Below, one piece after another: positions 1-64,000 of a stretch of DNA of 64,000 bases; the first letter of the stretch is position 1; each line of letters begins with the position of its first letter. Under the pieces are notes generated by a model, which ran no database searches, was not told the origin of the DNA, and worked only from the letters and a program-made list of their open reading frames with translations. Both the position numbers and the translations under genes were made by a program. Source of the stretch: Carboxydocella thermautotrophica (lineage in GTDB: Bacteria > Bacillota > GCA-003054495 > Carboxydocellales > Carboxydocellaceae); NCBI GenBank assembly GCA_003054495.1, contig CP028514.1:2434001-2498000 (forward strand). Direction: 5' to 3'.

Positions 1-914
1 TCTTTGCCTGAATTTTCTGTTAAACTCAACCAGAGATAATGGGTTACCCAGCTCCGGTAGGGCCGCCAGCCTTCCCCGATTTCCCGTACTTCAGCTTCAG
101 TTGCCTGGCGTCCCAGCCCCCACAGCTGCCCAACCGCATTACGTAAACCGATATCCGCTGCCGGCAACAAGTCCGACCGCCCCTGGCCAAACAGCAGGAT
201 ACACTCTGCTGTCCAGCGCCCAATGCCCCGCCAGGAAATTAAATAGCTCATCGCCTCCTGTTCCGGCATGGTTTCAACCTTGCTCCAGTTCAGCTGGCCT
301 GTTGCTGTAGCCTGGGCCACTCCCAGTACATATTCTGCCTTACTGCGGCTGAACTTGAGTAAACGTAAATCTTCCGCGGTCAACCTGACCAGTTGTTGCG
401 GCTCAGGAAACAACAGCCAGTCCACCCCTTCCCAGTGCCACTGGCAATTACAACGGACCAGCAAATTCCGTTTCAGCTGGGCGCAAAAACTGAGATTGAG
501 CTGCTGGGCAATTATAGAGCTAATGGCCGCTTCATAAAGAGTCGGCTCCAGGATCATGCGCTGACCATAGAAACGCTCCACCAGAGCAGCCAGGGGAAGA
601 TGCTGGCGGCAAAACTGATAAAAAGCAGGCAAATCAAAATTCAGGCAAAAGACATGGCTTAAATAGGCAATAGCCCGTTCCTGCCAGTCAGGCGGTAGCT
701 CGGGGCCAGCCACCTCAATATGCCAGCAGGGTTTGGTTACTGTGCCTTCTTCCTGTACTGTCAATAAAACAGGTCGACCATCCCAGCTCAGGGCCTTTTG
801 TAAACCATTCTCCCCCAGCCGGTAGAGTACATCCTGACCGGCAGAACGCATTCGTTTCAGCATTCCCGGTAAATCGGTAGGAGCAGGGGGATTCCAGTAA
901 AATTCGTGTTGCAT
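1..914 (-). CDS. DNA-3-methyladenine glycosylase II-like (AlkA, HhH-GPD), 3' end cut by window
   Basis: Base-excision repair enzyme that would remove alkylated purines from DNA. The 304 visible codons start at ATG 914, eight bases after a GGAGGG site; another ATG at 918 is in a different frame. The central part contains the HhH-GPD-like stretch ending in SWRGIGRWTAECILLF (hairpin glycines), followed by LLPAADIGLRNA, which carries the expected catalytic Asp. An N-terminal AlkA-like domain precedes this. The family is usually about 300 residues, so only a few residues should be missing at the C terminus. No operon partner is visible on its upstream side, where the ferredoxin gene ends in its own terminator. 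Fold and class are clear; the exact substrate is inferred. Confidence 0.85.
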   Translation of the reverse strand, partial: MQHEFYWNPPAPTDLPGMLKRMRSAGQDVLYRLGENGLQKALSWDGRPVLLTVQEEGTVTKPCWHIEVAGPELPPDWQERAIAYLSHVFCLNFDLPAFYQFCRQHLPLAALVERFYGQRMILEPTLYEAAISSIIAQQLNLSFCAQLKRNLLVRCNCQWHWEGVDWLLFPEPQQLVRLTAEDLRLLKFSRSKAEYVLGVAQATATGQLNWSKVETMPEQEAMSYLISWRGIGRWTAECILLFGQGRSDLLPAADIGLRNAVGQLWGLGRQATEAEVREIGEGWRPYRSWVTHYLWLSLTENSGK

Positions 915-954
915 CCATTAACCCTCCATTTCCTCTCCATTTTACCACAAATAG

Positions 955-993
955 AAAAAGAGGAAAGCGGCCTTTAGCCGTTTTCCTCTTCTA
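955..993 (-). terminator. Intrinsic terminator of the ferredoxin gene
   Basis: On the minus strand an AAGAGGAAA(A)CGGC arm pairs with GCCG(C)TTTCCTCTT and is followed by TTTTTCT. The stem includes the last codons and stop of the ferredoxin gene at 974. Confidence 0.75.
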
Positions 994-1222
994 ACCGTTT
1001 CAGCTCCTCTACCAGCAGAGCCAGTTCCTCGTCATCCTGAGCGAAGTAGATGGCCCCCGGTCCGCAATGGACCACACAGGTGCCACAGCTCATGCATTTC
1101 TCCCGATCATAGACGATTTCACCCCGTTCTTTGTCATAGCGCAGGGCCAGGGGTACACAATAGGTCGCTGCCGGACAGTCCTTGTTCTGGTCACATAGCT
1201 TTTTGTCGATGTAGATAGGCAT
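974..1222 (-). CDS. Small 4Fe-4S ferredoxin-like protein with an unusual first cluster
   Basis: An 82-residue protein, probably an electron carrier in the cytoplasm. I chose ATG 1222 (MPIYIDKK) because a GGAGG lies 7-8 bases upstream. The second half has a normal C-x2-C-x2-C-x3-C motif (CMSCGTCVVHC) and could hold a 4Fe-4S cluster, although the usual Pro after the last Cys is replaced by Gly. The first half has CDQNKDCPAATYC, a C-x5-C-x5-C spacing that is not the classical ferredoxin pattern. The C terminus is a short acidic helix. A second protein of the same style lies at 17712-17924. No redox partner is adjacent, so the role is unknown. Confidence 0.75.
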   Translation of the reverse strand: MPIYIDKKLCDQNKDCPAATYCVPLALRYDKERGEIVYDREKCMSCGTCVVHCGPGAIYFAQDDEELALLVEELKRLEEENG

Positions 1223-1453
1223 CCCGCTCTTCCTCCTTCTTCCTCCCATATTCTTCCCCATCCACCTTACAGGCGGATTGACAGCTGGAAATTTCTTGCC
1301 CTGTGTGATAGTATAGTTTACGCGCCAGCCATTCTACCGGACCCATGAAAGTATCACTTCTGTCTTGATTTATACTATACCCTTGTATTGTATATTTTAT
1401 GATAAATTGCTGTTGCCGTCAACCACTATAACACCATGAGGAGGTAAAGGTAT

Positions 1454-2167
1454 ATGAAACGGGACACGATTTTATTTGACCTGGACGGTACATTACTGCC
1501 TATTGATCAGGAATTATTCATGCAGGAATATTTGCAGGCGGTAGCTGAGCATTTCCACTGGCTGGCAGACCGCAAAACCTTTTTACGCCACTTCTGGCAG
1601 GCTACTGAGGCCATGATCGCCAATGATGGCCGCCTTACCAATGCCGAAGCTTTCTGGCATACCTTTACCCGTCTGACAGAAAAGGGACAGGAAGAACTCC
1701 TGCCCCATTTTGAAAAATACTATCTTGAAGTTTTTCCGCAGCTGAAAAAGTGCTGTCAGCCTACGCCCCTGGCCCGGCAGGTGGTAGAAAAAGCCCTGGC
1801 CAAAGGCTACCAGGTAGTGCTGGCCACCAATCCCCTCTTCCCTGTGGAAGCTACCCGGGAACGCATGCACTGGGCTGGTATCGCCGACCTGCCCTGGCTC
1901 CATGTCACCTATTATGACAGCTACCGCAGTTCCAAACCAGCAGTCCGTTATTTCCTTGAAGTATGTGAAAATATTAACCGCCCCCCGGAAGCCTGTTTCA
2001 TGTTCGGCAATGATGCGCAGGAGGACCTGGTGGCTACCACTCTGGGTATCACCACCGGTCTGGTCACTGATTGCCTCATCGACCGGGGTGAACCCACTTA
2101 TCCCGCTCACTGGCGAGGAACCCTGGCCGAGCTCCTGGACTGGCTGGACCAGCTTCCTGCCCTTTAA
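1454..2167 (+). CDS. HAD-superfamily hydrolase (phosphoglycolate-phosphatase-like)
   Basis: A 237-residue HAD phosphatase. Motif I is FDLDGTLLP at residues 8-16 with both catalytic Asp residues; motif II is seen as VLATNP near residue 120; the late FGNDAQEDLVAT near residue 190 fits the Mg-binding motif IV. The cap is helical (C1 type), between motif I and motif II. The start is supported by GAGGAGG nine bases upstream. The stop overlaps the stop of the convergent ttcA-like gene by 3 bases. The substrate cannot be read from the sequence; the family cleaves small phosphorylated metabolites. Confidence 0.85.
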   Translation: MKRDTILFDLDGTLLPIDQELFMQEYLQAVAEHFHWLADRKTFLRHFWQATEAMIANDGRLTNAEAFWHTFTRLTEKGQEELLPHFEKYYLEVFPQLKKCCQPTPLARQVVEKALAKGYQVVLATNPLFPVEATRERMHWAGIADLPWLHVTYYDSYRSSKPAVRYFLEVCENINRPPEACFMFGNDAQEDLVATTLGITTGLVTDCLIDRGEPTYPAHWRGTLAELLDWLDQLPAL

Positions 2168-2949
2168 CTCTTGTTCCGCCAGAAGTCCAGGCTCTTTTGC
2201 CAGATCTCTTTCTTGCTCAATTCCCGGGGCCAGCGCTCCACCGGGGTGCCTTCCCGCATGGCAGCGGCTACATTGGCAAAGACCTGGCGGTTTTGCCGGC
2301 CAAGCTGGCGTAACAGCTCCTTCACTTCTGCCCTTTTGGTATAGCCATCTAAAGGACAGGGGCTGGGGATGGGTTGAATCCCTAGCTCCTTCCCAGCTCG
2401 CCGGATTTCCTTCTCCCGGAAATAGACCAGCGGCCGGATTACCCAGAGCTGGCTTTCATCCAGCCAGGTTTTGGGCTGGAAAGTCTGGATTTGGCCACTG
2501 TAAAGGATGCTCATCAAAAAGGTTTCTACGGCATCATCATAGTGATGGGCATAAGCCACCTTGTTGAAACCATGGGCTCTGGCAAAGGCATTGAAGGTTC
2601 CGCGCCGAAAAAAAGAACAGCGGGCACAGGCACTTTGCCGATCCTCCCCCAGGGCCAGCTCGCTAATTTTAGTATGAACAGTATAAAAAGGCACATCTAC
2701 TCGCTGACAAAAGGCCTCCAATTCCTGCCGGGGAAAACCCGTTTCAAAGCCCAGGTCAATGGTCAGGGCCCCTACTTCAAAAGGGAAAGGCGCATGCTTG
2801 CGTAATACCGAAAGGGCATAGAGCAAAAAAGAACTGTCCTTCCCGCCAGAAAAGCCTACCAGCACCCGGTCCCCCGGACTGAGCAAATCAAATTCGATAA
2901 TAGCCCGCCAGAGAGGGCGAATATATTTTTTCGGCAAAGCTAAACGCAC
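2164..2949 (-). CDS. TtcA-like PP-loop tRNA 2-thiocytidine synthetase family
   Basis: A 261-residue ATP pyrophosphatase-type protein. The PP-loop SGGKDSSFLLY is at residues 35-45, and CARCSFFRRG near residue 110 supplies the CxxC pair that holds a 4Fe-4S cluster in TtcA. The downstream YAHHYDDAVETFLMSILYSG matches the TtcA pattern (A-H-H-x-D-D-x-x-E-T). The C-terminal SPCP also fits. TtcA thiolates cytidine 32 of certain tRNAs. The start is GTG at 2949 with GGAG about ten bases upstream. It is transcribed away from the membrane-protein cluster that precedes it by 24 bases (the bacilliredoxin gene). Related PP-loop enzymes of other substrates exist, so the exact base is inferred. Confidence 0.85.
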   Translation of the reverse strand: MRLALPKKYIRPLWRAIIEFDLLSPGDRVLVGFSGGKDSSFLLYALSVLRKHAPFPFEVGALTIDLGFETGFPRQELEAFCQRVDVPFYTVHTKISELALGEDRQSACARCSFFRRGTFNAFARAHGFNKVAYAHHYDDAVETFLMSILYSGQIQTFQPKTWLDESQLWVIRPLVYFREKEIRRAGKELGIQPIPSPCPLDGYTKRAEVKELLRQLGRQNRQVFANVAAAMREGTPVERWPRELSKKEIWQKSLDFWRNKS

Positions 2950-2973
2950 GGTTATTCAGCTCCTGTCCCTGGA

Positions 2974-3306
2974 TTAGTTAATATGAGCCTGCAGGTTGGC
3001 CCTGGTTATCTGGCCATGGCTGGTATGCCAGAGGGGACTGGTCCCATCCAGCCAGAGAACCTGGGGACTGGCATGGGCTACCCCACTCACTTCGGCCAGG
3101 CGGTTACTCACCGGTCGGGCTGCCTGCACTACAATGCGATAGACTACCTGCTCCGGCCCCCGTTCAGCCAGCCATTGTTCCACTTCCTGGTGAGCCCGGG
3201 CACTGATAGGACAGGTAGCGCTGTGTTTAAAAAACAGCTTTTTCCCGCCTTGACGCAAAATTTCCTCCAGTTCTTCCACCTGCATTACATCGATGAATTT
3301 TCCCAT
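2974..3306 (-). CDS. ytxJ: Bacilliredoxin-like protein (YtxJ family)
   Basis: A 110-residue thioredoxin-fold protein. FFKHSATCPISARAHQEVEQWL around residues 25-46 has the single active Cys in the TCPIS motif seen in YtxJ, a monothiol bacilliredoxin that removes bacillithiol or similar caps from protein thiols. The cis-Pro region is HASPQVLWL near residue 79. ATG 3306 is preceded by GGAGG and overlaps the end of the upstream gate-domain gene by 22 bases, so the two are translationally linked. The length matches the family. Whether this organism makes bacillithiol cannot be judged from this window. Confidence 0.85.
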   Translation of the reverse strand: MGKFIDVMQVEELEEILRQGGKKLFFKHSATCPISARAHQEVEQWLAERGPEQVVYRIVVQAARPVSNRLAEVSGVAHASPQVLWLDGTSPLWHTSHGQITRANLQAHIN

Positions 3307-3743
3307 GACTGCTCCTCCTTCAATAACCATTTTCCCACCATCCAGGTAACAATAATAGCCATCACCGTCCTGGCTGTCAACAACAGCCATCCACTGGCAC
3401 CAATCCTGGCAAACAAAAGGGTATCTTCGATGATAGCATGATTGAGTACCAGAAAGATACTGAGCAAATGCAAATCCTTGCGGGACAGTTCCCCCTCCCG
3501 GGCCGCCGCTATTATCACCCCGGCCCCATAGGCAATACCGAAAACCAAACCTACCAGCAAGGGCAAAGCCGCTGCCCGGGACAGATGGATTTTGCCCAGA
3601 GCCGGGGCCAGCCAGCCGGCCGCTATATCCAGCCATTTTAGATCTTTCAGAATCTCCAGTACCAGCATAATAGGTATGACGATAACGGCCACATCCCAGA
3701 TCAGCCGCAGGCTCCCCATGCCGATGGACAGTATTGTTTCCAC
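3285..3743 (-). CDS. Nucleoside-recognition (gate) domain membrane protein, second half
   Basis: A 152-residue integral membrane protein with about four hydrophobic helices and the motif FGIAYGAGVIIAAAREG, typical of nucleoside-recognition (Gate) domain proteins related to SpmA/SpmB and YjiH. LNHAIIEDTLLFARIGA near residue 100 is the second conserved stretch. GTG start at 3743. It follows a partner at 3754-4173 by 10 bases. The two appear to be the two halves of one transporter-like fold made as separate chains. The transported substrate is unknown. Confidence 0.75.
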   Translation of the reverse strand: METILSIGMGSLRLIWDVAVIVIPIMLVLEILKDLKWLDIAAGWLAPALGKIHLSRAAALPLLVGLVFGIAYGAGVIIAAAREGELSRKDLHLLSIFLVLNHAIIEDTLLFARIGASGWLLLTARTVMAIIVTWMVGKWLLKEEQSWENSSM

Positions 3744-3753
3744 CCCTGCTCAC

Positions 3754-4173
3754 CTACCAGAATAAATTCAAAATGATCCCCGCCAAAAAGGAAAAACCCA
3801 ATCGCACTGCTACCAGCGGCCAGCCAGCGATTCCAGTCTGACGGGAAACAGCGGTTTCTACCAGTAAATTATGGGAAAGCAACAGCATTAAAGAGATAAT
3901 GGTAATCTGTTTCCCCGTTAAGGTGATAGCCGCCATGGCCCCAATGGCAGCATAGAGATTGAGCAAATTGCCGATCACCAGGGCGGTAGCCGCTTCCCCT
4001 GGTAAACCGAACAGGGCCATCAAGGGCCGACAAATATCCGCCAACCAGGTAAACAGGGGCGTCAGTTTAAGTAAGTTCACTGCTATGTAGATAGGTAGCA
4101 TGGTTTTGGCCAGCACCCAGGTGGTATTTATCCCCTTTTTCCAGCCTCTGTATAATGTCTCCTGCCAGTTCAC
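3754..4173 (-). CDS. Nucleoside-recognition (gate) domain membrane protein, first half
   Basis: A 139-residue membrane protein with four predicted helices. Positions about 20-35 (VLAKTMLPIYIAVNLL) and LLLLSHNLLVETAVSRQTG near residue 100 match the gate-domain pattern (H-N-x-x-x-E). The GTG start at 4173 has GGAGG upstream. It is followed closely by its partner gene and the bacilliredoxin, forming a three-gene operon with the DUF503 gene just upstream. Similar pairs occur in anaerobic Bacillota, sometimes annotated as spore maturation proteins; nothing here ties it to sporulation. Confidence 0.75.
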   Translation of the reverse strand: MNWQETLYRGWKKGINTTWVLAKTMLPIYIAVNLLKLTPLFTWLADICRPLMALFGLPGEAATALVIGNLLNLYAAIGAMAAITLTGKQITIISLMLLLSHNLLVETAVSRQTGIAGWPLVAVRLGFSFLAGIILNLFW

Positions 4174-4188
4174 TCTCCATCCTCCAGT

Positions 4189-4479
4189 TTACAGTATTTC
4201 TGTTTCCACCTCACCCACCCGCAGGCGCGGTTCCGCTTCCAGCCAGTCGATAATAGCCTGGAGCTGGCTGCCCGCATGAGCTGAATTGCCGCCAATGACA
4301 GCAATGCCCAGGGTGATTTTCTGCCACAAATCCTGATCGGCTATCTCTGCCACCGCCACATTGAATTTGCTGCGCATTCTGCTAATTATACTCTGTAAAA
4401 CCCGTCTTTTATCCTTCAGGGAATGCCCATCTGCCAGGTAAAGGGTAATCCGTCCACAGCCAATAATCAATCTGGTCAC
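4189..4479 (-). CDS. DUF503 (YlxP-like) protein
   Basis: A 96-residue protein with the DUF503 signature: an N-terminal strand, then SLKDKRRVLQSIISRMRSKFNVAVAEIADQDLWQ and a C-terminal strand rich in Glu. The B. subtilis relative YlxP lies in the nusA-infB operon; here it stands alone, upstream of the gate-domain operon. Function is not established. GTG start at 4479 with a weak AAGG site. Confidence 0.85.
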   Translation of the reverse strand: MTRLIIGCGRITLYLADGHSLKDKRRVLQSIISRMRSKFNVAVAEIADQDLWQKITLGIAVIGGNSAHAGSQLQAIIDWLEAEPRLRVGEVETEIL

Positions 4480-4506
4480 CAGCCTTTTCTTTTCAACAAG
4501 TGAGAA

Positions 4507-4528
4507 AACCCCCGCTGGCAGCGGAGGT
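4507..4528 (-). terminator. Intrinsic terminator of the aminotransferase gene
   Basis: On the minus strand CCTCCGCT pairs with AGCGGGGG around a GCC loop and is followed by TTTTCT, just after the aminotransferase stop at 4536. Confidence 0.7.
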
Positions 4529-4535
4529 AAGTTGT

Positions 4536-5705
4536 TCAGAAATGAAAATTAGCTTTAATTCGGGCCACTGCTTCCTGTAAGAGCGGCACTTCCTGGGTCA
4601 GGGCGATGCGTACATATCCTTCCCCCTGCGCCCCAAAGGCATGACCGGGAATCACCAGCACTCCGGCTTTTTCCAGTAATGTGAGGGCAAACTCCATGGA
4701 AGTGGAAAAACCGGCCGGAATCCGGGCCCATAAAAACATGGAGCCTTTCGGTTTGGGAATCTGCCAGCCCGCTTCAGCCAGTCCTTCTACCAGCACATCC
4801 CGCCGTTTCTGATAAGTAGCTGCATTTTCCCGAACAAAATCCTGGGGACCTTCTAAGGCCGCAATTGCTGCCTCCTGAACCGCGCTAAAAACTCCATAAT
4901 CGATATTGGATTTGATTTTATTCAGGTTGGCGATAACCTCCTGATTGCCTACTACAAAGCCTATACGGCAACCCGCCATATTAAAGGACTTGGAACAGGA
5001 GTGAAACTCCACCCCTACCTCCCTCGCCCCGGGTACCTCCAGAAAACTCATAGGCTTAAAACCATCAAAAGCCAGTTCGGAATAGGCCGCATCATGACAA
5101 ACCAGTAAATCATACTGCCGGGCGAATTCCACTGCCTGCCGGAAAAAGGCTCGGTCCGCCACCGCCGCCACCGGATTGCTGGGGTAATTGAGGGTCAGCA
5201 GTTTCGCCCGCCGGGCCACCTCTGCCGGAATATCCTCCAGCCGGGGCAGAAAACCGTTTTCTTCCTTCAGCGGCAAAGGATATAATTCCCCTCCGGCCAG
5301 CAAGATACTGGCACTATAAATGGGATAGCCCGGATCAGGTACCAGAGCCAGGTCTCCCGCCTCAATATAGGCCCAGGCCAGATGGGCCAGCCCGTCCTGG
5401 GATCCCATCAACACCAGCACTTCCCGCTCCGGATCCAGCTCCACATCAAAACGGCGCTGATACCAGCGGGCAATAGCTTGCCGTAACTCCAAACAGCCCT
5501 CAAACACCGGATAACGATAATTAACATCCTTTTCAATCCCGGCACGCAAGGCAGCTTTTATATGCGGAGCAGGAGGGCGGTCCGGGCTGCCAATCCCCAG
5601 ATTGATCACTGGCAAGCCCCGGGCCTCCACTTCCCGCTTTTTGGCCTCCATTACGGAAAAAATCCCGGTAGTCAGCAGTTCGATACGCCGTGCTACCTGA
5701 ACCAT
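4536..5705 (-). CDS. Class I/II PLP aminotransferase, LL-diaminopimelate aminotransferase (DapL)-like
   Basis: A 389-residue fold-type I aminotransferase. INLGIGSPDRPPAPHI near the N terminus and the PLP-lysine motif SCSKSFNMAGCRIGFVVGN around residue 235 are clear. GSQDGLAHLAWAYIEAGD and DPGYPIY match the DapL/AspC subgroup. DapL makes LL-diaminopimelate directly for lysine and cell wall synthesis. ATG 5705 was chosen over an upstream in-frame ATG (5762) because a GGGGAG lies about eight bases upstream. The cadA gene ends only 51 bases upstream on the same strand. Alanine- or aspartate-type specificity remains possible. Confidence 0.8.
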   Translation of the reverse strand: MVQVARRIELLTTGIFSVMEAKKREVEARGLPVINLGIGSPDRPPAPHIKAALRAGIEKDVNYRYPVFEGCLELRQAIARWYQRRFDVELDPEREVLVLMGSQDGLAHLAWAYIEAGDLALVPDPGYPIYSASILLAGGELYPLPLKEENGFLPRLEDIPAEVARRAKLLTLNYPSNPVAAVADRAFFRQAVEFARQYDLLVCHDAAYSELAFDGFKPMSFLEVPGAREVGVEFHSCSKSFNMAGCRIGFVVGNQEVIANLNKIKSNIDYGVFSAVQEAAIAALEGPQDFVRENAATYQKRRDVLVEGLAEAGWQIPKPKGSMFLWARIPAGFSTSMEFALTLLEKAGVLVIPGHAFGAQGEGYVRIALTQEVPLLQEAVARIKANFHF

Positions 5706-5755
5706 CCAACCCACTCCCCTTTCACAATAATAATAACACAAAGGGAGGCAGATTG

Positions 5756-7909
5756 TCAGCAAGGGTCTCTATCCGGTAGTCTCTGGCTCTGCAAGATCCG
5801 CAGAGCATTTAAAACAGCCAGCAGAGCCACTCCTACATCAGCGAAAACCGCTTCCCACATGGTGGCCAGTCCTCCGGCTCCTAACAGAAGTACCATCCCT
5901 TTTACCCCAAAAGCCAGGGCAATATTCTGCCAGACAATTTGTTTGGTGCGGCGGGCTATCTGCACGGCTTCTACCAGCTGTACCGGTTCATCCCGCATCA
6001 GCACCACATCTGCAGCTTCAATGGCAGCATCTGCCCCCAGCCCCCCCATGGCGATTCCGATATCGGCCCGGGCCAAGACAGGAGCATCATTGATGCCATC
6101 ACCCACAAAAGCTACTTTCCCTTGAGCAGTTTTTTCCTGTTCGATTTTTTCCAGCCAGACTACTTTGTCCTGGGGCAACAATTCCGCTTTAACCTCAGTA
6201 ATACCCAGCTGTTCCGCTACCTGCCGGGCCGCTGCCTGGCTATCCCCGGTCAGCATCACCAGCCGCCGGATGCCCAGCTGCCGTAGACTGTTAATAGCTT
6301 GCTTTGCATCAGGTTTCAGCTGGTCTGCCAGCCGGATATAGCCGGCATATTCCCCGGCAAGGGCCAGCCAGATTACCGTGCCTTCCACCTCTGTTACCGG
6401 TACGGCAATACCTTCTGTCTCCAGCAGTTGCCGTTTACCAGCAATAACCCTGGTACCCTGGACCACAGCCTTCACACCCTGGCCGCTGATTTCTTCATAC
6501 TCGCTGACCAGAACCTGCTCTACCGGCTGTCCCCAGGCTGCCAGCACTGAACGGGCCAGGGGATGATTAGAAAAACTCTCCGCCAGTGCCGCATAGGCCA
6601 GTATCTCTTCTCTGGACCACTTTCCCGCCGGTACTACCTCTACCACCTGAAAAACCCCCTGAGTCAGGGTCCCGGTTTTGTCAAATACTACTGCTTCCAG
6701 TTTACTCAGGGCTTCCAGATAATTGCCCCCCTTGACCAGGATCCCCCGGCGGGCTGCCGCTCCCAGACCTCCAAAGAAACCGAGGGGAATGGAAACCACC
6801 AGGGCACAGGGGCAGGAGACAACCAGAAAGACCAGGGCCCGGTAAAGCCAGAGGGAAAAACCCGCTGTCGAAAAGGTCAAAGGTGGAATCAAGGCTATTG
6901 CTGCAGCCGCCAGCACCACCGCCGGGGTATAATAGCGGGCAAAAGTGGTAATAAAGTTTTCCGTCGGCGCTTTCTGGGTAGCAGCAGATTGCACCAGCTC
7001 CAGGATACGGGCTACAGCGGATTCCTCATAGGCCCTGGTTACTTCAATGGTCAACAGCCCATTCTGATTAATAAATCCCGCCAGCACTTCATCTCCTTCC
7101 CGTACCGTACGTGGCAAAGCTTCCCCGGTTAAAGCCGAAGTATCCACCGTTGAGGAGCCTAGCACTATTCTCCCGTCCAAGGGTATTTTTTCCCCTGCTT
7201 TTACCAGAATGAAAGCTCCCACCGGCACCTCCTCCGGCTTCACCCTTTTTACTTCCTGCCCCAGCAACAAATTGGCCGAGTCAGGACGGATAGCCAGCAC
7301 CGCCTGAATGGAACGGCGGGAACGCTGTACAGCCATATCCTGCAAAAGCTCACCCACCTGGTAAAAAAGCATCACCGCTACCGCTTCCGGATATTCCCGC
7401 AGGGCAAAAGCGCCCAGAGTTGCAATGGTCATGAGGAAATTTTCATCAAACACCTGCCCCCTGCCGATATTTTTCATAGCCTTGAGTACTATTTCCCCAC
7501 CCACCAGGCCATAGGCCAGCAAGAACAGCAGCAATTCCAGCCCTGTCGGCATTTTCAAAACCAGGGCCAGCAGGTAAACCAGCGCTCCTATTCCTAAACG
7601 CAACAATTCCCCTTTTTTTACTGCTGTCAGGAGTTGCTCCTCTGGTAATCCTTTCTCTTCTTCCCTGACTTCCAGTCCCGCCTCTATCTGCTGTGCAATC
7701 CGCGCAGCTTCAGTCACAATCCGGTCTGTTTCCTCCTGGTTCTCCACCTCGATCGTTAATCTCTGGGCAACAAAATCCAGAGTGGCTGCCCTCACCCCAT
7801 CCAGGTTACGCACCTTTTCCTCGATTTTAGCAGCACAATTGGCACAGGACAGGCCCTGTAACAGCAGGACCTTTTGGGCATGCTGTTTCGCTAGCAATCC
7901 TTTGTTCAT
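5756..7909 (-). CDS. cadA: Heavy-metal P1B-type ATPase (Zn/Cd/Pb exporter, CadA/ZntA-like)
   Basis: A 717-residue metal-exporting ATPase. The N-terminal HMA domain has GLSCANCAAKIEEKV (residues 19-33). After the transmembrane helices come the phosphatase motif TGEALPRTVREGD, the transmembrane metal site SCPCALVVSIP, the phosphorylation site DKTGTLTQG, the HP motif SNHPLARSV, and GDGINDAPVLARADIGIAMG. The CPC motif together with a single CxxC HMA domain and an adjacent cadC-type regulator points to Zn2+, Cd2+ or Pb2+. It starts 19 bases after the regulator stop, so both form one operon driven from the promoter at 8334-8362. Confidence 0.93.
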   Translation of the reverse strand: MNKGLLAKQHAQKVLLLQGLSCANCAAKIEEKVRNLDGVRAATLDFVAQRLTIEVENQEETDRIVTEAARIAQQIEAGLEVREEEKGLPEEQLLTAVKKGELLRLGIGALVYLLALVLKMPTGLELLLFLLAYGLVGGEIVLKAMKNIGRGQVFDENFLMTIATLGAFALREYPEAVAVMLFYQVGELLQDMAVQRSRRSIQAVLAIRPDSANLLLGQEVKRVKPEEVPVGAFILVKAGEKIPLDGRIVLGSSTVDTSALTGEALPRTVREGDEVLAGFINQNGLLTIEVTRAYEESAVARILELVQSAATQKAPTENFITTFARYYTPAVVLAAAAIALIPPLTFSTAGFSLWLYRALVFLVVSCPCALVVSIPLGFFGGLGAAARRGILVKGGNYLEALSKLEAVVFDKTGTLTQGVFQVVEVVPAGKWSREEILAYAALAESFSNHPLARSVLAAWGQPVEQVLVSEYEEISGQGVKAVVQGTRVIAGKRQLLETEGIAVPVTEVEGTVIWLALAGEYAGYIRLADQLKPDAKQAINSLRQLGIRRLVMLTGDSQAAARQVAEQLGITEVKAELLPQDKVVWLEKIEQEKTAQGKVAFVGDGINDAPVLARADIGIAMGGLGADAAIEAADVVLMRDEPVQLVEAVQIARRTKQIVWQNIALAFGVKGMVLLLGAGGLATMWEAVFADVGVALLAVLNALRILQSQRLPDRDPC

Positions 7910-7927
7910 CTTTATCCCTTCTTGCCA

Positions 7928-8275
7928 TTATTTTTCAGTAATATGCAGGAAACCCTGATCAAAAATCTGTTTAATATGTTCATCATCCAAGGAATAATAA
8001 ACTATCTTTCCTTCCTTGCGGTTTTTGACCAGCCGTGCCTGTTTCAATACCCGGAGTTGGTGGGAAATGGCCGATTGAGACATATTAAGCAAGGCTGCAA
8101 TATCACAGACACACATTTCTGCCGCAAACAGGGCATACAGAATTTTGATTCTGGTAGTATCACCAAACACCTTGAACAGCTCCGCCAGGTCATATAACTG
8201 CTCTTCCGCCGGCATTTTTTCCTTTACCTGTTTTACGACCTCCTCATGGATAATGGTACAATCACAGCGCTCCAT
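7928..8275 (-). CDS. cadC: ArsR/SmtB-family metal-sensing repressor (CadC-like)
   Basis: A 115-residue winged-helix repressor. The start at ATG 8275 follows GGGGGTGAGAGG. The N-terminal MERCDC and the recognition-region EMCVCDIAALL provide the Cys residues of the alpha3N metal site found in CadC, which binds Cd, Pb or Zn. MSQSAISHQLRVLKQA is the DNA-recognition helix. Near the C terminus DEHIKQIFDQGFLH could supply the alpha5 zinc site. It is the first gene of the cadCA operon and would repress the operator directly upstream. Confidence 0.9.
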   Translation of the reverse strand: MERCDCTIIHEEVVKQVKEKMPAEEQLYDLAELFKVFGDTTRIKILYALFAAEMCVCDIAALLNMSQSAISHQLRVLKQARLVKNRKEGKIVYYSLDDEHIKQIFDQGFLHITEK

Positions 8276-8300
8276 CCTCTCACCCCCTGTTTTCATTTGA

Positions 8301-8362
8301 TTGTTTGAACACTTATTCATATATCCTGTTATGATTATATGCATTTAGCAAAAAAATGTCAA
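8301..8362 (-). promoter_or_regulatory. Sigma-A promoter and CadC operator of cadCA
   Basis: Reading the minus strand, TTGACA (8362-8357), a 17-base spacer and TATAAT (8339-8334) form a perfect consensus promoter. Just downstream, around 8301-8325, lies TATATGAATAAGTGTTCAAA, with TGAA/TTCA arms in the manner of SmtB/CadC operators. The repressor would sit over the transcription start. Promoter is seen directly; operator is inferred from family knowledge. Confidence 0.85.
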
Positions 8363-8372
8363 ACAAAAAGAA

Positions 8373-10421
<2,049 letters not shown>

Positions 10422-10435
10422 CGGCATCCCTCACT

Positions 10436-10495
10436 TGTTTAGACAATCTAATGTTTAGACTGTTTAAATATATCCCTTTTTTGACTTTTTGTCAA
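10436..10495 (-). promoter_or_regulatory. Sigma-A promoter and likely MarR operators
   Basis: On the minus strand TTGACA (10495-10490), 17 bases, TATATT (10472-10467). Between the -10 and the start lie two copies of GTCTAAA, one of them in the inverted repeat TTAGA-N3-TCTAA (about 10438-10450). These fit a MarR dimer site. Confidence 0.75.
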
Positions 10496-10500
10496 GAAAA

Positions 10501-10526
10501 AATCCGCTCTCTTGCGAAAGCGGATT
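10501..10526 (-). terminator. Intrinsic terminator of the sigma-factor gene
   Basis: AATCCGCT/AGCGGATT stem of eight pairs followed by TTTTTTC on the minus strand, a few bases after the sigma gene and directly abutting the -35 box of the marR promoter. Confidence 0.85.
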
Positions 10527-10532
10527 CAGGTT

Positions 10533-11117
10533 TTATTCTATACCATGACTGCTCAGCCGAAATACCCCGGCTTTTTTATAGCTATGTTCCTGCTGTAAAA
10601 TTTTCTTTAAGGCCAGGCGGGCCTTGTAAAGTCGCCATTTCACCATAGCTGATGAGCACCCCAGAATTTCAGCCACTTCTTTGGTGGAACAACCATTAAT
10701 TTCTCTCAAAATATAAACTTCCCGTTGCTGTTCCGGCAGCCTGGCAATGGAGGCAAAGAGAATGTCCCTGATTGCCCTTTTTTGACATGATTTATCGGGA
10801 TCCTGAGCACAGGTATCTTCCCCTCTAACTTCAGCAATTTGCTCCACCGGCTGTTCACTGCGAACAAATCCTTTGCGCTGGTAGTCTAAAGCTACGTTCA
10901 CGGCAATGCGATAAAGCCAGGTGGATAATGCTGCTTTACCGGCAAAGGTGTGAAAGGCTTTAAAGGCCCGTAAAAAAGTCTCCTGGGCCAGATCCTGGGC
11001 CAGATGATAGTCCCCGGTCATCCCATAGAGCAGGTTCAAAATCTTTTTTTCATTGGCAGCAATAACTTCTTCAAAGGACAAATCATTTTCCCGGACATGG
11101 GGCTGAAGTACCGACAT
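10533..11117 (-). CDS. ECF-type RNA polymerase sigma factor (sigma-70 family)
   Basis: A 194-residue alternative sigma factor. Region 2 is seen in LLYGMTGDYHLAQDLAQETFLRAFKAFHTF and STWLYRIAVNVALDYQRK; region 4 in LPEQQREVYILREINGCSTKEVAEILGCSSAMVKWRLYKARLALKK. ATG 11117 is eight bases after AGGAGG; the GTG at 11126 is too close. No anti-sigma (zinc-finger) gene follows; the gene ends at a terminator and the upstream neighbour is the b5-DoxX gene, which ends in its own terminator. Its regulon is unknown. Confidence 0.88.
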   Translation of the reverse strand: MSVLQPHVRENDLSFEEVIAANEKKILNLLYGMTGDYHLAQDLAQETFLRAFKAFHTFAGKAALSTWLYRIAVNVALDYQRKGFVRSEQPVEQIAEVRGEDTCAQDPDKSCQKRAIRDILFASIARLPEQQREVYILREINGCSTKEVAEILGCSSAMVKWRLYKARLALKKILQQEHSYKKAGVFRLSSHGIE

Positions 11118-11143
11118 CTCCTTCACCTCCTACCAGTAGAAAA

Positions 11144-11161
11144 AAGCCCGCTGAGGGGCTT
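11144..11161 (-). terminator. Intrinsic terminator of the b5-DoxX gene
   Basis: AAGCCC/GGGCTT stem with TTTTTTC on the minus strand, starting right after the stop at 11163. Confidence 0.7.
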
Positions 11162-11162
11162 C

Positions 11163-11840
11163 TTATTTAGATCTCCGGGCAAGCAGGTGATCCAGGGAAA
11201 TCCTGCCTGCTCCTTTTACCGCAAAATAAGCTGCCAGCCAGAATAGCACGAATACGTATTCAATCCCATCAGCTGGCCCTTTCAGGTCCAGGAAGAAACC
11301 ATTGGCCCAGTGAACCTTAAACATTGCCACCAGCATCGTAATGGCCAATCCCAGGCCAGCCAGGCGGGTAAACAGCCCCAGCAAAATGGCCAGTCCGCCA
11401 AAAAACTCCGTCAGAATCGCCAGCCCGGCAAAAAAGGCCGGGATACCCAGCGCCTGGGTTAAAAAGCCCATCGTGCCAGACCAGCCAAAGCCGCCAAACC
11501 AGCCCAGCAGTTTCTGGGCCCCGTGGGCAAAAAAGACTGTCCCCAAACCTATGCGTAACAACAAATCAGCCCTTTGCTCACTAACTGCCAGCAATTTCTG
11601 GCAACAGCTGCTCTTAACCTGCAATGTCCCCACTTGCGGAACTTTGCTAAAAATTGATTCATCATGGGGACTTTTAGCCAAAAGCTCTGTTAGATCAGTT
11701 CCTGCCTTCACGCCAGCATGTTCGCCGTTTTGAAACACCTGGCTCACATCATAAACGCGCCCTTTATAAGCCACATAGGCAGGCTGGCCTTTTAAGCCAT
11801 TGTATTTTTTTAGTTCTTCCAGAGTAAAAGTTTTGGACAT
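11163..11840 (-). CDS. Fusion of a cytochrome b5-like heme/steroid-binding domain to a DoxX-type membrane protein
   Basis: A 225-residue protein with two parts. Residues 1-75 look like a cytochrome b5-like domain of the MAPR type (FTLEELKKYNG, AYVAYKGRVYDVS, GEHAGVKAGTDLTELL, and SPHDESIF, which carries a second His). Residues 90-220 form a four-helix DoxX domain (LLLRIGLGTVFFAHGAQKLLGWFGG, LTEFFGGLAILLGLFTRLAGLGL). DoxX proteins are membrane subunits linked to quinone/thiosulfate or thiol oxidation. ATG 11840 is eight bases after AGGAGG. It is divergent from an HxlR regulator, with palindromes between. A heme- or ligand-linked membrane redox role is inferred. Confidence 0.8.
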   Translation of the reverse strand: MSKTFTLEELKKYNGLKGQPAYVAYKGRVYDVSQVFQNGEHAGVKAGTDLTELLAKSPHDESIFSKVPQVGTLQVKSSCCQKLLAVSEQRADLLLRIGLGTVFFAHGAQKLLGWFGGFGWSGTMGFLTQALGIPAFFAGLAILTEFFGGLAILLGLFTRLAGLGLAITMLVAMFKVHWANGFFLDLKGPADGIEYVFVLFWLAAYFAVKGAGRISLDHLLARRSK

Positions 11841-11851
11841 CTCCATCGCCT

Positions 11852-11891
11852 CCTGTTTGCTTTTTCATTAATTAAGACGTAAGCAAACAGG
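11852..11891 (-). promoter_or_regulatory. Leader hairpin that overlaps the ribosome site of the b5-DoxX gene
   Basis: CCTGTTTGCTT and AAGCAAACAGG form perfect 11-base arms separated by 18 bases. On the minus strand the 3' arm ends in ACAGG, which merges with the AGGAGG ribosome site. Folding would partly hide that site. Alternatively it may be a DNA operator. Confidence 0.55.
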
Positions 11892-11927
11892 ATTGGTTAG
11901 TGGTTTGGGGGAAAAATCTAAAATTTG

Positions 11928-11962
11928 ATCCGCCGCGGCGGATTTCCGGAAAAATCGGAAAT
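11928..11962. repeat. Perfect GC-rich palindrome with a second inverted repeat
   Basis: ATCCGCCGCGGCGGAT (11928-11943) is a 16-base perfect palindrome. Next to it ATTTCCG-N7-CGGAAAT (11942-11962) is a second perfect inverted repeat. No T-run follows, so neither looks like a terminator. They lie between the divergent b5-DoxX and hxlR genes and may bind regulators. Confidence 0.7.
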
Positions 11963-12030
11963 GACCGCTAATTTATTGCTGAACTGTTTCAGCTGCATTA
12001 TAATAATATCAAACGGTGAGAAATTAACAA

Positions 12031-12068
12031 GTACGATAATTTTTTGTACATAGTACAAAAAAACGTAC
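12031..12068 (+). promoter_or_regulatory. Candidate HxlR operator
   Basis: TTTTTTGTAC and GTACAAAAAA flank a three-base centre (about 12040-12063), with further GTAC halves at 12031 and about 12065. HxlR-type repressors bind GTAC-containing inverted repeats in front of their own genes. The hxlR start is 12089. Confidence 0.65.
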
Positions 12069-12088
12069 TGTAAATAGGAGGAAGTAAA

Positions 12089-12451
12089 ATGGATATACGC
12101 CAGGAACTCCTGGAACTTAAATGCCCGGTTGCCATTGCCCAGAATATTGTTGCCGGCAAATGGAAGCTTGTGATTATCTGGATGTTAAAGGATGGGCCCA
12201 AACGCTTTAATGAGTTATTGCGGGCTTTACCCAGTATCCGTCAGGGCTACCTTACCCAGCAGCTGCGGGAGTTAGAGCGGGATCAGCTCGTACATCGCCA
12301 TGTCTATCCGGTTGTGCCGCCCAGGGTTGAATATTCTTTAACAGATATGGGTCAGCGGTTTCTCGAGGTGCTGAACAAGATGTATGAATGGGGTTTAGAA
12401 TACCAGGAATTTCTTCGCCACTCTTCAATATCAACAGAGAGGAGCCAGTAA
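12089..12451 (+). CDS. HxlR-family transcriptional regulator
   Basis: A 120-residue winged-helix protein. CPVAIAQNIVAGKWKLVIIWMLKDGPKRFNELLRALPSIRQGYLTQQLRELERDQLVHRHVYPVVPPRVEYSLTDMG is the full HxlR domain, with the conserved Cys at residue 12 that in relatives such as HypR and YodB senses reactive electrophiles or disulfide stress. AGGAGG seven bases before ATG. It is divergent from the b5-DoxX gene and immediately upstream of a sensor kinase, so it may control both. Confidence 0.9.
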   Translation: MDIRQELLELKCPVAIAQNIVAGKWKLVIIWMLKDGPKRFNELLRALPSIRQGYLTQQLRELERDQLVHRHVYPVVPPRVEYSLTDMGQRFLEVLNKMYEWGLEYQEFLRHSSISTERSQ

Positions 12452-14203
12452 ATGCGTCTAAATTTTCGTCTGCGGATTCTATTATTGTTTTTGATTATTA
12501 CCATTGTTCCTTTTGCCTTTTTCTTTTATTTTTCCTGGCGAGCCGAGCGGGAAGCCTTAAAACAACAACTGGAATACCATCTGGTGATTATGGCTAACAA
12601 CCTGGCAGAAAGCACTTATCAATTTGTAAATGAGCGCTTGACTGACTTGAAATTCATGACTCTGTCCGTCCCCTGGACCTCCAGCCCGTACATCCTGCGT
12701 AAGTACTTGCAAGACTTTAATGAAAGTTATCCCCAGTACGACGGTGCCATTTATGTAAATCCTGCAGGTCAAGTCCTGGCTGACTCCAATATCTCTGCTG
12801 AAGGTAAAGATGTCAGCAGCAGACCCTGGTTTAAGCCTGCTTTACAGGGTCAGTACTATTTTTCTGATATCTATTATTCTCCCATTGTCCAACGTCCATT
12901 GCTTGTTTTAGCCGCCCCTGTAAAGAGCCAGAACCAGATCGTCGGTGTTGTTTCCCCCTCAGTTCACCTTGCTAATTTATGGCAAATGGTCGATGCTTTT
13001 AGCAGCCGCCAGCAGACTTTTGGCCAGGCTGGTTATGCCTTTATTATTAACCAAAAAGGTGAATTCATTGCCCATCCTGACCGACAAAAAATTCTCAAGG
13101 ATAATTTTCTCACTGAGCACCAGTTACAGTTAAACACGATTTTAACAGCAGCCAGGGAAAAAAAGCTGATCAATCTGCCCCGGGACAGGGCTGTTGCAGC
13201 CTTCGCTCTGGTCAAACCTTTTTCCTCAAATACCCGGGCCTGGGTCGTAGGGGTTACCATTCCAGAACAGGTTCTCTATGCCCCCCTGGATAAATTGACT
13301 CGCGACCTGGTTAGCTTATTTGCCGTTGTTCTTTGTGTCTCTCTGTTTTTTTCTTTATATCTAGCCCATTCTCTCGGCCAGCCTTTAACTAAACTGTTGA
13401 CGGCCATTGCCGCTTATGGGGAAGGGAAAAAACCTGAACCTCTTCCAGTGGAATCCGATGATGAAATCGGAAAGCTGAATCGGGCCTTTAATCAGATGGT
13501 ATGGCAACTAGAAGAACGGGAAAAAGAATTGATCCGCTCAGAAAAGTTTAAAACAGCTGGTCAGCTGGCTGCCGGTATGGCCCATGAAATCCGCAATCCC
13601 CTGACTACAATCAAAGGCTTTTTACAAATTTTTAGCCAGCAAAATGCTAGTACCAATCAAATCAATCCCAAATATTTGCATCTGATAATTAATGAGGTGG
13701 AACGGATTGAACGGATCATCAACGAATTCCTTTACATCAGCAAATCTGTTAAAAAGGAATCTGTCAATTTAAATAGCTTGCTGCAAGATTTACTCATGTT
13801 CTGCGAACCCAGAGCCTTCCAGCAAAAAGTCATCCTGCAGCGGGAACTGGCAGACAACTTGCCCCTGGTGGAATTGGTCCCGGAACAGGTTAAACAGGTT
13901 TTCCTCAATCTTATCCAGAACGCCCTGGAAAGCATGCCCGCTGGAGGCGAACTGAAAATATCCAGTCAATGGCTACCAGACGCCAACCTGATCGAAGTTA
14001 AAGTTAGCGATACCGGTTTTGGAATGACAGAAGAAACCCTGGCCCAGCTGGGAACCCCATTTTTCACAACCAAACCCGATGGTCATGGTCTTGGCTTAAT
14101 GCTCACTTACCAGCTGGTAGAACTATGGGGAGGCAAAATTCAAGTAAAAAGCGCCCCCGGCCAGGGCAGTACTTTTTCAATATTTATCCCCTGCAGCCAG
14201 TAA
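12452..14203 (+). CDS. Membrane sensor histidine kinase with extracellular Cache-type domain
   Basis: A 583-residue kinase. A transmembrane helix lies at residues 7-27, a double-Cache-like extracellular region at about 35-280 (SRPWFKPALQGQYYFSDIYYSP), and a second helix near 285-305. HAMP follows, then the H-box AAGMAHEIRNPLTTIKGFLQIF near residue 375. The ATPase part shows NLIQNALESMP (N box), VSDTGFGM (G1) and HGLGLMLT (G2). The ATG directly follows the hxlR stop, with GAGAGGAG upstream. No response regulator is adjacent; domain order resembles orphan sporulation-type kinases, but that is inference. Confidence 0.88.
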   Translation: MRLNFRLRILLLFLIITIVPFAFFFYFSWRAEREALKQQLEYHLVIMANNLAESTYQFVNERLTDLKFMTLSVPWTSSPYILRKYLQDFNESYPQYDGAIYVNPAGQVLADSNISAEGKDVSSRPWFKPALQGQYYFSDIYYSPIVQRPLLVLAAPVKSQNQIVGVVSPSVHLANLWQMVDAFSSRQQTFGQAGYAFIINQKGEFIAHPDRQKILKDNFLTEHQLQLNTILTAAREKKLINLPRDRAVAAFALVKPFSSNTRAWVVGVTIPEQVLYAPLDKLTRDLVSLFAVVLCVSLFFSLYLAHSLGQPLTKLLTAIAAYGEGKKPEPLPVESDDEIGKLNRAFNQMVWQLEEREKELIRSEKFKTAGQLAAGMAHEIRNPLTTIKGFLQIFSQQNASTNQINPKYLHLIINEVERIERIINEFLYISKSVKKESVNLNSLLQDLLMFCEPRAFQQKVILQRELADNLPLVELVPEQVKQVFLNLIQNALESMPAGGELKISSQWLPDANLIEVKVSDTGFGMTEETLAQLGTPFFTTKPDGHGLGLMLTYQLVELWGGKIQVKSAPGQGSTFSIFIPCSQ

Positions 14204-14240
14204 CAAAAGGGCCCTATGCTGTCTATACGCATAAAAAAAT

Positions 14241-14270
14241 AACCCTGCAGTCAAGTAAAACCGCAGGGTT
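14241..14270. terminator. Bidirectional hairpin between convergent genes
   Basis: AACCCTGC/GCAGGGTT stem between the sensor kinase (+) and the large oxidoreductase (-), with A-rich left flank and T-rich right flank. Confidence 0.75.
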
Positions 14271-14282
14271 GTTTAGTTATTC

Positions 14283-17200
14283 TTAAGCTTTATGACTTTT
14301 TGCCGCTTCCATACATCCCTTAGGATCTTTAAGCAACCCGCTCAATTCGAGACACATCCTGGTATCGGGAATTTGTCCGGTCTTGATGTATTCGATCATC
14401 ATGGGGGTTACATAGGGCACGATTTGCGGCAGAATATTCGGCATCAGTGCTTCCATGGTCTTCGGCAGCAAATCCGGCATCAGTTCTTCCATATCTTTTG
14501 GCAAAGGCCCTACTCTCCGGGCTACCTCCTTGATCATATCCGGCATGACCTTGGGCATGACGCCAGGCACCAGCAATGGCATCATTACCGGCATCATCCT
14601 GGCCATTAAGGACAATCCGCCTGGAATCAATTTCATTAGCTTCATCATCGGAACCATACCGGGCGGCATATTGGCAAACATCTGCGGGAACAAAGAGGCC
14701 ATGAGCTTGGCCATGTTTTCCGGATACATCAAGATGATGAACTTCTCAAATATACCCCAGGCTTCCAGCGAAACCCCGGTTTTGTCCTCGATCTCGTATC
14801 CCAATCCTTTGGCCACAAAGCGAGCCAGGTCGGTTATAGCAATATCCATCTGGTTTTGTTTGGCCGAGTTCCGCAATTGAACCTGGCAGCATGGGCATAG
14901 GGCTAGCAAAGCATCTGCGTTAACGTCAATGGCTTCCTGGATCCGCATCCCACCCAGTTTTGGCGCTACCGGCATTTCACCGATCAGGGTTAACACCGAA
15001 CCGCAGCAATAACCGTTTTCCCGGTTATGTTCCATTTCCACCAGCTCGACCCCGGGTATGGCCTGAATTAATTGCCGTGGAGGCTCATAAACCCCCTGCG
15101 CCCGCCCCATATGGCAGGAATCGTGAAATGCCACCCGGGCCTTGACTTCATGATCGAATTTAAGTTTGCCGGCTGTCAGGGCCTCGGCAGCAACCTCCGA
15201 GTAATGCTTCACTTCAAATTCATATGGAACACCCAGTTCAGCAGCCAGATTAGGATAAAGCTCTTTCCAAACCAGGGCACAGGCCGGGCAGGAAGTAACT
15301 ACCGTCTTGACACCGCGCTTCCTGGCTTCAGCGACATTGTGCCGGAAGATTTCTTCGAAAACATCCCATTTACCGGAGACTTTCATGGGAATCCCGCAAC
15401 AGGCCTCGTCTGTCCCCATATAGGTGAATTCAATCCCTGCTTTGTCCAGCAGGCGAACGGTCGCTTCAGCCACATCGGTGTTGACATAAGAGGCCGTACA
15501 TCCGGCAAAATACATGATTTCGGCTTTATCTTTGATCTTAGCTTTGATATCAGCCGGGAGCCAGTCTGCACGATGTTCCCTTTTGCCGGCCCAGATGTTT
15601 TTCTCACCCCGCAAGGAGGCAGCCATCATCTCGAAAGGTGGGAAAGTCATCCGTTTTTCTTCGTGAACCAGCTTGCCTCGCATTTCCATCCAGTTATGCT
15701 CTACCGGCAGGTTAAGCTGGCAACGAATATTACAAAGTTCACAGGTGGTACACAGCAGGAACCTGTCTACCATCTCCTGGGTAAATTTCTCCCGTCCTGC
15801 CAGTACCTCCCGGATAAAGGCATATTTTCCGCGGGGCGAATGGGATTCCCACCCCCGGCCCAGAAACTGCTCACAAGTAGGAACACAGTAACCGCAGCGG
15901 GCACAGGCTGTGGCAAAAAAGGCGACACTGCCAGGAATACCGTTGATCTCTTTGGTCCGATCGGCCCCATCCCCGAAGTTGACTCTGGCAGCGTTGGCTA
16001 CTACCCTGACCAGAGGTTCAAATGTAGAAGCAATACTCATCAAAGTATTAATTGTCCCGGAACCAATAACTTTATTGGGATTCATAATCCCCTGCGGATC
16101 GATCTTTTTCTTGAAGTTTACCAGAGCCTGGTAACGTTCGCTCCCCAGTACATTCCGGGCTTCATGGCGGAAGAACAAGCCGGTAGCGTAGACCGAACCG
16201 CCATGCTTTTTGGCGATTTCGATTACCGACAACGCCAGACCAAAAGCCAGGTTAAAAGCGAATTTCCGTTCATCGTGGGGAATGAAGCCCAGAAGGACAA
16301 TCTTATCACCAGCAGTCGCCATGCCCTCCAGAATAAAGGGATGTTTGATCTTCCGGTCAATTTCCTCCATTACATCCGCAAAGCTAGCAAAGGGAACCAA
16401 AGCCTCAGTGGGGATAATTGACGGGCCGATCCTCTTCAGCTTCATCGGCGAAAACCGCTGTTCCCACTCATGTTCAGTTGCTTCCCGACTTAGCTCTTCA
16501 CCCTTGTTGGCCTTGATGATTTGAGTTAATTCCCGGTCAATAATCCCACGCCGGGACTCTGGATAAGCAACCATTGCAATATAGGCTTCCGGCAGCTCCG
16601 GCTCGATATGCGGATTGGCTTCCTCATAGGGATGGCCATGCCGGTGAGGCAGCTTTTTCTTCAAACGAATAGATTCAGGATTAAGCAAAGTTAATGACCA
16701 GACCTGCAGCTTGCGGGCAGAAACTGCCTGCAAGAATTGACCCGCTGAACGGGCATCCCGGAAAGCGATTGCCCTATGCACCTCCGGCTCAAGATCCCGG
16801 AGCAGAACAGTAACTTCGGTTATAATCCCGGTAATCCCCTCTGCATCGGCAATATAGTCACCCAGTTCCCTACCGGTAAAGGTGCGGACTTCACCGGTGG
16901 GCAGCACCACCCGGGCCGAAGTTATGTTATCTCTGATCGGGCCGTATTCATAGGAACCAAAGCCTGAACCACCCTGGGCCAACCAGCCCCCAACCGTAGA
17001 AGCCGGTAGAGATGTGGGGTAAATTCGCAAATCAAGCCCCTGTTTGTTGATTTCCTTCTGCAGGGTCTGCCAGATAACCCCCGGCTGGACGCGGACTGCT
17101 TTTTTGCCGGTGTCTATCTCCAAAATCCGGTTCATTGCAGTCAGGTCCACCACCACCGCACCTTCACCTGGCAATACTCCGCCAAAGCCGGATGTGGCGG

Positions 17201-17444
17201 CTCCCCTTGGAACCAGTTGCAGGCGTTCCTGCCGGGCCAGTTTTACCAGTTCCACAACTTCTGTTTCACTTTTGGGTCTCACCACAGCACCAGCGATACC
17301 GGTAGGAAGAAACGGCTTGATCAACTTCGGAATTGCACCAACATCGTAGGAATACAGCTTTCGTTCAATCCGGTCAACTCGATAGCCGTTTTCCCCGAAA
17401 ATTCTTTTCAGTTCTCGCTCCACTTTTTCGCTGACTGCAGGCAT
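14283..17444 (-). CDS. FAD-linked oxidase fused to 4Fe-4S and CCG domains (GlcD-GlcF type) with a Met/Pro-rich tail
   Basis: A 1053-residue oxidoreductase. Residues about 1-460 are a FAD-binding PCMH/oxidase domain (RGAATSGFGGVLPGEGAVVVDLTAMN, STVGGWLAQGGSGFGSYEYG). Two 4Fe-4S motifs follow: CARCGYCVPTC and CTTCELCNIRC. Two CCG repeats are next (FAGCTASYV...CCGIP and FHDSCHMG...CCGS). This matches D-lactate/glycolate-type dehydrogenases that pass electrons to a membrane carrier or to other FeS proteins. The last 150 residues are an unusual Met/Pro-rich stretch with repeated PxMMP and LMPxLLP elements. ATG 17444 follows AAAGGGGG; an upstream in-frame TTG (17462) is rejected. The substrate is unknown. 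Confidence 0.85.
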   Translation of the reverse strand: MPAVSEKVERELKRIFGENGYRVDRIERKLYSYDVGAIPKLIKPFLPTGIAGAVVRPKSETEVVELVKLARQERLQLVPRGAATSGFGGVLPGEGAVVVDLTAMNRILEIDTGKKAVRVQPGVIWQTLQKEINKQGLDLRIYPTSLPASTVGGWLAQGGSGFGSYEYGPIRDNITSARVVLPTGEVRTFTGRELGDYIADAEGITGIITEVTVLLRDLEPEVHRAIAFRDARSAGQFLQAVSARKLQVWSLTLLNPESIRLKKKLPHRHGHPYEEANPHIEPELPEAYIAMVAYPESRRGIIDRELTQIIKANKGEELSREATEHEWEQRFSPMKLKRIGPSIIPTEALVPFASFADVMEEIDRKIKHPFILEGMATAGDKIVLLGFIPHDERKFAFNLAFGLALSVIEIAKKHGGSVYATGLFFRHEARNVLGSERYQALVNFKKKIDPQGIMNPNKVIGSGTINTLMSIASTFEPLVRVVANAARVNFGDGADRTKEINGIPGSVAFFATACARCGYCVPTCEQFLGRGWESHSPRGKYAFIREVLAGREKFTQEMVDRFLLCTTCELCNIRCQLNLPVEHNWMEMRGKLVHEEKRMTFPPFEMMAASLRGEKNIWAGKREHRADWLPADIKAKIKDKAEIMYFAGCTASYVNTDVAEATVRLLDKAGIEFTYMGTDEACCGIPMKVSGKWDVFEEIFRHNVAEARKRGVKTVVTSCPACALVWKELYPNLAAELGVPYEFEVKHYSEVAAEALTAGKLKFDHEVKARVAFHDSCHMGRAQGVYEPPRQLIQAIPGVELVEMEHNRENGYCCGSVLTLIGEMPVAPKLGGMRIQEAIDVNADALLALCPCCQVQLRNSAKQNQMDIAITDLARFVAKGLGYEIEDKTGVSLEAWGIFEKFIILMYPENMAKLMASLFPQMFANMPPGMVPMMKLMKLIPGGLSLMARMMPVMMPLLVPGVMPKVMPDMIKEVARRVGPLPKDMEELMPDLLPKTMEALMPNILPQIVPYVTPMMIEYIKTGQIPDTRMCLELSGLLKDPKGCMEAAKSHKA

Positions 17445-17462
17445 TTTACATCCCCCTTTCAA

Positions 17463-17711
17463 ATTTTACCCAAGGCATTTCCCCCGGAAAGTGAAAATGC
17501 TAACAAGTATCCTCAATTAAAATTTAACACATATTTGCACGTCTGTCTACTATTAAAATTAATTTTTCTTTCGCCTTAGATTATTTTGGCATAAATTATC
17601 TATAGAAAAATTTATGAATAATGATAGTGAAAAATTCGTTGACAATTGCTAAAATAGAAATAAGATAATAGAATAAAGTAATTAAATATAGTGAAAGAAG
17701 GTTATTTCAAC
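17463..17711. promoter_or_regulatory. AT-rich divergent promoter region
   Basis: Between the divergent oxidoreductase and ferredoxin genes. On the plus strand TTGACA (17639-17644) is followed after 19 bases by GATAAT (17664-17669), a usable but long-spaced promoter for the ferredoxin. Nothing else recognised. Confidence 0.5.
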
Positions 17712-17924
17712 ATGAAAAAAAATAAAAGGAAAGCCTTTATTGATGCCAGCAAATGTGACCGTTCCCCTTCTTGCCCGGCTCGCAAGGCCTGTCCCTTTGG
17801 AGCTATTACCCAGGAGAAAAAATGGTTTTTTAAGGCCGGGGTACCTCAAGTAAACACTCACCTCTGTGCTGGCTGCGGTGAGTGCGTTAAATTCTGTCCT
17901 CGTGGTGCCGTAAAACTGGTCTAA
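17712..17924 (+). CDS. Small 4Fe-4S ferredoxin-like protein, same style as that at 974-1222
   Basis: A 70-residue protein. The second half has a standard C-x2-C-x2-C-x3-C-P motif (CAGCGECVKFCP). The first half reads CDRSPSCPARKACP, with C-x5-C-x5-C-P instead of the classical spacing. A basic N terminus (MKKNKRKAF) precedes it. I chose ATG 17712, ten bases after AAGAAGG, over the upstream GTG at 17691. It is divergent from the large FAD/FeS oxidoreductase and could be its electron acceptor, but this is only positional inference. Confidence 0.75.
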   Translation: MKKNKRKAFIDASKCDRSPSCPARKACPFGAITQEKKWFFKAGVPQVNTHLCAGCGECVKFCPRGAVKLV

Positions 17925-17946
17925 TCATCCAAAACAGCCGCTGGTC

Positions 17947-17982
17947 GCCCCTGTGGGCTACAAGATGGTCACCCACAGGGGC
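17947..17982. repeat. Strong hairpin after the ferredoxin gene
   Basis: GCCCCTGTGGG and CCCACAGGGGC, 11 perfect pairs with a 14-base loop. No T-run follows directly; a weaker hairpin (ACTCCCGG/CCGAGAGT) lies at about 18012-18036. Probable transcript end. Confidence 0.6.
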
Positions 17983-18147
17983 AATTGTCAGCGTTTTTCA
18001 GGCAATAAAAAACTCCCGGCAGCAAAACCGAGAGTAATCAGCCCGCTCTATTCTGGTCCTGAACATCTGGGCAATGGTAAAGATTGTTACGTATAACTTT
18101 CTTACCTTCAGGCCATGCTATTTTTGAATTGACCGGAGGTGAAATCA

Positions 18148-18369
18148 ATGCGCAGAGACCTGTTTGCCAGACATGGCGGTGTTCATTTTACCGCCAATGT
18201 TTCGCCCCACGAAATCAACACATTTATACGCGAACTCCCTGCTGAAAAACGGGACAACCTTTTTGAAGTCCTAAGCGAGCTGGACGCCAAAGGGTTAATT
18301 ACTATCCATAATGACGGGGTCTTTACCGATGGTGTAGGTAATATCAGCGCCGAAGACCAGGAATGTTGA
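18148..18369 (+). CDS. Small protein of unknown function
   Basis: A 73-residue protein starting at ATG 18148, eight bases after GGAGG. The sequence (RRDLFARHGGVHFTANVSPHEINTFIRELPAEKRDNLFEVLSELDAKGLITI) looks like a compact mixed alpha/beta domain with a C-terminal Cys. No signal peptide or membrane helix. It could be a small DNA- or protein-binding domain, but I do not recognise the family. It stands at the left border of a region rich in gene remnants. Confidence 0.6.
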   Translation: MRRDLFARHGGVHFTANVSPHEINTFIRELPAEKRDNLFEVLSELDAKGLITIHNDGVFTDGVGNISAEDQEC

Positions 18370-18375
18370 AATCGG

Positions 18376-19137
18376 TCACCTTAGCCTTTCACCCTTTTCG
18401 TTTTTTGAAAAAGAAATAACCGTAGGAATGGCGCCACTACCGCTAATCTTGGTAAAAATTCCGTTTTCAAAGCCAAAATATCCAAAACTTGAAATCGTGT
18501 ATACTATTATTTTGCCATTTCTTTCCTCGGTATCAAGAATTAAATGTCCTTCTGTCGCTACTTCTCCCTCAAGATAACCATTCTTCCCTCGATTTTTAAT
18601 TGCAATGCTTACAGCTTTATCGATTGATTTCGGCTTTCGGGTTTCTTCTCTCTTTTTAAAGCTTTTGGCTATTTTGACAAGTTCGGACTTGATCACATAC
18701 CTGGTGTGTGCATATATGTCATAAGCAATTTTTATATTTGGAAATAATAAATACAAATGGTTCTCGTTCTTAACAGAGGTATCTCCAGATGCCGCAGGTT
18801 GCGTTAAATCAAGATTTACTAAAACCGCTTTTGTGAATAATCCTTCAATTTTCTCTTGCCACTTTGTTTCTGAGTGATTGGGCAAAAAGAGCGGTTGGTC
18901 GGGTTCATAACCTACAATTTGTACTCCGCCAATAGGAATGTTGTTTTTCTCAAAGATCAGTTCAGCTTCACCAACTGTTATTTTCCATTCAGAAGGAATT
19001 TGCATTGTATAGTCCCCTATCTCAACAGAAACTTGTTTTGTCAGAGGATTTGTTAATAATAATCCACAAAGTACAACCAGACTAAGGGCCCCGGTCACTA
19101 AGAACATTCTTTTTTTGCCCTGGAAAAACTCTGCCAT
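18376..19137 (-). CDS. Membrane-anchored extracytoplasmic protein of unknown function
   Basis: About 253 residues. An N-terminal hydrophobic helix (MFLVTGALSLVVLCGLLLTN, residues about 11-30) would anchor a mostly beta, extracellular domain. No lipobox is complete. No known domain recognised. Start uncertain: ATG 19137 is about nine bases after AAGG, ATG 19146 is also in frame. Convergent with the small gene at 18148. Codon use is AT-richer than the neighbours, which fits recent acquisition. Confidence 0.6.
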   Translation of the reverse strand: MAEFFQGKKRMFLVTGALSLVVLCGLLLTNPLTKQVSVEIGDYTMQIPSEWKITVGEAELIFEKNNIPIGGVQIVGYEPDQPLFLPNHSETKWQEKIEGLFTKAVLVNLDLTQPAASGDTSVKNENHLYLLFPNIKIAYDIYAHTRYVIKSELVKIAKSFKKREETRKPKSIDKAVSIAIKNRGKNGYLEGEVATEGHLILDTEERNGKIIVYTISSFGYFGFENGIFTKISGSGAIPTVISFSKNEKGERLR

Positions 19138-19244
19138 TTTTATCATCCTTATTCTTCTCTCAGTATTATTTTTATCATCGACGATTCCGATAAACCTTGA
19201 AGCAAGTCCCGGCGAGTTGAAGCTTTCAAGTACAGCTCTTTAAA

Positions 19245-19786
19245 ATGGAAGGCGGAAGCAGAATTTTGGGCCGCATAATACCAAAAAGCGCCGGAGTCAA
19301 TATTATCTCCTGGATAATAATTTCAATATCTCCTTTAACTCCCAGTCAGTTTGCGGTGAAAGCTTTAGAGCCCGAAACTGCTTATAGAGTGCTTGACCAA
19401 AACATTGATATTGGCCATATACTATGTGTTAAACAAAAAAGAACCATCGATAATGGGGGCGTATTTTCTTTCTATAACAGGCATTTTAAGGTTATCTATA
19501 AGAAACAAATCCTATTCCGCCACGTACGAAGATAGATGTATTAATAAGTCCGGTTTTTGGCGTAAAAGTGCAATACAAAAACACTGTATTTGAAACTCTC
19601 CCCTATGTTAAGCCGCAAAAGACTCAAAAACCAAAAACTGAAGCTACTGAGAGAAAGCCCTATATGCCTCCAGATACGCATTACTTTAAGTATGGACACA
19701 ATCTGGTTAAAAGACTTACCTACGAAGACAGTGACAGGGATATTTTAAAAATGCTTGAAGAGATATTTCTCCGAAAGTATGCTTAG
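19245..19786 (+). pseudogene. C-terminal remnant of an integrase-core transposase, frameshifted
   Basis: One frame reads FAVKALEPETAYRVLDQ then NIDIGHILCVKQKRTIDNGG and FSFYNRHFKVIYKKQ up to about 19510, then continues in another frame with PIPPRTKIDVLISPVFGVKV and QYKNTVFETLPYV to the stop at 19784-19786. This is the pattern of the beta-rich C-terminal domain of ISNCY/IS481-like transposases (R-T-x-x-N-G-x-x-S-F, then P-x-K-x-x-V). The catalytic domain is missing and a frameshift is present near 19515, so the gene is dead. Confidence 0.65.
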
Positions 19787-19816
19787 CTTTGCCTGAATCT
19801 AATTTTAAGGAGACCT

Positions 19817-19934
19817 TAACCGGGCTTGATTTGCCAAAAGTTATGAAGTGAGGTTAAGTCAAGGGCGGGCGAAGCCCGTTCACTTTACTCTTGACTTAAC
19901 CGAACGTAATAACTACAATTGCCAAAGCCCGGTT
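19817..19934. repeat. Nested inverted repeat of about 118 bases
   Basis: Outer arms TAACCGGGCTT (19817-19827) and AAGCCCGGTTA (19925-19935); inner arms GGTTAAGTCAAG (19852-19863) and CTTGACTTAACC (19890-19901), both perfect; and at the centre CGGGC-GAA-GCCCG (19866-19878). Intervening stretches pair partly. This could be a MITE, a transposon end or a structured RNA. Confidence 0.75.
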
Positions 19935-19947
19935 AGGTTCTTAGCAG

Positions 19948-19996
19948 GGGGTGACATTTTGTGACGATAATTAACCCTATTTTGGGGTGACATTTT
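19948..19996 (+). repeat. Two direct repeats of GGGGTGACATTTT, likely insertion-sequence end
   Basis: GGGGTGACATTTT occurs at 19948-19960 and 19984-19996, 36 bases apart. Repeated sites of this kind mark transposase-binding ends of IS elements, and they lie 160 bases after the transposase remnant on the same strand. The assignment to that element is inferred. Confidence 0.55.
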
Positions 19997-20166
19997 CACA
20001 AGTTATTGACAAAATCCTTTTTTTATCAATTCTTCAGCTATAACTTCGGTATAATATTGGTTAGTATCACTACCTAAATTATACCATATTTTTCATGCAA
20101 TTTGAGTTATTATAGTATCTCCCTAACCTCAACCCCCGCCTTCAAAACAAAAACCACCTCCACCAG

Positions 20167-20811
20167 CTACTTTACCCGTATCTCCTCCACCAGTGCTGTA
20201 AATAAATCCTCATCAAACTCCCCTTCCCTAAAAAGGCACTTTGTTATGGCCTGCTCCCAGCGGACCAGCCAGGGGCGTATGGTGTGGACGACAAATTCTA
20301 TTGATTGGTGCTCTATGTTGGAGAAGGTCGCCCTGGTCAAGTCGCCCACCAGGTGCGGAGGAACGCGGAAAATGCGGCAGATTTCGTTTAGCTGGAACTG
20401 CCTGATCTCCAAAAACTGCGCATCCTCCGGCGGTATGCCGATTTCATGGTATTTCATGCCCTCCTCAAGCACTGCTATCTTGTGGGAGTTCTGAAGCCCT
20501 TTATATACCTCCTCCCAGGATTTTCTCAGCTTCTCCGGGTCCTTTACCACCCCTGGATGCTCAAGGATTCCTCCCGGGCGCGCCCCGTTGCCAAAAAACC
20601 TCGCGCCGAATTCTTCAGTCGCCAGCGCAAGCCCGATGGCTTCTCTCGCCATAGCAATTGGAGATAAACCTTTCACCCCGTCAAAGCCTAAACCCGGAAT
20701 ATGGAATATTTGTTCAGGCTTGTACTCAGTGGTTTTCATACCTTCTGTATGCCTGTAAACCAGCTGCTTGGTTTTCTCATCCCGGATGATCTTCCTCCTG
20801 AAAAAAGACAT
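20167..20811 (-). pseudogene. Fragment of an HK97-family phage portal protein
   Basis: 214 residues that match the middle of an HK97-type portal protein: KPEQIFHIPGLGFDGVKGLSPIAMAREAIGLALATEEFGARFFGNGARPGGILEHPG, then LEIRQFQLNEICRIFRVPPHLVGDLTRATFSNIEHQSIEFV. A complete portal is about 400 residues, so the N-terminal and C-terminal parts are missing. There is no ribosome site in front of the first ATG and no terminase, protease or capsid gene nearby. A prophage relic rather than a working gene. Confidence 0.8.
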
Positions 20812-20866
20812 AAAAAAAGCACCGTCTAAGCGATGCTCTTACCAATCAAAATCTTATATTTGATAA

Positions 20867-20953
20867 TCAGTTGTCTTCTTCCTCTTCAACATCCCCAAAA
20901 AGGATTCGCATAAAATCTCGTCTGCCTTTGGGCGAGATTTTAAGATTAACCAT
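20867..20953 (-). pseudogene. Truncated RelE/ParE-type toxin reading frame
   Basis: A 28-codon frame starts at ATG 20953, overlapping the antitoxin stop. MVNLKISPKGRRDF resembles the first strand and helix of ParE/RelE toxins (normally 90-100 residues); it then runs into an acidic tail (DVEEEEDN) and stops. The toxin core is missing, apparently lost at the junction with the phage fragment. Confidence 0.5.
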
Positions 20954-21200
20954 TCGTTACCCCCAGGGATGCTTCTAGTTCATCAATGGTTAGCCATCCA
21001 TTTTCCTGCCCTGCCTTTTCACCTTTAGCAAGTTCAGTAAGCAATTTTAATTTTGCCTGCATTTTTTCATATTCCTGCATATCCATAACCACATAGCGGC
21101 CACGACCATTTTTTGTTAAAAAGACTGGTGAACCCTCCTCTATGCTGCACAACACTTCATTGTAATTCCTTAAATCGGAAATCGGCTTAATGTTAGGCAT
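20946..21200 (-). CDS. Phd/YefM-type antitoxin
   Basis: An 84-residue antitoxin. NIKPISDLRNYNEVLCSIEEGSPVFLTKNGRGRYVVMDMQEYEKMQAKLKLL is the Phd/YefM DNA-binding domain; the C-terminal tail (LTIDELEASLGV) would bind the toxin. ATG 21200 follows AAAGGAG. A toxin frame begins at its stop codon but is truncated, so this is probably an orphan antitoxin left from a chromosomal toxin-antitoxin pair. Confidence 0.85.
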   Translation of the reverse strand: MPNIKPISDLRNYNEVLCSIEEGSPVFLTKNGRGRYVVMDMQEYEKMQAKLKLLTELAKGEKAGQENGWLTIDELEASLGVTNG

Positions 21201-21567
21201 AATAAATCTCCTTTCCCTTTTGCTGTTATTATTATAGCAATATTCTTCGTAAAATATAACAGCAACGTTGAAGGGACTTAGAATATTTATACCTGAAGCT
21301 CTCAAAACGCAAAAAGACATGCCAAAATCCTGCTCTGCTGAATTTGTAACATCAGCCACTGTTTACAAATATGTTGGAAATGCTACTATGAGAGTTGTTC
21401 GAAAAATAGAGGAAATTAACAAATAAAAATTCTATAGCACAAGAATCCCTCTGTTGTCATACACAGACCCTCTTTTCTGATGCCTAACTGCTCTATCGAG
21501 AGCCATTATAAGCGCAACAGCACAATAAGCTGCGAAAATTGAGTTGATATTTAATCTGAAATGTATT
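21201..21567. other. Intergenic region with a possible gene relic
   Basis: A plus-strand frame from about 21270 to 21425 (from LKGLRIFIPEAL to RVVRKIEEINK) has no ATG start and no ribosome site and matches no family that I recognise. The rest is AT-rich without clear features. It separates the remnant region from the MFS operon. Confidence 0.3.
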
Positions 21568-21585
21568 ATTATACAATTGTATAAT
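21556..21585 (+). promoter_or_regulatory. Promoter of the MFS-marR operon with an 18-base palindrome over the -10
   Basis: ATTATACAATTGTATAAT (21568-21585) is a perfect palindrome; its last six bases TATAAT (21580-21585) form a consensus -10. A weak -35 (CTGAAA, 21556-21561) lies 18 bases upstream. The palindrome is a likely site for the MarR protein encoded as the second gene of the operon. Confidence 0.7.
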
Positions 21586-21625
21586 TAGTTGATGAGTCAA
21601 CCAAAATCAAAAGGGGACTGAGAAC

Positions 21626-22813
21626 ATGGCAGAACACCATGAAACTGTCTGGTCAAAGGATTTTACGCTGCTATGGATAGCAAACTTCCTGATGGCTGCG
21701 GGTTTTTATTTTCTACTTCCCACCATGCCTGTATATGCGATGAAAGTTATGGGAGCCAATGAAAGTCAGGTGGGTTTTGTCATTGGAGTATATACTTTGT
21801 CTGCTGTGGCGATAAGGCCTTTTGGTGGATATGCCCTGGACTCCGTGGGCCGGAGGAAGGTCTTCCTTTGGGCATTGGCATTATTCGCCCTCTTTATGGG
21901 AAGCTATTATTTTGCCACCAATCTGGTTTTTCTCCTCCTGCTACGCCTGCTGCACGGTTTTTGCTGGGGGGTGACTACCGTCGGCGGGAGCACCATCGCG
22001 GCTGATATCCTGCCACCGCAGCGTAGGGGCGAAGGGATCGGCTACTTCGGGCTGACCATGACCCTGGCCATGGCCTTAGGCCCGGTTATCGGGCTGCAGT
22101 TGATGGGGGAAACAAACCAATACGGCAGGCTGTTTTTTACAGCTATGGGCCTAGTGGTTTTGGCTTTTATTATAGCTAATTTTATCAGGTATCCCCAACT
22201 GCCTTTGACAAGACGCTCTATATCCTGGGATGCCTTTATAGAAAAGAAGGTTTTGCCGGTTTCGACGGTGATGTTTTTTTCGGCCCTGGTATACGGCGGG
22301 ATAGTATCCTTTATCACTCTTTTCAGCAAGGAAATCGGCATCAAAAACGGCGGTACCTTCTTTCTCGCCTACGCCGCCGCTTTAAGTCTGGTCCGGCCTA
22401 CATCCGGGAAGCTATTGGACCGCCGGGGACCAGCTCCTGTAATAACTGTCGGCTTCTTATGCACGGCTGCCGGGTTTATCCTTCTTTCCTTAAGTAGGGA
22501 ATTAACCGGTTTTCTGGCAGCCGCTGTAATTATAGGGGCAGGCAACGGGATGGTCTGGCCCAGCATTCAGACTATGGTTATCAACATGGTCAAACCCCAG
22601 CGCCGGGGCGTGGCTAATTCGACTTATTTCTCGGCGTTGGACCTGGGTATCGGCTTAGGTTCCATCTTTTTGGGTTGGCTGGCTAACCGGACTTCCATCG
22701 GAACCATGTATTTTTTTAGCGCACTCATTCTTTTCGTGCCCCTGGCGTATTTTTCCCTCTATGCATTAAAAGACTATAATGCAAAAGTGGACCGGGGTGA
22801 AGTACATGATTGA
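21626..22813 (+). CDS. MFS transporter (12 helices, drug or metabolite efflux type)
   Basis: A 395-residue major-facilitator protein. FTLLWIANFLMAAGFYFLLPTMPVYAMKVMG forms helix 1; RPFGGYALDSVGRRKVFL is motif A; LHGFCWGVTTVGGSTIAADILPPQRRGEGIGYFGL belongs to helices 4-5. Twelve hydrophobic segments are present. GGGGACTGAG lies upstream of the ATG at 21626. Its 3' end overlaps the marR gene by 8 bases and a CMD-family gene follows, making a three-gene operon. The MarR link suggests ligand-induced export; the substrate is not evident. Confidence 0.85.
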   Translation: MAEHHETVWSKDFTLLWIANFLMAAGFYFLLPTMPVYAMKVMGANESQVGFVIGVYTLSAVAIRPFGGYALDSVGRRKVFLWALALFALFMGSYYFATNLVFLLLLRLLHGFCWGVTTVGGSTIAADILPPQRRGEGIGYFGLTMTLAMALGPVIGLQLMGETNQYGRLFFTAMGLVVLAFIIANFIRYPQLPLTRRSISWDAFIEKKVLPVSTVMFFSALVYGGIVSFITLFSKEIGIKNGGTFFLAYAAALSLVRPTSGKLLDRRGPAPVITVGFLCTAAGFILLSLSRELTGFLAAAVIIGAGNGMVWPSIQTMVINMVKPQRRGVANSTYFSALDLGIGLGSIFLGWLANRTSIGTMYFFSALILFVPLAYFSLYALKDYNAKVDRGEVHD

Positions 22814-23249
22814 TTTGAATGATAACGTAGGCAAGTATGTATCATTTACCTGGCGCAACATGATTTCCTTTATGGCCAGGAAAATGGAGCCCCTGCACAT
22901 CGGCGCCGGCCAGTATGCCTACCTTTTTTCTTTATACTTTAAGGACGGCCAGTCCCAGCAGGCTTTAAGCGACCGGTTGCTGGTGGATAAGGCAGCAACT
23001 GTCCGGGCTATTAAAAAGCTGGAAGCTGCCGGTTATGTGGAAAGAAGGCCGGATGAGCAGGACAAACGTTCATTCAGGATTTTTCTTACGAAGAAGGGGA
23101 AAGCTGTAAGACCAGAGCTGGAGGCTATTGTGAAAGAGGTGCAGGAAATTCTCCTGGAGGGCATGTCCCCGGAAGAAAAGGTGTTAATTAAAAGGCTAAT
23201 GCAACAGATGGCCCACAATATTATCCAGGCCAACCGCGGCAGCCTATAG
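22806..23249 (+). CDS. MarR-family transcriptional regulator
   Basis: 147 residues. GQSQQALSDRLLVDKAATVRAIKKLEAAGYVERRPDEQDKRSFRIFLTKKG is the winged helix with the D-x-R signature. ATG 22806 overlaps the MFS stop by eight bases, with GGGGTG upstream; the earlier in-frame start at 22779 is rejected. Likely binds the palindrome at 21568. Confidence 0.9.
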   Translation: MIDLNDNVGKYVSFTWRNMISFMARKMEPLHIGAGQYAYLFSLYFKDGQSQQALSDRLLVDKAATVRAIKKLEAAGYVERRPDEQDKRSFRIFLTKKGKAVRPELEAIVKEVQEILLEGMSPEEKVLIKRLMQQMAHNIIQANRGSL

Positions 23250-23263
23250 AAAGGGGGGAGATT

Positions 23264-23560
23264 ATGAGTGCACTGCCGTTTATTGAAGCCATCAGGGCGA
23301 GAGACGAAAAATTTTATAAACTGATGAAGGACCTGCAGGAACTGGTGTACGGGGAAAGCAGCCTGGACGCAAAAACCAAGATGATGATTTCCCTGGCCGT
23401 CGACGCCGCTGTCGGAGCTAATGACGGGGTTAAGGCTATTGCCAATGTATTGAGACAAATGGGTGTGACAGATGAGCAAATCAACGAAGTTTTACGGATC
23501 ACTTACTTCACCAAAGCGAATTCAACACTGGTCACTTCTTTGGCTGCTTTTGAAAAATAG
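23264..23560 (+). CDS. Carboxymuconolactone-decarboxylase (AhpD-like) family protein without CxxC
   Basis: 98 residues with the CMD helical core (SSLDAKTKMMISLAVDAAVGANDGVKAIANVLRQMGVTDEQINEVLRI). In AhpD-type members the stretch at residues 45-60 holds CxxC and His; here it reads AVGANDGVKAI, with no Cys at all. It is therefore not a thiol peroxidase reductant. Strong GGGGGGAG site. Last gene of the MFS-marR operon; probably a small-molecule-binding or structural member of the family. Confidence 0.8.
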   Translation: MSALPFIEAIRARDEKFYKLMKDLQELVYGESSLDAKTKMMISLAVDAAVGANDGVKAIANVLRQMGVTDEQINEVLRITYFTKANSTLVTSLAAFEK

Positions 23561-23686
23561 GCCGCTCCATACTCTTCAGCCTCCCCATCTCTCAGGCGGA
23601 TTTTGATAATGCCCGCCCAAATCGCAAAAGATTTTCAATTGGTGTTTTCTCCCATCGTCCGCGGGAACATACTCAATCCTCCTAAA

Positions 23687-23723
23687 AGCCCATAAAGCCT
23701 TGCTGTGCAAGGCTTTATGGGCT
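23687..23723 (-). terminator. Very strong terminator with 17-base perfect stem, including the rlmD stop codon
   Basis: AGCCCATAAAGCCTTGC pairs with its exact complement around a three-base loop; on the minus strand it runs into TTTTAGG. The rlmD stop (23715-23717) lies in the stem. It may also stop the convergent plus-strand operon, where GTGTTTCC follows. Confidence 0.8.
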
Positions 23724-25064
23724 GTGTTTCCTTTTGAGCGATACTACGCACTCGATGTGTGCAGTATGAGGAAACATATCCACTGGTTGGACCCACTTCG
23801 GTTCATAACCCAGTTCCTGTAATCGGGCCAAATCCCGGGCCAGGGTAGCCACATCACAGGCTACATAAACAATTCTTTCCGGTTTCATACCCGCCATGGC
23901 TTGTAGAGCAGGAAGCTCCACCCCGGCTCGTGGGGGGTCCACCACAATCACCTGGGCCCGGTAACCTTCCCGCTCCCATTCCGGTAAAATCTTCTCTGCC
24001 AATCCCACTCTAAAACTGGCATTGGTTATCCTGTTAATGGTCGCATTCACCCGGGCGGCAGCAATGGCTTCAGCCACTACCTCTACTCCGCGAACCTCGG
24101 CAGCCTGCCGGGCCATTAGCAGAGCAATAGATCCCACACCGCAATAAGCATCAATAACTTTTTCTCCTCCGCTGAGAGCTGCTGCCCCGGCTGCCTGCTG
24201 ATAAAGGACCTCTGTCTGCCGTGGGTTTACCTGCAGGAAAGCTGCCAGGGAAACCTGAAATTTTAAACCCAGTATCTCTTCCTCAATAAAGCCAGGTCCT
24301 GCCAGTGTTTGGTTTTCTCTGCCTAATATCTCGCGCGTTTTTTGCTGATTAATGTTCCAAACAACAGTAGTGACACCCTCCTCCCCTAGTAATTTGGAGG
24401 CCAGTTCCATTAATCTTCGCTTCAAGCTAACCTCAGGAACAGTTACCAGGCCCACCATAACCTGCCCTGTAACTGTTTGCCGTAAAATAATATGTCTCAG
24501 CTGCCCGGTATGGTTACGCCAATCATAAGGCAGGATATTAATCTCATTCAGGAGATGCTCTATTTTATTCTTAAGCTGATTTAGTCGGAGTGGTAATAGC
24601 AGACAGTAATCAATGGGAATTATTTGCTGGCCCCCGCGCTGGAAAAAACCCAGCCTTAACCTGCGATTTACTTTAGTTACATGCCAGACAACCTTATTGC
24701 GATACTGCCAGGGCTCTACCATGCCCAGTACTGACCTGACCTCAACTTTTCCCAGATCTAATTTACCAATCCGTTTCAGGGTATTCTGTACCAGTTCTCT
24801 TTTTACTGCCAGCTGAGCTGAATAAGCCAGTTGCTGCAACTGACAACCCCCGCACTGTTCAAAGTAAGGGCAATGGGGCTGGCAGCGTTCAGCCGATGGT
24901 ACATGAAGATTTATTATGCGAGCCCGGGCCCAGCTCTTTTTTTCTTCTGTTACTTCAATTTCTACTTCCTCTCCTGGCAGGGCTCCTGGTACAAAATAAA
25001 CCTTGCCTGCCAGGCGTCCTACTCCTTCGCCTTGATGGTTAATATCAGTAATAATCAGTTTCAT
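23715..25064 (-). CDS. rlmD: 23S rRNA (uracil-C5)-methyltransferase, RlmD/RumA-like (TrmA family)
   Basis: 449 residues. An N-terminal TRAM domain (INHQGEGVGRLAGKVYFVPGALPGEEVEIEV), then a 4Fe-4S cluster set (CQPHCPYFEQCGGCQLQQL), then a SAM-binding domain with DAYCGVGSIALLMA, VVDPPRAG, and the catalytic YVACDVATLARDL and VDMFPHTAHIECV. The enzyme methylates uracil in large-subunit rRNA. ATG 25064 follows AGGAGG; the longer frame to 25151 is rejected because it runs into neuA. It follows the neuA-like gene by one base. Target uridine (1939 versus 747 or tRNA U54) cannot be told here. Confidence 0.88.
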   Translation of the reverse strand: MKLIITDINHQGEGVGRLAGKVYFVPGALPGEEVEIEVTEEKKSWARARIINLHVPSAERCQPHCPYFEQCGGCQLQQLAYSAQLAVKRELVQNTLKRIGKLDLGKVEVRSVLGMVEPWQYRNKVVWHVTKVNRRLRLGFFQRGGQQIIPIDYCLLLPLRLNQLKNKIEHLLNEINILPYDWRNHTGQLRHIILRQTVTGQVMVGLVTVPEVSLKRRLMELASKLLGEEGVTTVVWNINQQKTREILGRENQTLAGPGFIEEEILGLKFQVSLAAFLQVNPRQTEVLYQQAAGAAALSGGEKVIDAYCGVGSIALLMARQAAEVRGVEVVAEAIAAARVNATINRITNASFRVGLAEKILPEWEREGYRAQVIVVDPPRAGVELPALQAMAGMKPERIVYVACDVATLARDLARLQELGYEPKWVQPVDMFPHTAHIECVVSLKRKHSP

Positions 25065-25065
25065 T

Positions 25066-25776
25066 TTATCCTCCTGACTTAGACATGCCTTTAAAAATAC
25101 CTCTATGCTCCCAAATTTTTTCTGCCAGGAAAAAGTCCAGGGCTGTATCAATGTCGATAGACTTCCAATCCTCCATTATGTATGCCCCTATCCGAACCGG
25201 ACTTTTTCCTCGACGGATAAATTCACTGCGATAAATATAGATTGCTCCATTGGGACGAAAAGCCGGGGCTAAATCCTGACTGCGCAATGAGCCCTGGTAA
25301 TCAAAAAAAGGCTTTACTTCCCCGGTAACAGCAATGGTTTTGTACCAGTAGGGATGGATATTTGAGGGACAGAGGCTTATTACCAGGTCCCATTGTCCTT
25401 TTCGCATTTCCTGTAATGCCAGGCTGATATCCTCTGATTCCCTTAAAGGGGAGGTTGGCTGCAATAAAACTATGTACTCGGGAAAAAAACGTTCCTGCTC
25501 AACGAACTCAAGCGCATGTTTAACCACTTCCAAAGAACTGGCTTCATCTGTTGCCAGCTGATGCGGCCTGATAAATGGCACCTCTGCCCCCCAGGCCCTC
25601 GCAACAGCAGCTATTTCTTCATCTTCCGTAGAAACAATTAACCGGCTAATTTCCTTACAAGCCAGGCCGGCACAAATAGTATGGGCTATCAATGGTTTAT
25701 CGCCAAACTTTTTTATATTTTTCCCTGGTAAACGTTTAGAGCCTCCTCGCGCTGGAATTAATCCGAGAACAGTCAA
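25066..25776 (-). CDS. neuA: CMP-nonulosonate synthetase (NeuA-like acylneuraminate cytidylyltransferase)
   Basis: 236 residues. LGLIPARGGSKRLPGKNIKKFGDKPLI is the nucleotide-binding signature; LQPTSPLRESEDI and RPNGAIYI also match. It would charge a sialic-acid-like sugar with CMP. The TTG at 25776 is eight bases after AGCAGG; the GTG at 25785 abuts that site. The stop lies one base before the rlmD start. The sugar genes neuB/neuC and Maf lie at 51-58 kb, so this is the probable last step of that pathway, likely for legionaminic acid (LegF-like) on flagellin. Confidence 0.85.
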   Translation of the reverse strand: MTVLGLIPARGGSKRLPGKNIKKFGDKPLIAHTICAGLACKEISRLIVSTEDEEIAAVARAWGAEVPFIRPHQLATDEASSLEVVKHALEFVEQERFFPEYIVLLQPTSPLRESEDISLALQEMRKGQWDLVISLCPSNIHPYWYKTIAVTGEVKPFFDYQGSLRSQDLAPAFRPNGAIYIYRSEFIRRGKSPVRIGAYIMEDWKSIDIDTALDFFLAEKIWEHRGIFKGMSKSGG

Positions 25777-25802
25777 TTTTTTCACCTGCTTTTATAAAAA
25801 AA

Positions 25803-25812
25803 TTGTTATAAT
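25803..25812 (+). promoter_or_regulatory. Extended -10 promoter of the flavoprotein gene
   Basis: TTGTTATAAT: TATAAT (25807-25812) preceded by TG one base upstream, 28 bases before the start. No good -35 is seen, as expected for an extended -10. Confidence 0.55.
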
Positions 25813-25839
25813 AAAAGTAAAATCTCCCAAGGAGGGGAT

Positions 25840-27180
25840 ATGATGAAAAAACGGGTCGTCATTTTAGGTGGTGTAGCCGCTGGTATGAGCGCAGCGGCAA
25901 AAGCACGGCGTACCGATTCTGAAGCTATTATTGAAGTATACACCAGCGAAGAATTTATTTCATACGGTGCCTGTGGACTCCCTTACTTTCTCTCAGGGGT
26001 TATCCCTTCTTACGAAAAACTGATCGCCCGTACCCCGCCCTTCTTTGCCCAGCAAAATATCCAGGTTTTTTTGAACCATAAGGGCCTGGCGATAAACTCA
26101 CAGGAACTAACCTTACAGGTTCTCGATCATGAATCTAACCTGGAAAAAAAAGTATCCTTCGATGCTCTCGTCATCGCTACCGGTGCCCGTCCTATTATCC
26201 CCCCGCTCCCTGGCATTAAAGCAGCCAATATTTTTACATTGAAAACTATCCCTGATGCTCTGCGCATCAAAGATTATATTCGGCGCTTTCAGCCCAGGAA
26301 TGCAGTGATCGTCGGGGGAGGCTATATCGGGTTAGAGGTAGCAGAAGCCTTTATTCAGCTGGGGTTGAAAACCACCATCATTGAACTGGCTCCCCAGGTT
26401 GCTCCCAATCTGGATGCCGACCTGGCTCAACTAATCGAACAAGAGCTTTTACAACATGGTGTTGAAGTCAAAACCGGCCATAAGGTTCTAGCTTTCGAAG
26501 GAGAGGAAAGAGTAACCAGAGTAATTACCGACCAGGGCCCTCTACCCGCTGATTTGGTCCTCCTAGCCATTGGCGTGACCCCTAACTCAGAAATTGCCGA
26601 AACGGCCGGAATTAAGCTTGGCCCTAAGCAGGCTATCCTCACTGATAACCAGCAGCGTACTAATTTACCTTATATTTTTGCGGCCGGAGACTGTGCCACT
26701 GTTTATCATCGCCTCTATCAAGGACCAGCTTACATACCATTAGGTACTACCGCTAATAAACAGGGCCGGGTAGCTGGCAACAACGCGGCTGGCGGACAAC
26801 TGCAATTCGACGGTGTACTGGGGACAGGCATTGCCAAAATCCTCAACCTGGAAGTAGCCCGTACCGGTCTTTCCACCCGCGAAGCTACTCAGCTCAACTT
26901 AAATTTTAACACAACTGTAATTAAATCGCGAACAAGGGCTGCCTACTACCCGGAATCAACCCCGATTACCATTAAATTGCTCTGGCAAGAGGAAAACAGG
27001 CGTCTTATAGGGGGACAAATTGTCGGAGGCCCTGGCTCAGGTAAAAGAATCGATGTTATTGCTACAGCTATCAGTGCCGGTATGTCCGTTGATGAATTCC
27101 GGCAGCTGGATTTAGCCTATGCCCCGCCTTTTGCCCCGGTCTGGGACCCCCTTTTAATCGCCGCTAATCAAGCTGATTAA
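25840..27180 (+). CDS. Pyridine nucleotide-disulfide oxidoreductase: CoA-disulfide reductase/NADH oxidase type
   Basis: 446 residues. Two Rossmann motifs (VILGGVAAGMSAAAKARR and AVIVGGGYIGLEVAEA) bind FAD and NAD(P)H. YGACGLPYFLSG near residue 45 has the single redox Cys of CoA-disulfide reductases and NADH oxidases/peroxidases. FAAGDCATVY binds FAD; the C-terminal dimerisation domain ends in YAPPFAPVWDPL, as in these enzymes. No C-terminal rhodanese domain. GGAGGGG lies before tandem ATG codons; the second one may be used. Monocistronic, with a terminator at 27188. Substrate (CoA-S-S-CoA, polysulfide, O2) is not fixed by sequence. Confidence 0.88.
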   Translation: MMKKRVVILGGVAAGMSAAAKARRTDSEAIIEVYTSEEFISYGACGLPYFLSGVIPSYEKLIARTPPFFAQQNIQVFLNHKGLAINSQELTLQVLDHESNLEKKVSFDALVIATGARPIIPPLPGIKAANIFTLKTIPDALRIKDYIRRFQPRNAVIVGGGYIGLEVAEAFIQLGLKTTIIELAPQVAPNLDADLAQLIEQELLQHGVEVKTGHKVLAFEGEERVTRVITDQGPLPADLVLLAIGVTPNSEIAETAGIKLGPKQAILTDNQQRTNLPYIFAAGDCATVYHRLYQGPAYIPLGTTANKQGRVAGNNAAGGQLQFDGVLGTGIAKILNLEVARTGLSTREATQLNLNFNTTVIKSRTRAAYYPESTPITIKLLWQEENRRLIGGQIVGGPGSGKRIDVIATAISAGMSVDEFRQLDLAYAPPFAPVWDPLLIAANQAD

Positions 27181-27187
27181 GCGAGAG

Positions 27188-27226
27188 AGGCGATGAAGTA
27201 AACAATAACTTCATCGCCTGTTTTTT
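27188..27226 (+). terminator. Intrinsic terminator of the flavoprotein gene
   Basis: AGGCGATGAAGT/ACTTCATCGCCT, 12 perfect pairs, eight-base loop, then GTTTTTT. Confidence 0.9.
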
Positions 27227-27314
27227 ACATCAAGGCTTGTCTTAATTTTTTCCACCTTAGCTCATTTTCTGTTCTAATCAGTTCAACCAGAATGAGGTTT
27301 AAAACCGCCTCCAT
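27225..27314 (-). CDS. 29-residue peptide gene downstream of the SOS-box gene
   Basis: ATG 27314 is six bases after GAGGGGGG, one of the best ribosome sites here, and the frame ends with TAA at 27225. The product (MEAVLNLILVELIRTENELR plus WKKLRQALM) is amphipathic: hydrophobic first third, then charged. It starts 22 bases after the coiled-coil gene and should be on the same transcript. No family recognised. The existence of the ribosome site is seen; translation is inferred. Confidence 0.5.
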   Translation of the reverse strand: MEAVLNLILVELIRTENELRWKKLRQALM

Positions 27315-27335
27315 AAAAATCCCCCCTCATAGTCA

Positions 27336-27746
27336 TTATACTACTGAACCTGGTTTCCTGTCAGGCTGAGCTAAACCCGATAAATCTTTATGTCTGAGCT
27401 TGTTCTCAAGTTTCTCCAGCTTAAGTCCCTGTCTAGCACAGATGCAAAGCAGAGCCCGAAAATTTTCATCCATCTGGATGATACTTTGCTGAACTTCGGT
27501 CATTTTATTAATGATATTCTCTTCAACAGTGTCCAGCTGTTCCTGTAAATCCATGCCCCGGTCTTCCAGGTCCATGATTCTTTCATCCAAATAATACAGG
27601 CGATCCTCCACATCATCTAGCCGTTCCTCCACCAGATCAAACCGGGTTTCCAACCGTTCCAGTCGTTTTGCCAGCATGGCTTCCAGCTCATTTATCCTGG
27701 ATACCATCATAGCCTGTTCACTTTTTGGTTCTTCTGTAATTACCAT
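27336..27746 (-). CDS. Coiled-coil protein of unknown function, candidate SOS gene
   Basis: 136 residues, almost entirely coiled coil with heptads from about residue 15 to 95 (INELEAMLAKRLERLETRFDLVEERLDDVEDRLYYLDERI), followed by a region with two Cys (LLCICARQGLKLEKLENKL) and a disordered tail. No membrane segment. GGGGGAAGGG precedes ATG 27746. Its promoter carries a LexA-type box, so induction by DNA damage is likely. It lies 260 bases from the end of the Mre11/Rad50/HerA/NurA operon. Function not known. Confidence 0.75.
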   Translation of the reverse strand: MVITEEPKSEQAMMVSRINELEAMLAKRLERLETRFDLVEERLDDVEDRLYYLDERIMDLEDRGMDLQEQLDTVEENIINKMTEVQQSIIQMDENFRALLCICARQGLKLEKLENKLRHKDLSGLAQPDRKPGSVV

Positions 27747-27783
27747 AACCCTTCCCCCTTAGAGAAAATTTGTTTGCATAACC

Positions 27784-27813
27784 ATCTTAACAGAACGTAA
27801 GTTCTGAAATCAA
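27784..27813 (-). promoter_or_regulatory. Promoter with a LexA (SOS) box in the spacer
   Basis: On the minus strand TTGATT (27813-27808), 18-base spacer, TAAGAT (27789-27784). The spacer contains AGAACTTACGTTCT (27792-27805): GAAC-N4-GTTC, the core of the Bacillota LexA/DinR box. A repressor bound here would block RNA polymerase. The symmetric site could also affect the divergent 35-codon gene at 27897. Confidence 0.7.
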
Positions 27814-27896
27814 CCAAAAACTTTCGTCAAATTGTTGTATAAAAAGACACAGACAGGGAAAGATAAAGCAAACTAATGGGAAAGGGTGACACAAAT

Positions 27897-28004
27897 ATGG
27901 CGAAAAGGGAAAAGAAAAAGCCGGCCAAAGAAAAACCCACTGCCGTAAATCAACGTCAGCGGGTAGAAAAAGCAGAAGCACAAGCTCATCGCCCTGAAAT
28001 CTAA
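27897..28004 (+). CDS. 35-residue strongly basic peptide gene
   Basis: ATG 27897 follows AAAGGGTGA at good distance. The product (MAKREKKKPAKEKPTAVNQR plus QRVEKAEAQAHRPEI) is lysine-rich and probably unstructured, like small nucleic-acid-binding or ribosome-associated peptides. It is divergent from the SOS-box gene and convergent with the Rad50-like operon, ending four bases before it. Homologues not known to me. Confidence 0.45.
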   Translation: MAKREKKKPAKEKPTAVNQRQRVEKAEAQAHRPEI

Positions 28005-28008
28005 GTAA

Positions 28009-28641
28009 TTACAATTCTCTTACCCGGGAAACTCCCTGTTGCATTTCCACCAGAAAAGCTTTATCTCCACTCTGAGCCAGATGCTGATTATGGGTGACCA
28101 GGATTACCTGCCGCCCAAAGTTCTGGCTCAATTGTTTTAAAAACGTAGCTACTTGCAGGCTATATTCTTCCGAAACATGCTTGCCCGGTTCATCCAGGAG
28201 CAAGGGCCCTTCCAGTCCACATGCTTCCAGCAAAGCAATGCGCAGAGCTAAAGATACTACGTCCACCACTCCTCCGCCCCGCGCCTCCTGGGGCCGGGTT
28301 TCCACCCGATAACCCCCTTCATAGGTAGAGGTCAGGTAAAATTCAGCGCTGGGCTGCTTGTGTTTTTCCTCGATCTCCACCCGGAACTGGGTATCCCCCC
28401 CGAAAATAAATTGCAGGGCATTGGTCACCAGGGATTCAATCTGCTGGCGGGCCTGTTCCCGGGCAAATTCCGCCACCTCCTGCAGCAAAAGGCGGGCTTG
28501 CGTGGCATCATCCAGAGCCACCACCGTTTGAGCCAGTTCTTCTTTAACTTCCTGAAGCTGGCGCTCCAGCATCCTGTATTCCGCCTGCCGGCTCTGGCAA
28601 TAGCTCTCCCACTCCTTTAATCCTTGCCGCCAGTCGGACAT
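28009..28641 (-). CDS. Rad50/SMC-like ATPase, C-terminal half
   Basis: 210 residues. An N-terminal coiled coil (residues 1-75) leads into the C-terminal ATPase lobe: ARGGGVVDVVSLALRIALLEA is the ABC signature region, GPLLLDEPGKHVS is Walker B with D-loop, and ILVTHNQHLA carries the switch His. There is no Walker A; that is on the separate protein encoded at 28886-30211. The two must associate to make ATP sites. It starts one base after the stop of the small coiled-coil gene. In normal Rad50 both lobes are on one chain of 800-1000 residues; here the gene is split. Confidence 0.85.
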   Translation of the reverse strand: MSDWRQGLKEWESYCQSRQAEYRMLERQLQEVKEELAQTVVALDDATQARLLLQEVAEFAREQARQQIESLVTNALQFIFGGDTQFRVEIEEKHKQPSAEFYLTSTYEGGYRVETRPQEARGGGVVDVVSLALRIALLEACGLEGPLLLDEPGKHVSEEYSLQVATFLKQLSQNFGRQVILVTHNQHLAQSGDKAFLVEMQQGVSRVREL

Positions 28642-28642
28642 T

Positions 28643-28885
28643 TTAACCCCGCCCTTTCAACAGCTCCCAGGGGATTTTGCTTTCAATTTCCCGGGTCAAA
28701 GCCGCAATTTCCTCCTGCAGTTCCGCTAAGCGCGCCGGAGCTGCTTCGGGAGTTAAACCCAGTTCCGCAAAGCGGGTTTTTAGCTCTTCCTGTCTTTTTT
28801 CCAGCTCGGCTTTGCGCCCCAGAGCCATTTGTCGTAAACTCTGACATTTATCAATGGCTTCCTTTAGTTTCTTTAAATCCTCCAT
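28643..28885 (-). CDS. Small coiled-coil protein between the two Rad50-like halves
   Basis: 80 residues in helix-turn-helix form: MEDLKKLKEAIDKCQSLRQMALGRKAELEKRQEELKTRF, a Pro-containing turn (LGLTPEAAP), then a second helix. It has no ATPase motif. The ATG directly follows the stop of the N-terminal half gene, with GGAGG inside that gene, and its own stop is one base before the C-terminal half. Translation is therefore coupled and stoichiometric expression likely. It may form part of the returning coiled coil of a three-chain Rad50. No homologue recognised. Confidence 0.7.
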   Translation of the reverse strand: MEDLKKLKEAIDKCQSLRQMALGRKAELEKRQEELKTRFAELGLTPEAAPARLAELQEEIAALTREIESKIPWELLKGRG

Positions 28886-30211
28886 TTAAATAACCTCCTT
28901 CTCCCAACTCAGTTCAGCGGCAATGCTTTCCATAACTGCCTCTGGCAAGGGCTGTAAACAGGTGGGGCAGCTGCCCAGTTTCTTTAGATTCGCAACATAT
29001 TCTCCCACCAGACTCTGTATTTTTTCCTGTTGCTGTTTCAGCTCAGCCAGCAGGGTTTGTTCCTGTCGAACCAGCTCCTGCCAGTGGGTGAGTAATTCCT
29101 CCAGCAATCGGGCCCGCTCCTGTTTTTGTTGCAACTCTGACCATAGAGCCCGGGCCTCCTCTACCTGGCTGAGGGGACGCAATTCCCCTTCCAGGCGGCC
29201 CAGAGCTCCCTGCAGGCGTTGCCATTCCTCCCAGACCCGATGCAATTCCTGGTACTGACTTTGCAAGTTAATTCCCTGATCCCAGAGGGATAAGAGCTGA
29301 CCGGTTTTAGCTGTTGACTGCAGGATCTTTTCCTGTCCGGCCAGTTCCTGCCGCAATCTTTCCCATTCCCGTTGCAAGAGACTTACTCGCTGGTATTCCT
29401 CCGCCTTCTTTTCTGCTTCTACCAGCAGAGGCTTAGCATCTATCCCGGCGCTAATCTGCTCAATATAGGTACGCCCGGTAGCCAGGCGCTGTTCTACATC
29501 CTGCCATTCTGTTATTAATTGTTCCAGATAGGTTCTGTCTTTTTCCATTTCATCCAAACGGGAAGCCTGAATCTGAGTCTCCTGCAACCGGGCCAGCAGG
29601 TCCGGTAAATGGGAGTAACTCTGTAATTGCTCTTCCAGCCGCTCTTTTTCCTCCCCCAGACGCCGTTCCGTTTGCTGCAGGCGGTTGACATCTGAAACCA
29701 GACTGCGCTGAGCCGCATCCAGCAAATGTACTCCGGAGAGCCGGCCAATGGCTTTGGCCCGCAACTGCCCTATGCCACTGCCTTCCAGCAGGAAGGGGCC
29801 TTCCAATTGCTGGCCCAGATGCAAATACAGGCAGGTATTTTCATCTATTTGCAGGGGCTCAACCCCGGACAATTGCCGCACTTCAACCGGAACCTCCTGC
29901 CCGAAGCCTTCCAGAATCACCGGCTCTTCTCCTGTTTTTTCGATAATATAGCGGTTGCGTCTCAGGCTACGTTCCCGGGTGACCCGGCTGCCATCTGACC
30001 AGATTAAGGTTACTCTGGCCTCCTGGGTCCCGACCCGGATAAAATCAGTGCCCCTGGGCTCATTAAACAATACCCAGCGGATAGCCCGCATAATAGCAGA
30101 TTTTCCCTGGTCAGAAGGCCCAACGATAACATTCAGTTCCGGGCTGAGCTCCAGACGGGTATACTGGTGGGACTGAAAATTTTCGATCATCACTTCCCGT
30201 AAATATCTCAT
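28886..30211 (-). CDS. Rad50-like ATPase, N-terminal half ending at a zinc hook
   Basis: 441 residues. MIENFQSHQYTRLELSPELNVIVGPSDQGKSAIMRAIRWVLF holds the Walker A (GPSDQGKS); the Q-loop region is LYLHLGQQLEGPFLLEGSG near residue 135. Residues about 165-420 are coiled coil with one long helix series. Near the end comes LGSCPTCLQPLP, a CxxC zinc hook as in Rad50, and the protein stops about 25 residues later. The ATG overlaps the stop of the Mre11-like gene (ATGA). Together with the next two genes it should form a Rad50-type complex that opens DNA ends for the nuclease. Confidence 0.85.
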   Translation of the reverse strand: MRYLREVMIENFQSHQYTRLELSPELNVIVGPSDQGKSAIMRAIRWVLFNEPRGTDFIRVGTQEARVTLIWSDGSRVTRERSLRRNRYIIEKTGEEPVILEGFGQEVPVEVRQLSGVEPLQIDENTCLYLHLGQQLEGPFLLEGSGIGQLRAKAIGRLSGVHLLDAAQRSLVSDVNRLQQTERRLGEEKERLEEQLQSYSHLPDLLARLQETQIQASRLDEMEKDRTYLEQLITEWQDVEQRLATGRTYIEQISAGIDAKPLLVEAEKKAEEYQRVSLLQREWERLRQELAGQEKILQSTAKTGQLLSLWDQGINLQSQYQELHRVWEEWQRLQGALGRLEGELRPLSQVEEARALWSELQQKQERARLLEELLTHWQELVRQEQTLLAELKQQQEKIQSLVGEYVANLKKLGSCPTCLQPLPEAVMESIAAELSWEKEVI

Positions 30212-31188
30212 TCCACCGCCCCCAATCGCTCTTGTGCCTCCGCCAGTTTAGCCAGGGCCAAATGGCGTACTCTTTCCGGTATGCCATCCCGGCGGGCGAT
30301 TTCCTCAACAATTTCCTGCAAGCCATAGGCCTTGACCTGGCCTGCCTGCCGCACTTCGCTGACAAAAGCGGCCAGTTTGGCTTCCCGTACCGCTTGGGCC
30401 TCTGCTTTGCTGCGGTCCAGCACCTCGCTACCGGGTCGGGCAGTCTGCAGGGGAATTTTGCGGTAAGTGGGAGCACCACCACTGAAATCCAGCAAAAGCA
30501 CCTGAGGCTGGCGCTCCATTTCCCGGGGGTGATTGCTGAGACGGACCAGAGAGCCGGGATTGAGGAACCATTTGCCCTCCGCTTGCATATCCTTTATTCC
30601 CAGATGATTATGGCCACAGAGGGTGAAATCCGCTTCTGTGCTGGTGATCTGGTCCACCAGGGTATGGGCCATCCCTTCAATCCAGCGCTTCTCCAGCAAC
30701 ATACCATGGACCAGGTGCACAGCCACATCGCATTCTTCTTTAGTGACACAATAGTCCAGCCGGGGATCCCGCCGGTCCAGGTCCACGTGATAGCCGGTAC
30801 CGGTCAGCTGTAAACGGATCCCCTTATCCTGCAAATAGACCCGTTCACCAGGGGCCAGCAGTCGCACCAGCCCCAGCCGGGCCGCCAGGCCCAGCATGGT
30901 TCGATCCAGGGTGGCCAGGTTGTGACCGAAAAGATCGTGATTGCCGGCAATGCCATAGAACGGGACCCGTAATTGCTGGAATACCGCCAGGAATTCCCCG
31001 GCTACCCCTAAGGCCGGACTGGGCAGGTCAAAGAGGTCCCCACCATGGAGGACCGCACTGACTCCCAGGTCATGGGCCAGTTCCACCACTTCCTTTAACT
31101 TGGCCAAAAGGGTCTGAGGAAAATTATCCAGGCGGTTAACGGGACTGGTGCCCCGGATATGGGTATCGGTTAAAAACAGCAGTTTCAT
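30208..31188 (-). CDS. Mre11/SbcD-like DNA-repair metallophosphoesterase
   Basis: 326 residues. All five phosphoesterase motifs are seen: LTDTHIRG (D-x-H), HGGDLFDLP, AGNHDLFGHN, HLVHGML and CGHNHLG, which together bind two Mn2+ ions. The C-terminal 70 residues form a helical extension that would contact the Rad50 coiled coils. The ATG overlaps the herA stop by four bases (ATGA). Length is shorter than E. coli SbcD (400) and closer to archaeal Mre11. Expected activities are 3'-5' exonuclease and endonuclease at DNA ends. Confidence 0.88.
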   Translation of the reverse strand: MKLLFLTDTHIRGTSPVNRLDNFPQTLLAKLKEVVELAHDLGVSAVLHGGDLFDLPSPALGVAGEFLAVFQQLRVPFYGIAGNHDLFGHNLATLDRTMLGLAARLGLVRLLAPGERVYLQDKGIRLQLTGTGYHVDLDRRDPRLDYCVTKEECDVAVHLVHGMLLEKRWIEGMAHTLVDQITSTEADFTLCGHNHLGIKDMQAEGKWFLNPGSLVRLSNHPREMERQPQVLLLDFSGGAPTYRKIPLQTARPGSEVLDRSKAEAQAVREAKLAAFVSEVRQAGQVKAYGLQEIVEEIARRDGIPERVRHLALAKLAEAQERLGAVE

Positions 31189-33029
31189 GGCATCACCTCA
31201 TATTTTTTGCCAAAAGGTGTTGAGATTTCCCGACAACGTCCCTGACAGGCCAGATCGGCCAGAGCCGCCTTCACTTCCTCGATTGTGACTGCTCTGCCCA
31301 GCCTTTGCCCGATTTCCGGCAAATAGGACAACAGGCTGGCTTCATTTAGTGGTAAAAGTCCCAGTAAAATCTCACTCATTTTATCTTCCTCACTGGCAAA
31401 GTCCCGGCTGAGCTCAGTAAATGGGTTATGGCTATGGGGACTGCAAGTTTTGGCTGCCCGAATGCGCACCAGCAGGGAGCGCCCGTAAATTGCCGATGAG
31501 ACAAAACAGGTCCCAGACGGTAAATAGGGTAACCGGCGGGTTTCTTCCCGGGATAGGTCTGATTCCCGCTGAATCAGGTCAATATCCTGGGAGCGGGTAG
31601 TCCGGAATATGAATTTGGTATTGAGCTGGGCATTAATGGTTTCATCCAGCAACGCCGGCCGCTGGGTAGCCAGAATCAGAAACACTCCGTATTTCCGTCC
31701 CTCCTGGGCGATTTCCTTGAGAATGGAGCGAGCCGGGGCAGGAATCACCGGTGAAACCGGGGCAAAATTATGAGCCTCATCAGCCACGATAACAAAAGGC
31801 GGGAAAGGCTCTCCCGACCGCTCTCCCCGTTGCAGGGAATCCCTGTATTGCCGCCGTTTATCATAGAATTTTTTCAGCACATAAGCTGCAAAAATGTTCA
31901 GGGTAGTAACGGTGCCGCGGATTATTACCAGTTTGCGTTTGATAAGCTCCTCCTCTACCGGACGGATATCCCGGTGAAAGATACCGGTCTGTTCCAGACG
32001 GTTGAGCCGCCATTGAATACCGGCCAGAGTGCCCGGCCCGCTGATTCGGTCCTTGTATTCCTCCAGCAGCTCCTGAGCCTGGCGCACTTTCTCCGGGGTA
32101 AAGAGATCAGGGCTTTTCCTGAGTTTGCTCTCATTCTCCAGGGCCCAGCGCAGTTCTTCCAGGCGGGTTTTAAAGGTCTGAAGGCTATCCCGCCTCTGGT
32201 GCAAAGTGATGACGGCATTTTCCATAGCCTCACTTAAACTGCCTCCGGCGGCTGCCAGCAGATTGGCTACTTCAGCCCCATTCAATTCACTGAAATTAAC
32301 CCCTACTTCCTGGCCGATGGCAAAGAGTACAGCACGACGAGTCCATTCCCGCTGTAATCCTGGTGGCCAGCCTGCTACCTGTTGTTCAAAACTCATTTCC
32401 CAGTGCGGGTCTAGCACGATGGTGGGAATCCCCTGCTGCATCAGCTCTTCCAGCACCACCCGGGTACCAAAGGACTTACCCGAACCAGAGCCCCCGAAAA
32501 TCCCTAAATGGGGATACTGGTTCATGGCCTGGTAATTGAAAATAAAGGGCACCCCTTCCTGAGCCTGTAAACCCTCGCCATTCCACAGGGGCGCTATCTC
32601 TCGCAAACCCGCTGGCAGCTCCTGTCCCAGTTCCTCCGTTCCAGCGATTACCCCCAGGGTCAGCCCCGTATCCGGGCCGGTTTTTAACAACAGGGGTGCA
32701 ACTTCCTCAAATCGGGGCAAGCGTACTGGTGCAGCAAAAGCCACCGGCCAGCGAGCCTCGGTAAGCAGCCGTACCCGGGCCAGATGCACTACTTCCCGGC
32801 GTGGATCCAGCCCAATGGTCAATAGATTGGACAACAGCTGCCGATCCAGCACCGCCCCTTCTCCTTTGCTTCCCGATAAGAGGGGATGGTGGGACTGGCA
32901 CTCCACCACCTCACCGGTTAACAGACCCAGCTGTGGGTCCTCAATAATCAACAGCTCATTGGTGCGAAAAGGTCGGGTCTGATCCAGTACCCAGACCTCC
33001 TGAGGGGTAGTTGTTCCGATTACCTGCAC
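31185..33029 (-). CDS. herA: HerA-like hexameric DNA translocase/helicase
   Basis: 614 residues. An N-terminal beta-barrel region (VQVIGTTTPQEVWVLDQTRPF onward) fits the HAS barrel of HerA. The Walker A is GIFGGSGSGKSFGTRVVLEEL, Walker B FVIVADEAHNFAP, and the sensor region ILATQRPALLDETINAQLNTKFIFRT, which is diagnostic of HerA/FtsK-type ATPases. A helical insertion (about residues 310-380) lies between. The start is GTG 33029, seven bases after GGAGG and four bases after the nurA stop. In archaea HerA and NurA form a complex that resects DNA ends with Mre11-Rad50. Confidence 0.88.
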   Translation of the reverse strand: MQVIGTTTPQEVWVLDQTRPFRTNELLIIEDPQLGLLTGEVVECQSHHPLLSGSKGEGAVLDRQLLSNLLTIGLDPRREVVHLARVRLLTEARWPVAFAAPVRLPRFEEVAPLLLKTGPDTGLTLGVIAGTEELGQELPAGLREIAPLWNGEGLQAQEGVPFIFNYQAMNQYPHLGIFGGSGSGKSFGTRVVLEELMQQGIPTIVLDPHWEMSFEQQVAGWPPGLQREWTRRAVLFAIGQEVGVNFSELNGAEVANLLAAAGGSLSEAMENAVITLHQRRDSLQTFKTRLEELRWALENESKLRKSPDLFTPEKVRQAQELLEEYKDRISGPGTLAGIQWRLNRLEQTGIFHRDIRPVEEELIKRKLVIIRGTVTTLNIFAAYVLKKFYDKRRQYRDSLQRGERSGEPFPPFVIVADEAHNFAPVSPVIPAPARSILKEIAQEGRKYGVFLILATQRPALLDETINAQLNTKFIFRTTRSQDIDLIQRESDLSREETRRLPYLPSGTCFVSSAIYGRSLLVRIRAAKTCSPHSHNPFTELSRDFASEEDKMSEILLGLLPLNEASLLSYLPEIGQRLGRAVTIEEVKAALADLACQGRCREISTPFGKKYEVMP

Positions 33030-33033
33030 CCTT

Positions 33034-33987
33034 TTACCTCCTCTCCCGCATGGAGCGCAAAAATTTTTCCCGAACCTGTAAATCCAGGACATAGTCCAGC
33101 AAAGCATCAGTTTGTTGTCGGGTTAATTTCACCTTTTGATCGATTAGATCCAGCAACCAGGGAATGCCCCGGCCACCAGCAGGACAAAGGGAAATTACGA
33201 GAGCCGCTGCCAGCTGGGCCTTATTTTTCTGTTCAGCCAGCAAATCCAGGGCAATGGCCTGCGGATAGGTACCCGGGCGCAAAAAAACCGTATAATAGCG
33301 GTCTTTTACAGCCAAGGGACGATAGGGCAACAGCAGTTCTCCTTCCTGCAGCAAGTCATAGAGAATCTCCCGGTCATAAGCCCTTTGCCAGAGAGGGGGG
33401 GCCTTTTCCCCCAGTTCCTGGGCAATGGCATTGGTCCCTACTTCCTCGATTACACCTATCAGTAAAATATTCTCCTCCAGACAAAAGGAATAGAGCTGCT
33501 GCCAGCCTTCTGCCCAGGCTTGCTCCAGCCGTAAAAAACCGCCATCCAGCATGATGGCTCGGGGTTTTTGATGAAAGATGAGTTCCAGCAAGGTTTCCAG
33601 CTCCAGTTGGGCCAGATGCCGGTCCCGCAGGCGACTAAATGCCAGTTCCTGGCTCAAACCTTTTTCCCTTACCAGCTGCCTGACTTCTTCTTCCCCCTCA
33701 GCCAGGAGGGGGGTTATTACCCGCTGTTTCAGTTGTTCCCCGCCCTGGCTGGCCAGAGCCAGAGCCTGTAATAAAGCCAGCTGGTAAGGATAGTTGGCCC
33801 CAATAGTTTGCTGGGAGCCATCTATCCCTACTACCTGCCAGCCCTGCCAGGGTTTGTCCTGGAAAACTGGAATGGGTTTGAATTCACCAAAGCTATCAGC
33901 CAGCAGCTGGCGGCCTGCGGCCCGGTCAGGTGTCTTTTGCATACGCCTGAGCAGCTCCTGATTGAGTTCCAGCAAGTCCTCCCACAT
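33034..33987 (-). CDS. nurA: NurA-domain nuclease
   Basis: 317 residues. VVGIDGSQQTIGANYPYQLALLQALAL contains the first catalytic Asp of the NurA fold; AIMLDGGFLRLEQAW the second; ILLIGVIEEVGTNAIAQEL follows as the conserved strand-loop; the C-terminal PYRPLAVKDRYYTVFLRPG and HerA-contact region end the domain. NurA is an RNase-H-like 5'-3' nuclease acting with HerA. ATG 33987 has GGAGG seven bases upstream. It is the first gene of the six-gene operon. Identification rests on motif order and on herA directly downstream. Confidence 0.85.
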   Translation of the reverse strand: MWEDLLELNQELLRRMQKTPDRAAGRQLLADSFGEFKPIPVFQDKPWQGWQVVGIDGSQQTIGANYPYQLALLQALALASQGGEQLKQRVITPLLAEGEEEVRQLVREKGLSQELAFSRLRDRHLAQLELETLLELIFHQKPRAIMLDGGFLRLEQAWAEGWQQLYSFCLEENILLIGVIEEVGTNAIAQELGEKAPPLWQRAYDREILYDLLQEGELLLPYRPLAVKDRYYTVFLRPGTYPQAIALDLLAEQKNKAQLAAALVISLCPAGGRGIPWLLDLIDQKVKLTRQQTDALLDYVLDLQVREKFLRSMRERR

Positions 33988-34004
33988 AAATAAACCTCCA
34001 AATG

Positions 34005-34050
34005 CAAAAACCTCCACCTGTGTATCATTGTAACACAAGCAGAGGTTTTA
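34005..34050 (-). terminator. Terminator after the rhodanese gene, in front of the nurA operon
   Basis: AAAACCTC and GAGGTTTT arms with a second inner pairing TGTGT/ACACA; GAGGTTTTT on the minus strand. A possible extended -10 (TGTTACAAT) for the nurA operon lies in its loop. Confidence 0.6.
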
Positions 34051-34068
34051 AGAAATTACCTAATCCTG

Positions 34069-34491
34069 TTATTTCACCACTTCTCCCGGCCAGGCCATCA
34101 TGCCTCCTGCCAGGTTTTTGACCCGGGTGAAGCCCTGTTCCACCAGATACTGGGCCACCTGGGCACTGCGGCTGCCAGAAGCGCAAACCACTACGATAGT
34201 CTGGTTTTTGTCCAGTTCCCCCAGTTTACCAGGGATTTCCCCCATGGGAATGAGGCGAGCCTCTTTAATATGCCCGGCTTCATACTCAAAGGGTTCCCGC
34301 ACATCGATAACCGTTACCTTTTCGCCTTTAGCCAGCATGGCCTGCAATTCTTCACCACTGATGTCCTGATAAGTAGCCTGGGCCTGCTGCTGGGTTGCTG
34401 TTTCTCCCCCGGATTGGGTAGTTTCCTGTTTAGCACAGCCGGTAACGATCAGAAGACCACTCAGCAGAGTGATTAGCAACCATTTTTTCAT
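34069..34491 (-). CDS. Rhodanese-domain lipoprotein
   Basis: 140 residues. The signal peptide ends in LIVTGC (lipobox, Cys 19), so the protein is tethered outside the membrane. A short Gln/Thr linker is followed by a single rhodanese domain (VTVIDVREPFEYEAGHI) with the active loop VVCASGSRSAQVA, Cys persulfide site included. It follows the MerT-like selenoprotein gene by 15 bases on the same transcript. An extracellular sulfur- or redox-relay role with that membrane protein is inferred. Confidence 0.88.
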   Translation of the reverse strand: MKKWLLITLLSGLLIVTGCAKQETTQSGGETATQQQAQATYQDISGEELQAMLAKGEKVTVIDVREPFEYEAGHIKEARLIPMGEIPGKLGELDKNQTIVVVCASGSRSAQVAQYLVEQGFTRVKNLAGGMMAWPGEVVK

Positions 34492-34506
34492 CTTCCTTCT
34501 CCCCCT

Positions 34507-34812
34507 TTAGTTAAACCATCCCAGGAACCAGCCCCGTTTGGTGTAGATAAACATCGCCAGCACCAGAACAGTAGATGTCCAGAGTATAACCTGATTGCTT
34601 TTTTTGTGATTTTTGGTTCCCATCCAGTGGGCAAAGCCCAGCAGAACTATGGTAATACCGTAAAATATATTGCTATATTTCGATACCGAACCAACAGCGG
34701 CAAAGCCCAATCCCCCCAGACCGAGGGCGGCAAAAACTGCCGGACCCAGTCAGGCGATACAGGCCAGAAAGCCGGTGATAACTGCTCCAAGACTGGCCAG
34801 TTTCTCCCGCAT
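34507..34812 (-). CDS. MerT-like three-helix membrane protein with in-frame UGA (putative selenocysteine)
   Basis: 101 codons if UGA codon 21 (34752-34750) is read as selenocysteine. Reading through gives LGAVITGFLACIAULGPAVF: helix 1 with C-x-x-U at the place where MerT-type mercuric transporters have their vicinal Cys pair. The downstream LGLGGLGFAAVGSVSKYSNIFYGITIVLLGFAHW and a third helix keep the MerT-like topology, so the frame is not noise. ATG 34812 follows TAGGTG. A SECIS-like hairpin lies right after the UGA. Promoter TTGCTT-17-TATACT at 34879-34851. Function: thiol/selenol metal or redox transfer; inferred. Confidence 0.7.
34728..34742 (-). promoter_or_regulatory. SECIS-like hairpin in the MerT-like gene
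   Basis: CGGCA-GTTTT-TGCCG: five pairs, five-base loop starting with G, about 12 bases after the UGA. This fits, at the short end, the bacterial SECIS pattern (small apical loop with a G in the first two positions). Confidence 0.5.
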
Positions 34813-34850
34813 GTTTTTGCACCTACTTTCTCTTGCATTCGCTACCAATT

Positions 34851-34929
34851 AGTATAGCATACTGCCCCCGGGTAAGCAACTGTTATTTTGTCGAGTCTTG
34901 TTGACGCAGCAGATGGGGACAGTTACAAT
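34851..34929. promoter_or_regulatory. Divergent promoters of the MerT-like and Pit operons
   Basis: Minus strand: TTGCTT (34879-34874), 17 bases, TATACT (34856-34851). Plus strand: TTGACG (34901-34906), 17 bases, TACAAT (34924-34929), 32 bases before the PhoU-like start. Confidence 0.7.
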
Positions 34930-34960
34930 CTTTATTAGTACAGTTAAAGGAGGCCCCGAG

Positions 34961-35587
34961 ATGTTTAGTATAAAACCAAAAAATGATATTTTCTACCGCT
35001 TGTTAGGTGAGCTGGCCCAGTGCCTGGAAGAAGCTGCCCGTCATTTTCGCGCCATCATGCAAGAACAGCAACACTCTGAGCAGCTAATGCGGCAGCTGGA
35101 TCAAGTTGAAGAAAAAAGCGATCAGATTGCCAAAGAATTAAAGAAAGAAATCAATCGTACTTTTATTACTCCCATCGACCGGGATGAGCTTTTCCGGCTC
35201 ACCCAGGGGTTAGAGCACGTGGTCGATTACCTGCACGGCACCTGCGTAAAACTGGGACTCTATAAAGTGGAACAGACTACCCGGACCGGTCAGGAGCTGG
35301 CCGGGGTTGCCTTTGAAGCCAGTCTGGCTCTAGCCAAAGCCATAAAGCTCTTGCCGGAACTGACTTCCCGGCCGGAAGCAATCCAGAAGCTCTGTCAGAC
35401 TATCAATGAGCTGGAAAGCCAGGGAGATAATATCTACCGCACCGGCCTGGCCCAGCTTTTTGCCCTGGATTGCAGTCCGTTGGAAATCATCAAGTGGAAA
35501 GACCTGTATGAATATATGGAAGAAATGCTGGACTTCTGTGATGATATGGCAGATTTATTAGAGGGAGTAGTGCTAAAATATGCTTAG
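34961..35587 (+). CDS. DUF47/PhoU-like Pit accessory protein
   Basis: 208 residues, all helical, with the PhoU-like pattern (FYRLLGELAQCLEEAARHFRAIM; KSDQIAKELKKEINRTFITPIDRDELFRLTQGLEHVVDYLHG with acidic metal-binding residues; ELESQGDNIYRTGLAQLF). These proteins are encoded next to Pit transporters and control their phosphate uptake. ATG 34961 follows AAAGGAGG at seven bases; the upstream start at 34898 is rejected. The stop overlaps the pit gene by eight bases. Confidence 0.9.
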   Translation: MFSIKPKNDIFYRLLGELAQCLEEAARHFRAIMQEQQHSEQLMRQLDQVEEKSDQIAKELKKEINRTFITPIDRDELFRLTQGLEHVVDYLHGTCVKLGLYKVEQTTRTGQELAGVAFEASLALAKAIKLLPELTSRPEAIQKLCQTINELESQGDNIYRTGLAQLFALDCSPLEIIKWKDLYEYMEEMLDFCDDMADLLEGVVLKYA

Positions 35588-36572
35588 TCTCACCGCTTTG
35601 GTCATTATCGTTGTTATCCTTGCTTTGTTGTTTGACTACTTAAATGGCTTCCATGATACCGCCAATGCTGTTGCCACTTCCATTGCCACCCGGGCCCTCA
35701 GCCCCCGGCAGGCAATTCTCCTGGCTGCCGCTTTTGATTTTCTAGGAGCGGTAACCCATACCGCTGTGGCAGCTACCATCGGAAAAGGAATTGTGGACCC
35801 AGCAGCCATAACCCAGACGGTTTTAATCGGCGCCCTCTCAGCTGCTATTTTCTGGAACCTGTTTACCTGGTACTATGGCATTCCCAGCAGTTCTTCCCAT
35901 GCCCTCATCGGCGGCCTGGTAGGAGCTGCCGCTGCCCAGCACGGTTTTGCGCTCATCAAGTGGACAGGCCTGAGTAAAATCATCCTGTCCCTGATCTTAT
36001 CCCCTATTCTGGGTCTGGTGGTGGGCTATCTGGTAATGGTGGGTTTTTTCTGGCTCTTCCGCTTTTCTCATCCCCATCAGACCAATAATGTTTTTCGTCG
36101 CTTACAGATCCTTTCAGCAGCGCTTACTGCCTATTCCCATGGCTCCAATGATGCCCAGAAGTCCATGGGCCTGATCACTATGGCTCTCGTCAGCGCCGGT
36201 ATGATTGATACTTTTCATGTTCCCTTCTGGGTAGTAGTTGCCTGCGCCAGTGCCCTGGCCCTGGGTACCGCTACAGGGGGGAAAAAAATAATCCGCACCA
36301 TGGGCGGGCGGATTTTTAAAATTGAACCCATAAATGGTTTTGCCTCGGATATTAGCTCTTCCCTGGTAATATTGCTGGCTTCCCGCTTTGGCCTACCCGT
36401 CAGCACTACTCATGTAGTCGCTTCCGCACTCATGGGAGTGGGCACAGCCAAAAACTTTCGCGGGGTAAAATGGGGGGTGGCCCGACAGATTATTACCGCC
36501 TGGTTTCTCACTTTGCCAGCTACCAGCCTGATCGGAGCCGGGGTCTATCTAGCCCTGGAATTATTGCTCTGA
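35580..36572 (+). CDS. pit: PiT-family inorganic phosphate transporter
   Basis: 330 residues with about ten helices. The two Pit signature repeats are FDYLNGFHDTANAVATSIATRALSPRQA at the N terminus and AYSHGSNDAQKSMGLITMAL / GLPVSTTHVVASALMGVG in the second half. It imports phosphate-metal complexes or other oxyanions using the ion gradient. It is translationally coupled to the DUF47 gene. The C-terminal end overlaps the convergent bcp gene by twelve bases. Confidence 0.93.
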   Translation: MLSLTALVIIVVILALLFDYLNGFHDTANAVATSIATRALSPRQAILLAAAFDFLGAVTHTAVAATIGKGIVDPAAITQTVLIGALSAAIFWNLFTWYYGIPSSSSHALIGGLVGAAAAQHGFALIKWTGLSKIILSLILSPILGLVVGYLVMVGFFWLFRFSHPHQTNNVFRRLQILSAALTAYSHGSNDAQKSMGLITMALVSAGMIDTFHVPFWVVVACASALALGTATGGKKIIRTMGGRIFKIEPINGFASDISSSLVILLASRFGLPVSTTHVVASALMGVGTAKNFRGVKWGVARQIITAWFLTLPATSLIGAGVYLALELLL

Positions 36573-37031
36573 TAGCTCCCTGGCTGCGGCCAGGACAGCT
36601 TCGGCATGGCCGGCTACCTTGACTTTGCGCCAGATCTGTCGGATAACACCATCGGCATCGATCAGGAAAGTGGATCTTTCAATCCCCATGCTTTTCTTGC
36701 CATACATATTCTTTTCTTTTAATACCTCATACAACTGACATACTTCCCCGTTACTATCACTGAGCAGAGGAAACTTCAGATCCAGTTTGGCCGCAAATTT
36801 CTCATGACTGGCTATGGAATCCCGGCTTACTCCGAGAATAACGGTATTGATGGCAGCAAACTGCTCCATCCGGTCATTAAAATCGACCGCTTCATTGGTT
36901 CAACCAGGAGTATTGTCTTTAGGATAAAAATAAAGAACAACCTTTTTGCCAGCTAATTGGGATAAAGTGATTTCCTGTCCCCCGGTAGCGGGCAGGGTAA
37001 AATCAGGGGCCTTGAAGCCGATCTCTACCAT
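36561..37031 (-). CDS. bcp: Bcp/PrxQ-type peroxiredoxin with UGA at the peroxidatic position (putative selenoprotein)
   Basis: 156 codons when UGA codon 44 (36902-36900) is read as selenocysteine. The frame reads VVLYFYPKDNTPGUTNEAVDF, exactly where Bcp has DNTPGCT with the peroxidatic Cys. Downstream sequence is normal Bcp (VILGVSRDSIASHEKFAAKLDLKFPLLSD, KKSMGIERSTFLID). The usual resolving Cys five residues later is replaced by Val, so it would work as a one-selenol enzyme or use Cys in EVCQLYEV. ATG 37031 follows GAGGAGG. A SECIS-like hairpin lies after the UGA. Reduces hydroperoxides. Confidence 0.85.
36871..36889 (-). promoter_or_regulatory. SECIS-like hairpin in the bcp gene
   Basis: CGGTC-GATTTTAAT-GACCG: five perfect pairs, nine-base loop starting with G; the loop begins about 15 bases after the UGA, as expected for bacterial SECIS elements. 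Confidence 0.65.
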
Positions 37032-37087
37032 ATTCTCAACCTCCTCTGCTACTTATTTTCCCCATTGGAGCAGGATTTCCTGTTTTG

Positions 37088-37095
37088 TTGTCGAA
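37088..37095 (+). promoter_or_regulatory. Spo0A-box-like site (TTGTCGAA)
   Basis: A perfect match to the 0A box, about 55 bases before the -10-like TATAAT at 37150-37155 in front of the riboswitch. Chance occurrence cannot be excluded. Confidence 0.4.
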
Positions 37096-37165
37096 AAAAA
37101 TTTTTTAGAAAAACTTCTTAGGTCCCCCCCAAAAATGATTGCCTGTTCGTATAATATAGCGAAAA

Positions 37166-37252
37166 GGAAAAAGGCAAAACCATCGAAAGGTGGTGACGCA
37201 AAGCTAAAGGGGCTACCGCAACTCCGTTGCCAGGCCAGCCAGCTGCCCGAGT
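37166..37252 (+). ncRNA. Cyclic di-GMP-I riboswitch (GEMM-I)
   Basis: The aptamer core is clear: GGCAAAACCATCGAAAGGTGG followed directly by TGACGCAAAGCTA (P2 with GAAA tetraloop), GGGGCTACCGCAACTCCGTTGCC (P3), then CAGCCAGCTGCCC (P3/P1 closing with the tetraloop receptor). It is followed by a terminator and then the gene for a secreted protein, so ligand binding should decide between termination and read-through. Confidence 0.9.
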
Positions 37253-37261
37253 GCGAGGCGA

Positions 37262-37294
37262 TTTACCTCCTGCTCTGGCAGGAGGTAAAATTTT
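37262..37294 (+). terminator. Riboswitch-controlled terminator
   Basis: TTTACCTCCTGC/GCAGGAGGTAAA, 12 perfect pairs, TCTG loop, then ATTTT. It lies ten bases after the aptamer and 25 bases before the start codon. Its 3' arm contains AGGAGG but the gene has its own ribosome site at about 37305. Confidence 0.85.
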
Positions 37295-37318
37295 GAGCAT
37301 TAAAAGGAGGTATGTCTT

Positions 37319-37990
37319 ATGACTATCAAACACAAATTCCTGGCCACTTTTGTTGCCGCAATCCTGGCTCTTGGTCCTGTTTCCGCTGTTTTTGCTGAAG
37401 GGGAAACCACTACTACCACTGATGCTACAACCCAGACCACTGTTACTTCCGACACCTATGGCAATACCACTACTACTACCCAGGTCAATCCTTTTGAGCA
37501 GCAGGTTCTGCAGGTAAAAGCGGTGCTGGTTAAGCTGCTGGACAATCCGACCGATACAGCACTCAAGGCTGAGCTGAACAAGCTGATCACCAGCAAAAAA
37601 GATATCCGGGTTCTGGCCCAGGCTATCAATAGTCTGAAAAAAGATGCAGTGGCTGATTTCAAGAAAACTAAAGACAGTAAGACCTATGTGAAACGCATTC
37701 ACCGGATCAATGAGCTGGCCAGGATGCTGAAAAAGGAAATTGTCAAACGGGAAAATGAAATTAAGAAAGAACAGAAAAAAGACAAGCGGGAACTGGCTCA
37801 ATTAAAAGCCCAGGAAAAGAAACTGAAACAGGAACTGAAAGCCAAAGCCAAAGCGGAAAAAGCCAAACGTAAAATCGCTGAATTACAAGCTAAAATCAAA
37901 AAGTTGGAAGCTGAACTGGCTGCCGCTACCTCAGCTTTGAATCAAACTGCTCAGGCTACTACAACTGTTAATGCCTCCATTACCCAGTAA
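37319..37990 (+). CDS. Secreted coiled-coil protein under c-di-GMP riboswitch control
   Basis: 223 residues. A Sec signal peptide (KHKFLATFVAAILALGPVSAVFAEG, cleavage after AxA near residue 26), then a Thr-rich linker (TTTTTDATTQTTVTSDTYGNTTTTTQ), then a long Lys/Glu/Ala-rich helical region from about residue 65 to 210 that should form a coiled coil, then a Thr-rich end. No sortase or membrane anchor. AAAAGGAGG precedes the ATG. Likely an extracellular or cell-wall-binding matrix-type protein, expressed according to c-di-GMP level; no family recognised. Confidence 0.8.
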   Translation: MTIKHKFLATFVAAILALGPVSAVFAEGETTTTTDATTQTTVTSDTYGNTTTTTQVNPFEQQVLQVKAVLVKLLDNPTDTALKAELNKLITSKKDIRVLAQAINSLKKDAVADFKKTKDSKTYVKRIHRINELARMLKKEIVKRENEIKKEQKKDKRELAQLKAQEKKLKQELKAKAKAEKAKRKIAELQAKIKKLEAELAAATSALNQTAQATTTVNASITQ

Positions 37991-37996
37991 AAATCC

Positions 37997-38021
37997 AAGC
38001 CGCAGGCAAAGCCTGCGGCTT
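37997..38021. terminator. Bidirectional terminator after the secreted protein gene
   Basis: AAGCCGCAGGC/GCCTGCGGCTT, 11 perfect pairs, AAA loop, followed by TGTTATTT on the plus strand; convergent with the dppC gene. Confidence 0.85.
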
Positions 38022-38051
38022 TGTTATTTAACCTCCACCGGGCAATGCGTT

Positions 38052-38909
38052 TTACTGTTTCAACCTGGGATCCAGGGCGTCCCGCAAACCGTCTCCCAGC
38101 AGATTAAAGCCCAGTACATTCAGCATAATGGCAATCCCGGGGAATATGGCCACCCAGGGCGCTTTAAGCAAGAGATCCCGGGTATCGGCCAGCATCGCCC
38201 CCCATTCCGGTGTAGGTGGCTGAGCCCCCAGGCCCAGAAAGCTGAGGCCGGCGGCATCGAGAATAGCTGTACCGATGCCCAGGGTAGCTGTTACAATAAT
38301 GGGCGCAATGCAGTTGGGCAAAATATGGCGGAAAATAATGCGAGCATCCCTGGCCCCGATAGCTTTGGCCGCCTCGATATATTCAGTGGCTTTCACCGCC
38401 AGAACAGTAGACCGTACCACCCGGGCAAAGGTTGGCACATTCACCAGTCCGATGGCCACCATGGCATTTTCCAGACTGGGCCCCAGCACTGCCATGATAG
38501 CGATTGCCAGCAGGACACTGGGAAATGCCAGCATTATATCAACAATACGCATCAGGATGGAATCCAGCCAGCCGCCATAATAGCCGCCCAGAGCCCCCAT
38601 CAGGGTGCCTACTATCAAAGCAATGCCTACAGAAATAACCCCCACTTCAACAGAGATGCGGGCACCATAAACAATCCTGCTAAAAATATCCCGGCCCAGC
38701 TTGTCCGTTCCCAGCCAGTGCTTGCTGCTGGGTGGTTGCAAGCGCTCCTTCAAACTCCCATCATGAACGGGGTCATAAGGAGCGATGAGCGGGGCAGCCA
38801 GAGCAGTAAACAGCAAGATAGCCACAATCAGCGCACCCAGCAGGGCAACTTTATTCCGCTTTAGCCGACGCCAGGCGTCAGCCCATAGTCCTCCTTTGTT
38901 CTGGCTCAT
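38052..38909 (-). CDS. Oligopeptide/dipeptide ABC transporter permease (DppC/OppC-like)
   Basis: 285 residues, about six helices. The N-terminal domain (WADAWRRLKRNKVALLGALIVAILLF) and HWLGTDKLGRDIFSRIVYGARIS are typical of DppC/OppC; EAAKAIGARDARIIFRHILPN is the EAA loop that contacts the ATPase. The last gene of the five-gene operon, 12 bases after the dppB stop. Confidence 0.9.
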   Translation of the reverse strand: MSQNKGGLWADAWRRLKRNKVALLGALIVAILLFTALAAPLIAPYDPVHDGSLKERLQPPSSKHWLGTDKLGRDIFSRIVYGARISVEVGVISVGIALIVGTLMGALGGYYGGWLDSILMRIVDIMLAFPSVLLAIAIMAVLGPSLENAMVAIGLVNVPTFARVVRSTVLAVKATEYIEAAKAIGARDARIIFRHILPNCIAPIIVTATLGIGTAILDAAGLSFLGLGAQPPTPEWGAMLADTRDLLLKAPWVAIFPGIAIMLNVLGFNLLGDGLRDALDPRLKQ

Positions 38910-38920
38910 GGCGCTCCTCC

Positions 38921-39925
38921 TTAACTGTAACGAATGCGGGGATCAATATAGGTATAAAGCAGGTCGACCAGAAGATTGATTAACACAAACAGCATGGCTA
39001 TAAAAACAATACTGCTCTGCACCACCGGAAAATCCCTGGCCATTATGGCAGCATAGATATAGCGGCCAATTCCCGGCCAGGAGAAGATGGTTTCCGTCAT
39101 TACAGCTCCACCCAGCAAGGAACCAAACTGCAAGCCGATTACCGTTAAAACCGGCAGGAAGGCATTGCGCAGGGCGTGCTTGAGCACAATCAGCCACTCC
39201 GCCAACCCTTTGGCCCGGGCGGTGCGAATATAATCCTGCCGCAACACTTCCAGCATGCTGGAGCGGGTCATGCGGGCAATGATAGCCATGGGGATAGTGC
39301 CCAGAGCCAGCGCCGGCAAGGCCAGGTGCCAGAGGGCATCCCTAAAAGCAGCCATATCCCCGCTGAGCAAGGCGTCCACAGTAATTAAGCCGGTAATCAC
39401 TGGAACAGTATATTCAGTGCTCAGGCGTCCGGAAGGAGGGAACCAGCCTAAAGTCTGGGCAAAGAGGTAGATCAGCATCAGACCTAACCAGAAGATGGGC
39501 ATAGAAACCCCGAACAAAGCTCCTACCATGGAGATATTATCAAAAAAAGAGTATTGTTTCACTGCCGCAATTATACCCGCAGTCAGACCGACGATCACCG
39601 CCACCAGCATGGCCGCCAGAGTCAGTTCCAGGGTGGCCGGGAAAAAAGTAGCCAGTTCCTTGCTTACCTGTTCATTGGTAACTATGGAACGGCCCAGATC
39701 TCCAGTCAGAATGTGGCTTAAAAAACGGCCGTATTGAATATATAAAGGGTCATTTAAACCCAATTGTTCTCGCAGTTCTTTTAGCGCCTCGGGTGTAGCC
39801 CGTTCGCCCAGCATGATCTGGGCCGGGTCCCCGGGAATAAAATGGATTAAGGAAAAAGCCAGCAGGGTTACACCAAAAAAGACGGGAATAATCTGGAGCA
39901 AGCGACGAACAATATATTGTGCCAT
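38921..39925 (-). CDS. Oligopeptide/dipeptide ABC transporter permease (DppB/OppB-like)
   Basis: 334 residues. MAQYIVRRLLQIIPVFFGVTLLAFSLIHFIPGDPA is the DppB/OppB N terminus; YIRTARAKGLAEWLIVLKHALRNA is the EAA loop. ATG 39925 follows GGAGG at seven bases; the longer frame to 39967 is rejected. Works with DppC to form the membrane channel. Confidence 0.9.
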   Translation of the reverse strand: MAQYIVRRLLQIIPVFFGVTLLAFSLIHFIPGDPAQIMLGERATPEALKELREQLGLNDPLYIQYGRFLSHILTGDLGRSIVTNEQVSKELATFFPATLELTLAAMLVAVIVGLTAGIIAAVKQYSFFDNISMVGALFGVSMPIFWLGLMLIYLFAQTLGWFPPSGRLSTEYTVPVITGLITVDALLSGDMAAFRDALWHLALPALALGTIPMAIIARMTRSSMLEVLRQDYIRTARAKGLAEWLIVLKHALRNAFLPVLTVIGLQFGSLLGGAVMTETIFSWPGIGRYIYAAIMARDFPVVQSSIVFIAMLFVLINLLVDLLYTYIDPRIRYS

Positions 39926-39952
39926 GAATTTTCCTCCCTGAAAGAGAGAGCA

Positions 39953-39976
39953 AGAGGCCGGCCGCAACCGGCCTCT
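39953..39976 (-). repeat. Hairpin between dppA and dppB
   Basis: AGAGGCCGG/CCGGCCTCT, nine pairs, six-base loop, no T-run. Such hairpins often stabilise the upstream binding-protein mRNA and reduce downstream expression. Confidence 0.65.
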
Positions 39977-39993
39977 CCTCTGTCTTTACCAGC

Positions 39994-41613
39994 TTACTCT
40001 TTGTCAATGGTGTTAAAGCATTCACTACCAGTGGGATGAGGTACCCAGCCCTTGATATTTTTCCTGGCCGCAACCGGCGGGGTGGAATGAACCAGCGGTA
40101 CCCAGGGAGCATCCGCTTTAATCAGCACCTGAGCCTGCTTGTACAGTTCAGCCCGCTTGTTCTGGTCGGATTCCTGCTGGGCTTTAATCAGCAGGTCATG
40201 AACCTTGTCATTCTTGTAGAAAGCAACATTTGAAGCAGAACCTTTGGTAGTGTTGTCCTTGTCCAGCAGAACATAGAGGAAGTTGTCGGGGTCACCATTA
40301 TCCCCGGTCCAGCCCAGGAGATAGAGTTCGTGTTCCCCGTTTTCCCCTTTCTGGAGATAAGTACCCCAGTCAAAGGTTACGATTTCAGCCTGAATGCCCA
40401 CAGCCGCCAGATCCTTCTGAATGGCTTCAGCAATTTGCTTGGGCTGCGGCATATAGGGCCGGGCGACCGGCATGGCCCAGAGCCTGGTCTTGAAGCCATT
40501 GGGGAAACCTGCTTCAGCCAGCAGAGCTTTGGCCTTAGCCGGATCATACTCATAGTCCTTCACTTCATCATTGTAACCCCAGAGAGAAGGCGGCAAGGGG
40601 TTCTTGGCCGGCTTGGCCAGACCAGCATAGAAGGCATCGATCAAAGCCTGCTTGTTGATGGCATGGTTAATAGCCTGGCGTACTTTTACGTTATCAAAAG
40701 GCTTTTTCTCGGTGTTCATGGCCAGATAGCCTACGTTCATAGAAGGACGCAGCAGTAACTGCAGATTGGGATCATTCTTGATTCCTTCTACATCATCGGG
40801 GTTTACCCCGATCATAGCATCAATAGTGCCAGCTTTCAGTTCCATCAGCCGGGCACTGTTATCAGGGATGGTGCGGAAGATAACCTTGTCAACTTTAGCT
40901 TTTTCGCCCCAGTATTCTTCATTCTTAACCAGGACTACTTTGTCATCCTTTTTCCATTCCACGAACTTAAAGGGACCGGTGCCCACCGGGTTTTTGAAGT
41001 AGTCCTGACCGTATTTCTTGATGGCTTCCGGGCTGGAAATACCGAAAGCAGCCATGGCCAGGTTGGCCAGGAAAGGAGCATTGGGTTTTTCCAGAATGAA
41101 CTTGACGGTATACTCATCTACAGCTTTAACTTCCTTGATGATGCCGGGGAAACCGCCAAACATAGCGGCATAGTATTCGAAATCTCCCTGGTGATAGGGA
41201 TTGTTCTTGTCGCGCCAGCGATCGAAATTGAATTTGACAGCTTCGGCATTGAAGGGCGTACCATCATGGAACTTAACTCCCTGACGCAGTTTGAAAGTCC
41301 ATTCCAGCCCATCCTTGGAAGCTTCCCAGGACTCGGCCAGTGCCGGTTGGATCTCAGTGCTATCCTGCTTGTATTCTACCAGAGTGTCAAAAATTTGCTG
41401 GGTAACATAGATGGATTCACCATCGGTAACATTGATGGGGTCCAGACCGACGGGGTCACCGGACTTGGCGAAGATGAAGGTTTTTTCTTTCTTCTCTTCC
41501 CCTGCCGGTTTGCCGCCGTTGTCGGCGCTTTTGCCGCCACCGCAGCCGCTGAGCAGAGTACTTAAAGCCAGCACACCAGCCAGGGCCAGGGACCACAGTT
41601 TCCGCATTTTCAC
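39994..41613 (-). CDS. Extracellular peptide-binding lipoprotein (DppA/OppA-like)
   Basis: 539 residues. The signal peptide ends in STLLSGC (lipobox), followed by a Gly/Lys linker and the family-5 solute-binding domain (FAKSGDPVGLDPINVTDGESIYVTQQIFDTLVEYK; GVKFHDGTPFNAEAVKFNFDRW). GTG 41613 lies eight bases after AGGAGG and is preferred over ATG 41607. It delivers peptides or related ligands (some members bind nickel or heme) to the DppBC channel; sequence alone does not give the ligand. Confidence 0.9.
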   Translation of the reverse strand: MKMRKLWSLALAGVLALSTLLSGCGGGKSADNGGKPAGEEKKEKTFIFAKSGDPVGLDPINVTDGESIYVTQQIFDTLVEYKQDSTEIQPALAESWEASKDGLEWTFKLRQGVKFHDGTPFNAEAVKFNFDRWRDKNNPYHQGDFEYYAAMFGGFPGIIKEVKAVDEYTVKFILEKPNAPFLANLAMAAFGISSPEAIKKYGQDYFKNPVGTGPFKFVEWKKDDKVVLVKNEEYWGEKAKVDKVIFRTIPDNSARLMELKAGTIDAMIGVNPDDVEGIKNDPNLQLLLRPSMNVGYLAMNTEKKPFDNVKVRQAINHAINKQALIDAFYAGLAKPAKNPLPPSLWGYNDEVKDYEYDPAKAKALLAEAGFPNGFKTRLWAMPVARPYMPQPKQIAEAIQKDLAAVGIQAEIVTFDWGTYLQKGENGEHELYLLGWTGDNGDPDNFLYVLLDKDNTTKGSASNVAFYKNDKVHDLLIKAQQESDQNKRAELYKQAQVLIKADAPWVPLVHSTPPVAARKNIKGWVPHPTGSECFNTIDKE

Positions 41614-41649
41614 AACTCTCAACCTCCTCATATTGATATTTGCCTGACC

Positions 41650-42630
41650 TCAATGACTGCCCACTACTACCGGACAGGCAACCTGATGGCCCTGTCCCAC
41701 TTCCTGCAAACGTGGTACCTCCTGCCGGCAGCTCTCTCTGGCCAGCGGGCAACGGGTATGGAAATTGCACCCCGCTGGCGGGTTGACCGGACTGGGCACG
41801 TCCCCTTGCAGGATAATGCGTTCCGCCTTGCGGCCCGGTTTAGGTAAGGGAATGGCGGAAAGCAGGGCCCGGGTGTAAGGATGCATTGGATTGCGGTATA
41901 GCTCCCCGGCTGAAGCTATTTCCACAATCCGGCCCAGATACATTACTGCCACCCGGTGACTGATGTGTTTCACCACACTCAGGTCATGGGCAATGAAGAT
42001 ATAGGTCAGGCCAAACTCTTTTTGCAATTGTTCCAGCAGGTTAACTACTTGAGCCTGCACGGATACATCCAGGGCTGATACCGGCTCATCGCAAACAACC
42101 AGTTTGGGCTTAACAGCCAGGGCCCGGGCGATACCGATACGCTGTCTCTGCCCGCCGGAAAACTCATGGGGGAAACGCTCGGCATGGTAATGGGGCAATC
42201 CCACGACATCCAGCAGCCTCTTGACTTCCCGGGCCGCCTCTCTACGATCGGCCAGCCCGTGAACCAGCAGGGGCTCAGCGATAATCTCCCCTACCGTCAG
42301 GCGCGGGTTCAAGCTTGCATATGGATCCTGGAAGATCAGCTGCATTTCCCGGCGTTTTTGCCGCATTTCTTGCCGGCTCAGTCCCAGCAGGTCCTGACCC
42401 TCAAACAACACTTTCCCGCCTGTGGGCTCTAATAACCGCAAAACACAACGCCCGGTAGTGGATTTGCCACAACCCGATTCCCCTACTAAACCCAGGGTTT
42501 CCCCTCTGGCCACACTGAAGGAAACACCATCTACCGCCTTCACCGCCCCCACCTGTTTCTGCCGGATAAAACCTTTAGTAATGGGAAAATGTTTTTGCAA
42601 ATCGATTATTTCCAGTAATGGCTGGGTCAT
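41650..42630 (-). CDS. Oligopeptide/dipeptide ABC transporter ATPase (DppF/OppF-like)
   Basis: 326 residues. Walker [16 protein letters not shown], signature [17 protein letters not shown], Walker [16 protein letters not shown], switch His in [13 protein letters not shown]. The C-terminal [19 protein letters not shown] part is the oligopeptide-specific Cys-rich domain, which may bind a 4Fe-4S cluster. It starts 3 bases after the dppD stop. Confidence 0.92.
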
Positions 42631-42633
42631 GGC

Positions 42634-43629
42634 TTAAACCTCCGTTTTTTCCTCGGCATAGAGATGACAGGCTACCAGGTGGCCCGGTGCCAGTTCCCTG
42701 TACTGCGGCCTTTTCTTCTCACAGAGGGAGCTTTTGTGCTTACAACGAGGAGCAAAAGCGCATCCTTCTGGCAGATTGCGCAAATCCGGCGGTCCGCCTT
42801 CAATGGGCTCCAGCGGCTTTTTCTCCTCGGCCTCCAGGTCTGGCAAAGAGCCCAGCAAGCCCCAGGTATAGGGATGTTTCGGTTCGGCAAACAGAACCTC
42901 AGCAGGGGCATATTCTACCGGCCGCCCGGCATACATCACCAGGACATCATCACACATCTCCGCCACCACCCCCAGGTCATGGGTGATAAGCAGGATAGAG
43001 GTATGGAAGTCCTCTTTCAGTTTTTGCATCAAGTCCAGAATCTGGGCCTGGATGGTTACATCCAGGGCCGTAGTAGGTTCATCAGCAATCAGCAGTTTAG
43101 GATTACAGCTAAGCGCCATGGCGATCATGGCCCGCTGCCGCATCCCGCCACTGAACTGGTGGGGATAACTCTGAGCCCGGCGTTCCGCTTCCGGGATACC
43201 CACCAGTTCCAGCATCTTCACTGTTTTCGCCCAGGCCTCCTTGCGACCCAGCCCTTGATGTAAACGAATAGCTTCTGCAATCTGTTCCCCTACCGTCAGC
43301 AGGGGATTGAGGCTGGTCATCGGGTCCTGGAAAATGAAAGCAATATCATTACCCCGAATGGCCCTGAGCTCTTTTTCCGATTTGGTGAGCAGGTTTTCGC
43401 CATTGAACCAGATCTCCCCGCCCTCGATTTTACCCGGCGGTTTGGGGATTAGCCCCAGGATCGACATAGCGGTAATGGATTTTCCGGAACCTGATTCTCC
43501 CACTACCCCCAGGGTCTCGCCCTTGTTGAGCCTGAGATTGACCCCGTCTACCGCCTTGACCACCCCTTCCGGAGTGTAGAAATATGTGCGCAAATCCTTG
43601 ATTTCCAGCAAAATTTCCTCTGTCTTCAT
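42634..43629 (-). CDS. Oligopeptide/dipeptide ABC transporter ATPase (DppD/OppD-like)
   Basis: 331 residues. Walker [16 protein letters not shown], signature [17 protein letters not shown], Walker [16 protein letters not shown], switch His in [10 protein letters not shown], and the C-terminal Cys-rich [16 protein letters not shown] domain. ATG 43629 is eight bases after GGAG; the TTG at 43650 is rejected. First gene of the operon; upstream 43630-43740 is AT-rich but no convincing promoter was found. Confidence 0.92.
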
Positions 43630-43747
43630 TTTCGCCGCTCCTGTATTCAATCTTTCTGCTCTATTACACCTTTGTTTCTTTGCTGCTATTATGGCATAAA
43701 TATAAATACTTTGCTATTTTTTCTCATATTTATCTCAGAAAAGAAAA

Positions 43748-43771
43748 AAGCCTGAACTAATTGCCAGGCTT
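43748..43771 (-). terminator. Terminator of the hepT/mnt pair
   Basis: AAGCCTG/CAGGCTT with a ten-base loop; on the minus strand followed by TTTTTCTTTT. The hepT stop at 43757 is inside the hairpin. Confidence 0.75.
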
Positions 43772-44120
43772 ACTGAAATACTGAATAAAGGCATTAATTT
43801 GTTTTTTAGCTTCCTGGTATACTTCCGGTAACTCATTGACCAATGGTTCCATACGACTCCAGACCAGTTGAAAGCCATAAGTATGATGAATAATATGTCG
43901 GAAACTACGATATTCCGCCAGTTTCTCACCCAATTCTTTTGATATTAAAGCTGGCCGGGTTTCTGGAATGGCAAGACACATTTGTTCCGCCAGGTCCCTG
44001 TGCCAATTTCTGCCCTGAGGAAGGCTTTCATCGATATCTCTGAAAACGCTCATATACTTGATCAAGATTATCCAGTTCATCGGCAATTCTGGCCAAAGCA
44101 ATGCGGTAACGCCCGGTCAT
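43757..44120 (-). pseudogene. HEPN (HepT-like) toxin, frameshifted with internal deletion
   Basis: Starts at ATG 44120 overlapping the mnt stop (ATGA) and reads RYRIALARIADELDNLDQVYERFQRYR, then hits a stop near 44030. The other frame gives VFRDIDESLPQGRNWHRDLAEQM, then ALISKELGEKLAEYRSFRHIIHHTYGF and a C-terminal helix, which is the C-terminal part of HepT-like HEPN RNases, including the RxxxxH region (FRHIIHHTYGF). Compared with relatives about 50 residues between the two halves are missing. Probably a broken toxin. Confidence 0.65.
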
Positions 44121-44467
44121 ATTTCCACCCCATTTCGCAGGTTTTTCTCCCAGCCGGGAGGCAGTTCCTCCGCTAATAAAAGATCTACACTGAAAGGATC
44201 TGCCAGTCTCAGGCAATCATCCAGGACCTTGAAATATCGTTGCTGATCTTTAAATCCACTAATTACCAGATCCAGATCCGAATTGACACCAAATCTCCCC
44301 TGAGCCAGTGAGCCGATCAACCAGACTTTTTCTACCTGCCATTGTTGTTTTAAATAATCGGCAATAATTCGTGCTTTCTGCCAGCCCAGTTGCTGCAACT
44401 CTTCGATTTTCTTCTGCTCTCTCGCTCTCAATTCATCCCAATTGGGCAAAAATACTCGCTCTGGCAT
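44117..44467 (-). CDS. MNT-type nucleotidyltransferase, antitoxin partner of HepT
   Basis: 116 residues. VWLIGSLAQGRFGVNSDLDLVISG is the G-S-x10-D-x-D motif of minimal nucleotidyltransferases; FSVDLLLAEEL provides the third Asp. In HepT/MNT pairs the MNT protein modifies or neutralises the HEPN toxin by adding AMP. ATG 44467 follows GGAG; the longer frame to 44527 is rejected. Its toxin partner appears broken, which leaves this antitoxin alone. Confidence 0.8.
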   Translation of the reverse strand: MPERVFLPNWDELRAREQKKIEELQQLGWQKARIIADYLKQQWQVEKVWLIGSLAQGRFGVNSDLDLVISGFKDQQRYFKVLDDCLRLADPFSVDLLLAEELPPGWEKNLRNGVEI

Positions 44468-44511
44468 AAAATCATCTCCAGAAGATGGCTGTACTAATAT
44501 TATGCCATGTT

Positions 44512-45123
44512 TTAATCCTTTTGCCAAATATACTTGTTTTTGGGCCGTCCTACCCGACCGTAATCACAGCAAATGACCACTTTCCCTTCCTGCACCAGAT
44601 ACATGAGATAGCGATGGACAGTGGGATAGGCCAGCTCCACCCCGGCCTGAATCTCCTCAATGGTCAGAGGTTCGGTTTGCTGGCGCAGAAAAGCAGCAAT
44701 GGATTCCAGGGTTTTGGCACTCATGCCTTTTGGTAAATCTGAAACCTGTTCCCGCCGCAGTTGACCATACTGCAAGTGAACCCGCAAACGGGCAATCAAG
44801 TCCGGGGCTTTAATAGGCTTTAAGGCAAAATCGCTGGCCCCTGCAGCCAGAAAGGCATCACAGATTTCCTGCCGTTCGTCCACTGTAAGGACAATAATCG
44901 GTGTATGGCTATCCAGTTCCCGCAAACGCTCAACGGTTTCCAGGCCATCTAAGGCCGGCATGTGGTAATCCACCAGCACCAGATCCGGATGATGGCGGGT
45001 GAACAGCTCCAGCCCGCGAGCCCCATTTTCCGCTTCTATCGCTTCCCAGCCGGCAAATTTGCAAATTTCCCCGACAGTATAGCGAATAGCGGCATCATCA
45101 TCGATAATCAGGATTTTGGCCAA
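44512..45123 (-). CDS. Response regulator with a winged/helix-turn-helix output domain
   Basis: 203 residues. Receiver residues 1-120: IIDDDAAIRY (acidic pocket), VLVDYHMPALDGLETVERL (phospho-Asp), VLTVDERQE (Thr), FALKPIKAPDLIARL (Lys). The C-terminal LTIEEIQAGVELAYPTVHRYLMYLVQEGKV is a DNA-binding HTH related to the CitB/DcuR type. TTG 45123 is eight bases after GGAGG. Overlaps the kinase gene by 26 bases. Target genes unknown. Confidence 0.88.
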   Translation of the reverse strand: MAKILIIDDDAAIRYTVGEICKFAGWEAIEAENGARGLELFTRHHPDLVLVDYHMPALDGLETVERLRELDSHTPIIVLTVDERQEICDAFLAAGASDFALKPIKAPDLIARLRVHLQYGQLRREQVSDLPKGMSAKTLESIAAFLRQQTEPLTIEEIQAGVELAYPTVHRYLMYLVQEGKVVICCDYGRVGRPKNKYIWQKD

Positions 45124-46426
45124 GCAAACTACCTCCTTCCCGCTCTTCCGGTAGCAATATTTTTATCCTTGTCCCCTGACCTCTTGTTGAGCTGATCTCA
45201 ATTTTCCCCTGATGTTGAGTTATCACCTGTTTGACAAAAAACAACCCTAACCCCGATGGCTGTTTTTTGGTGGAAAACCCCCACTCCCAGATCTTTTCCA
45301 GCTGTTCCGGTTCCATGCCCGGACCGTTATCTTCGATAATAAATTCCACCCAACCGTCATGCCCTCTGGTGCTGAACTTAATCCGGGCATCCGGCTGATG
45401 GGCAGTGGCTTCAAAGGCATTTTCCAGGATATTGATCAAGGCCCGGGTGATGCGAATATGGTTAATCGCTAATTCCCGCTCTGCTCCCTGGATATCAAAA
45501 ATCACCGTCTGCCCGGTATAACGGGGCAATACATGGGCCCTGATGTAATTGACCAGATCTCCGACGGAAATCCTGGTTCTTTTAGCCTCTGCCAGGATTT
45601 CCGAAACCATGGCACTGGCATTATCCACCGCCTGGGCGATTTTTTCACTGTACTCCCGGATTTGTTCCTGTACCGTTAGAAGACCCACCAGAGAATTCAG
45701 GCCAGCAATAGTAGTCAAGGGTGTCTTGAGGTCATGCACAAGAGTGTGCATTTCCTGTAAATTGCGCAATTCCAGCCAGCGTAAGCGTTCTTCCCCTGAT
45801 TGAACAGCGGCCTTATAACTATGATAGTACATAGCCTGTAACTGGGTGGCCACTATGGTCAGCAATGCAGTCAATATGGCCAGACTCACCAGAATCAGGC
45901 TGATGGCTGTGGCATCACCCAGAAAACTGCTTACCTCGGCCAGGGCGTAGGCTAACTGCCCCTGCGGCCAGAGGGGCCAAAAGCGCAGCCATTCCATGGT
46001 AGCTAAACTTAACGGCATCAAAAATAATACCGTTAAAGGCGGTTTATAATCTGCCATAGTTATTACCATGACCAGTGCAAAACTCCAGAACCAGATGGCC
46101 AGGGTTAAAAACCAGGGTGGAGTCTCACCCCCTAAAAAATAAGCATAGCTTTCCGCCCCTATAAAGGCCAGGAACGCCACTATGGCCGCCACCTTTTTCC
46201 CCAGGGGCCAGCTTAATTTCCAGAGGGTAAAGGACAAGAGCATAGGTACCAGGTCCAGCAGAAAGTAATATAAAAAGCCATAAGCCAGCCCCAGTAGCAC
46301 CATACCCTCTCCGCTTATCCCGGCCTTTTCATAATAGTTCACTGCCAGCTCTGCCAGAGGTTGAAACAGAGGCGGTCCTACCAGGGCAAGCATTAAAAAG
46401 CATATCACCAGAATCTTTTTCGCCAT
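45098..46426 (-). CDS. Membrane sensor histidine kinase
   Basis: 442 residues. About seven hydrophobic segments fill residues 1-200, without a large extracytoplasmic domain. The H-box is EMHTLVHDLKTPLTTIAGLN near residue 235; NILENAFEA, IEDNGPGM and PSGLGLFFV are the ATPase boxes. ATG 46426 follows GGAGG. It is followed by its response regulator and preceded by the DUF6305-like protein (12 bases), so the three probably work together to sense something at the membrane. Confidence 0.9.
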   Translation of the reverse strand: MAKKILVICFLMLALVGPPLFQPLAELAVNYYEKAGISGEGMVLLGLAYGFLYYFLLDLVPMLLSFTLWKLSWPLGKKVAAIVAFLAFIGAESYAYFLGGETPPWFLTLAIWFWSFALVMVITMADYKPPLTVLFLMPLSLATMEWLRFWPLWPQGQLAYALAEVSSFLGDATAISLILVSLAILTALLTIVATQLQAMYYHSYKAAVQSGEERLRWLELRNLQEMHTLVHDLKTPLTTIAGLNSLVGLLTVQEQIREYSEKIAQAVDNASAMVSEILAEAKRTRISVGDLVNYIRAHVLPRYTGQTVIFDIQGAERELAINHIRITRALINILENAFEATAHQPDARIKFSTRGHDGWVEFIIEDNGPGMEPEQLEKIWEWGFSTKKQPSGLGLFFVKQVITQHQGKIEISSTRGQGTRIKILLPEEREGGSLLGQNPDYR

Positions 46427-46438
46427 CAGTTTGCCTCC

Positions 46439-47023
46439 TTAGCGAAAAACTGCATTGAGAGGAATTTTGGCCTGTTCAAAACTGGATACCCGGCTTAAAA
46501 GTCCTTGATAGGTTTCCAGTTGCCAATCTTGCCCGGGTGTTATTTCAATAACCAGCAAATAATCAAGATAGGGCCAGATGGCGGTTAAATCCGGCCCCGG
46601 CTGGCACAAAACTCCAATTATCCTCATCCCCTGCCCTCTGGCCACCGCCACCAGATTCAAAACCCGCTGCCTCTCTTCCTGCCAGTCCGTATAAGCCGCC
46701 TTCATGCTGTGAACATTGTAATCAATAACAACGATCAGGGTTTTATAACCGGTTAAATCCCTGTATTCCGCTTTATATCGAAAGGTATGGTCAATATTCA
46801 AGACAGATGTAAGGCGGTTGATTATTACTCCGCCTGGCCCCTGTCCCAGGCCGGTTACCAGTACCGGTTCCCTGGCAATGGGCACCGGTAAATGGGGAAT
46901 TTCTGTTGCTTCAGGCGCAGATATTCCTTTTTCCGACCAGAAAAACAAGCCAGCCAGGACATAAAAGCAAAGTAAAAAGAAAACTACCATCCACTTTTTC
47001 CAGTAAGTAACCTTTGCTGACAT
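46439..47023 (-). CDS. Membrane-anchored extracytoplasmic protein, DUF6305-like
   Basis: 194 residues. An N-terminal helix (WMVVFFLLCFYVLAGLFFW, residues 11-29) is an uncleaved anchor or signal peptide. The rest, with PVLVTGLGQGPGGVIINRLTSVLNIDHTFRYKAE and the later TLIVVIDYNVHSMKAAYTDWQEERQRVLN, resembles the alpha/beta DUF6305 domain, which looks like a small ligand-binding fold. First gene of the three-gene signalling operon. Likely the extracellular input of the two-component system; inferred from position. Confidence 0.65.
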   Translation of the reverse strand: MSAKVTYWKKWMVVFFLLCFYVLAGLFFWSEKGISAPEATEIPHLPVPIAREPVLVTGLGQGPGGVIINRLTSVLNIDHTFRYKAEYRDLTGYKTLIVVIDYNVHSMKAAYTDWQEERQRVLNLVAVARGQGMRIIGVLCQPGPDLTAIWPYLDYLLVIEITPGQDWQLETYQGLLSRVSSFEQAKIPLNAVFR

Positions 47024-47219
47024 CTTAAAACCTCTTTCGACATTTTTAATGACATTATTATTCTTCTTTCGCTATCGACTGGTCTCTTCCTGCCCGGTTG
47101 TGAATAAAAACCTGTGGATAATGTGGATAAGTCAGTGGATAACTGTTATTTCAAACCTTTTTTCTGTGGAAAACTTTTAGGACAACTTTTTCGCTACAAA
47201 AATTCTGTCGAAAGAAAAA
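47024..47219. promoter_or_regulatory. Region with DnaA-box-like and Spo0A-box-like sites
   Basis: Exact TGTGGATAA (DnaA-box complement) at 47113-47121 and 47122-47130 in tandem, plus one-mismatch copies TGTGAATAA (47099-47107), AGTGGATAA (47134-47142) and TGTGGAAAA (47165-47173). Perfect TGTCGAA (0A-box core) at 47205-47211 and, on the minus strand, 47042-47036. No protein gene fits here. Confidence 0.6.
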
Positions 47220-47241
47220 ACCCGGAGCTAAAACTCCGGGT
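47220..47241 (-). terminator. Intrinsic terminator of the zinc-ribbon gene
   Basis: ACCCGGAG/CTCCGGGT, eight pairs, six-base loop, then TTTTTTC on the minus strand. Confidence 0.85.
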
Positions 47242-47287
47242 CGTTCTTCCCTTGTTATCCCGTTTATTGTAACAGCACAGGCGCTAC

Positions 47288-47572
47288 TTACAGAGCAGCC
47301 CGCTTGGCAGAGTAGCAGTCACGGCAATAGACAGGACGATCTTCTCTGGGCATGAAGGGAACTTGAGTTTCGGCACCGCACTCAGCGCAAACAGCAGCAT
47401 AGGTTTCCCGCTGAGGTCTTTCGGTCCGGTTGTTTTTGCGAGCGTTCCGGCAGGAACGGCAGCGCTGGGGTTCGTTTTCGAAACCCTTTTCGGCATAGAA
47501 TTGTTGTTCACCAGCGGTGAAAACGAATTCCTGCCCACAGTCTTTACACACGAGAGTCTTGTCTTGGTACAT
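47288..47572 (-). CDS. Small zinc-ribbon protein (zf-trcl type, CxxC repeats)
   Basis: 94 residues with four CxxC pairs: CKDC, CRSC, CAEC and CRDC, enough for two zinc sites, joined by a basic linker (RNARKNNRTERPQRE). LVCKDCGQEFVFTAGEQQFYAEKGF is the probable zinc-binding domain found in many Bacillota and sometimes annotated CxxC-x17-CxxC. ATG 47572 follows GAGGG. Probably nucleic-acid- or protein-binding; function not established. Monocistronic. Confidence 0.85.
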   Translation of the reverse strand: MYQDKTLVCKDCGQEFVFTAGEQQFYAEKGFENEPQRCRSCRNARKNNRTERPQRETYAAVCAECGAETQVPFMPREDRPVYCRDCYSAKRAAL

Positions 47573-47695
47573 GTAGAAATCCCTCTTTCCTGAATAGGTA
47601 TTATTCCCTTCGCCCAGGTAATATGGCTATTACTCAAGCAAAGGTATAATCTTATTATAGCTGGTAATTGATGAAAGTGCAAGAGGAAAGAGGAA

Positions 47696-48046
47696 TTATT
47701 TTTTGCGGTCAAAGAAAATGGCATCGGGAATGAAATTATTATCCGCTTCATAAGTCCAGACAGCTTTTCGGGCCTGTTGCTGAAATTTTATCTGACTGGC
47801 CAGTTCCTCTTTTGTCTTTAAAGCCAGCTCCAGCATCGCCTGATCTTTCTCTCTGATTGTGGTCATGAGATCGCTGTAAGCAGAAATATTATTTTCTTGG
47901 ACATTTCCTAGCCATTGCAATAAATCTCCGCGCTCCGTCAATAAGCCTTCCAGTTTATCTATTTCTTTATTCAACAATAGAGTGATGATCTCTTCTGTTA
48001 AATCGAGGAGACGGATCAGCACCCGTTCTATCTCATTTTGCCACAT
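47696..48046 (-). CDS. FliT-like flagellar chaperone candidate
   Basis: 116 residues, all helical (IERVLIRLLDLTEEIITLLLNKEIDKLEGLLTERGDLLQWLG). Size, helical nature and position directly after fliS fit FliT, the chaperone of the cap protein FliD, although sequence similarity in this family is low. ATG 48046 overlaps the fliS stop by 14 bases. GAGG lies eight bases upstream. Confidence 0.65.
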   Translation of the reverse strand: MWQNEIERVLIRLLDLTEEIITLLLNKEIDKLEGLLTERGDLLQWLGNVQENNISAYSDLMTTIREKDQAMLELALKTKEELASQIKFQQQARKAVWTYEADNNFIPDAIFFDRKK

Positions 48047-48449
48047 TCAGGCCACCTCGGACCATGCTGTTATTGTTGTTTTTTGCAATCAGGGCAGCCT
48101 GGGCAAAAGCCTCTTTCAGTTCTTTGAAAAAACCAATAACCTCATTAATGATAGTTGCATCTTTTTTAATATTGGCTTCAATTAAACGACGATTCATATA
48201 ATCGTAAAGAGCTGCTAAATTTTCCGCAATGGGATAACTCCTGTCCAGGGTTGCCAGTAGTTCCAGGACTATATTTTGGGCCTTTACCAGGTTGGTATGA
48301 GCTTCACTGATATCCTTCTGCTCTATTGCCTGAACAGCTTTTTGACAGAACCTGATCCCACCATCCAGAAGCATTAAAAGGAGTTTTTCCGGGGTTGCCG
48401 TGTTTATTTGGTTATCAAGATATTGTTGATACGGATTGGTTACTGTCAT
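48033..48449 (-). CDS. fliS: Flagellin export chaperone FliS
   Basis: 138 residues. NPYQQYLDNQINTATPEKLLLMLLDGGIRFCQKAVQAIEQKDISEAHTNLVKAQNIVLELLATL is a full FliS match. FliS binds flagellin in the cytoplasm and delivers it to the flagellar export gate; in Bacillota it also frees FliW. GGGGG precedes the ATG. Follows fliD. Confidence 0.93.
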   Translation of the reverse strand: MTVTNPYQQYLDNQINTATPEKLLLMLLDGGIRFCQKAVQAIEQKDISEAHTNLVKAQNIVLELLATLDRSYPIAENLAALYDYMNRRLIEANIKKDATIINEVIGFFKELKEAFAQAALIAKNNNNSMVRGGLNVAK

Positions 48450-48467
48450 TACTTAATCCCCCGCTTT

Positions 48468-49961
48468 CTATTTTCCGCCACCAAACTGGGAAGCTAACCA
48501 GCTGCTTTGTGCGTTCATCATGTTAATAGCCCGCTCTAAAGCTGCAAATTGTCGATAGTAGCGGTCTTCTTTTTCTTTTAAACGATCTTCTGCTGCGCTA
48601 ATTCTGTTATTAATTTCTTTAAGTTCTTTTCCAAGGGTGCTATTATCAACCAAACTATATGTGTAAATTGACCCCGCTTTAGCTGAAAATTTGTTAATTT
48701 GGTTGCTGATCTCATCATATAAACGTATGGCTATCCCTTTTTCCGCTATTACTGTACTATCCTTACGGAAAATGTTCATCACATCATCAGGGTTGGTATT
48801 CAGTTTTTCTCTTAATTTCGACTCGTTCAAATAAAGTTTGCCATTTTCCTGATATAAGCCAGTAGTAATACCAATCTGGGATAACTGGTTGAAACTACTG
48901 GGTAGGCCCTGGATAATACTGCTTAACACACTCCTCATCCCACCCAGCGCAGAACTTATTAAACTATCTCCTTTCAGCAAGCCGCTTCGGGCTTTTTCTT
49001 CCCATTTTTGTTGCATAGTTTCGGAGAGCTGTTGCCGCTGTTCGTCAGTCAAAGGCAGGTAATCCTTATAACGCTCTTCCGAAAACTTTTTGTTAAAAAG
49101 CTCAATAGTTTCATTGTATTTGTCAACAAAACTTTTTATTTTGGCTACTACCGAATCCACATCAGCATTAACACTAATATTAACCGGTGTAGCAGATTCG
49201 CTTTTTAAATCTAAGGTTATACCAGCGATTGTAACCTGATTGCTGCCAAAGGTTAAATTGGTTGCATCATTAAAATCAATTATCGCATTTTTCCCTATGA
49301 CTTTCGTTGTATCATTATTTGCAGCATCAAGGGATACATTGAGTTTTAAAGTATTGGTTAAAAAATTGGCACCGTCACTGCCTGCTACTGTACCGGAAAA
49401 ATCGATTTGTGCTGTCGCTCCAATAGCAGTAGTTACCAAATAAAGTCTGTCTGTTGTAGTGTCATAAGAAGCATTAACCCCTGCTCCCGCAGCATTAATT
49501 TTGCTCACAACTTGATTAATATTATCACCGGCATTAATTGTAATATCTTTACCATTTAATCGAAAAGTTAAATTAACCGCTGTCAGACTCTGACTGGGAT
49601 TAGCCGCAACCCCCAGTGCCGCTGTTGATGATTTGCTTGCTCCCTGGGCCAAACTATGCACAGTCACTTTATAATTACCTACAACTGCTGCTGAACTGGC
49701 ATAGGCTTGAACGACCTTTTCATCTGCAGATGTAGCTTTTTTGGCCCGAAAAGTCCCTTCCAGTTTCAGGTTAAAAACTTCATTACGTAATGCAGCCAGT
49801 GCCGAATTCAAACTGCGATAATCTTCTTTTTTCCATTCGATAATCTGTTTCTGCTGTTTTAATTTATCGACTGGTATTCGTTCTGCTTTCATTAAATCTT
49901 TGATGATTTGATCTGTATCCAGGCCTGTAGCCAGACCTCCAATCCGCAAGTTACCACTCAT
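48468..49961 (-). CDS. fliD: Flagellar cap protein FliD
   Basis: 497 residues. The N-terminal D0 domain (MSGNLRIGGLATGLDTDQIIKDLMKAERIPVDKLKQQKQ) and C-terminal helices (NKFSAKAGSIYTYSLVDNSTLGKELKEINNRISAAEDRL and YYRQFAALERAINMMNAQSSWLASQF) are typical of FliD. FliD caps the growing filament and inserts flagellin. ATG 49961 is eight bases after GGGTG; the GTG at 49970 is possible. Follows flaG. Confidence 0.92.
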   Translation of the reverse strand: MSGNLRIGGLATGLDTDQIIKDLMKAERIPVDKLKQQKQIIEWKKEDYRSLNSALAALRNEVFNLKLEGTFRAKKATSADEKVVQAYASSAAVVGNYKVTVHSLAQGASKSSTAALGVAANPSQSLTAVNLTFRLNGKDITINAGDNINQVVSKINAAGAGVNASYDTTTDRLYLVTTAIGATAQIDFSGTVAGSDGANFLTNTLKLNVSLDAANNDTTKVIGKNAIIDFNDATNLTFGSNQVTIAGITLDLKSESATPVNISVNADVDSVVAKIKSFVDKYNETIELFNKKFSEERYKDYLPLTDEQRQQLSETMQQKWEEKARSGLLKGDSLISSALGGMRSVLSSIIQGLPSSFNQLSQIGITTGLYQENGKLYLNESKLREKLNTNPDDVMNIFRKDSTVIAEKGIAIRLYDEISNQINKFSAKAGSIYTYSLVDNSTLGKELKEINNRISAAEDRLKEKEDRYYRQFAALERAINMMNAQSSWLASQFGGGK

Positions 49962-49981
49962 GGTATTCACCCACTTTCAAA

Positions 49982-50326
49982 TCAGGCCTTTTTGTCTACA
50001 ATAATTCCGGCTAGCTCCCAGAGTTTTGCGATGATGTCCAGTAATTTTTTGGGTGGAATCTCCCGGATAACTTCTTTTGTTTTATCATCAATCACCGAAA
50101 TGACCACTTGATTAGTCGGTTTGTGTACTTCATATTCAAAATGTCTTTCTGATCCTTCCAAAACTTTATTTGCCTTTTCTATAACCAGTTGCAACATTTG
50201 CTCCTGGTTTTCAATCTTCATATCAGTCTGCTGTTGACTTTCTTCCGGCAACTTCGCTTCTTTATTAATCCTGGCTGGCTCAATATTATTAACATTATTA
50301 ACCAGCACCCGATTATCAATCTTCAT
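49982..50326 (-). CDS. flaG: FlaG family flagellar protein
   Basis: 114 residues. The C-terminal HFEYEVHKPTNQVVISVIDDKTKEVIREIPPKKLLDIIAKLWELAGIIVDKKA is the FlaG domain, which affects filament length. ATG 50326 follows GGAGGG. First of the flaG-fliD-fliS-fliT operon; an upstream CGATAA is present, but the -35 partner is poor. Confidence 0.88.
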   Translation of the reverse strand: MKIDNRVLVNNVNNIEPARINKEAKLPEESQQQTDMKIENQEQMLQLVIEKANKVLEGSERHFEYEVHKPTNQVVISVIDDKTKEVIREIPPKKLLDIIAKLWELAGIIVDKKA

Positions 50327-50418
50327 GATAATCCCTCCGCACAATTATCCTTAAATTTATTATCGTAAACAACCCAAAAAAAACAAATGCCATCTGGCTT
50401 AAATAACTCTTATTCTCA

Positions 50419-51534
50419 TTATTTTTTAGCTGTTCTAATGGCTTTTTTTATAACATTGACTACATAATCGATTTCAGTTTCAGATAAATTATTATGAAAA
50501 GGTAGGGCTACAGTTTTGCTGGCTATTTTTTCACATACAGGAAAATCCCCTTTGCGGTATCCAAATGTCTCACAATAAAAAGGTTGTAAATGTATGGGTT
50601 CAAAATAAGCCCGGCAGGCAACCCCTTCAGCTTGCAATTCATGCATAAATAACTCCCGGTTAATATTTTCCGCTAATGTAATCACATAAACAAACCAGCT
50701 TATTTTATTTTCCGGTTTTACTTCAGGTATCTTGATTTCATCCAGCTCTTTTAATCGCATATTATATTCCTGTGCTACTTTTTCCCTCTTGGCCATAATC
50801 TCCTCAATCCGGCTCAACTGAGCTAAACCCAGGGCACAGCTCATCTCATCCATTCTGTAATTATAGCCCAATCGTTCATGTATCAGCCAGCGTCCCTCTT
50901 TACCCCGGCCCTGATTGCGCATAGAACGGCAAAGTTCGGCAATATCATCCCTGTCTGTTACGATAATCCCACCCTCACCGGTGGTCATCTGTTTGTTGGG
51001 ATAGAAAGCAAATACCGCTGCTTCCCCAAAGCTTCCTGCTTTTCTGCCTTTATATTCGGCTCCTATTGCCTCACAGGCATCCTCAATAATCGTGAGATTG
51101 TATTTGGCAGCGATCTCTCGGATTCTATCCATTTCACAACACTGTCCAAAAACATGGACCGGTAAAATAGCCCTGGTTTTTTCAGTTATGGCAGCTTCAA
51201 TCTTGTTTGGGTCCAGATTATATGTCTCAGGTTCAATATCCACAAACACAGGGCGAGCGCGCTCAAATAACAGGCAGTTGGCACTGGCAACAAAACTAAA
51301 AGGGGTAGTAATTACCTCATCCCCTTCCTGGATCCCCAATGCTCTAACTGCCAAATGCAAGCCACTAGTACCACTGTTAACAGCGATGGCGTGTTTTACG
51401 CCTGTATATTCTGCCATCCGGGTTTCAAATTCAATCATCCTGGGCCCTAAAGCTAATTGCCCTGAGCGTAAAACCTCCACAACCATGTCTATTTCCCTCT
51501 CCGTTATATCCGGAGCTGAAAGCGGTATCTTCAT
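50419..51534 (-). CDS. DegT/DnrJ/EryC1 sugar aminotransferase (LegC-like)
   Basis: 371 residues, fold-type I PLP enzyme: NSGTSGLHLAVRALGIQEGDEVITTPFSFVAS, EDACEAIGAEYKGRKAGSFG, and FYPNKQMTTGEGGIIVT with the PLP lysine (K188 region). In the legionaminic pathway LegC adds the 4-amino group to the keto-sugar made by LegB. Last gene of the glycan operon; GGAGG precedes ATG. Sugar identity inferred from neighbours (pseudaminic acid also possible). Confidence 0.85.
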   Translation of the reverse strand: MKIPLSAPDITEREIDMVVEVLRSGQLALGPRMIEFETRMAEYTGVKHAIAVNSGTSGLHLAVRALGIQEGDEVITTPFSFVASANCLLFERARPVFVDIEPETYNLDPNKIEAAITEKTRAILPVHVFGQCCEMDRIREIAAKYNLTIIEDACEAIGAEYKGRKAGSFGEAAVFAFYPNKQMTTGEGGIIVTDRDDIAELCRSMRNQGRGKEGRWLIHERLGYNYRMDEMSCALGLAQLSRIEEIMAKREKVAQEYNMRLKELDEIKIPEVKPENKISWFVYVITLAENINRELFMHELQAEGVACRAYFEPIHLQPFYCETFGYRKGDFPVCEKIASKTVALPFHNNLSETEIDYVVNVIKKAIRTAKK

Positions 51535-51539
51535 CTAGT

Positions 51540-52178
51540 TTACCTCCGTTTCTCAAGCTGTCTGGCCGGAACCCCCACTACCGTAGATCTGGGCAGAACA
51601 TCGGAAATCACCACAGCACCAGCTCCTATCACCGCCTCTGCCCCAATTTTTATGTTTTGAATAACGGTAGCACCAATACCAACATGGGCACCCCGGCCAA
51701 CCTGGACTTTACCAGCCAATCTAGCACCGGGCGAAATATGTACATTATCTTCAATTATATTATCATGTTCAACTATGGCTCCAGTGTTGATTATTACATT
51801 GGAACCAATTTGCACATCGGTGTTAACAATACTGCCAGCTGCAATTACATTATTGACCCCCATTCTGACAGTAACACTAATCAGGGCTGATGGGTGAATG
51901 GCATTGATGAATTTCAGTCCAGCTTTTTTTGCTTGTTCAGCCATTTGCGCCCGCGCCTGATTGTCTCCGATAGCAATTATACAGTCTGTATAGCCAGCCT
52001 CCTTTAATCCCGGCAATTTTTCGATATTACCTATGACAGGTATATTTTTTATTTTTTGCCCGAACAATTGCGGATTCTGGTCTACAAAAACAATATCCTC
52101 CCACTGGGATTGTGCTAAAACTATATCCAGCACCACCCGCCCATGCCCACCAGCTCCTACAATAATCAACTTAGCCAT
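51540..52178 (-). CDS. Sugar O/N-acetyltransferase of the NeuD/PglD type
   Basis: 212 residues. An N-terminal Rossmann-like part (KLIIVGAGGHGRVVLDIVLAQ) and a left-handed beta-helix of hexapeptide repeats (VRMGVNNVIAAGSIVNTDVQIGSNVIINTGAIVEHDNIIEDNVHISPGARLAG) with catalytic His in VEHDN. It acetylates the amino sugar precursor (LegH role). ATG 52178 follows GGTGGGGG; earlier GTG rejected. Sits between legC-like and neuC-like genes. Confidence 0.88.
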   Translation of the reverse strand: MAKLIIVGAGGHGRVVLDIVLAQSQWEDIVFVDQNPQLFGQKIKNIPVIGNIEKLPGLKEAGYTDCIIAIGDNQARAQMAEQAKKAGLKFINAIHPSALISVTVRMGVNNVIAAGSIVNTDVQIGSNVIINTGAIVEHDNIIEDNVHISPGARLAGKVQVGRGAHVGIGATVIQNIKIGAEAVIGAGAVVISDVLPRSTVVGVPARQLEKRR

Positions 52179-52192
52179 TTTAACCCCCACCA

Positions 52193-53323
52193 TTAATAGG
52201 CTATCTGTTTATTTAATAAATCCCGATTTATCTCAATCCTGGCCAGTAAATCTGCAACTCTTGGGCCGGTTTTACCATCTCCATATGGATTATCATAAGT
52301 TCGACGCCCATCTTTAAGTGCTTTTATAATAGCAGCATAAATCATTTCCTCATTATAATCGACATCAATCACATTCGTTGCTCTCTCTCTACCAGCTTGA
52401 CGAGATCCAATATTTATAACCGGTAAACCGCAGCTGGGGGCCTCAATAATTCCACTGCTGGAATTTCCTATCAACACAGCAGCAATCTGCATTAAACCCA
52501 GAAAATCGGCAGAAGGGATGCTGGGAAAGGTTTGCAGCCAGGCCCTATTTTGGTATTGCCTAATTATTTCCAGCATCCGCAGGTGCCCGGCATCGGAATT
52601 GGGATGGATGAGAATAGTTGGCAACTGTAGCCGTTCCAGCGCCCGCATTGTCTGTTCCATTTGCCAGCCTGCCTCAGTATATTCCCAGTTGACCGGATGC
52701 TGTAAAACCAGTAGCAAAGGCCTTTTCTCATCGATCCGATATTTTTGTACGAGAATTTCTCTGGCGGTATATTGTTTATTGATAATATAATCCAACCCGG
52801 CTGCTCCGACGACATAGATATTTTCCGGTTTTTCCCCCATTTTAATCAGTCTTTCTCTGCTGCTTTCAGTGGCAGGAAAGTGAATATGGGCCAGTTTGGT
52901 AATTGCATGACGGACCGACTCATCGATCGTTCCTGAAACTTCTCCACCATGTAAGTGGACAACAGGAATACCCAGGTGAGAAAAAACAATGGCTGCAGCC
53001 AGCATTTCCCCCCTGTCCCCCAGTACCAGTCCCAAATCAGGTTCAAGCTGACCTATTGCTTCTGTCAACCCCAGAATCGCCCGACCAATAGCCTTTGCCA
53101 TCTCGTCTGGACCGTCCGTTTCAGAGAGAATGGGTACTTCCGCTGCTATGGCAAAACCATCTTGCCTGATTTGTTCAATAGTCCGCCCAAAACGGGTGTG
53201 CAAATGCATACCTGTTACTATTAACTGCAAACTTAATTCCTGGTGCTGGCTGATAGCTGTCAAAATCGGTTTATAAATACCATAATCGGCTCTGGTGCCG
53301 GTAATTACAGCAATTTTCCTCAT
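52193..53323 (-). CDS. neuC: UDP-sugar-hydrolysing 2-epimerase (NeuC/LegG-like)
   Basis: 376 residues. KIAVITGTRADYGIYKPILTAI and VLGDRGEMLAAAIVFSHLGIPVVHLHGGEVSGTIDESVRHAITKLAHIHFPATE are diagnostic of hydrolysing UDP-GlcNAc 2-epimerases. LIGNSSSGIIEAPSCGLPVINIGSRQAGR is the UDP-binding region. It releases the nucleotide and produces the ManNAc-type sugar for condensation by NeuB. GAGGTGAATT before ATG. Confidence 0.92.
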   Translation of the reverse strand: MRKIAVITGTRADYGIYKPILTAISQHQELSLQLIVTGMHLHTRFGRTIEQIRQDGFAIAAEVPILSETDGPDEMAKAIGRAILGLTEAIGQLEPDLGLVLGDRGEMLAAAIVFSHLGIPVVHLHGGEVSGTIDESVRHAITKLAHIHFPATESSRERLIKMGEKPENIYVVGAAGLDYIINKQYTAREILVQKYRIDEKRPLLLVLQHPVNWEYTEAGWQMEQTMRALERLQLPTILIHPNSDAGHLRMLEIIRQYQNRAWLQTFPSIPSADFLGLMQIAAVLIGNSSSGIIEAPSCGLPVINIGSRQAGRERATNVIDVDYNEEMIYAAIIKALKDGRRTYDNPYGDGKTGPRVADLLARIEINRDLLNKQIAY

Positions 53324-53337
53324 AATTCACCTCAAAA

Positions 53338-54372
53338 TCATTCGAGCATATCCCAGGTCAATGGCTGATCGGGTGCAATATCCACTTTTGCCTTTCTGCC
53401 AATGACCTTGCTATATAACCCTGGTTCAATCCCAGTACCCGGTCTCTTAATAGCAATCATATCTTCTCGAATAGTCACCCCGCTGGGAATAAACTGACTG
53501 GAAACGATACTCTTTCGTGCTACAAGTTTATTGGCCGTCTCTATTTCTGTACATTCCTTCCTTTTGTTGCCCAGTGCTTTTTCTACATTTCTGATTTGCC
53601 GTACCATTAAAGTTAATTCCTCGGGATTGAGGGAAGCCTGCTGGTCTGGGCCCGGCAGGTTTTTGTCCAGAGTAAAATGCTTTTCGATAACGATCGCTCC
53701 CAGGGCAACTGCAGCTACTGCTACTTCCGTCCCCAGTGTATGGTCGGAATATCCTACCATCGGCCCAAACTTTTCTTGTAGTAAGTTGATCGCTCGCAAA
53801 TTTACTATTTCTACAGGAGTTGGATAAGCAGTTGTGCAATGCAATAAAACAAGAGGGCAGTTGGAAAGTATTTGAACCGCTTCGGTTATTTCTGATAAAT
53901 TAGCCATCCCCGTAGATAAAATAACGGGTTTGCCAAGGGAGTTGATTTTATGCAAAAAAGGCTGGTTATTCAAATCTCCGGAACTGATCTTAAACAACTC
54001 TACCCCTAACGAATGTAGAAATAACAAACTCTCTTCATCAAAAGGTGTAGACATGAAACGGATTCCCTTAGCCTGACAGTAGGCAAACAGCTCATAATGG
54101 TCCTGTTCACTTAACTCAAGTTTTTTTAACATAGCAAACTGGGATTCCCTGGTTTCAGTAGATTTCTTCTGGTAATCTGCTTTTGGCGCATTTCTGGTCA
54201 CCAGTTTCTCTGCTTTAAAAGTTTGAAATTTGATAGCATCAGCCCCTGCTGCAGCTGCCACATCTATCATTTTTTTCGCTAATTGCAGGTCTCCATTGTG
54301 ATTAACCCCTGCTTCAGCAATGATAAAAACTGGCTGTTCGGGCCCAATTTGCCTATCCTTTAATACAATCAT
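53338..54372 (-). CDS. neuB: Nonulosonic-acid synthase (NeuB/LegI-like)
   Basis: 344 residues. The NeuB TIM barrel (FIIAEAGVNHNGDLQLAKKMIDVAAAAGADAIKFQTFKAEKL; MVGYSDHTLGTEVAVAAVALGAIVIEKHFTLDK) and the C-terminal SAF antifreeze-like domain (VARKSIVSSQFIPSGVTIREDMIAIKRPG) are both complete. It condenses phosphoenolpyruvate with the six-carbon amino sugar to give the nine-carbon acid. ATG 54372 is eight bases after GGAGG. Confidence 0.93.
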   Translation of the reverse strand: MIVLKDRQIGPEQPVFIIAEAGVNHNGDLQLAKKMIDVAAAAGADAIKFQTFKAEKLVTRNAPKADYQKKSTETRESQFAMLKKLELSEQDHYELFAYCQAKGIRFMSTPFDEESLLFLHSLGVELFKISSGDLNNQPFLHKINSLGKPVILSTGMANLSEITEAVQILSNCPLVLLHCTTAYPTPVEIVNLRAINLLQEKFGPMVGYSDHTLGTEVAVAAVALGAIVIEKHFTLDKNLPGPDQQASLNPEELTLMVRQIRNVEKALGNKRKECTEIETANKLVARKSIVSSQFIPSGVTIREDMIAIKRPGTGIEPGLYSKVIGRKAKVDIAPDQPLTWDMLE

Positions 54373-54391
54373 GCGCATTTCCTCCTGACTC

Positions 54392-55411
54392 TCAGTCAGT
54401 CGCCCGTTTGTACAGTAAACCTAATCGATATAACATTTCTTTAATCTCTGTTTTAGTCAGCAAGGGTCCGGCATCGGAACGATAGGCCTGATACTGACCT
54501 TCGGTATTATAACTGGCCGGATCGATACTGGGGTAAATAACAAACATACCGGGTAGTTCCACTGCCCGTGTAGCCTCATCAGCTGTCATCAATTCTTCAT
54601 GGGGTTTTTCTCCAGCTCGCAAACCAATAACCTCGATTCTGATATCCCTGGCTGTATAATTATGTTTTGGCGCAACCTCTTCGATTATCACTTCCGCCAG
54701 ATCTCCCAGCCTTAAAGCTGGCATTTTCAGAATAAAGGTCTCCCCGCCCCGAGCGATTTCTCCTGCTTTCAGGACCAGTGCCACTGCCTCGGGAATGGAC
54801 ATCATAAACCTGGTCATCTCCGGATCAGTTATAGTTAAAGGTCCACCCCGGGCAACCTGTTGGATAAACAAAGGAATGACTGACCCCCTGGACCCCATAA
54901 CATTGCCAAAACGCACACAGGCAAAAACAGTTTTCCTGGCTCCTTTATAGTAATTGGCAGCAGCCATGAGTTTCTCTGCTAATAGTTTGGTTGCCCCCAT
55001 GGTATTGGTAGGATTAGCTACCTTGTCTGTACTGATGGCAATTACCCGTTCCACTTCTTCATCAAGAGCACATTCAATAATATTCTGGGTACCAAGGACA
55101 TTGGTCTTAACTGCCTCAAAGGGATTATACTCACAGGCAGGAACATGTTTCAGAGCCGCCGCATGAAAAACAACATCAATCCCTTCCATAGCCCGTTTGA
55201 GTCTTTCCTTGTCCCTGATATCCCCCAGTAAATAGCGGATATTGGTATGTGAACGAAACTCATGTTGTAGTTCAAACTGTTTCGATTCATCCCGACTATA
55301 AAGGCGAATAACTTCAGGCTGAAATTGCAAAAGCTGCCTGACCAGTTCACTGCCAATCGTGCCTGTTCCCCCGGTCACCAGGATGCGTTTTCCTTTATAA
55401 ATCTCTTCCAT
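54392..55411 (-). CDS. UDP-GlcNAc 4,6-dehydratase (LegB/PseB-like)
   Basis: 339 residues, extended SDR. GKRILVTGGTGTIGSELVRQLLQF binds NADP; FHAAALKHVPACEYNPFEAVKTNVLGTQNII and ISTDKVANPTNTMGATKLLAEKL give the active site with the M-x3-K variant of the catalytic motif, as in PseB/LegB and the CapD group. First step of the pathway. Overlaps the first maf gene stop by 17 bases. Confidence 0.9.
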   Translation of the reverse strand: MEEIYKGKRILVTGGTGTIGSELVRQLLQFQPEVIRLYSRDESKQFELQHEFRSHTNIRYLLGDIRDKERLKRAMEGIDVVFHAAALKHVPACEYNPFEAVKTNVLGTQNIIECALDEEVERVIAISTDKVANPTNTMGATKLLAEKLMAAANYYKGARKTVFACVRFGNVMGSRGSVIPLFIQQVARGGPLTITDPEMTRFMMSIPEAVALVLKAGEIARGGETFILKMPALRLGDLAEVIIEEVAPKHNYTARDIRIEVIGLRAGEKPHEELMTADEATRAVELPGMFVIYPSIDPASYNTEGQYQAYRSDAGPLLTKTEIKEMLYRLGLLYKRATD

Positions 55412-56699
55412 CCTCTTGCCGCCTCCTTAAGGCAAAACGCCAGTAACTCGCCAGTGGTTCATGCCGCCAACCAGGAATATATGCTCCGCCTTCCGTACAG
55501 TTCCAGAGTAATTCCTTTCCAGGAAACATAAGGGCATAATTCTCAAACCATTTGAGGTAAGAAAACAAATTGAGGGAAGTAGGTACCTTGCCCCGCTGAT
55601 CATAACCATCTACCCAGAGTAAGCTATGATCCGCGATTATCTGCCGTGCCGCCACCGTATCTGCTGCATGACTGTAACCGTCTGTATAAGCCAGGTCCTG
55701 TCCAACCAGGCCAACAGAGGATGCACCCAATTTCACCAGTAGATCCAGCAAACAGGTAGCTACTGAGCCACCGGTTAAAATAAGGGGTTGATTGCGTTTC
55801 TCTGCTTCCAGTTCCGCAGGTGCAAACCCTTTTTGCCAGACAATATACCTTGGCCCCTGATAACTGGCCACTACAGAATGATTTGCCGTTGAAAGATAAA
55901 ACAAAGGTGGAAGTGGTAAATTAATTTCTACATTAAATTGTTCACTAATTTTTTCATTGGGGTCAGAAATCATTACCAGGTCCGGTATTATACCTGCCTT
56001 AACCAGGGGCTTCAGGGCTGTACCCACTGTCGCAATTTTAATAGAGCCTTCTGCAGCAATTTCTTTTAAAATCGAGAGTTGTTTGGTTAGAGACGGTCCT
56101 GCCGAGACCAGAAGAACAGGGCTGCCGTTGATGAATTTATTGCAAGCTGTAAGACCAGGATCGTTTAAAGTAAGATTGTGAGCAAAATTTTCTTCAAGTA
56201 ACTTTTTCTGATTTTTATAAGCTCTCTGTTGTAAAAGATAACTTTCCAGGACTTTTTTAACTGGTGACAGAGCCTCAGACATCAGGGCCAGAGAATGATT
56301 GTGAATAAAAACCATATTTTCAGGAGCCAGAAGCAAAGGTAATAATATATTCTTTATTTCTTCTATATTTTCACTGCAATAGATTTTAACTCTCTCGGAC
56401 AGTCTGAGCAGGTGTTGTTCTTTTATCCAATTATAGAAGTGCGGGTTAAATTCCCATACTGTTATAGGAAAATCGGGGTATTGTTCAGCCAGAATATGGA
56501 CATGATAACCCAGCCCCAGCCCGATTACCACCAGGGCCTGAGGGTGACCGGTCATCATCTCTGTCCAGCCTTTAACCCACTGCTCGGCTTCACGTAAAGG
56601 GTCGTATTTACTGTGTAAATAGATTTCCTTATTTCCCTCTCTGATTTTTACCGTCGGCAAACCAGTTCTGCTTATAATTTTCTCCCAGGTAATGCTCAT
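55395..56699 (-). CDS. Motility accessory factor (Maf/DUF115), flagellin glycosyltransferase-like
   Basis: 434 residues. The DUF115 core: VVIGLGLGYHVHILAEQYPDFPITVWEFNPHF, VLLVSAGPSLTKQLSILKEIA, GLVGQDLAYTDGYSHAADT and LLWNCTEGGAYIPGWRHEPL. Maf proteins attach pseudaminic or legionaminic acid to Ser/Thr of flagellin before export. It is shorter than the second Maf (57030-58814). The ATG overlaps the stop of the small gene upstream (ATTA). Confidence 0.88.
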   Translation of the reverse strand: MSITWEKIISRTGLPTVKIREGNKEIYLHSKYDPLREAEQWVKGWTEMMTGHPQALVVIGLGLGYHVHILAEQYPDFPITVWEFNPHFYNWIKEQHLLRLSERVKIYCSENIEEIKNILLPLLLAPENMVFIHNHSLALMSEALSPVKKVLESYLLQQRAYKNQKKLLEENFAHNLTLNDPGLTACNKFINGSPVLLVSAGPSLTKQLSILKEIAAEGSIKIATVGTALKPLVKAGIIPDLVMISDPNEKISEQFNVEINLPLPPLFYLSTANHSVVASYQGPRYIVWQKGFAPAELEAEKRNQPLILTGGSVATCLLDLLVKLGASSVGLVGQDLAYTDGYSHAADTVAARQIIADHSLLWVDGYDQRGKVPTSLNLFSYLKWFENYALMFPGKELLWNCTEGGAYIPGWRHEPLASYWRFALRRRQEDGRDL

Positions 56700-57037
56700 T
56701 AATTATCCAACCACTCTTCCAGGACTGGTACAATCTCATATTCCAGCAGATCGCCCAGCAGAATATAATCGCGGTTAGCGAGAGCTGACTCCAGTTCCGA
56801 AAAATGCATAGTTAATTTGCTTGGATCAATCTCTGTTAAAAGGCCAAATTTTTGCAATTCACTTACAGCAGTGATAACCCACTCTAATCCTTCAATGGCT
56901 GCCGGCAGTAATTGCATGGCACTGGCTTCATCAGCAGTATGAAATTGCTCGGCAATTTTTTGACAACCTGCAATCAATTTGGGCAGATATTCCGCCAAAC
57001 TGGCCATGGTTTCATTTAGTAAATCTTCTTTATTCAT
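56699..57037 (-). CDS. Small helical protein between the two Maf genes
   Basis: 112 residues, all helical, acidic, without Cys pairs or membrane segments (LAEYLPKLIAGCQKIAEQFHTADEASAMQLLPAAIEGLEWVITAVSELQKFG). Similar small genes are sometimes seen next to Maf genes in Clostridia. ATG 57037 follows AGAGG; ATG 57043 is also possible. It could be a partner or chaperone for Maf/flagellin; function not known. Confidence 0.7.
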   Translation of the reverse strand: MNKEDLLNETMASLAEYLPKLIAGCQKIAEQFHTADEASAMQLLPAAIEGLEWVITAVSELQKFGLLTEIDPSKLTMHFSELESALANRDYILLGDLLEYEIVPVLEEWLDN

Positions 57038-58814
57038 CTGCATTATCCTCTCTTAGTTTTTCAATAATCTCAGTAACATAAATAACAGCCTTATTGATGG
57101 AACGGTAAAGAGCCTCTGATTTATCCAGAATTCTCTTAGTCCGTTCCACAGCCGTTTCCCTGGCTGGTTCCAGATAGAGATGATTGATGCGGAAAATTTC
57201 CGGCATAATGGCAAAATGTACTAAATTACTCTTTAACAACTTATTCAATTCCTCATCTATTTTATCCAATTTAGTCAGAATTTTGGCATTAACATGTTCA
57301 GTTTGCCGGGAAACCCCCTTTAATAAGTCAAGTGCCTTATGACATAATCGCTCTACTTGTTTTAGTTTAACCATTTCCTCCTCGTAACTTTTCTCAATCC
57401 TGTCCCTAACCTGTTCCGGTTCAATATCTTGCAAATAGAGACTGGCCAGGTGAGCACGGACATCCCGGTTACAATAGCGTTCGATAAACTCTCTAAAACT
57501 AATGTGTTCCATTCCTTCGATGTAAACTCCACCTTCAGTAGCATTATAAACAGGTCGCAGGTCCTCGTAGACTTTCCGCATGGTCAGCAGCTGGTCTTCA
57601 AATTGTTTCTTCATGTTGAGAAAAGGATAATCGGTAATAACTTCTTCTCCATAAAAACCTTTAGTACGCAAATATTTTTTCCCATCCACTTTTTCCGGTT
57701 CCAGCTGTATTTCTTTAAAATATTTGTTTCCTTCTGCATGGGATTTATTGCCTGTATAGGCCAGGTCCTGGCCAATAAAACAAATCGGCCCCGAACTAAT
57801 CTGTCTGGCCAGGTCAAAACAAAAATTGGCTACTGAAGGACCGCCTCTGATATAGCCCAGAGGCTCTCCATAAACCTGGTCAGCCCATTCTGCCAGTTGC
57901 TGGTTATCGCTATTAAAAACCACTTTTATACCCCTGTGTTTTGCCGGAATCTCTTTATGCACAATCAAAGCATAATATAAGGGAATATCATCAATTTCTA
58001 TCCCTTCAAAATGTTTCAGGTTAGCTGTGCTGCCATCAATGGTTACTACCAGATGGGGTTTAACTCCCCCGCTTAACAGAGGATTAATGGTTGACCCTGC
58101 AGCTATAATTAATGCTTGATCTTTAATTTTCTTTAATAATTCGAGCTGTTTATTTAAAGATGGCCCTGACGCAGCAATTACCACAGGGCAATCCAGTTTT
58201 CCTGCCAAACGCCGAAAAGGTATTGATTTCCAGGAAAAATAGAGATTAGACAAAAAATTATCCTGCCAGGTTTGGGCAAAATACTTGATAGTATTCAAAT
58301 TTACCAGTTCCAGTTTGCTTACTTCCAAAACCAGTTTTTCCAGTTGATTTTTTTCCTCAGGCAAAAGTTTGTCATAATTGGGAGAACATAAAACTTCCAC
58401 TCGACCTGCATATTGCAGATTAATTATAAAGCGCAAATGACGTTCAATTTCCATGCGTTCAAATCCAACCAAAATAAGTACGCGCTCATGCGCATAAAAC
58501 TGGTGTAAATCAATAAATTTAGCTGCTTCTAGAAAGAGTTCAGCAACAGGTTCTATGATCAGCAAAAAATCATTTTCATCCAGGTGTCGCAAAAGTTCTT
58601 GAGCAAAATACCCTGCACCAAAACCGAATAAAATGTGTAAATGGTTTTTTTGGTAATGAACTTCTGCCCAACGTTGAGCCTCTTTAATTGGATCATAGCG
58701 GCTGTGCAAAAACAAGCCATTGACAATTACATAAGGTTGACCTTTTTTACTGTTCAGTATATTGATTTGAAACTCTTTAAATTGACTATTTTCTAGTTTG
58801 ATTATTTCTCCCAT
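57030..58814 (-). CDS. Second Maf/DUF115 flagellin glycosyltransferase-like protein
   Basis: 594 residues. The same DUF115 core (ILFGFGAGYFAQELLRHLDENDFLLIIEPVAELF; VVIAASGPSLNKQLELLKKI; CFIGQDLAYTGNKSHAEGNKYF; YNATEGGVYIEGMEHISF) followed by a long C-terminal helical region of about 160 residues. Length fits full-size Maf. ATG 58814 is eight bases after AAGGAG. It follows the flagellin gene after a terminator, which fits the idea that it modifies that flagellin. Confidence 0.88.
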   Translation of the reverse strand: MGEIIKLENSQFKEFQINILNSKKGQPYVIVNGLFLHSRYDPIKEAQRWAEVHYQKNHLHILFGFGAGYFAQELLRHLDENDFLLIIEPVAELFLEAAKFIDLHQFYAHERVLILVGFERMEIERHLRFIINLQYAGRVEVLCSPNYDKLLPEEKNQLEKLVLEVSKLELVNLNTIKYFAQTWQDNFLSNLYFSWKSIPFRRLAGKLDCPVVIAASGPSLNKQLELLKKIKDQALIIAAGSTINPLLSGGVKPHLVVTIDGSTANLKHFEGIEIDDIPLYYALIVHKEIPAKHRGIKVVFNSDNQQLAEWADQVYGEPLGYIRGGPSVANFCFDLARQISSGPICFIGQDLAYTGNKSHAEGNKYFKEIQLEPEKVDGKKYLRTKGFYGEEVITDYPFLNMKKQFEDQLLTMRKVYEDLRPVYNATEGGVYIEGMEHISFREFIERYCNRDVRAHLASLYLQDIEPEQVRDRIEKSYEEEMVKLKQVERLCHKALDLLKGVSRQTEHVNAKILTKLDKIDEELNKLLKSNLVHFAIMPEIFRINHLYLEPARETAVERTKRILDKSEALYRSINKAVIYVTEIIEKLREDNADE

Positions 58815-58835
58815 TTCCATTTCTCCTTAAAACTA

Positions 58836-58877
58836 ATACTAAAATAGGCAACCTGTAAAGGCTGCCTATTTTAGTAT
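58836..58877 (-). terminator. Terminator after the flagellin gene
   Basis: GATACTAAAATAGGCAGCC pairs with GGTTGCCTATTTTAGTATT (one G-T wobble) in a stem of about 18 pairs, followed by an AT-rich tail. The symmetric stem also fits an mRNA-stabilising end. Confidence 0.8.
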
Positions 58878-58891
58878 CAATCATAAACTTA

Positions 58892-59716
58892 TTACCGGAG
58901 TAACTGCAGAACCCCTTGCGGCTGCTGGTTGGCCTGCGCCAGCATTGCCTGAGCAGCCTGAGTCAGGATGTTGTTCTTGGTGAATTCCATCATTTCCTTG
59001 GCCATATCTACATCACGGATCCGGGATTCAGCAGCTGTCAGGTTCTCAGCACTGGTATCCAGGTTGTTGATGGTGTGTTCCAGCCGGTTCTGATAGGCAC
59101 CCAGCTTGGAACGTTCGGTAGATACTTTGGTAATGGCGTTATTTACTACTGTTACAAAGGAAGTAAAGTTACCGTAAGTAGACAAACCGCTGATTTTAGC
59201 CTGGGTTAAATTAGCATCCAACGCTGATGCATTCATTGCATTAATAACTAGCTTGATATTTTGTCCGGAATTGGCTCCTACCTGGAAGATATAAGAGTCA
59301 TTCTTCTGGAGCAGTTTTTGGGTGTTAAATTCAGTATTAGCTGCAATACGATCAATTTCCTGCTTCAGTTGCAATAATTCATCCTTGATGGCGCTTCGGT
59401 CTGCTGTAACGTTGGTATCATTGGCCCCCTGTACTGCCAGTTCCCGCATCCGTTGCAAGATAGCATGGGTCTCGTTCAGAGCACCTTCAGCAGTCTGGAT
59501 CAGGGAGATACCATCCTGGGCGTTCCGGGAAGCCTGTTGCAGACCCCGAATCTGACCCCGCATTTTTTCGGAGATGGAAAGACCAGCAGCATCATCCCCG
59601 GCTTTGTTAATGCGCAGACCGGAAGAAAGTTTGGCGATCGAGTTGGAAGCTGCAGCAGTATTAGCAGTCAACTGCCGATAGGTGTTTAGAGATGCAATGT
59701 TGTGATTAATTCTCAT
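58892..59716 (-). CDS. hag: Flagellin
   Basis: 274 residues. The N-terminal D0/D1 helices (RINHNIASLNTYRQLTANTAAASNSIAKLSSGLRINKAGDDAAGLSISEKMRGQIRGLQQASRNAQDGISLIQTAEGALNETHAILQRMRELAVQ) and the C-terminal pair (NRLEHTINNLDTSAENLTAAESRIRDVDMAKEMMEFTKNNILTQAAQAMLAQANQQPQGVLQLL) are highly conserved; the central variable domain is short (about 60 residues). Ser/Thr residues there are probable glycan sites. AGGAGG precedes ATG. Transcribed from a sigma-28 promoter, with a leader carrying CsrA sites. Confidence 0.97.
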   Translation of the reverse strand: MRINHNIASLNTYRQLTANTAAASNSIAKLSSGLRINKAGDDAAGLSISEKMRGQIRGLQQASRNAQDGISLIQTAEGALNETHAILQRMRELAVQGANDTNVTADRSAIKDELLQLKQEIDRIAANTEFNTQKLLQKNDSYIFQVGANSGQNIKLVINAMNASALDANLTQAKISGLSTYGNFTSFVTVVNNAITKVSTERSKLGAYQNRLEHTINNLDTSAENLTAAESRIRDVDMAKEMMEFTKNNILTQAAQAMLAQANQQPQGVLQLLR

Positions 59717-59725
59717 AATTTTTCA

Positions 59726-59794
59726 TCCTCCTTGATATTATTTTTCGGCATCCATGCCGAAATTTTTCCCGCCGTCATCCGGCCGCTATGACGG
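59726..59794 (-). promoter_or_regulatory. CsrA-binding leader of hag (three GGAUG sites)
   Basis: On the minus strand CCGTCAT-N9-ATGACGG (59794-59772) shows GGATG at the loop edge. TTTCGGCAT-GG-ATGCCGAAA (59762-59743) exposes ATGGAT at the tip. A third GGATG overlaps the AGGAGG ribosome site (about 59731-59725). This matches CsrA target architecture, as in B. subtilis hag. Confidence 0.75.
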
Positions 59795-59815
59795 TGGGTG
59801 ATTTGCTCAATAATA

Positions 59816-59842
59816 TTATCGTGAGATGATAATTTTTATTTA
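59816..59842 (-). promoter_or_regulatory. Sigma-28 (SigD/FliA) promoter of hag
   Basis: TAAA (59842-59839), 15-base spacer, CACGATAA (59823-59816), close to the TAAA-N15-GCCGATAA consensus. The transcript would have a leader of about 95 bases. Confidence 0.85.
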
Positions 59843-59916
59843 CATCGTATTTCAGAAAATATATGCATTCTAGATTGTTTATAAAAAAATATCTCCTGAT
59901 TACTCTGATTGACAAC

Positions 59917-60141
59917 TTATTTTAAGATTCTTTGCATCTCCGCCAAACTTTCTAAATTTACCCCCTGAGCTTCCCGGTTGGTAACTACAATCGCTTCATA
60001 AACCTCCTTCCGCCAGACCCCAATTTCTCTGGGAGCAGAGATGGCCAGTTTCACTCTATCCCCCTTGATTTCCACCACTTTTACTTCAATCCCTTCCCCC
60101 AGAACTAGAGACTCACCTGCTTTCCGACTCAGTACCAACAC
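59917..60141 (-). CDS. csrA: Carbon storage regulator CsrA
   Basis: 74 residues. MLVLSRKAGESLVLGEGIEVKVVEIKGDRVKLAISAPREIGVWRKEVYEAI is the complete CsrA fold with the RNA-binding edges (first strand and R-x-E region). GTG 60141 is eight bases after GGGGG and gives the standard MLVLxRK start; the GTG at 60150 would add three residues. It overlaps the fliW end by 29 bases. CsrA represses hag translation until FliW binds it. Confidence 0.95.
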   Translation of the reverse strand: MLVLSRKAGESLVLGEGIEVKVVEIKGDRVKLAISAPREIGVWRKEVYEAIVVTNREAQGVNLESLAEMQRILK

Positions 60142-60586
60142 GGGTTTCACCCCCTTGAACGGCTGGCAGCAAATAATGTCTTACCGAATATCGTTTATCT
60201 TCCAGAACGACCTGTTTGGCCAGTCCTTTACGAGCATTTATGAGCACAGGGGCCTTTAAATTAACACTGATATCCTTGATATTCTCCGGAATCCGGACAA
60301 TCAACAAAATCCGCAAGTCTGCCTGGTCGTCAATTTCCAGCGATTCCAGTTCCTCTTGCGGAAAAACAGGCTGATAGTCTGCTAAAATCGTTCCAGGTTC
60401 TACTACCACAAAGGCCGGTTCTGGACTGTTTACCGCCTGCAGCCAGAAGAATGGACCAGGGTTGTTCTGGTCATGCAACACCACATATTGTTTGATATCT
60501 TCAAAACCCAGAATAGGGCCAATAAAATTAAGAATATCTTCCTCATTTATTTTAATGACGCCAAAAGCTTTGGTGGTAATTTCCAT
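60113..60586 (-). CDS. fliW: Flagellar assembly factor FliW
   Basis: 157 residues. FGVIKINEEDILNFIGPILGFEDIKQYVVLHDQNNPGPFFWLQAVNSPEPAFVVVEPGTI is the FliW signature. FliW binds flagellin and, when flagellin is low, CsrA, so that flagellin synthesis is balanced with export. It follows the yviE gene by 11 bases. Confidence 0.95.
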   Translation of the reverse strand: MEITTKAFGVIKINEEDILNFIGPILGFEDIKQYVVLHDQNNPGPFFWLQAVNSPEPAFVVVEPGTILADYQPVFPQEELESLEIDDQADLRILLIVRIPENIKDISVNLKAPVLINARKGLAKQVVLEDKRYSVRHYLLPAVQGGETRVGTESESR

Positions 60587-60597
60587 CCCAATTCCCC

Positions 60598-61158
60598 CTA
60601 TTTGCGTATGTCTACAACGCTACCGATAAATTCTATTTGCAACTCTGGTTTCTGGGCCAGGTAGATTTCCACTTTGCCCGGTTGATAATCATGGATTACC
60701 TGTCCCGGCCGAAAACTAATTTCCACCTTTCCCGGTTCGATCAAAAGCTTTTTACCTCCACTAACAGTGATTTCCGGTCGTGACTGAGGAATGAAGGCAA
60801 TGTTGAACTCTGCCGGCGGTGGATTAGCAACAGCCTCAGCCTGCTCGGCCAGGGGATTACCCTTATGTTCAATAGCGGCCAGTTCATCTCCTTCTTCTGC
60901 CCGCCTTCCAATGCCCTCTAATACCAGCTGTTTAGCCCGCTCCGCCTCATCTCGCGTAAGATCAAACACATTCTTCAATCCAGTTTCAGCAAAACAGGGA
61001 TATTGATTGATTTCCACCCGAAAAGGCTCCCCTACCATTTCCGTTTTGGTAGGTTGAGTTGTAATCTCAATCCTAGCCGGTATCTGTTCCAGCCGTTGCT
61101 GTGCCGGAATGGCATTTATTTCAATTCGTGGCCATACATGAGTTATGCGGAATTGCAT
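60598..61158 (-). CDS. yviE: DUF6470 (YviE-like) flagellar-locus protein
   Basis: 186 residues. QFRITHVWPRIEINAIPAQQRLEQIPARIEITTQPTKTEMVGEPFRVEINQYPCFAETGLK and the repeated short beta motifs with KVEI (KLLIEPGKVEISFRPGQVIHDYQPGKVEI) match YviE, found between flgL and fliW in B. subtilis and here in the same order. Function not established. Confidence 0.8.
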   Translation of the reverse strand: MQFRITHVWPRIEINAIPAQQRLEQIPARIEITTQPTKTEMVGEPFRVEINQYPCFAETGLKNVFDLTRDEAERAKQLVLEGIGRRAEEGDELAAIEHKGNPLAEQAEAVANPPPAEFNIAFIPQSRPEITVSGGKKLLIEPGKVEISFRPGQVIHDYQPGKVEIYLAQKPELQIEFIGSVVDIRK

Positions 61159-61181
61159 GGCTCACCACTCCTTTAAAAAAA

Positions 61182-61200
61182 GCCAGTGTTAACCACTGGC
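61182..61200 (-). terminator. Terminator after flgL
   Basis: GCCAGTG/CACTGGC, seven pairs, five-base loop, then TTTTTTT on the minus strand. It lies eight bases after the flgL stop and 24 before yviE, so some read-through would be needed for yviE-fliW-csrA. Confidence 0.75.
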
Positions 61201-61207
61201 CTTAAAA

Positions 61208-62083
61208 TTAGCGCAAAAAGTCCACTAATGTAGGCTGAATAATCCTGGCCCCGGCCGCCAGAGCTGACCGATAAACTTCTTCCTGCATTTTAAGCTCAGT
61301 TATTACTTTGGCAGTGTCTATATCCTCAGTCTTGGTTAAAAGCGTGCTGAAGTTTATATAACCATCTTCCAGTCGGCTTTGGGCTAGTTGAAAACGATTG
61401 GTCCGCGCTCCTACTTCAGCCCGAATCGACTGATTTTTGTTCAGCCACTGGTCAATAACCCCAATCTGGGCCGACACTCCGGCCGTGTCCCCTGCCAGCA
61501 GTTTGCTTTCCAAATCTGATAGCGCCTTAAACACACTGTCGGTATTATCTCCAAACACCTCGGCCCCGCTAACATTCACCGGCACCGTAACTCCCGGACC
61601 GATTTCATATTTCATCACCGCTGTATTGCCCTGCCAGGTCCCATTGTCATAGGGCTTAGTAGTAGTTTTGGTGCCGGCGAAGAGATAGCGGCCGGCTACC
61701 TCCGTATTGGCCACCGCCTCCAGGTGCTGGCGGATCTGAGCCACCTCCCTGGCAATGGCATCCAGGGACTCCTGGCTATGGGTTCCATTGGCCCCATAGA
61801 CGGCGAGCTCGCGGGCCCGCTGTAAAGCCTGGCCGGCCTCATTCAAGGCGCTATCTGTATTTTCCAGCCAGGTCAGGCCGTCAGAAACATTCCTCTGATA
61901 CTGGTCATTTTCCGTCAGATTGGTCCGCAGCCGCAGGGCATAGGTTAAACCTACCGGATCATCAGAAGGGCGGTTGATCTGGCGGCCACTGGACAGCTGT
62001 TCCTGCAGGCGGTCCATTTCCCGCATACTGCTGCTGAGATTTCTACGGAAGGTATTGATCATCATCTGGTTAGTTACGCGCAC
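61208..62083 (-). CDS. flgL: Flagellar hook-filament junction protein FlgL
   Basis: 291 residues. RVTNQMMINTFRRNLSSSMREMDRLQEQLSSGRQINRPSDDPVGLTYALRLRTNLTENDQYQRNVSDGLTWLENTDSALNEAGQALQRARELAV resembles the N-terminal D0/D1 of flagellin-like junction proteins; the C terminus (ELKMQEEVYRSALAAGARIIQPTLVDFLR) completes FlgL. GTG 62083 follows GGAGG nine bases upstream. Lies 13 bases after flgK. Confidence 0.94.
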   Translation of the reverse strand: MRVTNQMMINTFRRNLSSSMREMDRLQEQLSSGRQINRPSDDPVGLTYALRLRTNLTENDQYQRNVSDGLTWLENTDSALNEAGQALQRARELAVYGANGTHSQESLDAIAREVAQIRQHLEAVANTEVAGRYLFAGTKTTTKPYDNGTWQGNTAVMKYEIGPGVTVPVNVSGAEVFGDNTDSVFKALSDLESKLLAGDTAGVSAQIGVIDQWLNKNQSIRAEVGARTNRFQLAQSRLEDGYINFSTLLTKTEDIDTAKVITELKMQEEVYRSALAAGARIIQPTLVDFLR

Positions 62084-62096
62084 TGCCCTTCACCTC

Positions 62097-64000
62097 CTAT
62101 CGGGTTACCCCCATGCCATTAATTATTTTATCCAGCATTTCGTCAATAACCGTCACCAGCCGGGCAGCAGCGTTATAGCCATGCTGGAAACGGATCAGGT
62201 TGGTCATCTCTTCATCGATGGACACTCCGACCAGGGACTGGCGCCGGTTTTCCAGCTGATCCACCAGCAATTGCTGGTTTTCCACCATACGGCTGGCTTC
62301 CTGGCTGTCTACCCCTATTTTCCCCAGCTGGGAGCGATAGAAATCATCCACAGTGCCAGTTACATTGGCATTGGCCCAGCCAAAGGTAGCAGCCCCCTGG
62401 AAATTGCGCTCCTCAATGGTGATTTGTTTATCCAGCCCCTTGCTTCCTGCCTTTACTTCCAGTACATACTGGCCAGAGGCAGGGGGTTTTTCCACCAGAG
62501 AAGCTGTCAGATCCATTCCTTGAGCCAGAGCCTCACTGTTGATTTTGGCCAGCAAATCATTGACTGTCACTATTCCAGCCGGAGTCAGGGCGTCTGCCCC
62601 GGCGCCGTCGGTGATACTGATAGTAAAGGATTTGTCACCCTGTTTAAAGACCAGGGCTGCATTGGGCTGGAAATCCGCTAAATTAAACAGTCCGCCCAGG
62701 ATATTAGTTGTGCCGGAATAGGCGACTGTTGTGAGCCCATCGGCTCGGGTGGCGTAAGGCTTTTCTGTCTGCCAGGTGCTGAGCAGCCCGCTCTGACCTT
62801 TGGTCAAATCCATTAGCTGTTTATGTTTCAATTGAGCAATCTCCAGAGCATTTTCGCCATCCCCCGCTTCCGGAGTGTTGCCGGCCGCAATGGCATTGAG
62901 GCTGCCCAGAATGGCATCATCCACCTGCATAGCCTGGGCCAGGGAAATTCCACTGGGAGGATACACCCCTTCCACATAGGGTTTGAAGAAGTTGTTATTC
63001 TGATTTCCGGTCAGGTCATAACCGCCCCGGTGCAGCTTATTGGTCTCTTCCACAATGGTTTTAGCCATCATATCCAGTTCTTTCCGCAACTCGGGAATAA
63101 TCCCCTTGAACTCACCTGTGGATGGATCGGAATAACCCCGGGCCTCCAGCAAGCCCTGAATTTCCCCGGCACTGAATCTGACCGGTTGCCGGTCATCAGC
63201 CCAGACCACATCCACAAAACCATTATTGGCCGGATTGGCTACCGCCTGCAGCAAGGAAACCTGACTGCCGGTTACGATCTCCCGTCCGCCAATAGATACA
63301 TTTACCTGACCCAGTTTATTTTCACTGATGCGAATATCAGCGATTTTGGCCAGTTTGTCCAGCAGCAGATCCCGCTTGTCCCGCAGGTCATTGGCCCGGT
63401 CTCCCTGAGCCTCAATTGGCAAGATTTGAAGGTTAATTTCCGCAATCTGCTGGGCGATGGAGTTGATATCCTGTACCTTGACCTTGATATTATCATTCAG
63501 GTCAGACTGCAGCTCCCGGTAGAGCTGGTCCAGATGGTTAAAGGTTTCCGCCACCGCTATCCCCCGCTGGCGGACAACAGAACGCACCGCCAGGCTCTCC
63601 GGATTTTTGGACAGCTCCTGCCAGGCTTGCCAGAATTGATCCAGAACATTGCGCAAACTGGCATCAGAAGGTTCATTCAGTATGACCTCGATTTTTTGCA
63701 ACGCATCCCGTTTAGCTTCCCAGTAGCCCAGGTTTTTATTCTCTGTGCGGATCTGGGCATCAATAAAGCCATCCCGCAAACGCCGGATCTCCTCTACTGC
63801 TACCCCGGTTCCTACCTGACCCGGTGAAGTGGGGCGATTCATCCCCGGTACCGTATAGGGCGCTTTCGCCCCCAGTACCGCTTCCTGGCGGGTATAGCCG
63901 GGGGAATTGGCATTGGCAATATTATGACCGGTTACATCCAGGGCCCGCTGCTGGGCCTGGATGGCTGAACGGGCTATCTCCAGTCCAAAAAATGTGCTCC
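62097..64000 (-). CDS. flgK: Flagellar hook-associated protein FlgK, 5' end cut by window
   Basis: At least 634 codons. The reading frame continues to the window end with STFFGLEIARSAIQAQQRAL followed by DVTGHNIANANSPGYTRQ (residues about 3-40), which is the FlgK N-terminal signature, so only the first one or two codons are missing. LLDKLAKIADIRI and RRQSLVGVSIDEEMTNLIRFQHGYNAAARLVTVIDEMLDKIINGMG form the C-terminal part. FlgK links hook and filament together with FlgL. An internal ATG at 63842 is not the start. Confidence 0.95.
   Translation of the reverse strand, partial: STFFGLEIARSAIQAQQRALDVTGHNIANANSPGYTRQEAVLGAKAPYTVPGMNRPTSPGQVGTGVAVEEIRRLRDGFIDAQIRTENKNLGYWEAKRDALQKIEVILNEPSDASLRNVLDQFWQAWQELSKNPESLAVRSVVRQRGIAVAETFNHLDQLYRELQSDLNDNIKVKVQDINSIAQQIAEINLQILPIEAQGDRANDLRDKRDLLLDKLAKIADIRISENKLGQVNVSIGGREIVTGSQVSLLQAVANPANNGFVDVVWADDRQPVRFSAGEIQGLLEARGYSDPSTGEFKGIIPELRKELDMMAKTIVEETNKLHRGGYDLTGNQNNNFFKPYVEGVYPPSGISLAQAMQVDDAILGSLNAIAAGNTPEAGDGENALEIAQLKHKQLMDLTKGQSGLLSTWQTEKPYATRADGLTTVAYSGTTNILGGLFNLADFQPNAALVFKQGDKSFTISITDGAGADALTPAGIVTVNDLLAKINSEALAQGMDLTASLVEKPPASGQYVLEVKAGSKGLDKQITIEERNFQGAATFGWANANVTGTVDDFYRSQLGKIGVDSQEASRMVENQQLLVDQLENRRQSLVGVSIDEEMTNLIRFQHGYNAAARLVTVIDEMLDKIINGMGVTR

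Follow-up and report, generated by a model that had tools for sequence, protein, structure and literature searches.

A NurA-HerA-Mre11 operon with a three-gene Rad50 in Carboxydocella thermautotrophica and other Bacillota

A 64,000-nt stretch of Carboxydocella thermautotrophica DNA (the window) carries six minus-strand genes, running from 33987 to 28009, which form one operon transcribed in the order NurA, HerA, Mre11, Rad50N, CC80, Rad50C. On sequence grounds, we read it as probably (probability about 0.7) a housekeeping double-strand-break resection machine with a variant Rad50, rather than a defence system. The unusual feature of the operon is the three-piece Rad50, encoded by three separately started genes; a preliminary description of this DNA had noticed Rad50-like parts without recognizing this split as what sets the operon apart. 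The genes are as follows.

33034..33987, minus strand: NurA nuclease, 317 aa (PF09376)
31185..33029, minus strand: HerA DNA translocase, 614 aa, GTG start (PF01935, NCBIfam HerA, Foldseek)
30208..31188, minus strand: Mre11-like phosphoesterase, 326 aa (Metallophos_2, NCBIfam Mre11_Halo)
28886..30211, minus strand: Rad50N, ATPase N-lobe, arm and zinc-hook motif, 441 aa (AAA_23, PDB Rad50 N-lobe)
28643..28885, minus strand: CC80, third Rad50 piece of no known family, 80 aa (conserved position between Rad50N and Rad50C)
28009..28641, minus strand: Rad50C, short coil and ATPase C-lobe, 210 aa (PDB 3qkr_B, PHROG_15167)

The genes had been described as co-directional and joined by ATGA overlaps or gaps of at most 4 bases, and this is what we find: a 4-base gap separates NurA from HerA, HerA/Mre11 and Mre11/Rad50N share ATGA overlaps, Rad50N and CC80 adjoin without a gap, and 1 base lies between CC80 and Rad50C. 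Ribosome-binding sites are good upstream of NurA, HerA and CC80 and weaker upstream of Mre11, Rad50N and Rad50C. Gene order is conserved, since distant genomes keep all six genes in the same order at ~25-60% identity, a recurrence that rules out chance. The operon is single copy in its own genome, and its GC3, used as a test of foreign origin, is like that of the neighbouring genes. Its immediate neighbours encode a coiled-coil protein and one with a rhodanese domain; no defence gene is among them.

The NurA profile PF09376 matched the product of 33034..33987 at 6.3e-15 (55.8 bits vs a cut-off of 21) and also 18/18 aligned relatives. No PDB match was obtained for NurA, by sequence or by profile, so its support rests on Pfam; by domain profile, its identity is confirmed. 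D56-G57-S58, E129, D148, K228 and R314 are kept, and D56, E129, D148, K228 and R314 are invariant in the relatives' alignment. The catalytic Asp of NurA is D53 in D. radiodurans and D58 in Sulfolobus, with K201 and R309 as further residues of the D. radiodurans enzyme (PMC9960219, PMC4641729); D56 (in DGS), K228 and R314 may be equivalent to these residues, as judged by position only. Other panel genomes have an archaeal-type NurA with an invariant C-terminal His (GYP..L..AH), and at the likely position of this His the present family has an invariant Asp, D283, in a column matched by eye. Profile vs profile comparison between this NurA and the archaeal-type NurA of the panel was weak, covering 72 columns only, outside the D283/His region. 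The apparent Asp instead of the archaeal-type His weighs against the resection reading. The earlier statement that all catalytic motifs are present thus holds in part only, the Rad50 signature and Walker A motifs being non-canonical as well.

HerA matched its central domain, PF01935, at 2.5e-14 (54.3 bits vs a cut-off of 23.2), and its NCBIfam matches were 7.3e-16 for HerA vs only 3e-5 and 0.03 for VirB4/FtsK. The AF2 model (pLDDT 88, pTM 0.80) has an N-terminal barrel and a RecA-like core, and a Foldseek search with it placed archaeal HerA from Sulfolobus and Thermococcus at ranks 1-4, led by a Sulfolobus HerA at 1.6e-27. The relationship is to HerA, not to VirB4/FtsK, and the identity is confirmed as judged from profiles and predicted fold. 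Mre11 matched Metallophos_2 at 5.6e-14 and, as its best NCBIfam match, Mre11_Halo at 1.3e-12, and its family profile matched solved Mre11/SbcD structures (best 1.5e-9). D8, H10, D51, N83, H84, H161, H193 and H195 are invariant or nearly so; these phosphoesterase motifs and the profiles confirm the predicted Mre11 identity. The profiles thus bear out all three assignments of the preliminary description, and neither of the two refuting conditions that it named, on NurA and on HerA, goes against it as judged from the NurA profile and the HerA matches.

The Rad50 here is not a single polypeptide of N-lobe, coil, hook, coil and C-lobe, and is spread over three genes in cellular loci and in most of the phage loci. 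Its lobes match chains A and B of PDB Rad50, and the arm and CxxC hook are present. Rad50N matched AAA_23 at 4.1e-12, the PDB Rad50 N-lobe at 2e-5 and, by Foldseek, Rad50 at 1.5e-6; its Walker A is GPSDQGKS (G.SD.GKS), its arm consists of four 47-aa repeats, and its hook motif, CPTC, sits 26 aa before the C-terminus (a CPxC hook is present in 80/81 Rad50N relatives). Among the relatives, the number of repeats varies by whole units, and the other pieces are constant in length. The predicted model of Rad50N has a pTM of 0.34, too low for reading arm topology from it. Rad50C matched the PDB Rad50 C-lobe (chain 3qkr_B, 8e-7) and PHROG_15167 (3.8e-64), and has a Walker B (LLLDEP), an H-loop (THN) and the signature RGGGVVD; LSGG occurs in 0/84 Rad50C sequences, and a stretch of RGGG, two aliphatic residues and D in 74/84. 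Cellular and phage loci alike keep CC80 between the two lobe genes, and its PDB matches were designed repeats and generic coils only, so that we claim no homologue. It is probably a coiled-coil or helical-hairpin protein, the hairpin being suggested by a conserved G-V-x-P-E-E-L turn. A two-chain head would be feasible, since PDB entries 1f2t, 1ii8 and 3qkr give the P. furiosus Rad50 head as two chains, A and B. Taken together, the motifs and matches define a conserved three-piece kind of Rad50 with its own sequence signature, common to phages too; the former label "archaeal-type" fits the gene set, but not this Rad50. The open-access papers searched gave no account of a split Rad50 or a split SbcC.

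In a panel of 300 Bacillota genomes, this NurA-HerA clade occurs in 42, each of them with the split Rad50: in 23 genomes all genes share one operon, and in 19 there is a second locus composed of Mre11-Rad50N-CC80-Rad50C. A Rad50C match of E < 1e-70 was present in all 42 and in no other panel genome. Ten further genomes (e.g. G035 and G152) keep Rad50 full-length in an archaeal layout; NurA-HerA plus Mre11-Rad50 of either kind is thus found in 52/300, which qualifies the earlier view that the set is unusual in Bacillota. All sampled members of several families have NurA (f30, 10/10; f39, 6/6; f92, f50 and f41, 3/3 each), and the set is patchy in some (f54, 3/5; f17, 3/9). Two same-order relatives (G051 and G090, both only 83-85% complete) lack this HerA, so horizontal gain is possible. 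With AddA called at an E-value threshold of 1e-40 on one profile, it was missing from 28/42 genomes of the clade vs 36/248 without NurA-HerA (p=1e-11 by genome, p=0.006 by family); an AddA-like gene is kept in the other 14/42, so that replacement of AddAB is a tendency, not a rule. Whether addAB or sbcCD accompany the operon had been raised before, and the profile searches used for all genome-wide presence/absence tests found AddA, AddB and SbcC absent from its own genome: the best AddA match was only 2.4e-25, at the level of UvrD, there was no AddB, and the SbcC profile matched nothing. By these profiles, the NurA-HerA-Mre11-Rad50 set is widespread in Bacillota, often in place of AddAB.

Many viral contigs carry split Rad50 and Mre11 without NurA-HerA, and there are PHROG matches of 3.8e-64 and 9e-59, as would suit a phage-derived recombination cassette captured by bacteria, its adjacency to NurA-HerA being incidental. 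We regard this as unlikely, since the split Rad50 is paired with NurA-HerA in 42/42 genomes, 19 of them unlinked, which argues that the pairing is not incidental. The Mre11 tree also places cellular and phage forms on opposite sides (SH-aLRT 99 each), with a direction that is not readable from it. Even if the Rad50 pieces came from phages, a role in repair would fit. A search of phage sequences gave two partial HerA matches only, so phages do not commonly carry HerA. Phage fusions join Mre11 to Rad50N, and genome G044 has an Mre11-Rad50N-Rad50C fusion adjoining addB, with arm, hook and CC80 all missing together; the fusions tie Mre11 and the Rad50 pieces together as one set. A 218,948-bp contig (locus L076), of the length of Bacillus phage 0305phi8-36, has an Mre11-Rad50N fusion, a CC80-like ORF and Rad50C. 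According to a 2011 paper on the Mre11/Rad50 (SbcDC) fusion of 0305phi8-36, one P-loop segment went unobserved (PMC3175470); Rad50C, as a gene of its own, seems to contain this segment.

A defence module degrading phage or plasmid DNA, like Sir2-HerA, DUF4297-HerA or MADS, is likewise improbable, and of the two roles offered in the preliminary description we favour repair. In PADLOC, Rad50C matched mad3 (6.4e-14) and HerA matched mad8 (1.9e-22) and defence HerA families, but there was no defence family match for NurA and a single weak one (0.006) for Mre11. Defence HerA structures rank closely behind archaeal HerA in Foldseek, yet the closest fold is that of archaeal repair HerA. An antiviral role has been suggested for Thermococcus HerA-NurA (PMC12977600); against it for this operon stand its presence in all sampled members of several families, its one copy, its native GC3 and the lack of an immediately adjoining defence gene, and the anti-correlation with AddA is not needed of a defence module. 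A reading of the three ORFs as one ordinary Rad50 gene, expressed through stop read-through or a frameshift or split by a sequencing artefact, is very improbable: Rad50N and CC80 share a frame in the window, with just a TAA between them, but CC80 has its own strong ribosome-binding site, the junctions differ in length and frame across genomes (-41 to +202 bases), Bacillus phage vB_BboS-125 has an AP2-domain gene between Rad50N and CC80, and dozens of independent assemblies show the same split.

From the gene set, its order, conservation and co-occurrence, the absence of AddAB and SbcC, the motifs and the repeats, all directly observed, we infer the assembly, activity and repair role of the encoded proteins. 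In the resection machine, Mre11 and the three-polypeptide Rad50 (Rad50N, CC80, Rad50C) would recognise and open the DNA end, and HerA, a ring translocase, would pump the duplex into a NurA dimer, which would digest it and leave a 3' single-stranded tail for RecA, the operon replacing AddAB and SbcCD in this host. Rad50N and Rad50C would join their N- and C-lobes in trans to form one ABC ATPase head, with the arm mainly on Rad50N, as 47-residue modules ending in the CPxC zinc hook, and CC80 as the part that caps the arm or links it to the short Rad50C coil. Archaeal Mre11 binds both Rad50 and HerA (PMC2288612); Thermococcus HerA-NurA cut both strands, and a resection role has been doubted (PMC12977600). 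More tentatively, and at somewhat less than even odds, the operon could represent a distinct Mre11-Rad50 class, with a three-subunit Rad50 and a one-chain ruler arm of 47-residue modules. In this reading the arm would not pair lengthwise with the C-terminal chain of its own Rad50, and the rod might instead be a parallel coil formed by the two Rad50N chains and closed by the zinc hook; the class would be coupled to NurA-HerA and serve Bacillota as a general AddAB/SbcCD alternative.

Recent papers place bacterial NurA-HerA in few bacteria, e.g. Deinococcus-Thermus, and debate whether its role is break resection or antiviral (PMC9960219, PMC12977600). In the present panel it is spread over many families of Bacillota, in every case together with Mre11-Rad50 and in most cases without AddAB, so that the resection role becomes open to genetic tests in a bacterium. 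With its lobes, arm and small third protein naturally apart, such a Rad50 would allow head, arm length and hook to be studied one at a time, with a bearing on the response of Rad50 arms to ATP. It also seems to account for the "missing P-loop" of the phage SbcDC fusion.

Among known systems, Mad3 of MADS defence is a compact ATPase that matches Rad50N in its N part and Rad50C in its C part, but it is one short chain in a defence system, and no other MADS components were seen immediately adjoining this operon. The 0305phi8-36 Mre11/Rad50 (SbcDC) fusion probably belongs to the same family as the split Rad50. Bacterial SbcCD and T4 gp46/47 likewise combine an Mre11-type nuclease with a Rad50-type ATPase and a CxxC hook, although SbcC is one long chain, unlike the three-gene Rad50. 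Deinococcus-Thermus lineages, which have been described as having no RecBCD/AddAB (PMC9960219), also possess NurA-HerA, but the Deinococcus pair is described as working without Mre11-Rad50 (PMC12977600), whereas here it always accompanies the split Rad50. The archaeal HerA-NurA-Mre11-Rad50 locus (Sulfolobus, Pyrococcus, Thermococcus) has the same four functions in one operon and the closest HerA fold; the present operon differs from it in the three-piece Rad50, the altered ABC signature and Walker A, the modular arm, the extra CC80 and a divergent NurA. Since genomes such as G035 and G152 have the archaeal arrangement and an undivided Rad50, the phylum contains both kinds.

The six minus-strand genes that the preliminary description had assigned to one operon were present in the window at 33987-28009, and domain searches bore out the identities proposed for NurA, HerA and Mre11. 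The Pfam NurA family was matched above its cut-off by the window NurA and by 18 of its 18 aligned relatives, pointing at the sequence level to a NurA nuclease. The assignment of HerA was less secure, since FtsK and AAA_10 profiles hit it too. The predicted structure of HerA was a good model (pLDDT 88, pTM 0.80), and the structure search placed Sulfolobus HerA first (1.6e-27) and Thermococcus HerA next, with defence HerA and Deinococcus HerA ranking behind.

The Pfam NurA model matched in 57 of 300 Bacillota genomes, and the NurA-matching loci were typed by profiles built from the window operon. All six genes formed one operon in 23 genomes (type A, including G087 and G123, placed by genus and a matching NurA-Rad50C distance on one contig), NurA-HerA lay apart from the remaining genes in 19 (type B), and HerA and NurA were accompanied by a Rad50 about 855 aa long in 10 (type C, including G121 and G229, placed by genus). 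A second locus, Mre11-Rad50N-CC80-Rad50C, was found in 19/19 type B genomes. The Rad50C profile scored below 1e-70 in exactly 42 genomes, namely all of types A and B, and the HerA profile was equally specific (41 genomes searched). The other NurA matches were weak or stood beside very divergent HerA-like proteins; at L063, L065 and L068-L071, weak matches adjoin very divergent HerA-like ATPases, and these loci are possibly HerA defence systems. Diverged second split-Rad50 sets occur in three operon-bearing genomes (L117, L119 and L120 in G108, G295 and G070), and L117, which groups with phage forms, may be a prophage. The genomes of L116 (G209) and L118 (G098) have a split Rad50 and no NurA of the operon's clade; G209 groups with phages in the Mre11 tree. 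Two Natroniella loci (L015, L016) carry Mre11 and split Rad50 in a type B-like layout, with no NurA-HerA within the stretch examined.

Profile searches of the Carboxydocella genome found no AddB and no SbcC match, and its AddA score was at the level of UvrD-type helicases. Two RecJ-family genes exceed the cut-off there (G000:C1:1763996-1765465 and 2350608-2352215). Counted as absent when its best E-value exceeded 1e-40, AddA was absent from 16/23 type A, 12/19 type B, 5/10 type C and 36/248 other genomes; by family, with the negative side counted conservatively, absence was 10/17 vs 24/106 (p = 0.006). One panel genome, G044, encodes a 700-aa fusion in a single ORF directly upstream of addB:

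L122:5952-8054 (G044), Mre11-Rad50N-Rad50C fusion: joins Mre11 to the Rad50N and Rad50C lobes; arm, hook and CC80 are all missing

Therefore, Mre11-Rad50 of the operon's family adjoins NurA-HerA in one setting and AddAB in another. Judged from these sequence comparisons, the operon most likely serves housekeeping end resection, with a three-piece Rad50, in a lineage that lacks AddAB and SbcCD. A defence module, the other role proposed initially, is less likely, because the set is present in every sampled member of several families, in single copy and with native composition. Elsewhere in the window, 48000-60000 is AT-rich (GC about 0.40-0.45, flanked by about 0.50-0.53) and was possibly acquired.

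The 441-aa Rad50N matched Rad50 N-lobes and the 210-aa Rad50C matched Rad50 C-lobes; the protein encoded between them, CC80, has 80 aa and a conserved turn, G-V-x-P-E-E-L, and belongs to no known family. The window Rad50N carries CPTC close to its C-terminal end, and CP.C is present in 80/81 relatives, its median distance to the C-terminus being 21 residues. The signature region of Rad50C relatives is RGGGVVD-like, and neither alignment nor motif scan ever found LSGG in them. The split Rad50 was also tested for the single-chain structure, which it did not show. Read-through that joins the three ORFs in a single chain does not account for the split in general, since the junctions differ in length and frame from genome to genome and an AP2-domain gene lies between Rad50N and CC80 in Bacillus phage vB_BboS-125.

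The Walker A-to-hook distance in Rad50N fell into classes near 383, 429 and 478 residues. Self-comparison of 75 Rad50N arms gave its main peak when they were offset by 47 residues, and a harmonic at 94, the z-score being inflated by relatedness of the sequences; the window arm by itself peaked at both offsets (z 5.6 and 3.7) and contains four repeats whose tryptophans are spaced by exactly 47 residues. The 47-residue peak was absent in eight full-length Rad50 arms. The outgoing coil of an ordinary Rad50 pairs lengthwise with the returning one, so both lengths should change together. Neither Rad50C nor CC80 length covaried with the Walker A-hook distance (Spearman -0.13, p = 0.28), from which we infer that the N-chain arm may pair differently from ordinary Rad50 coils.

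Rad50C relatives were encoded by 24 viral contigs, most of them also with Rad50N, a CC80-like ORF and Mre11; no NurA or HerA was detected within the stretch examined. Mre11 was fused to Rad50N in four contigs, and the Mre11 tree placed cellular forms on one side and phage forms on the other. Two viral loci are:

L076:2624-6660, Mre11 fused to Rad50N, and Rad50C as a gene of its own, on a contig of 218,948 bp
L125:1-2377, Microbacterium phage Magritte: Rad50C-like exonuclease, 122-aa hypothetical protein and ASCE ATPase in a row

The L076 contig is presumably Bacillus phage 0305phi8-36. One P-loop segment of that phage's fusion was reported as not observed (PMC3175470), which the separate Rad50C gene may explain. 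Magritte may extend the split Rad50 to actinobacterial phages, in reversed order.

The open-access papers searched described NurA-HerA from Deinococcus-Thermus and archaea, and no description of a split Rad50 was found in them. Ordinary Rad50 is a single chain with an LSGG signature, whereas the window Rad50 has neither feature and is a variant of Rad50; by analogy, the operon would work like the archaeal machine.
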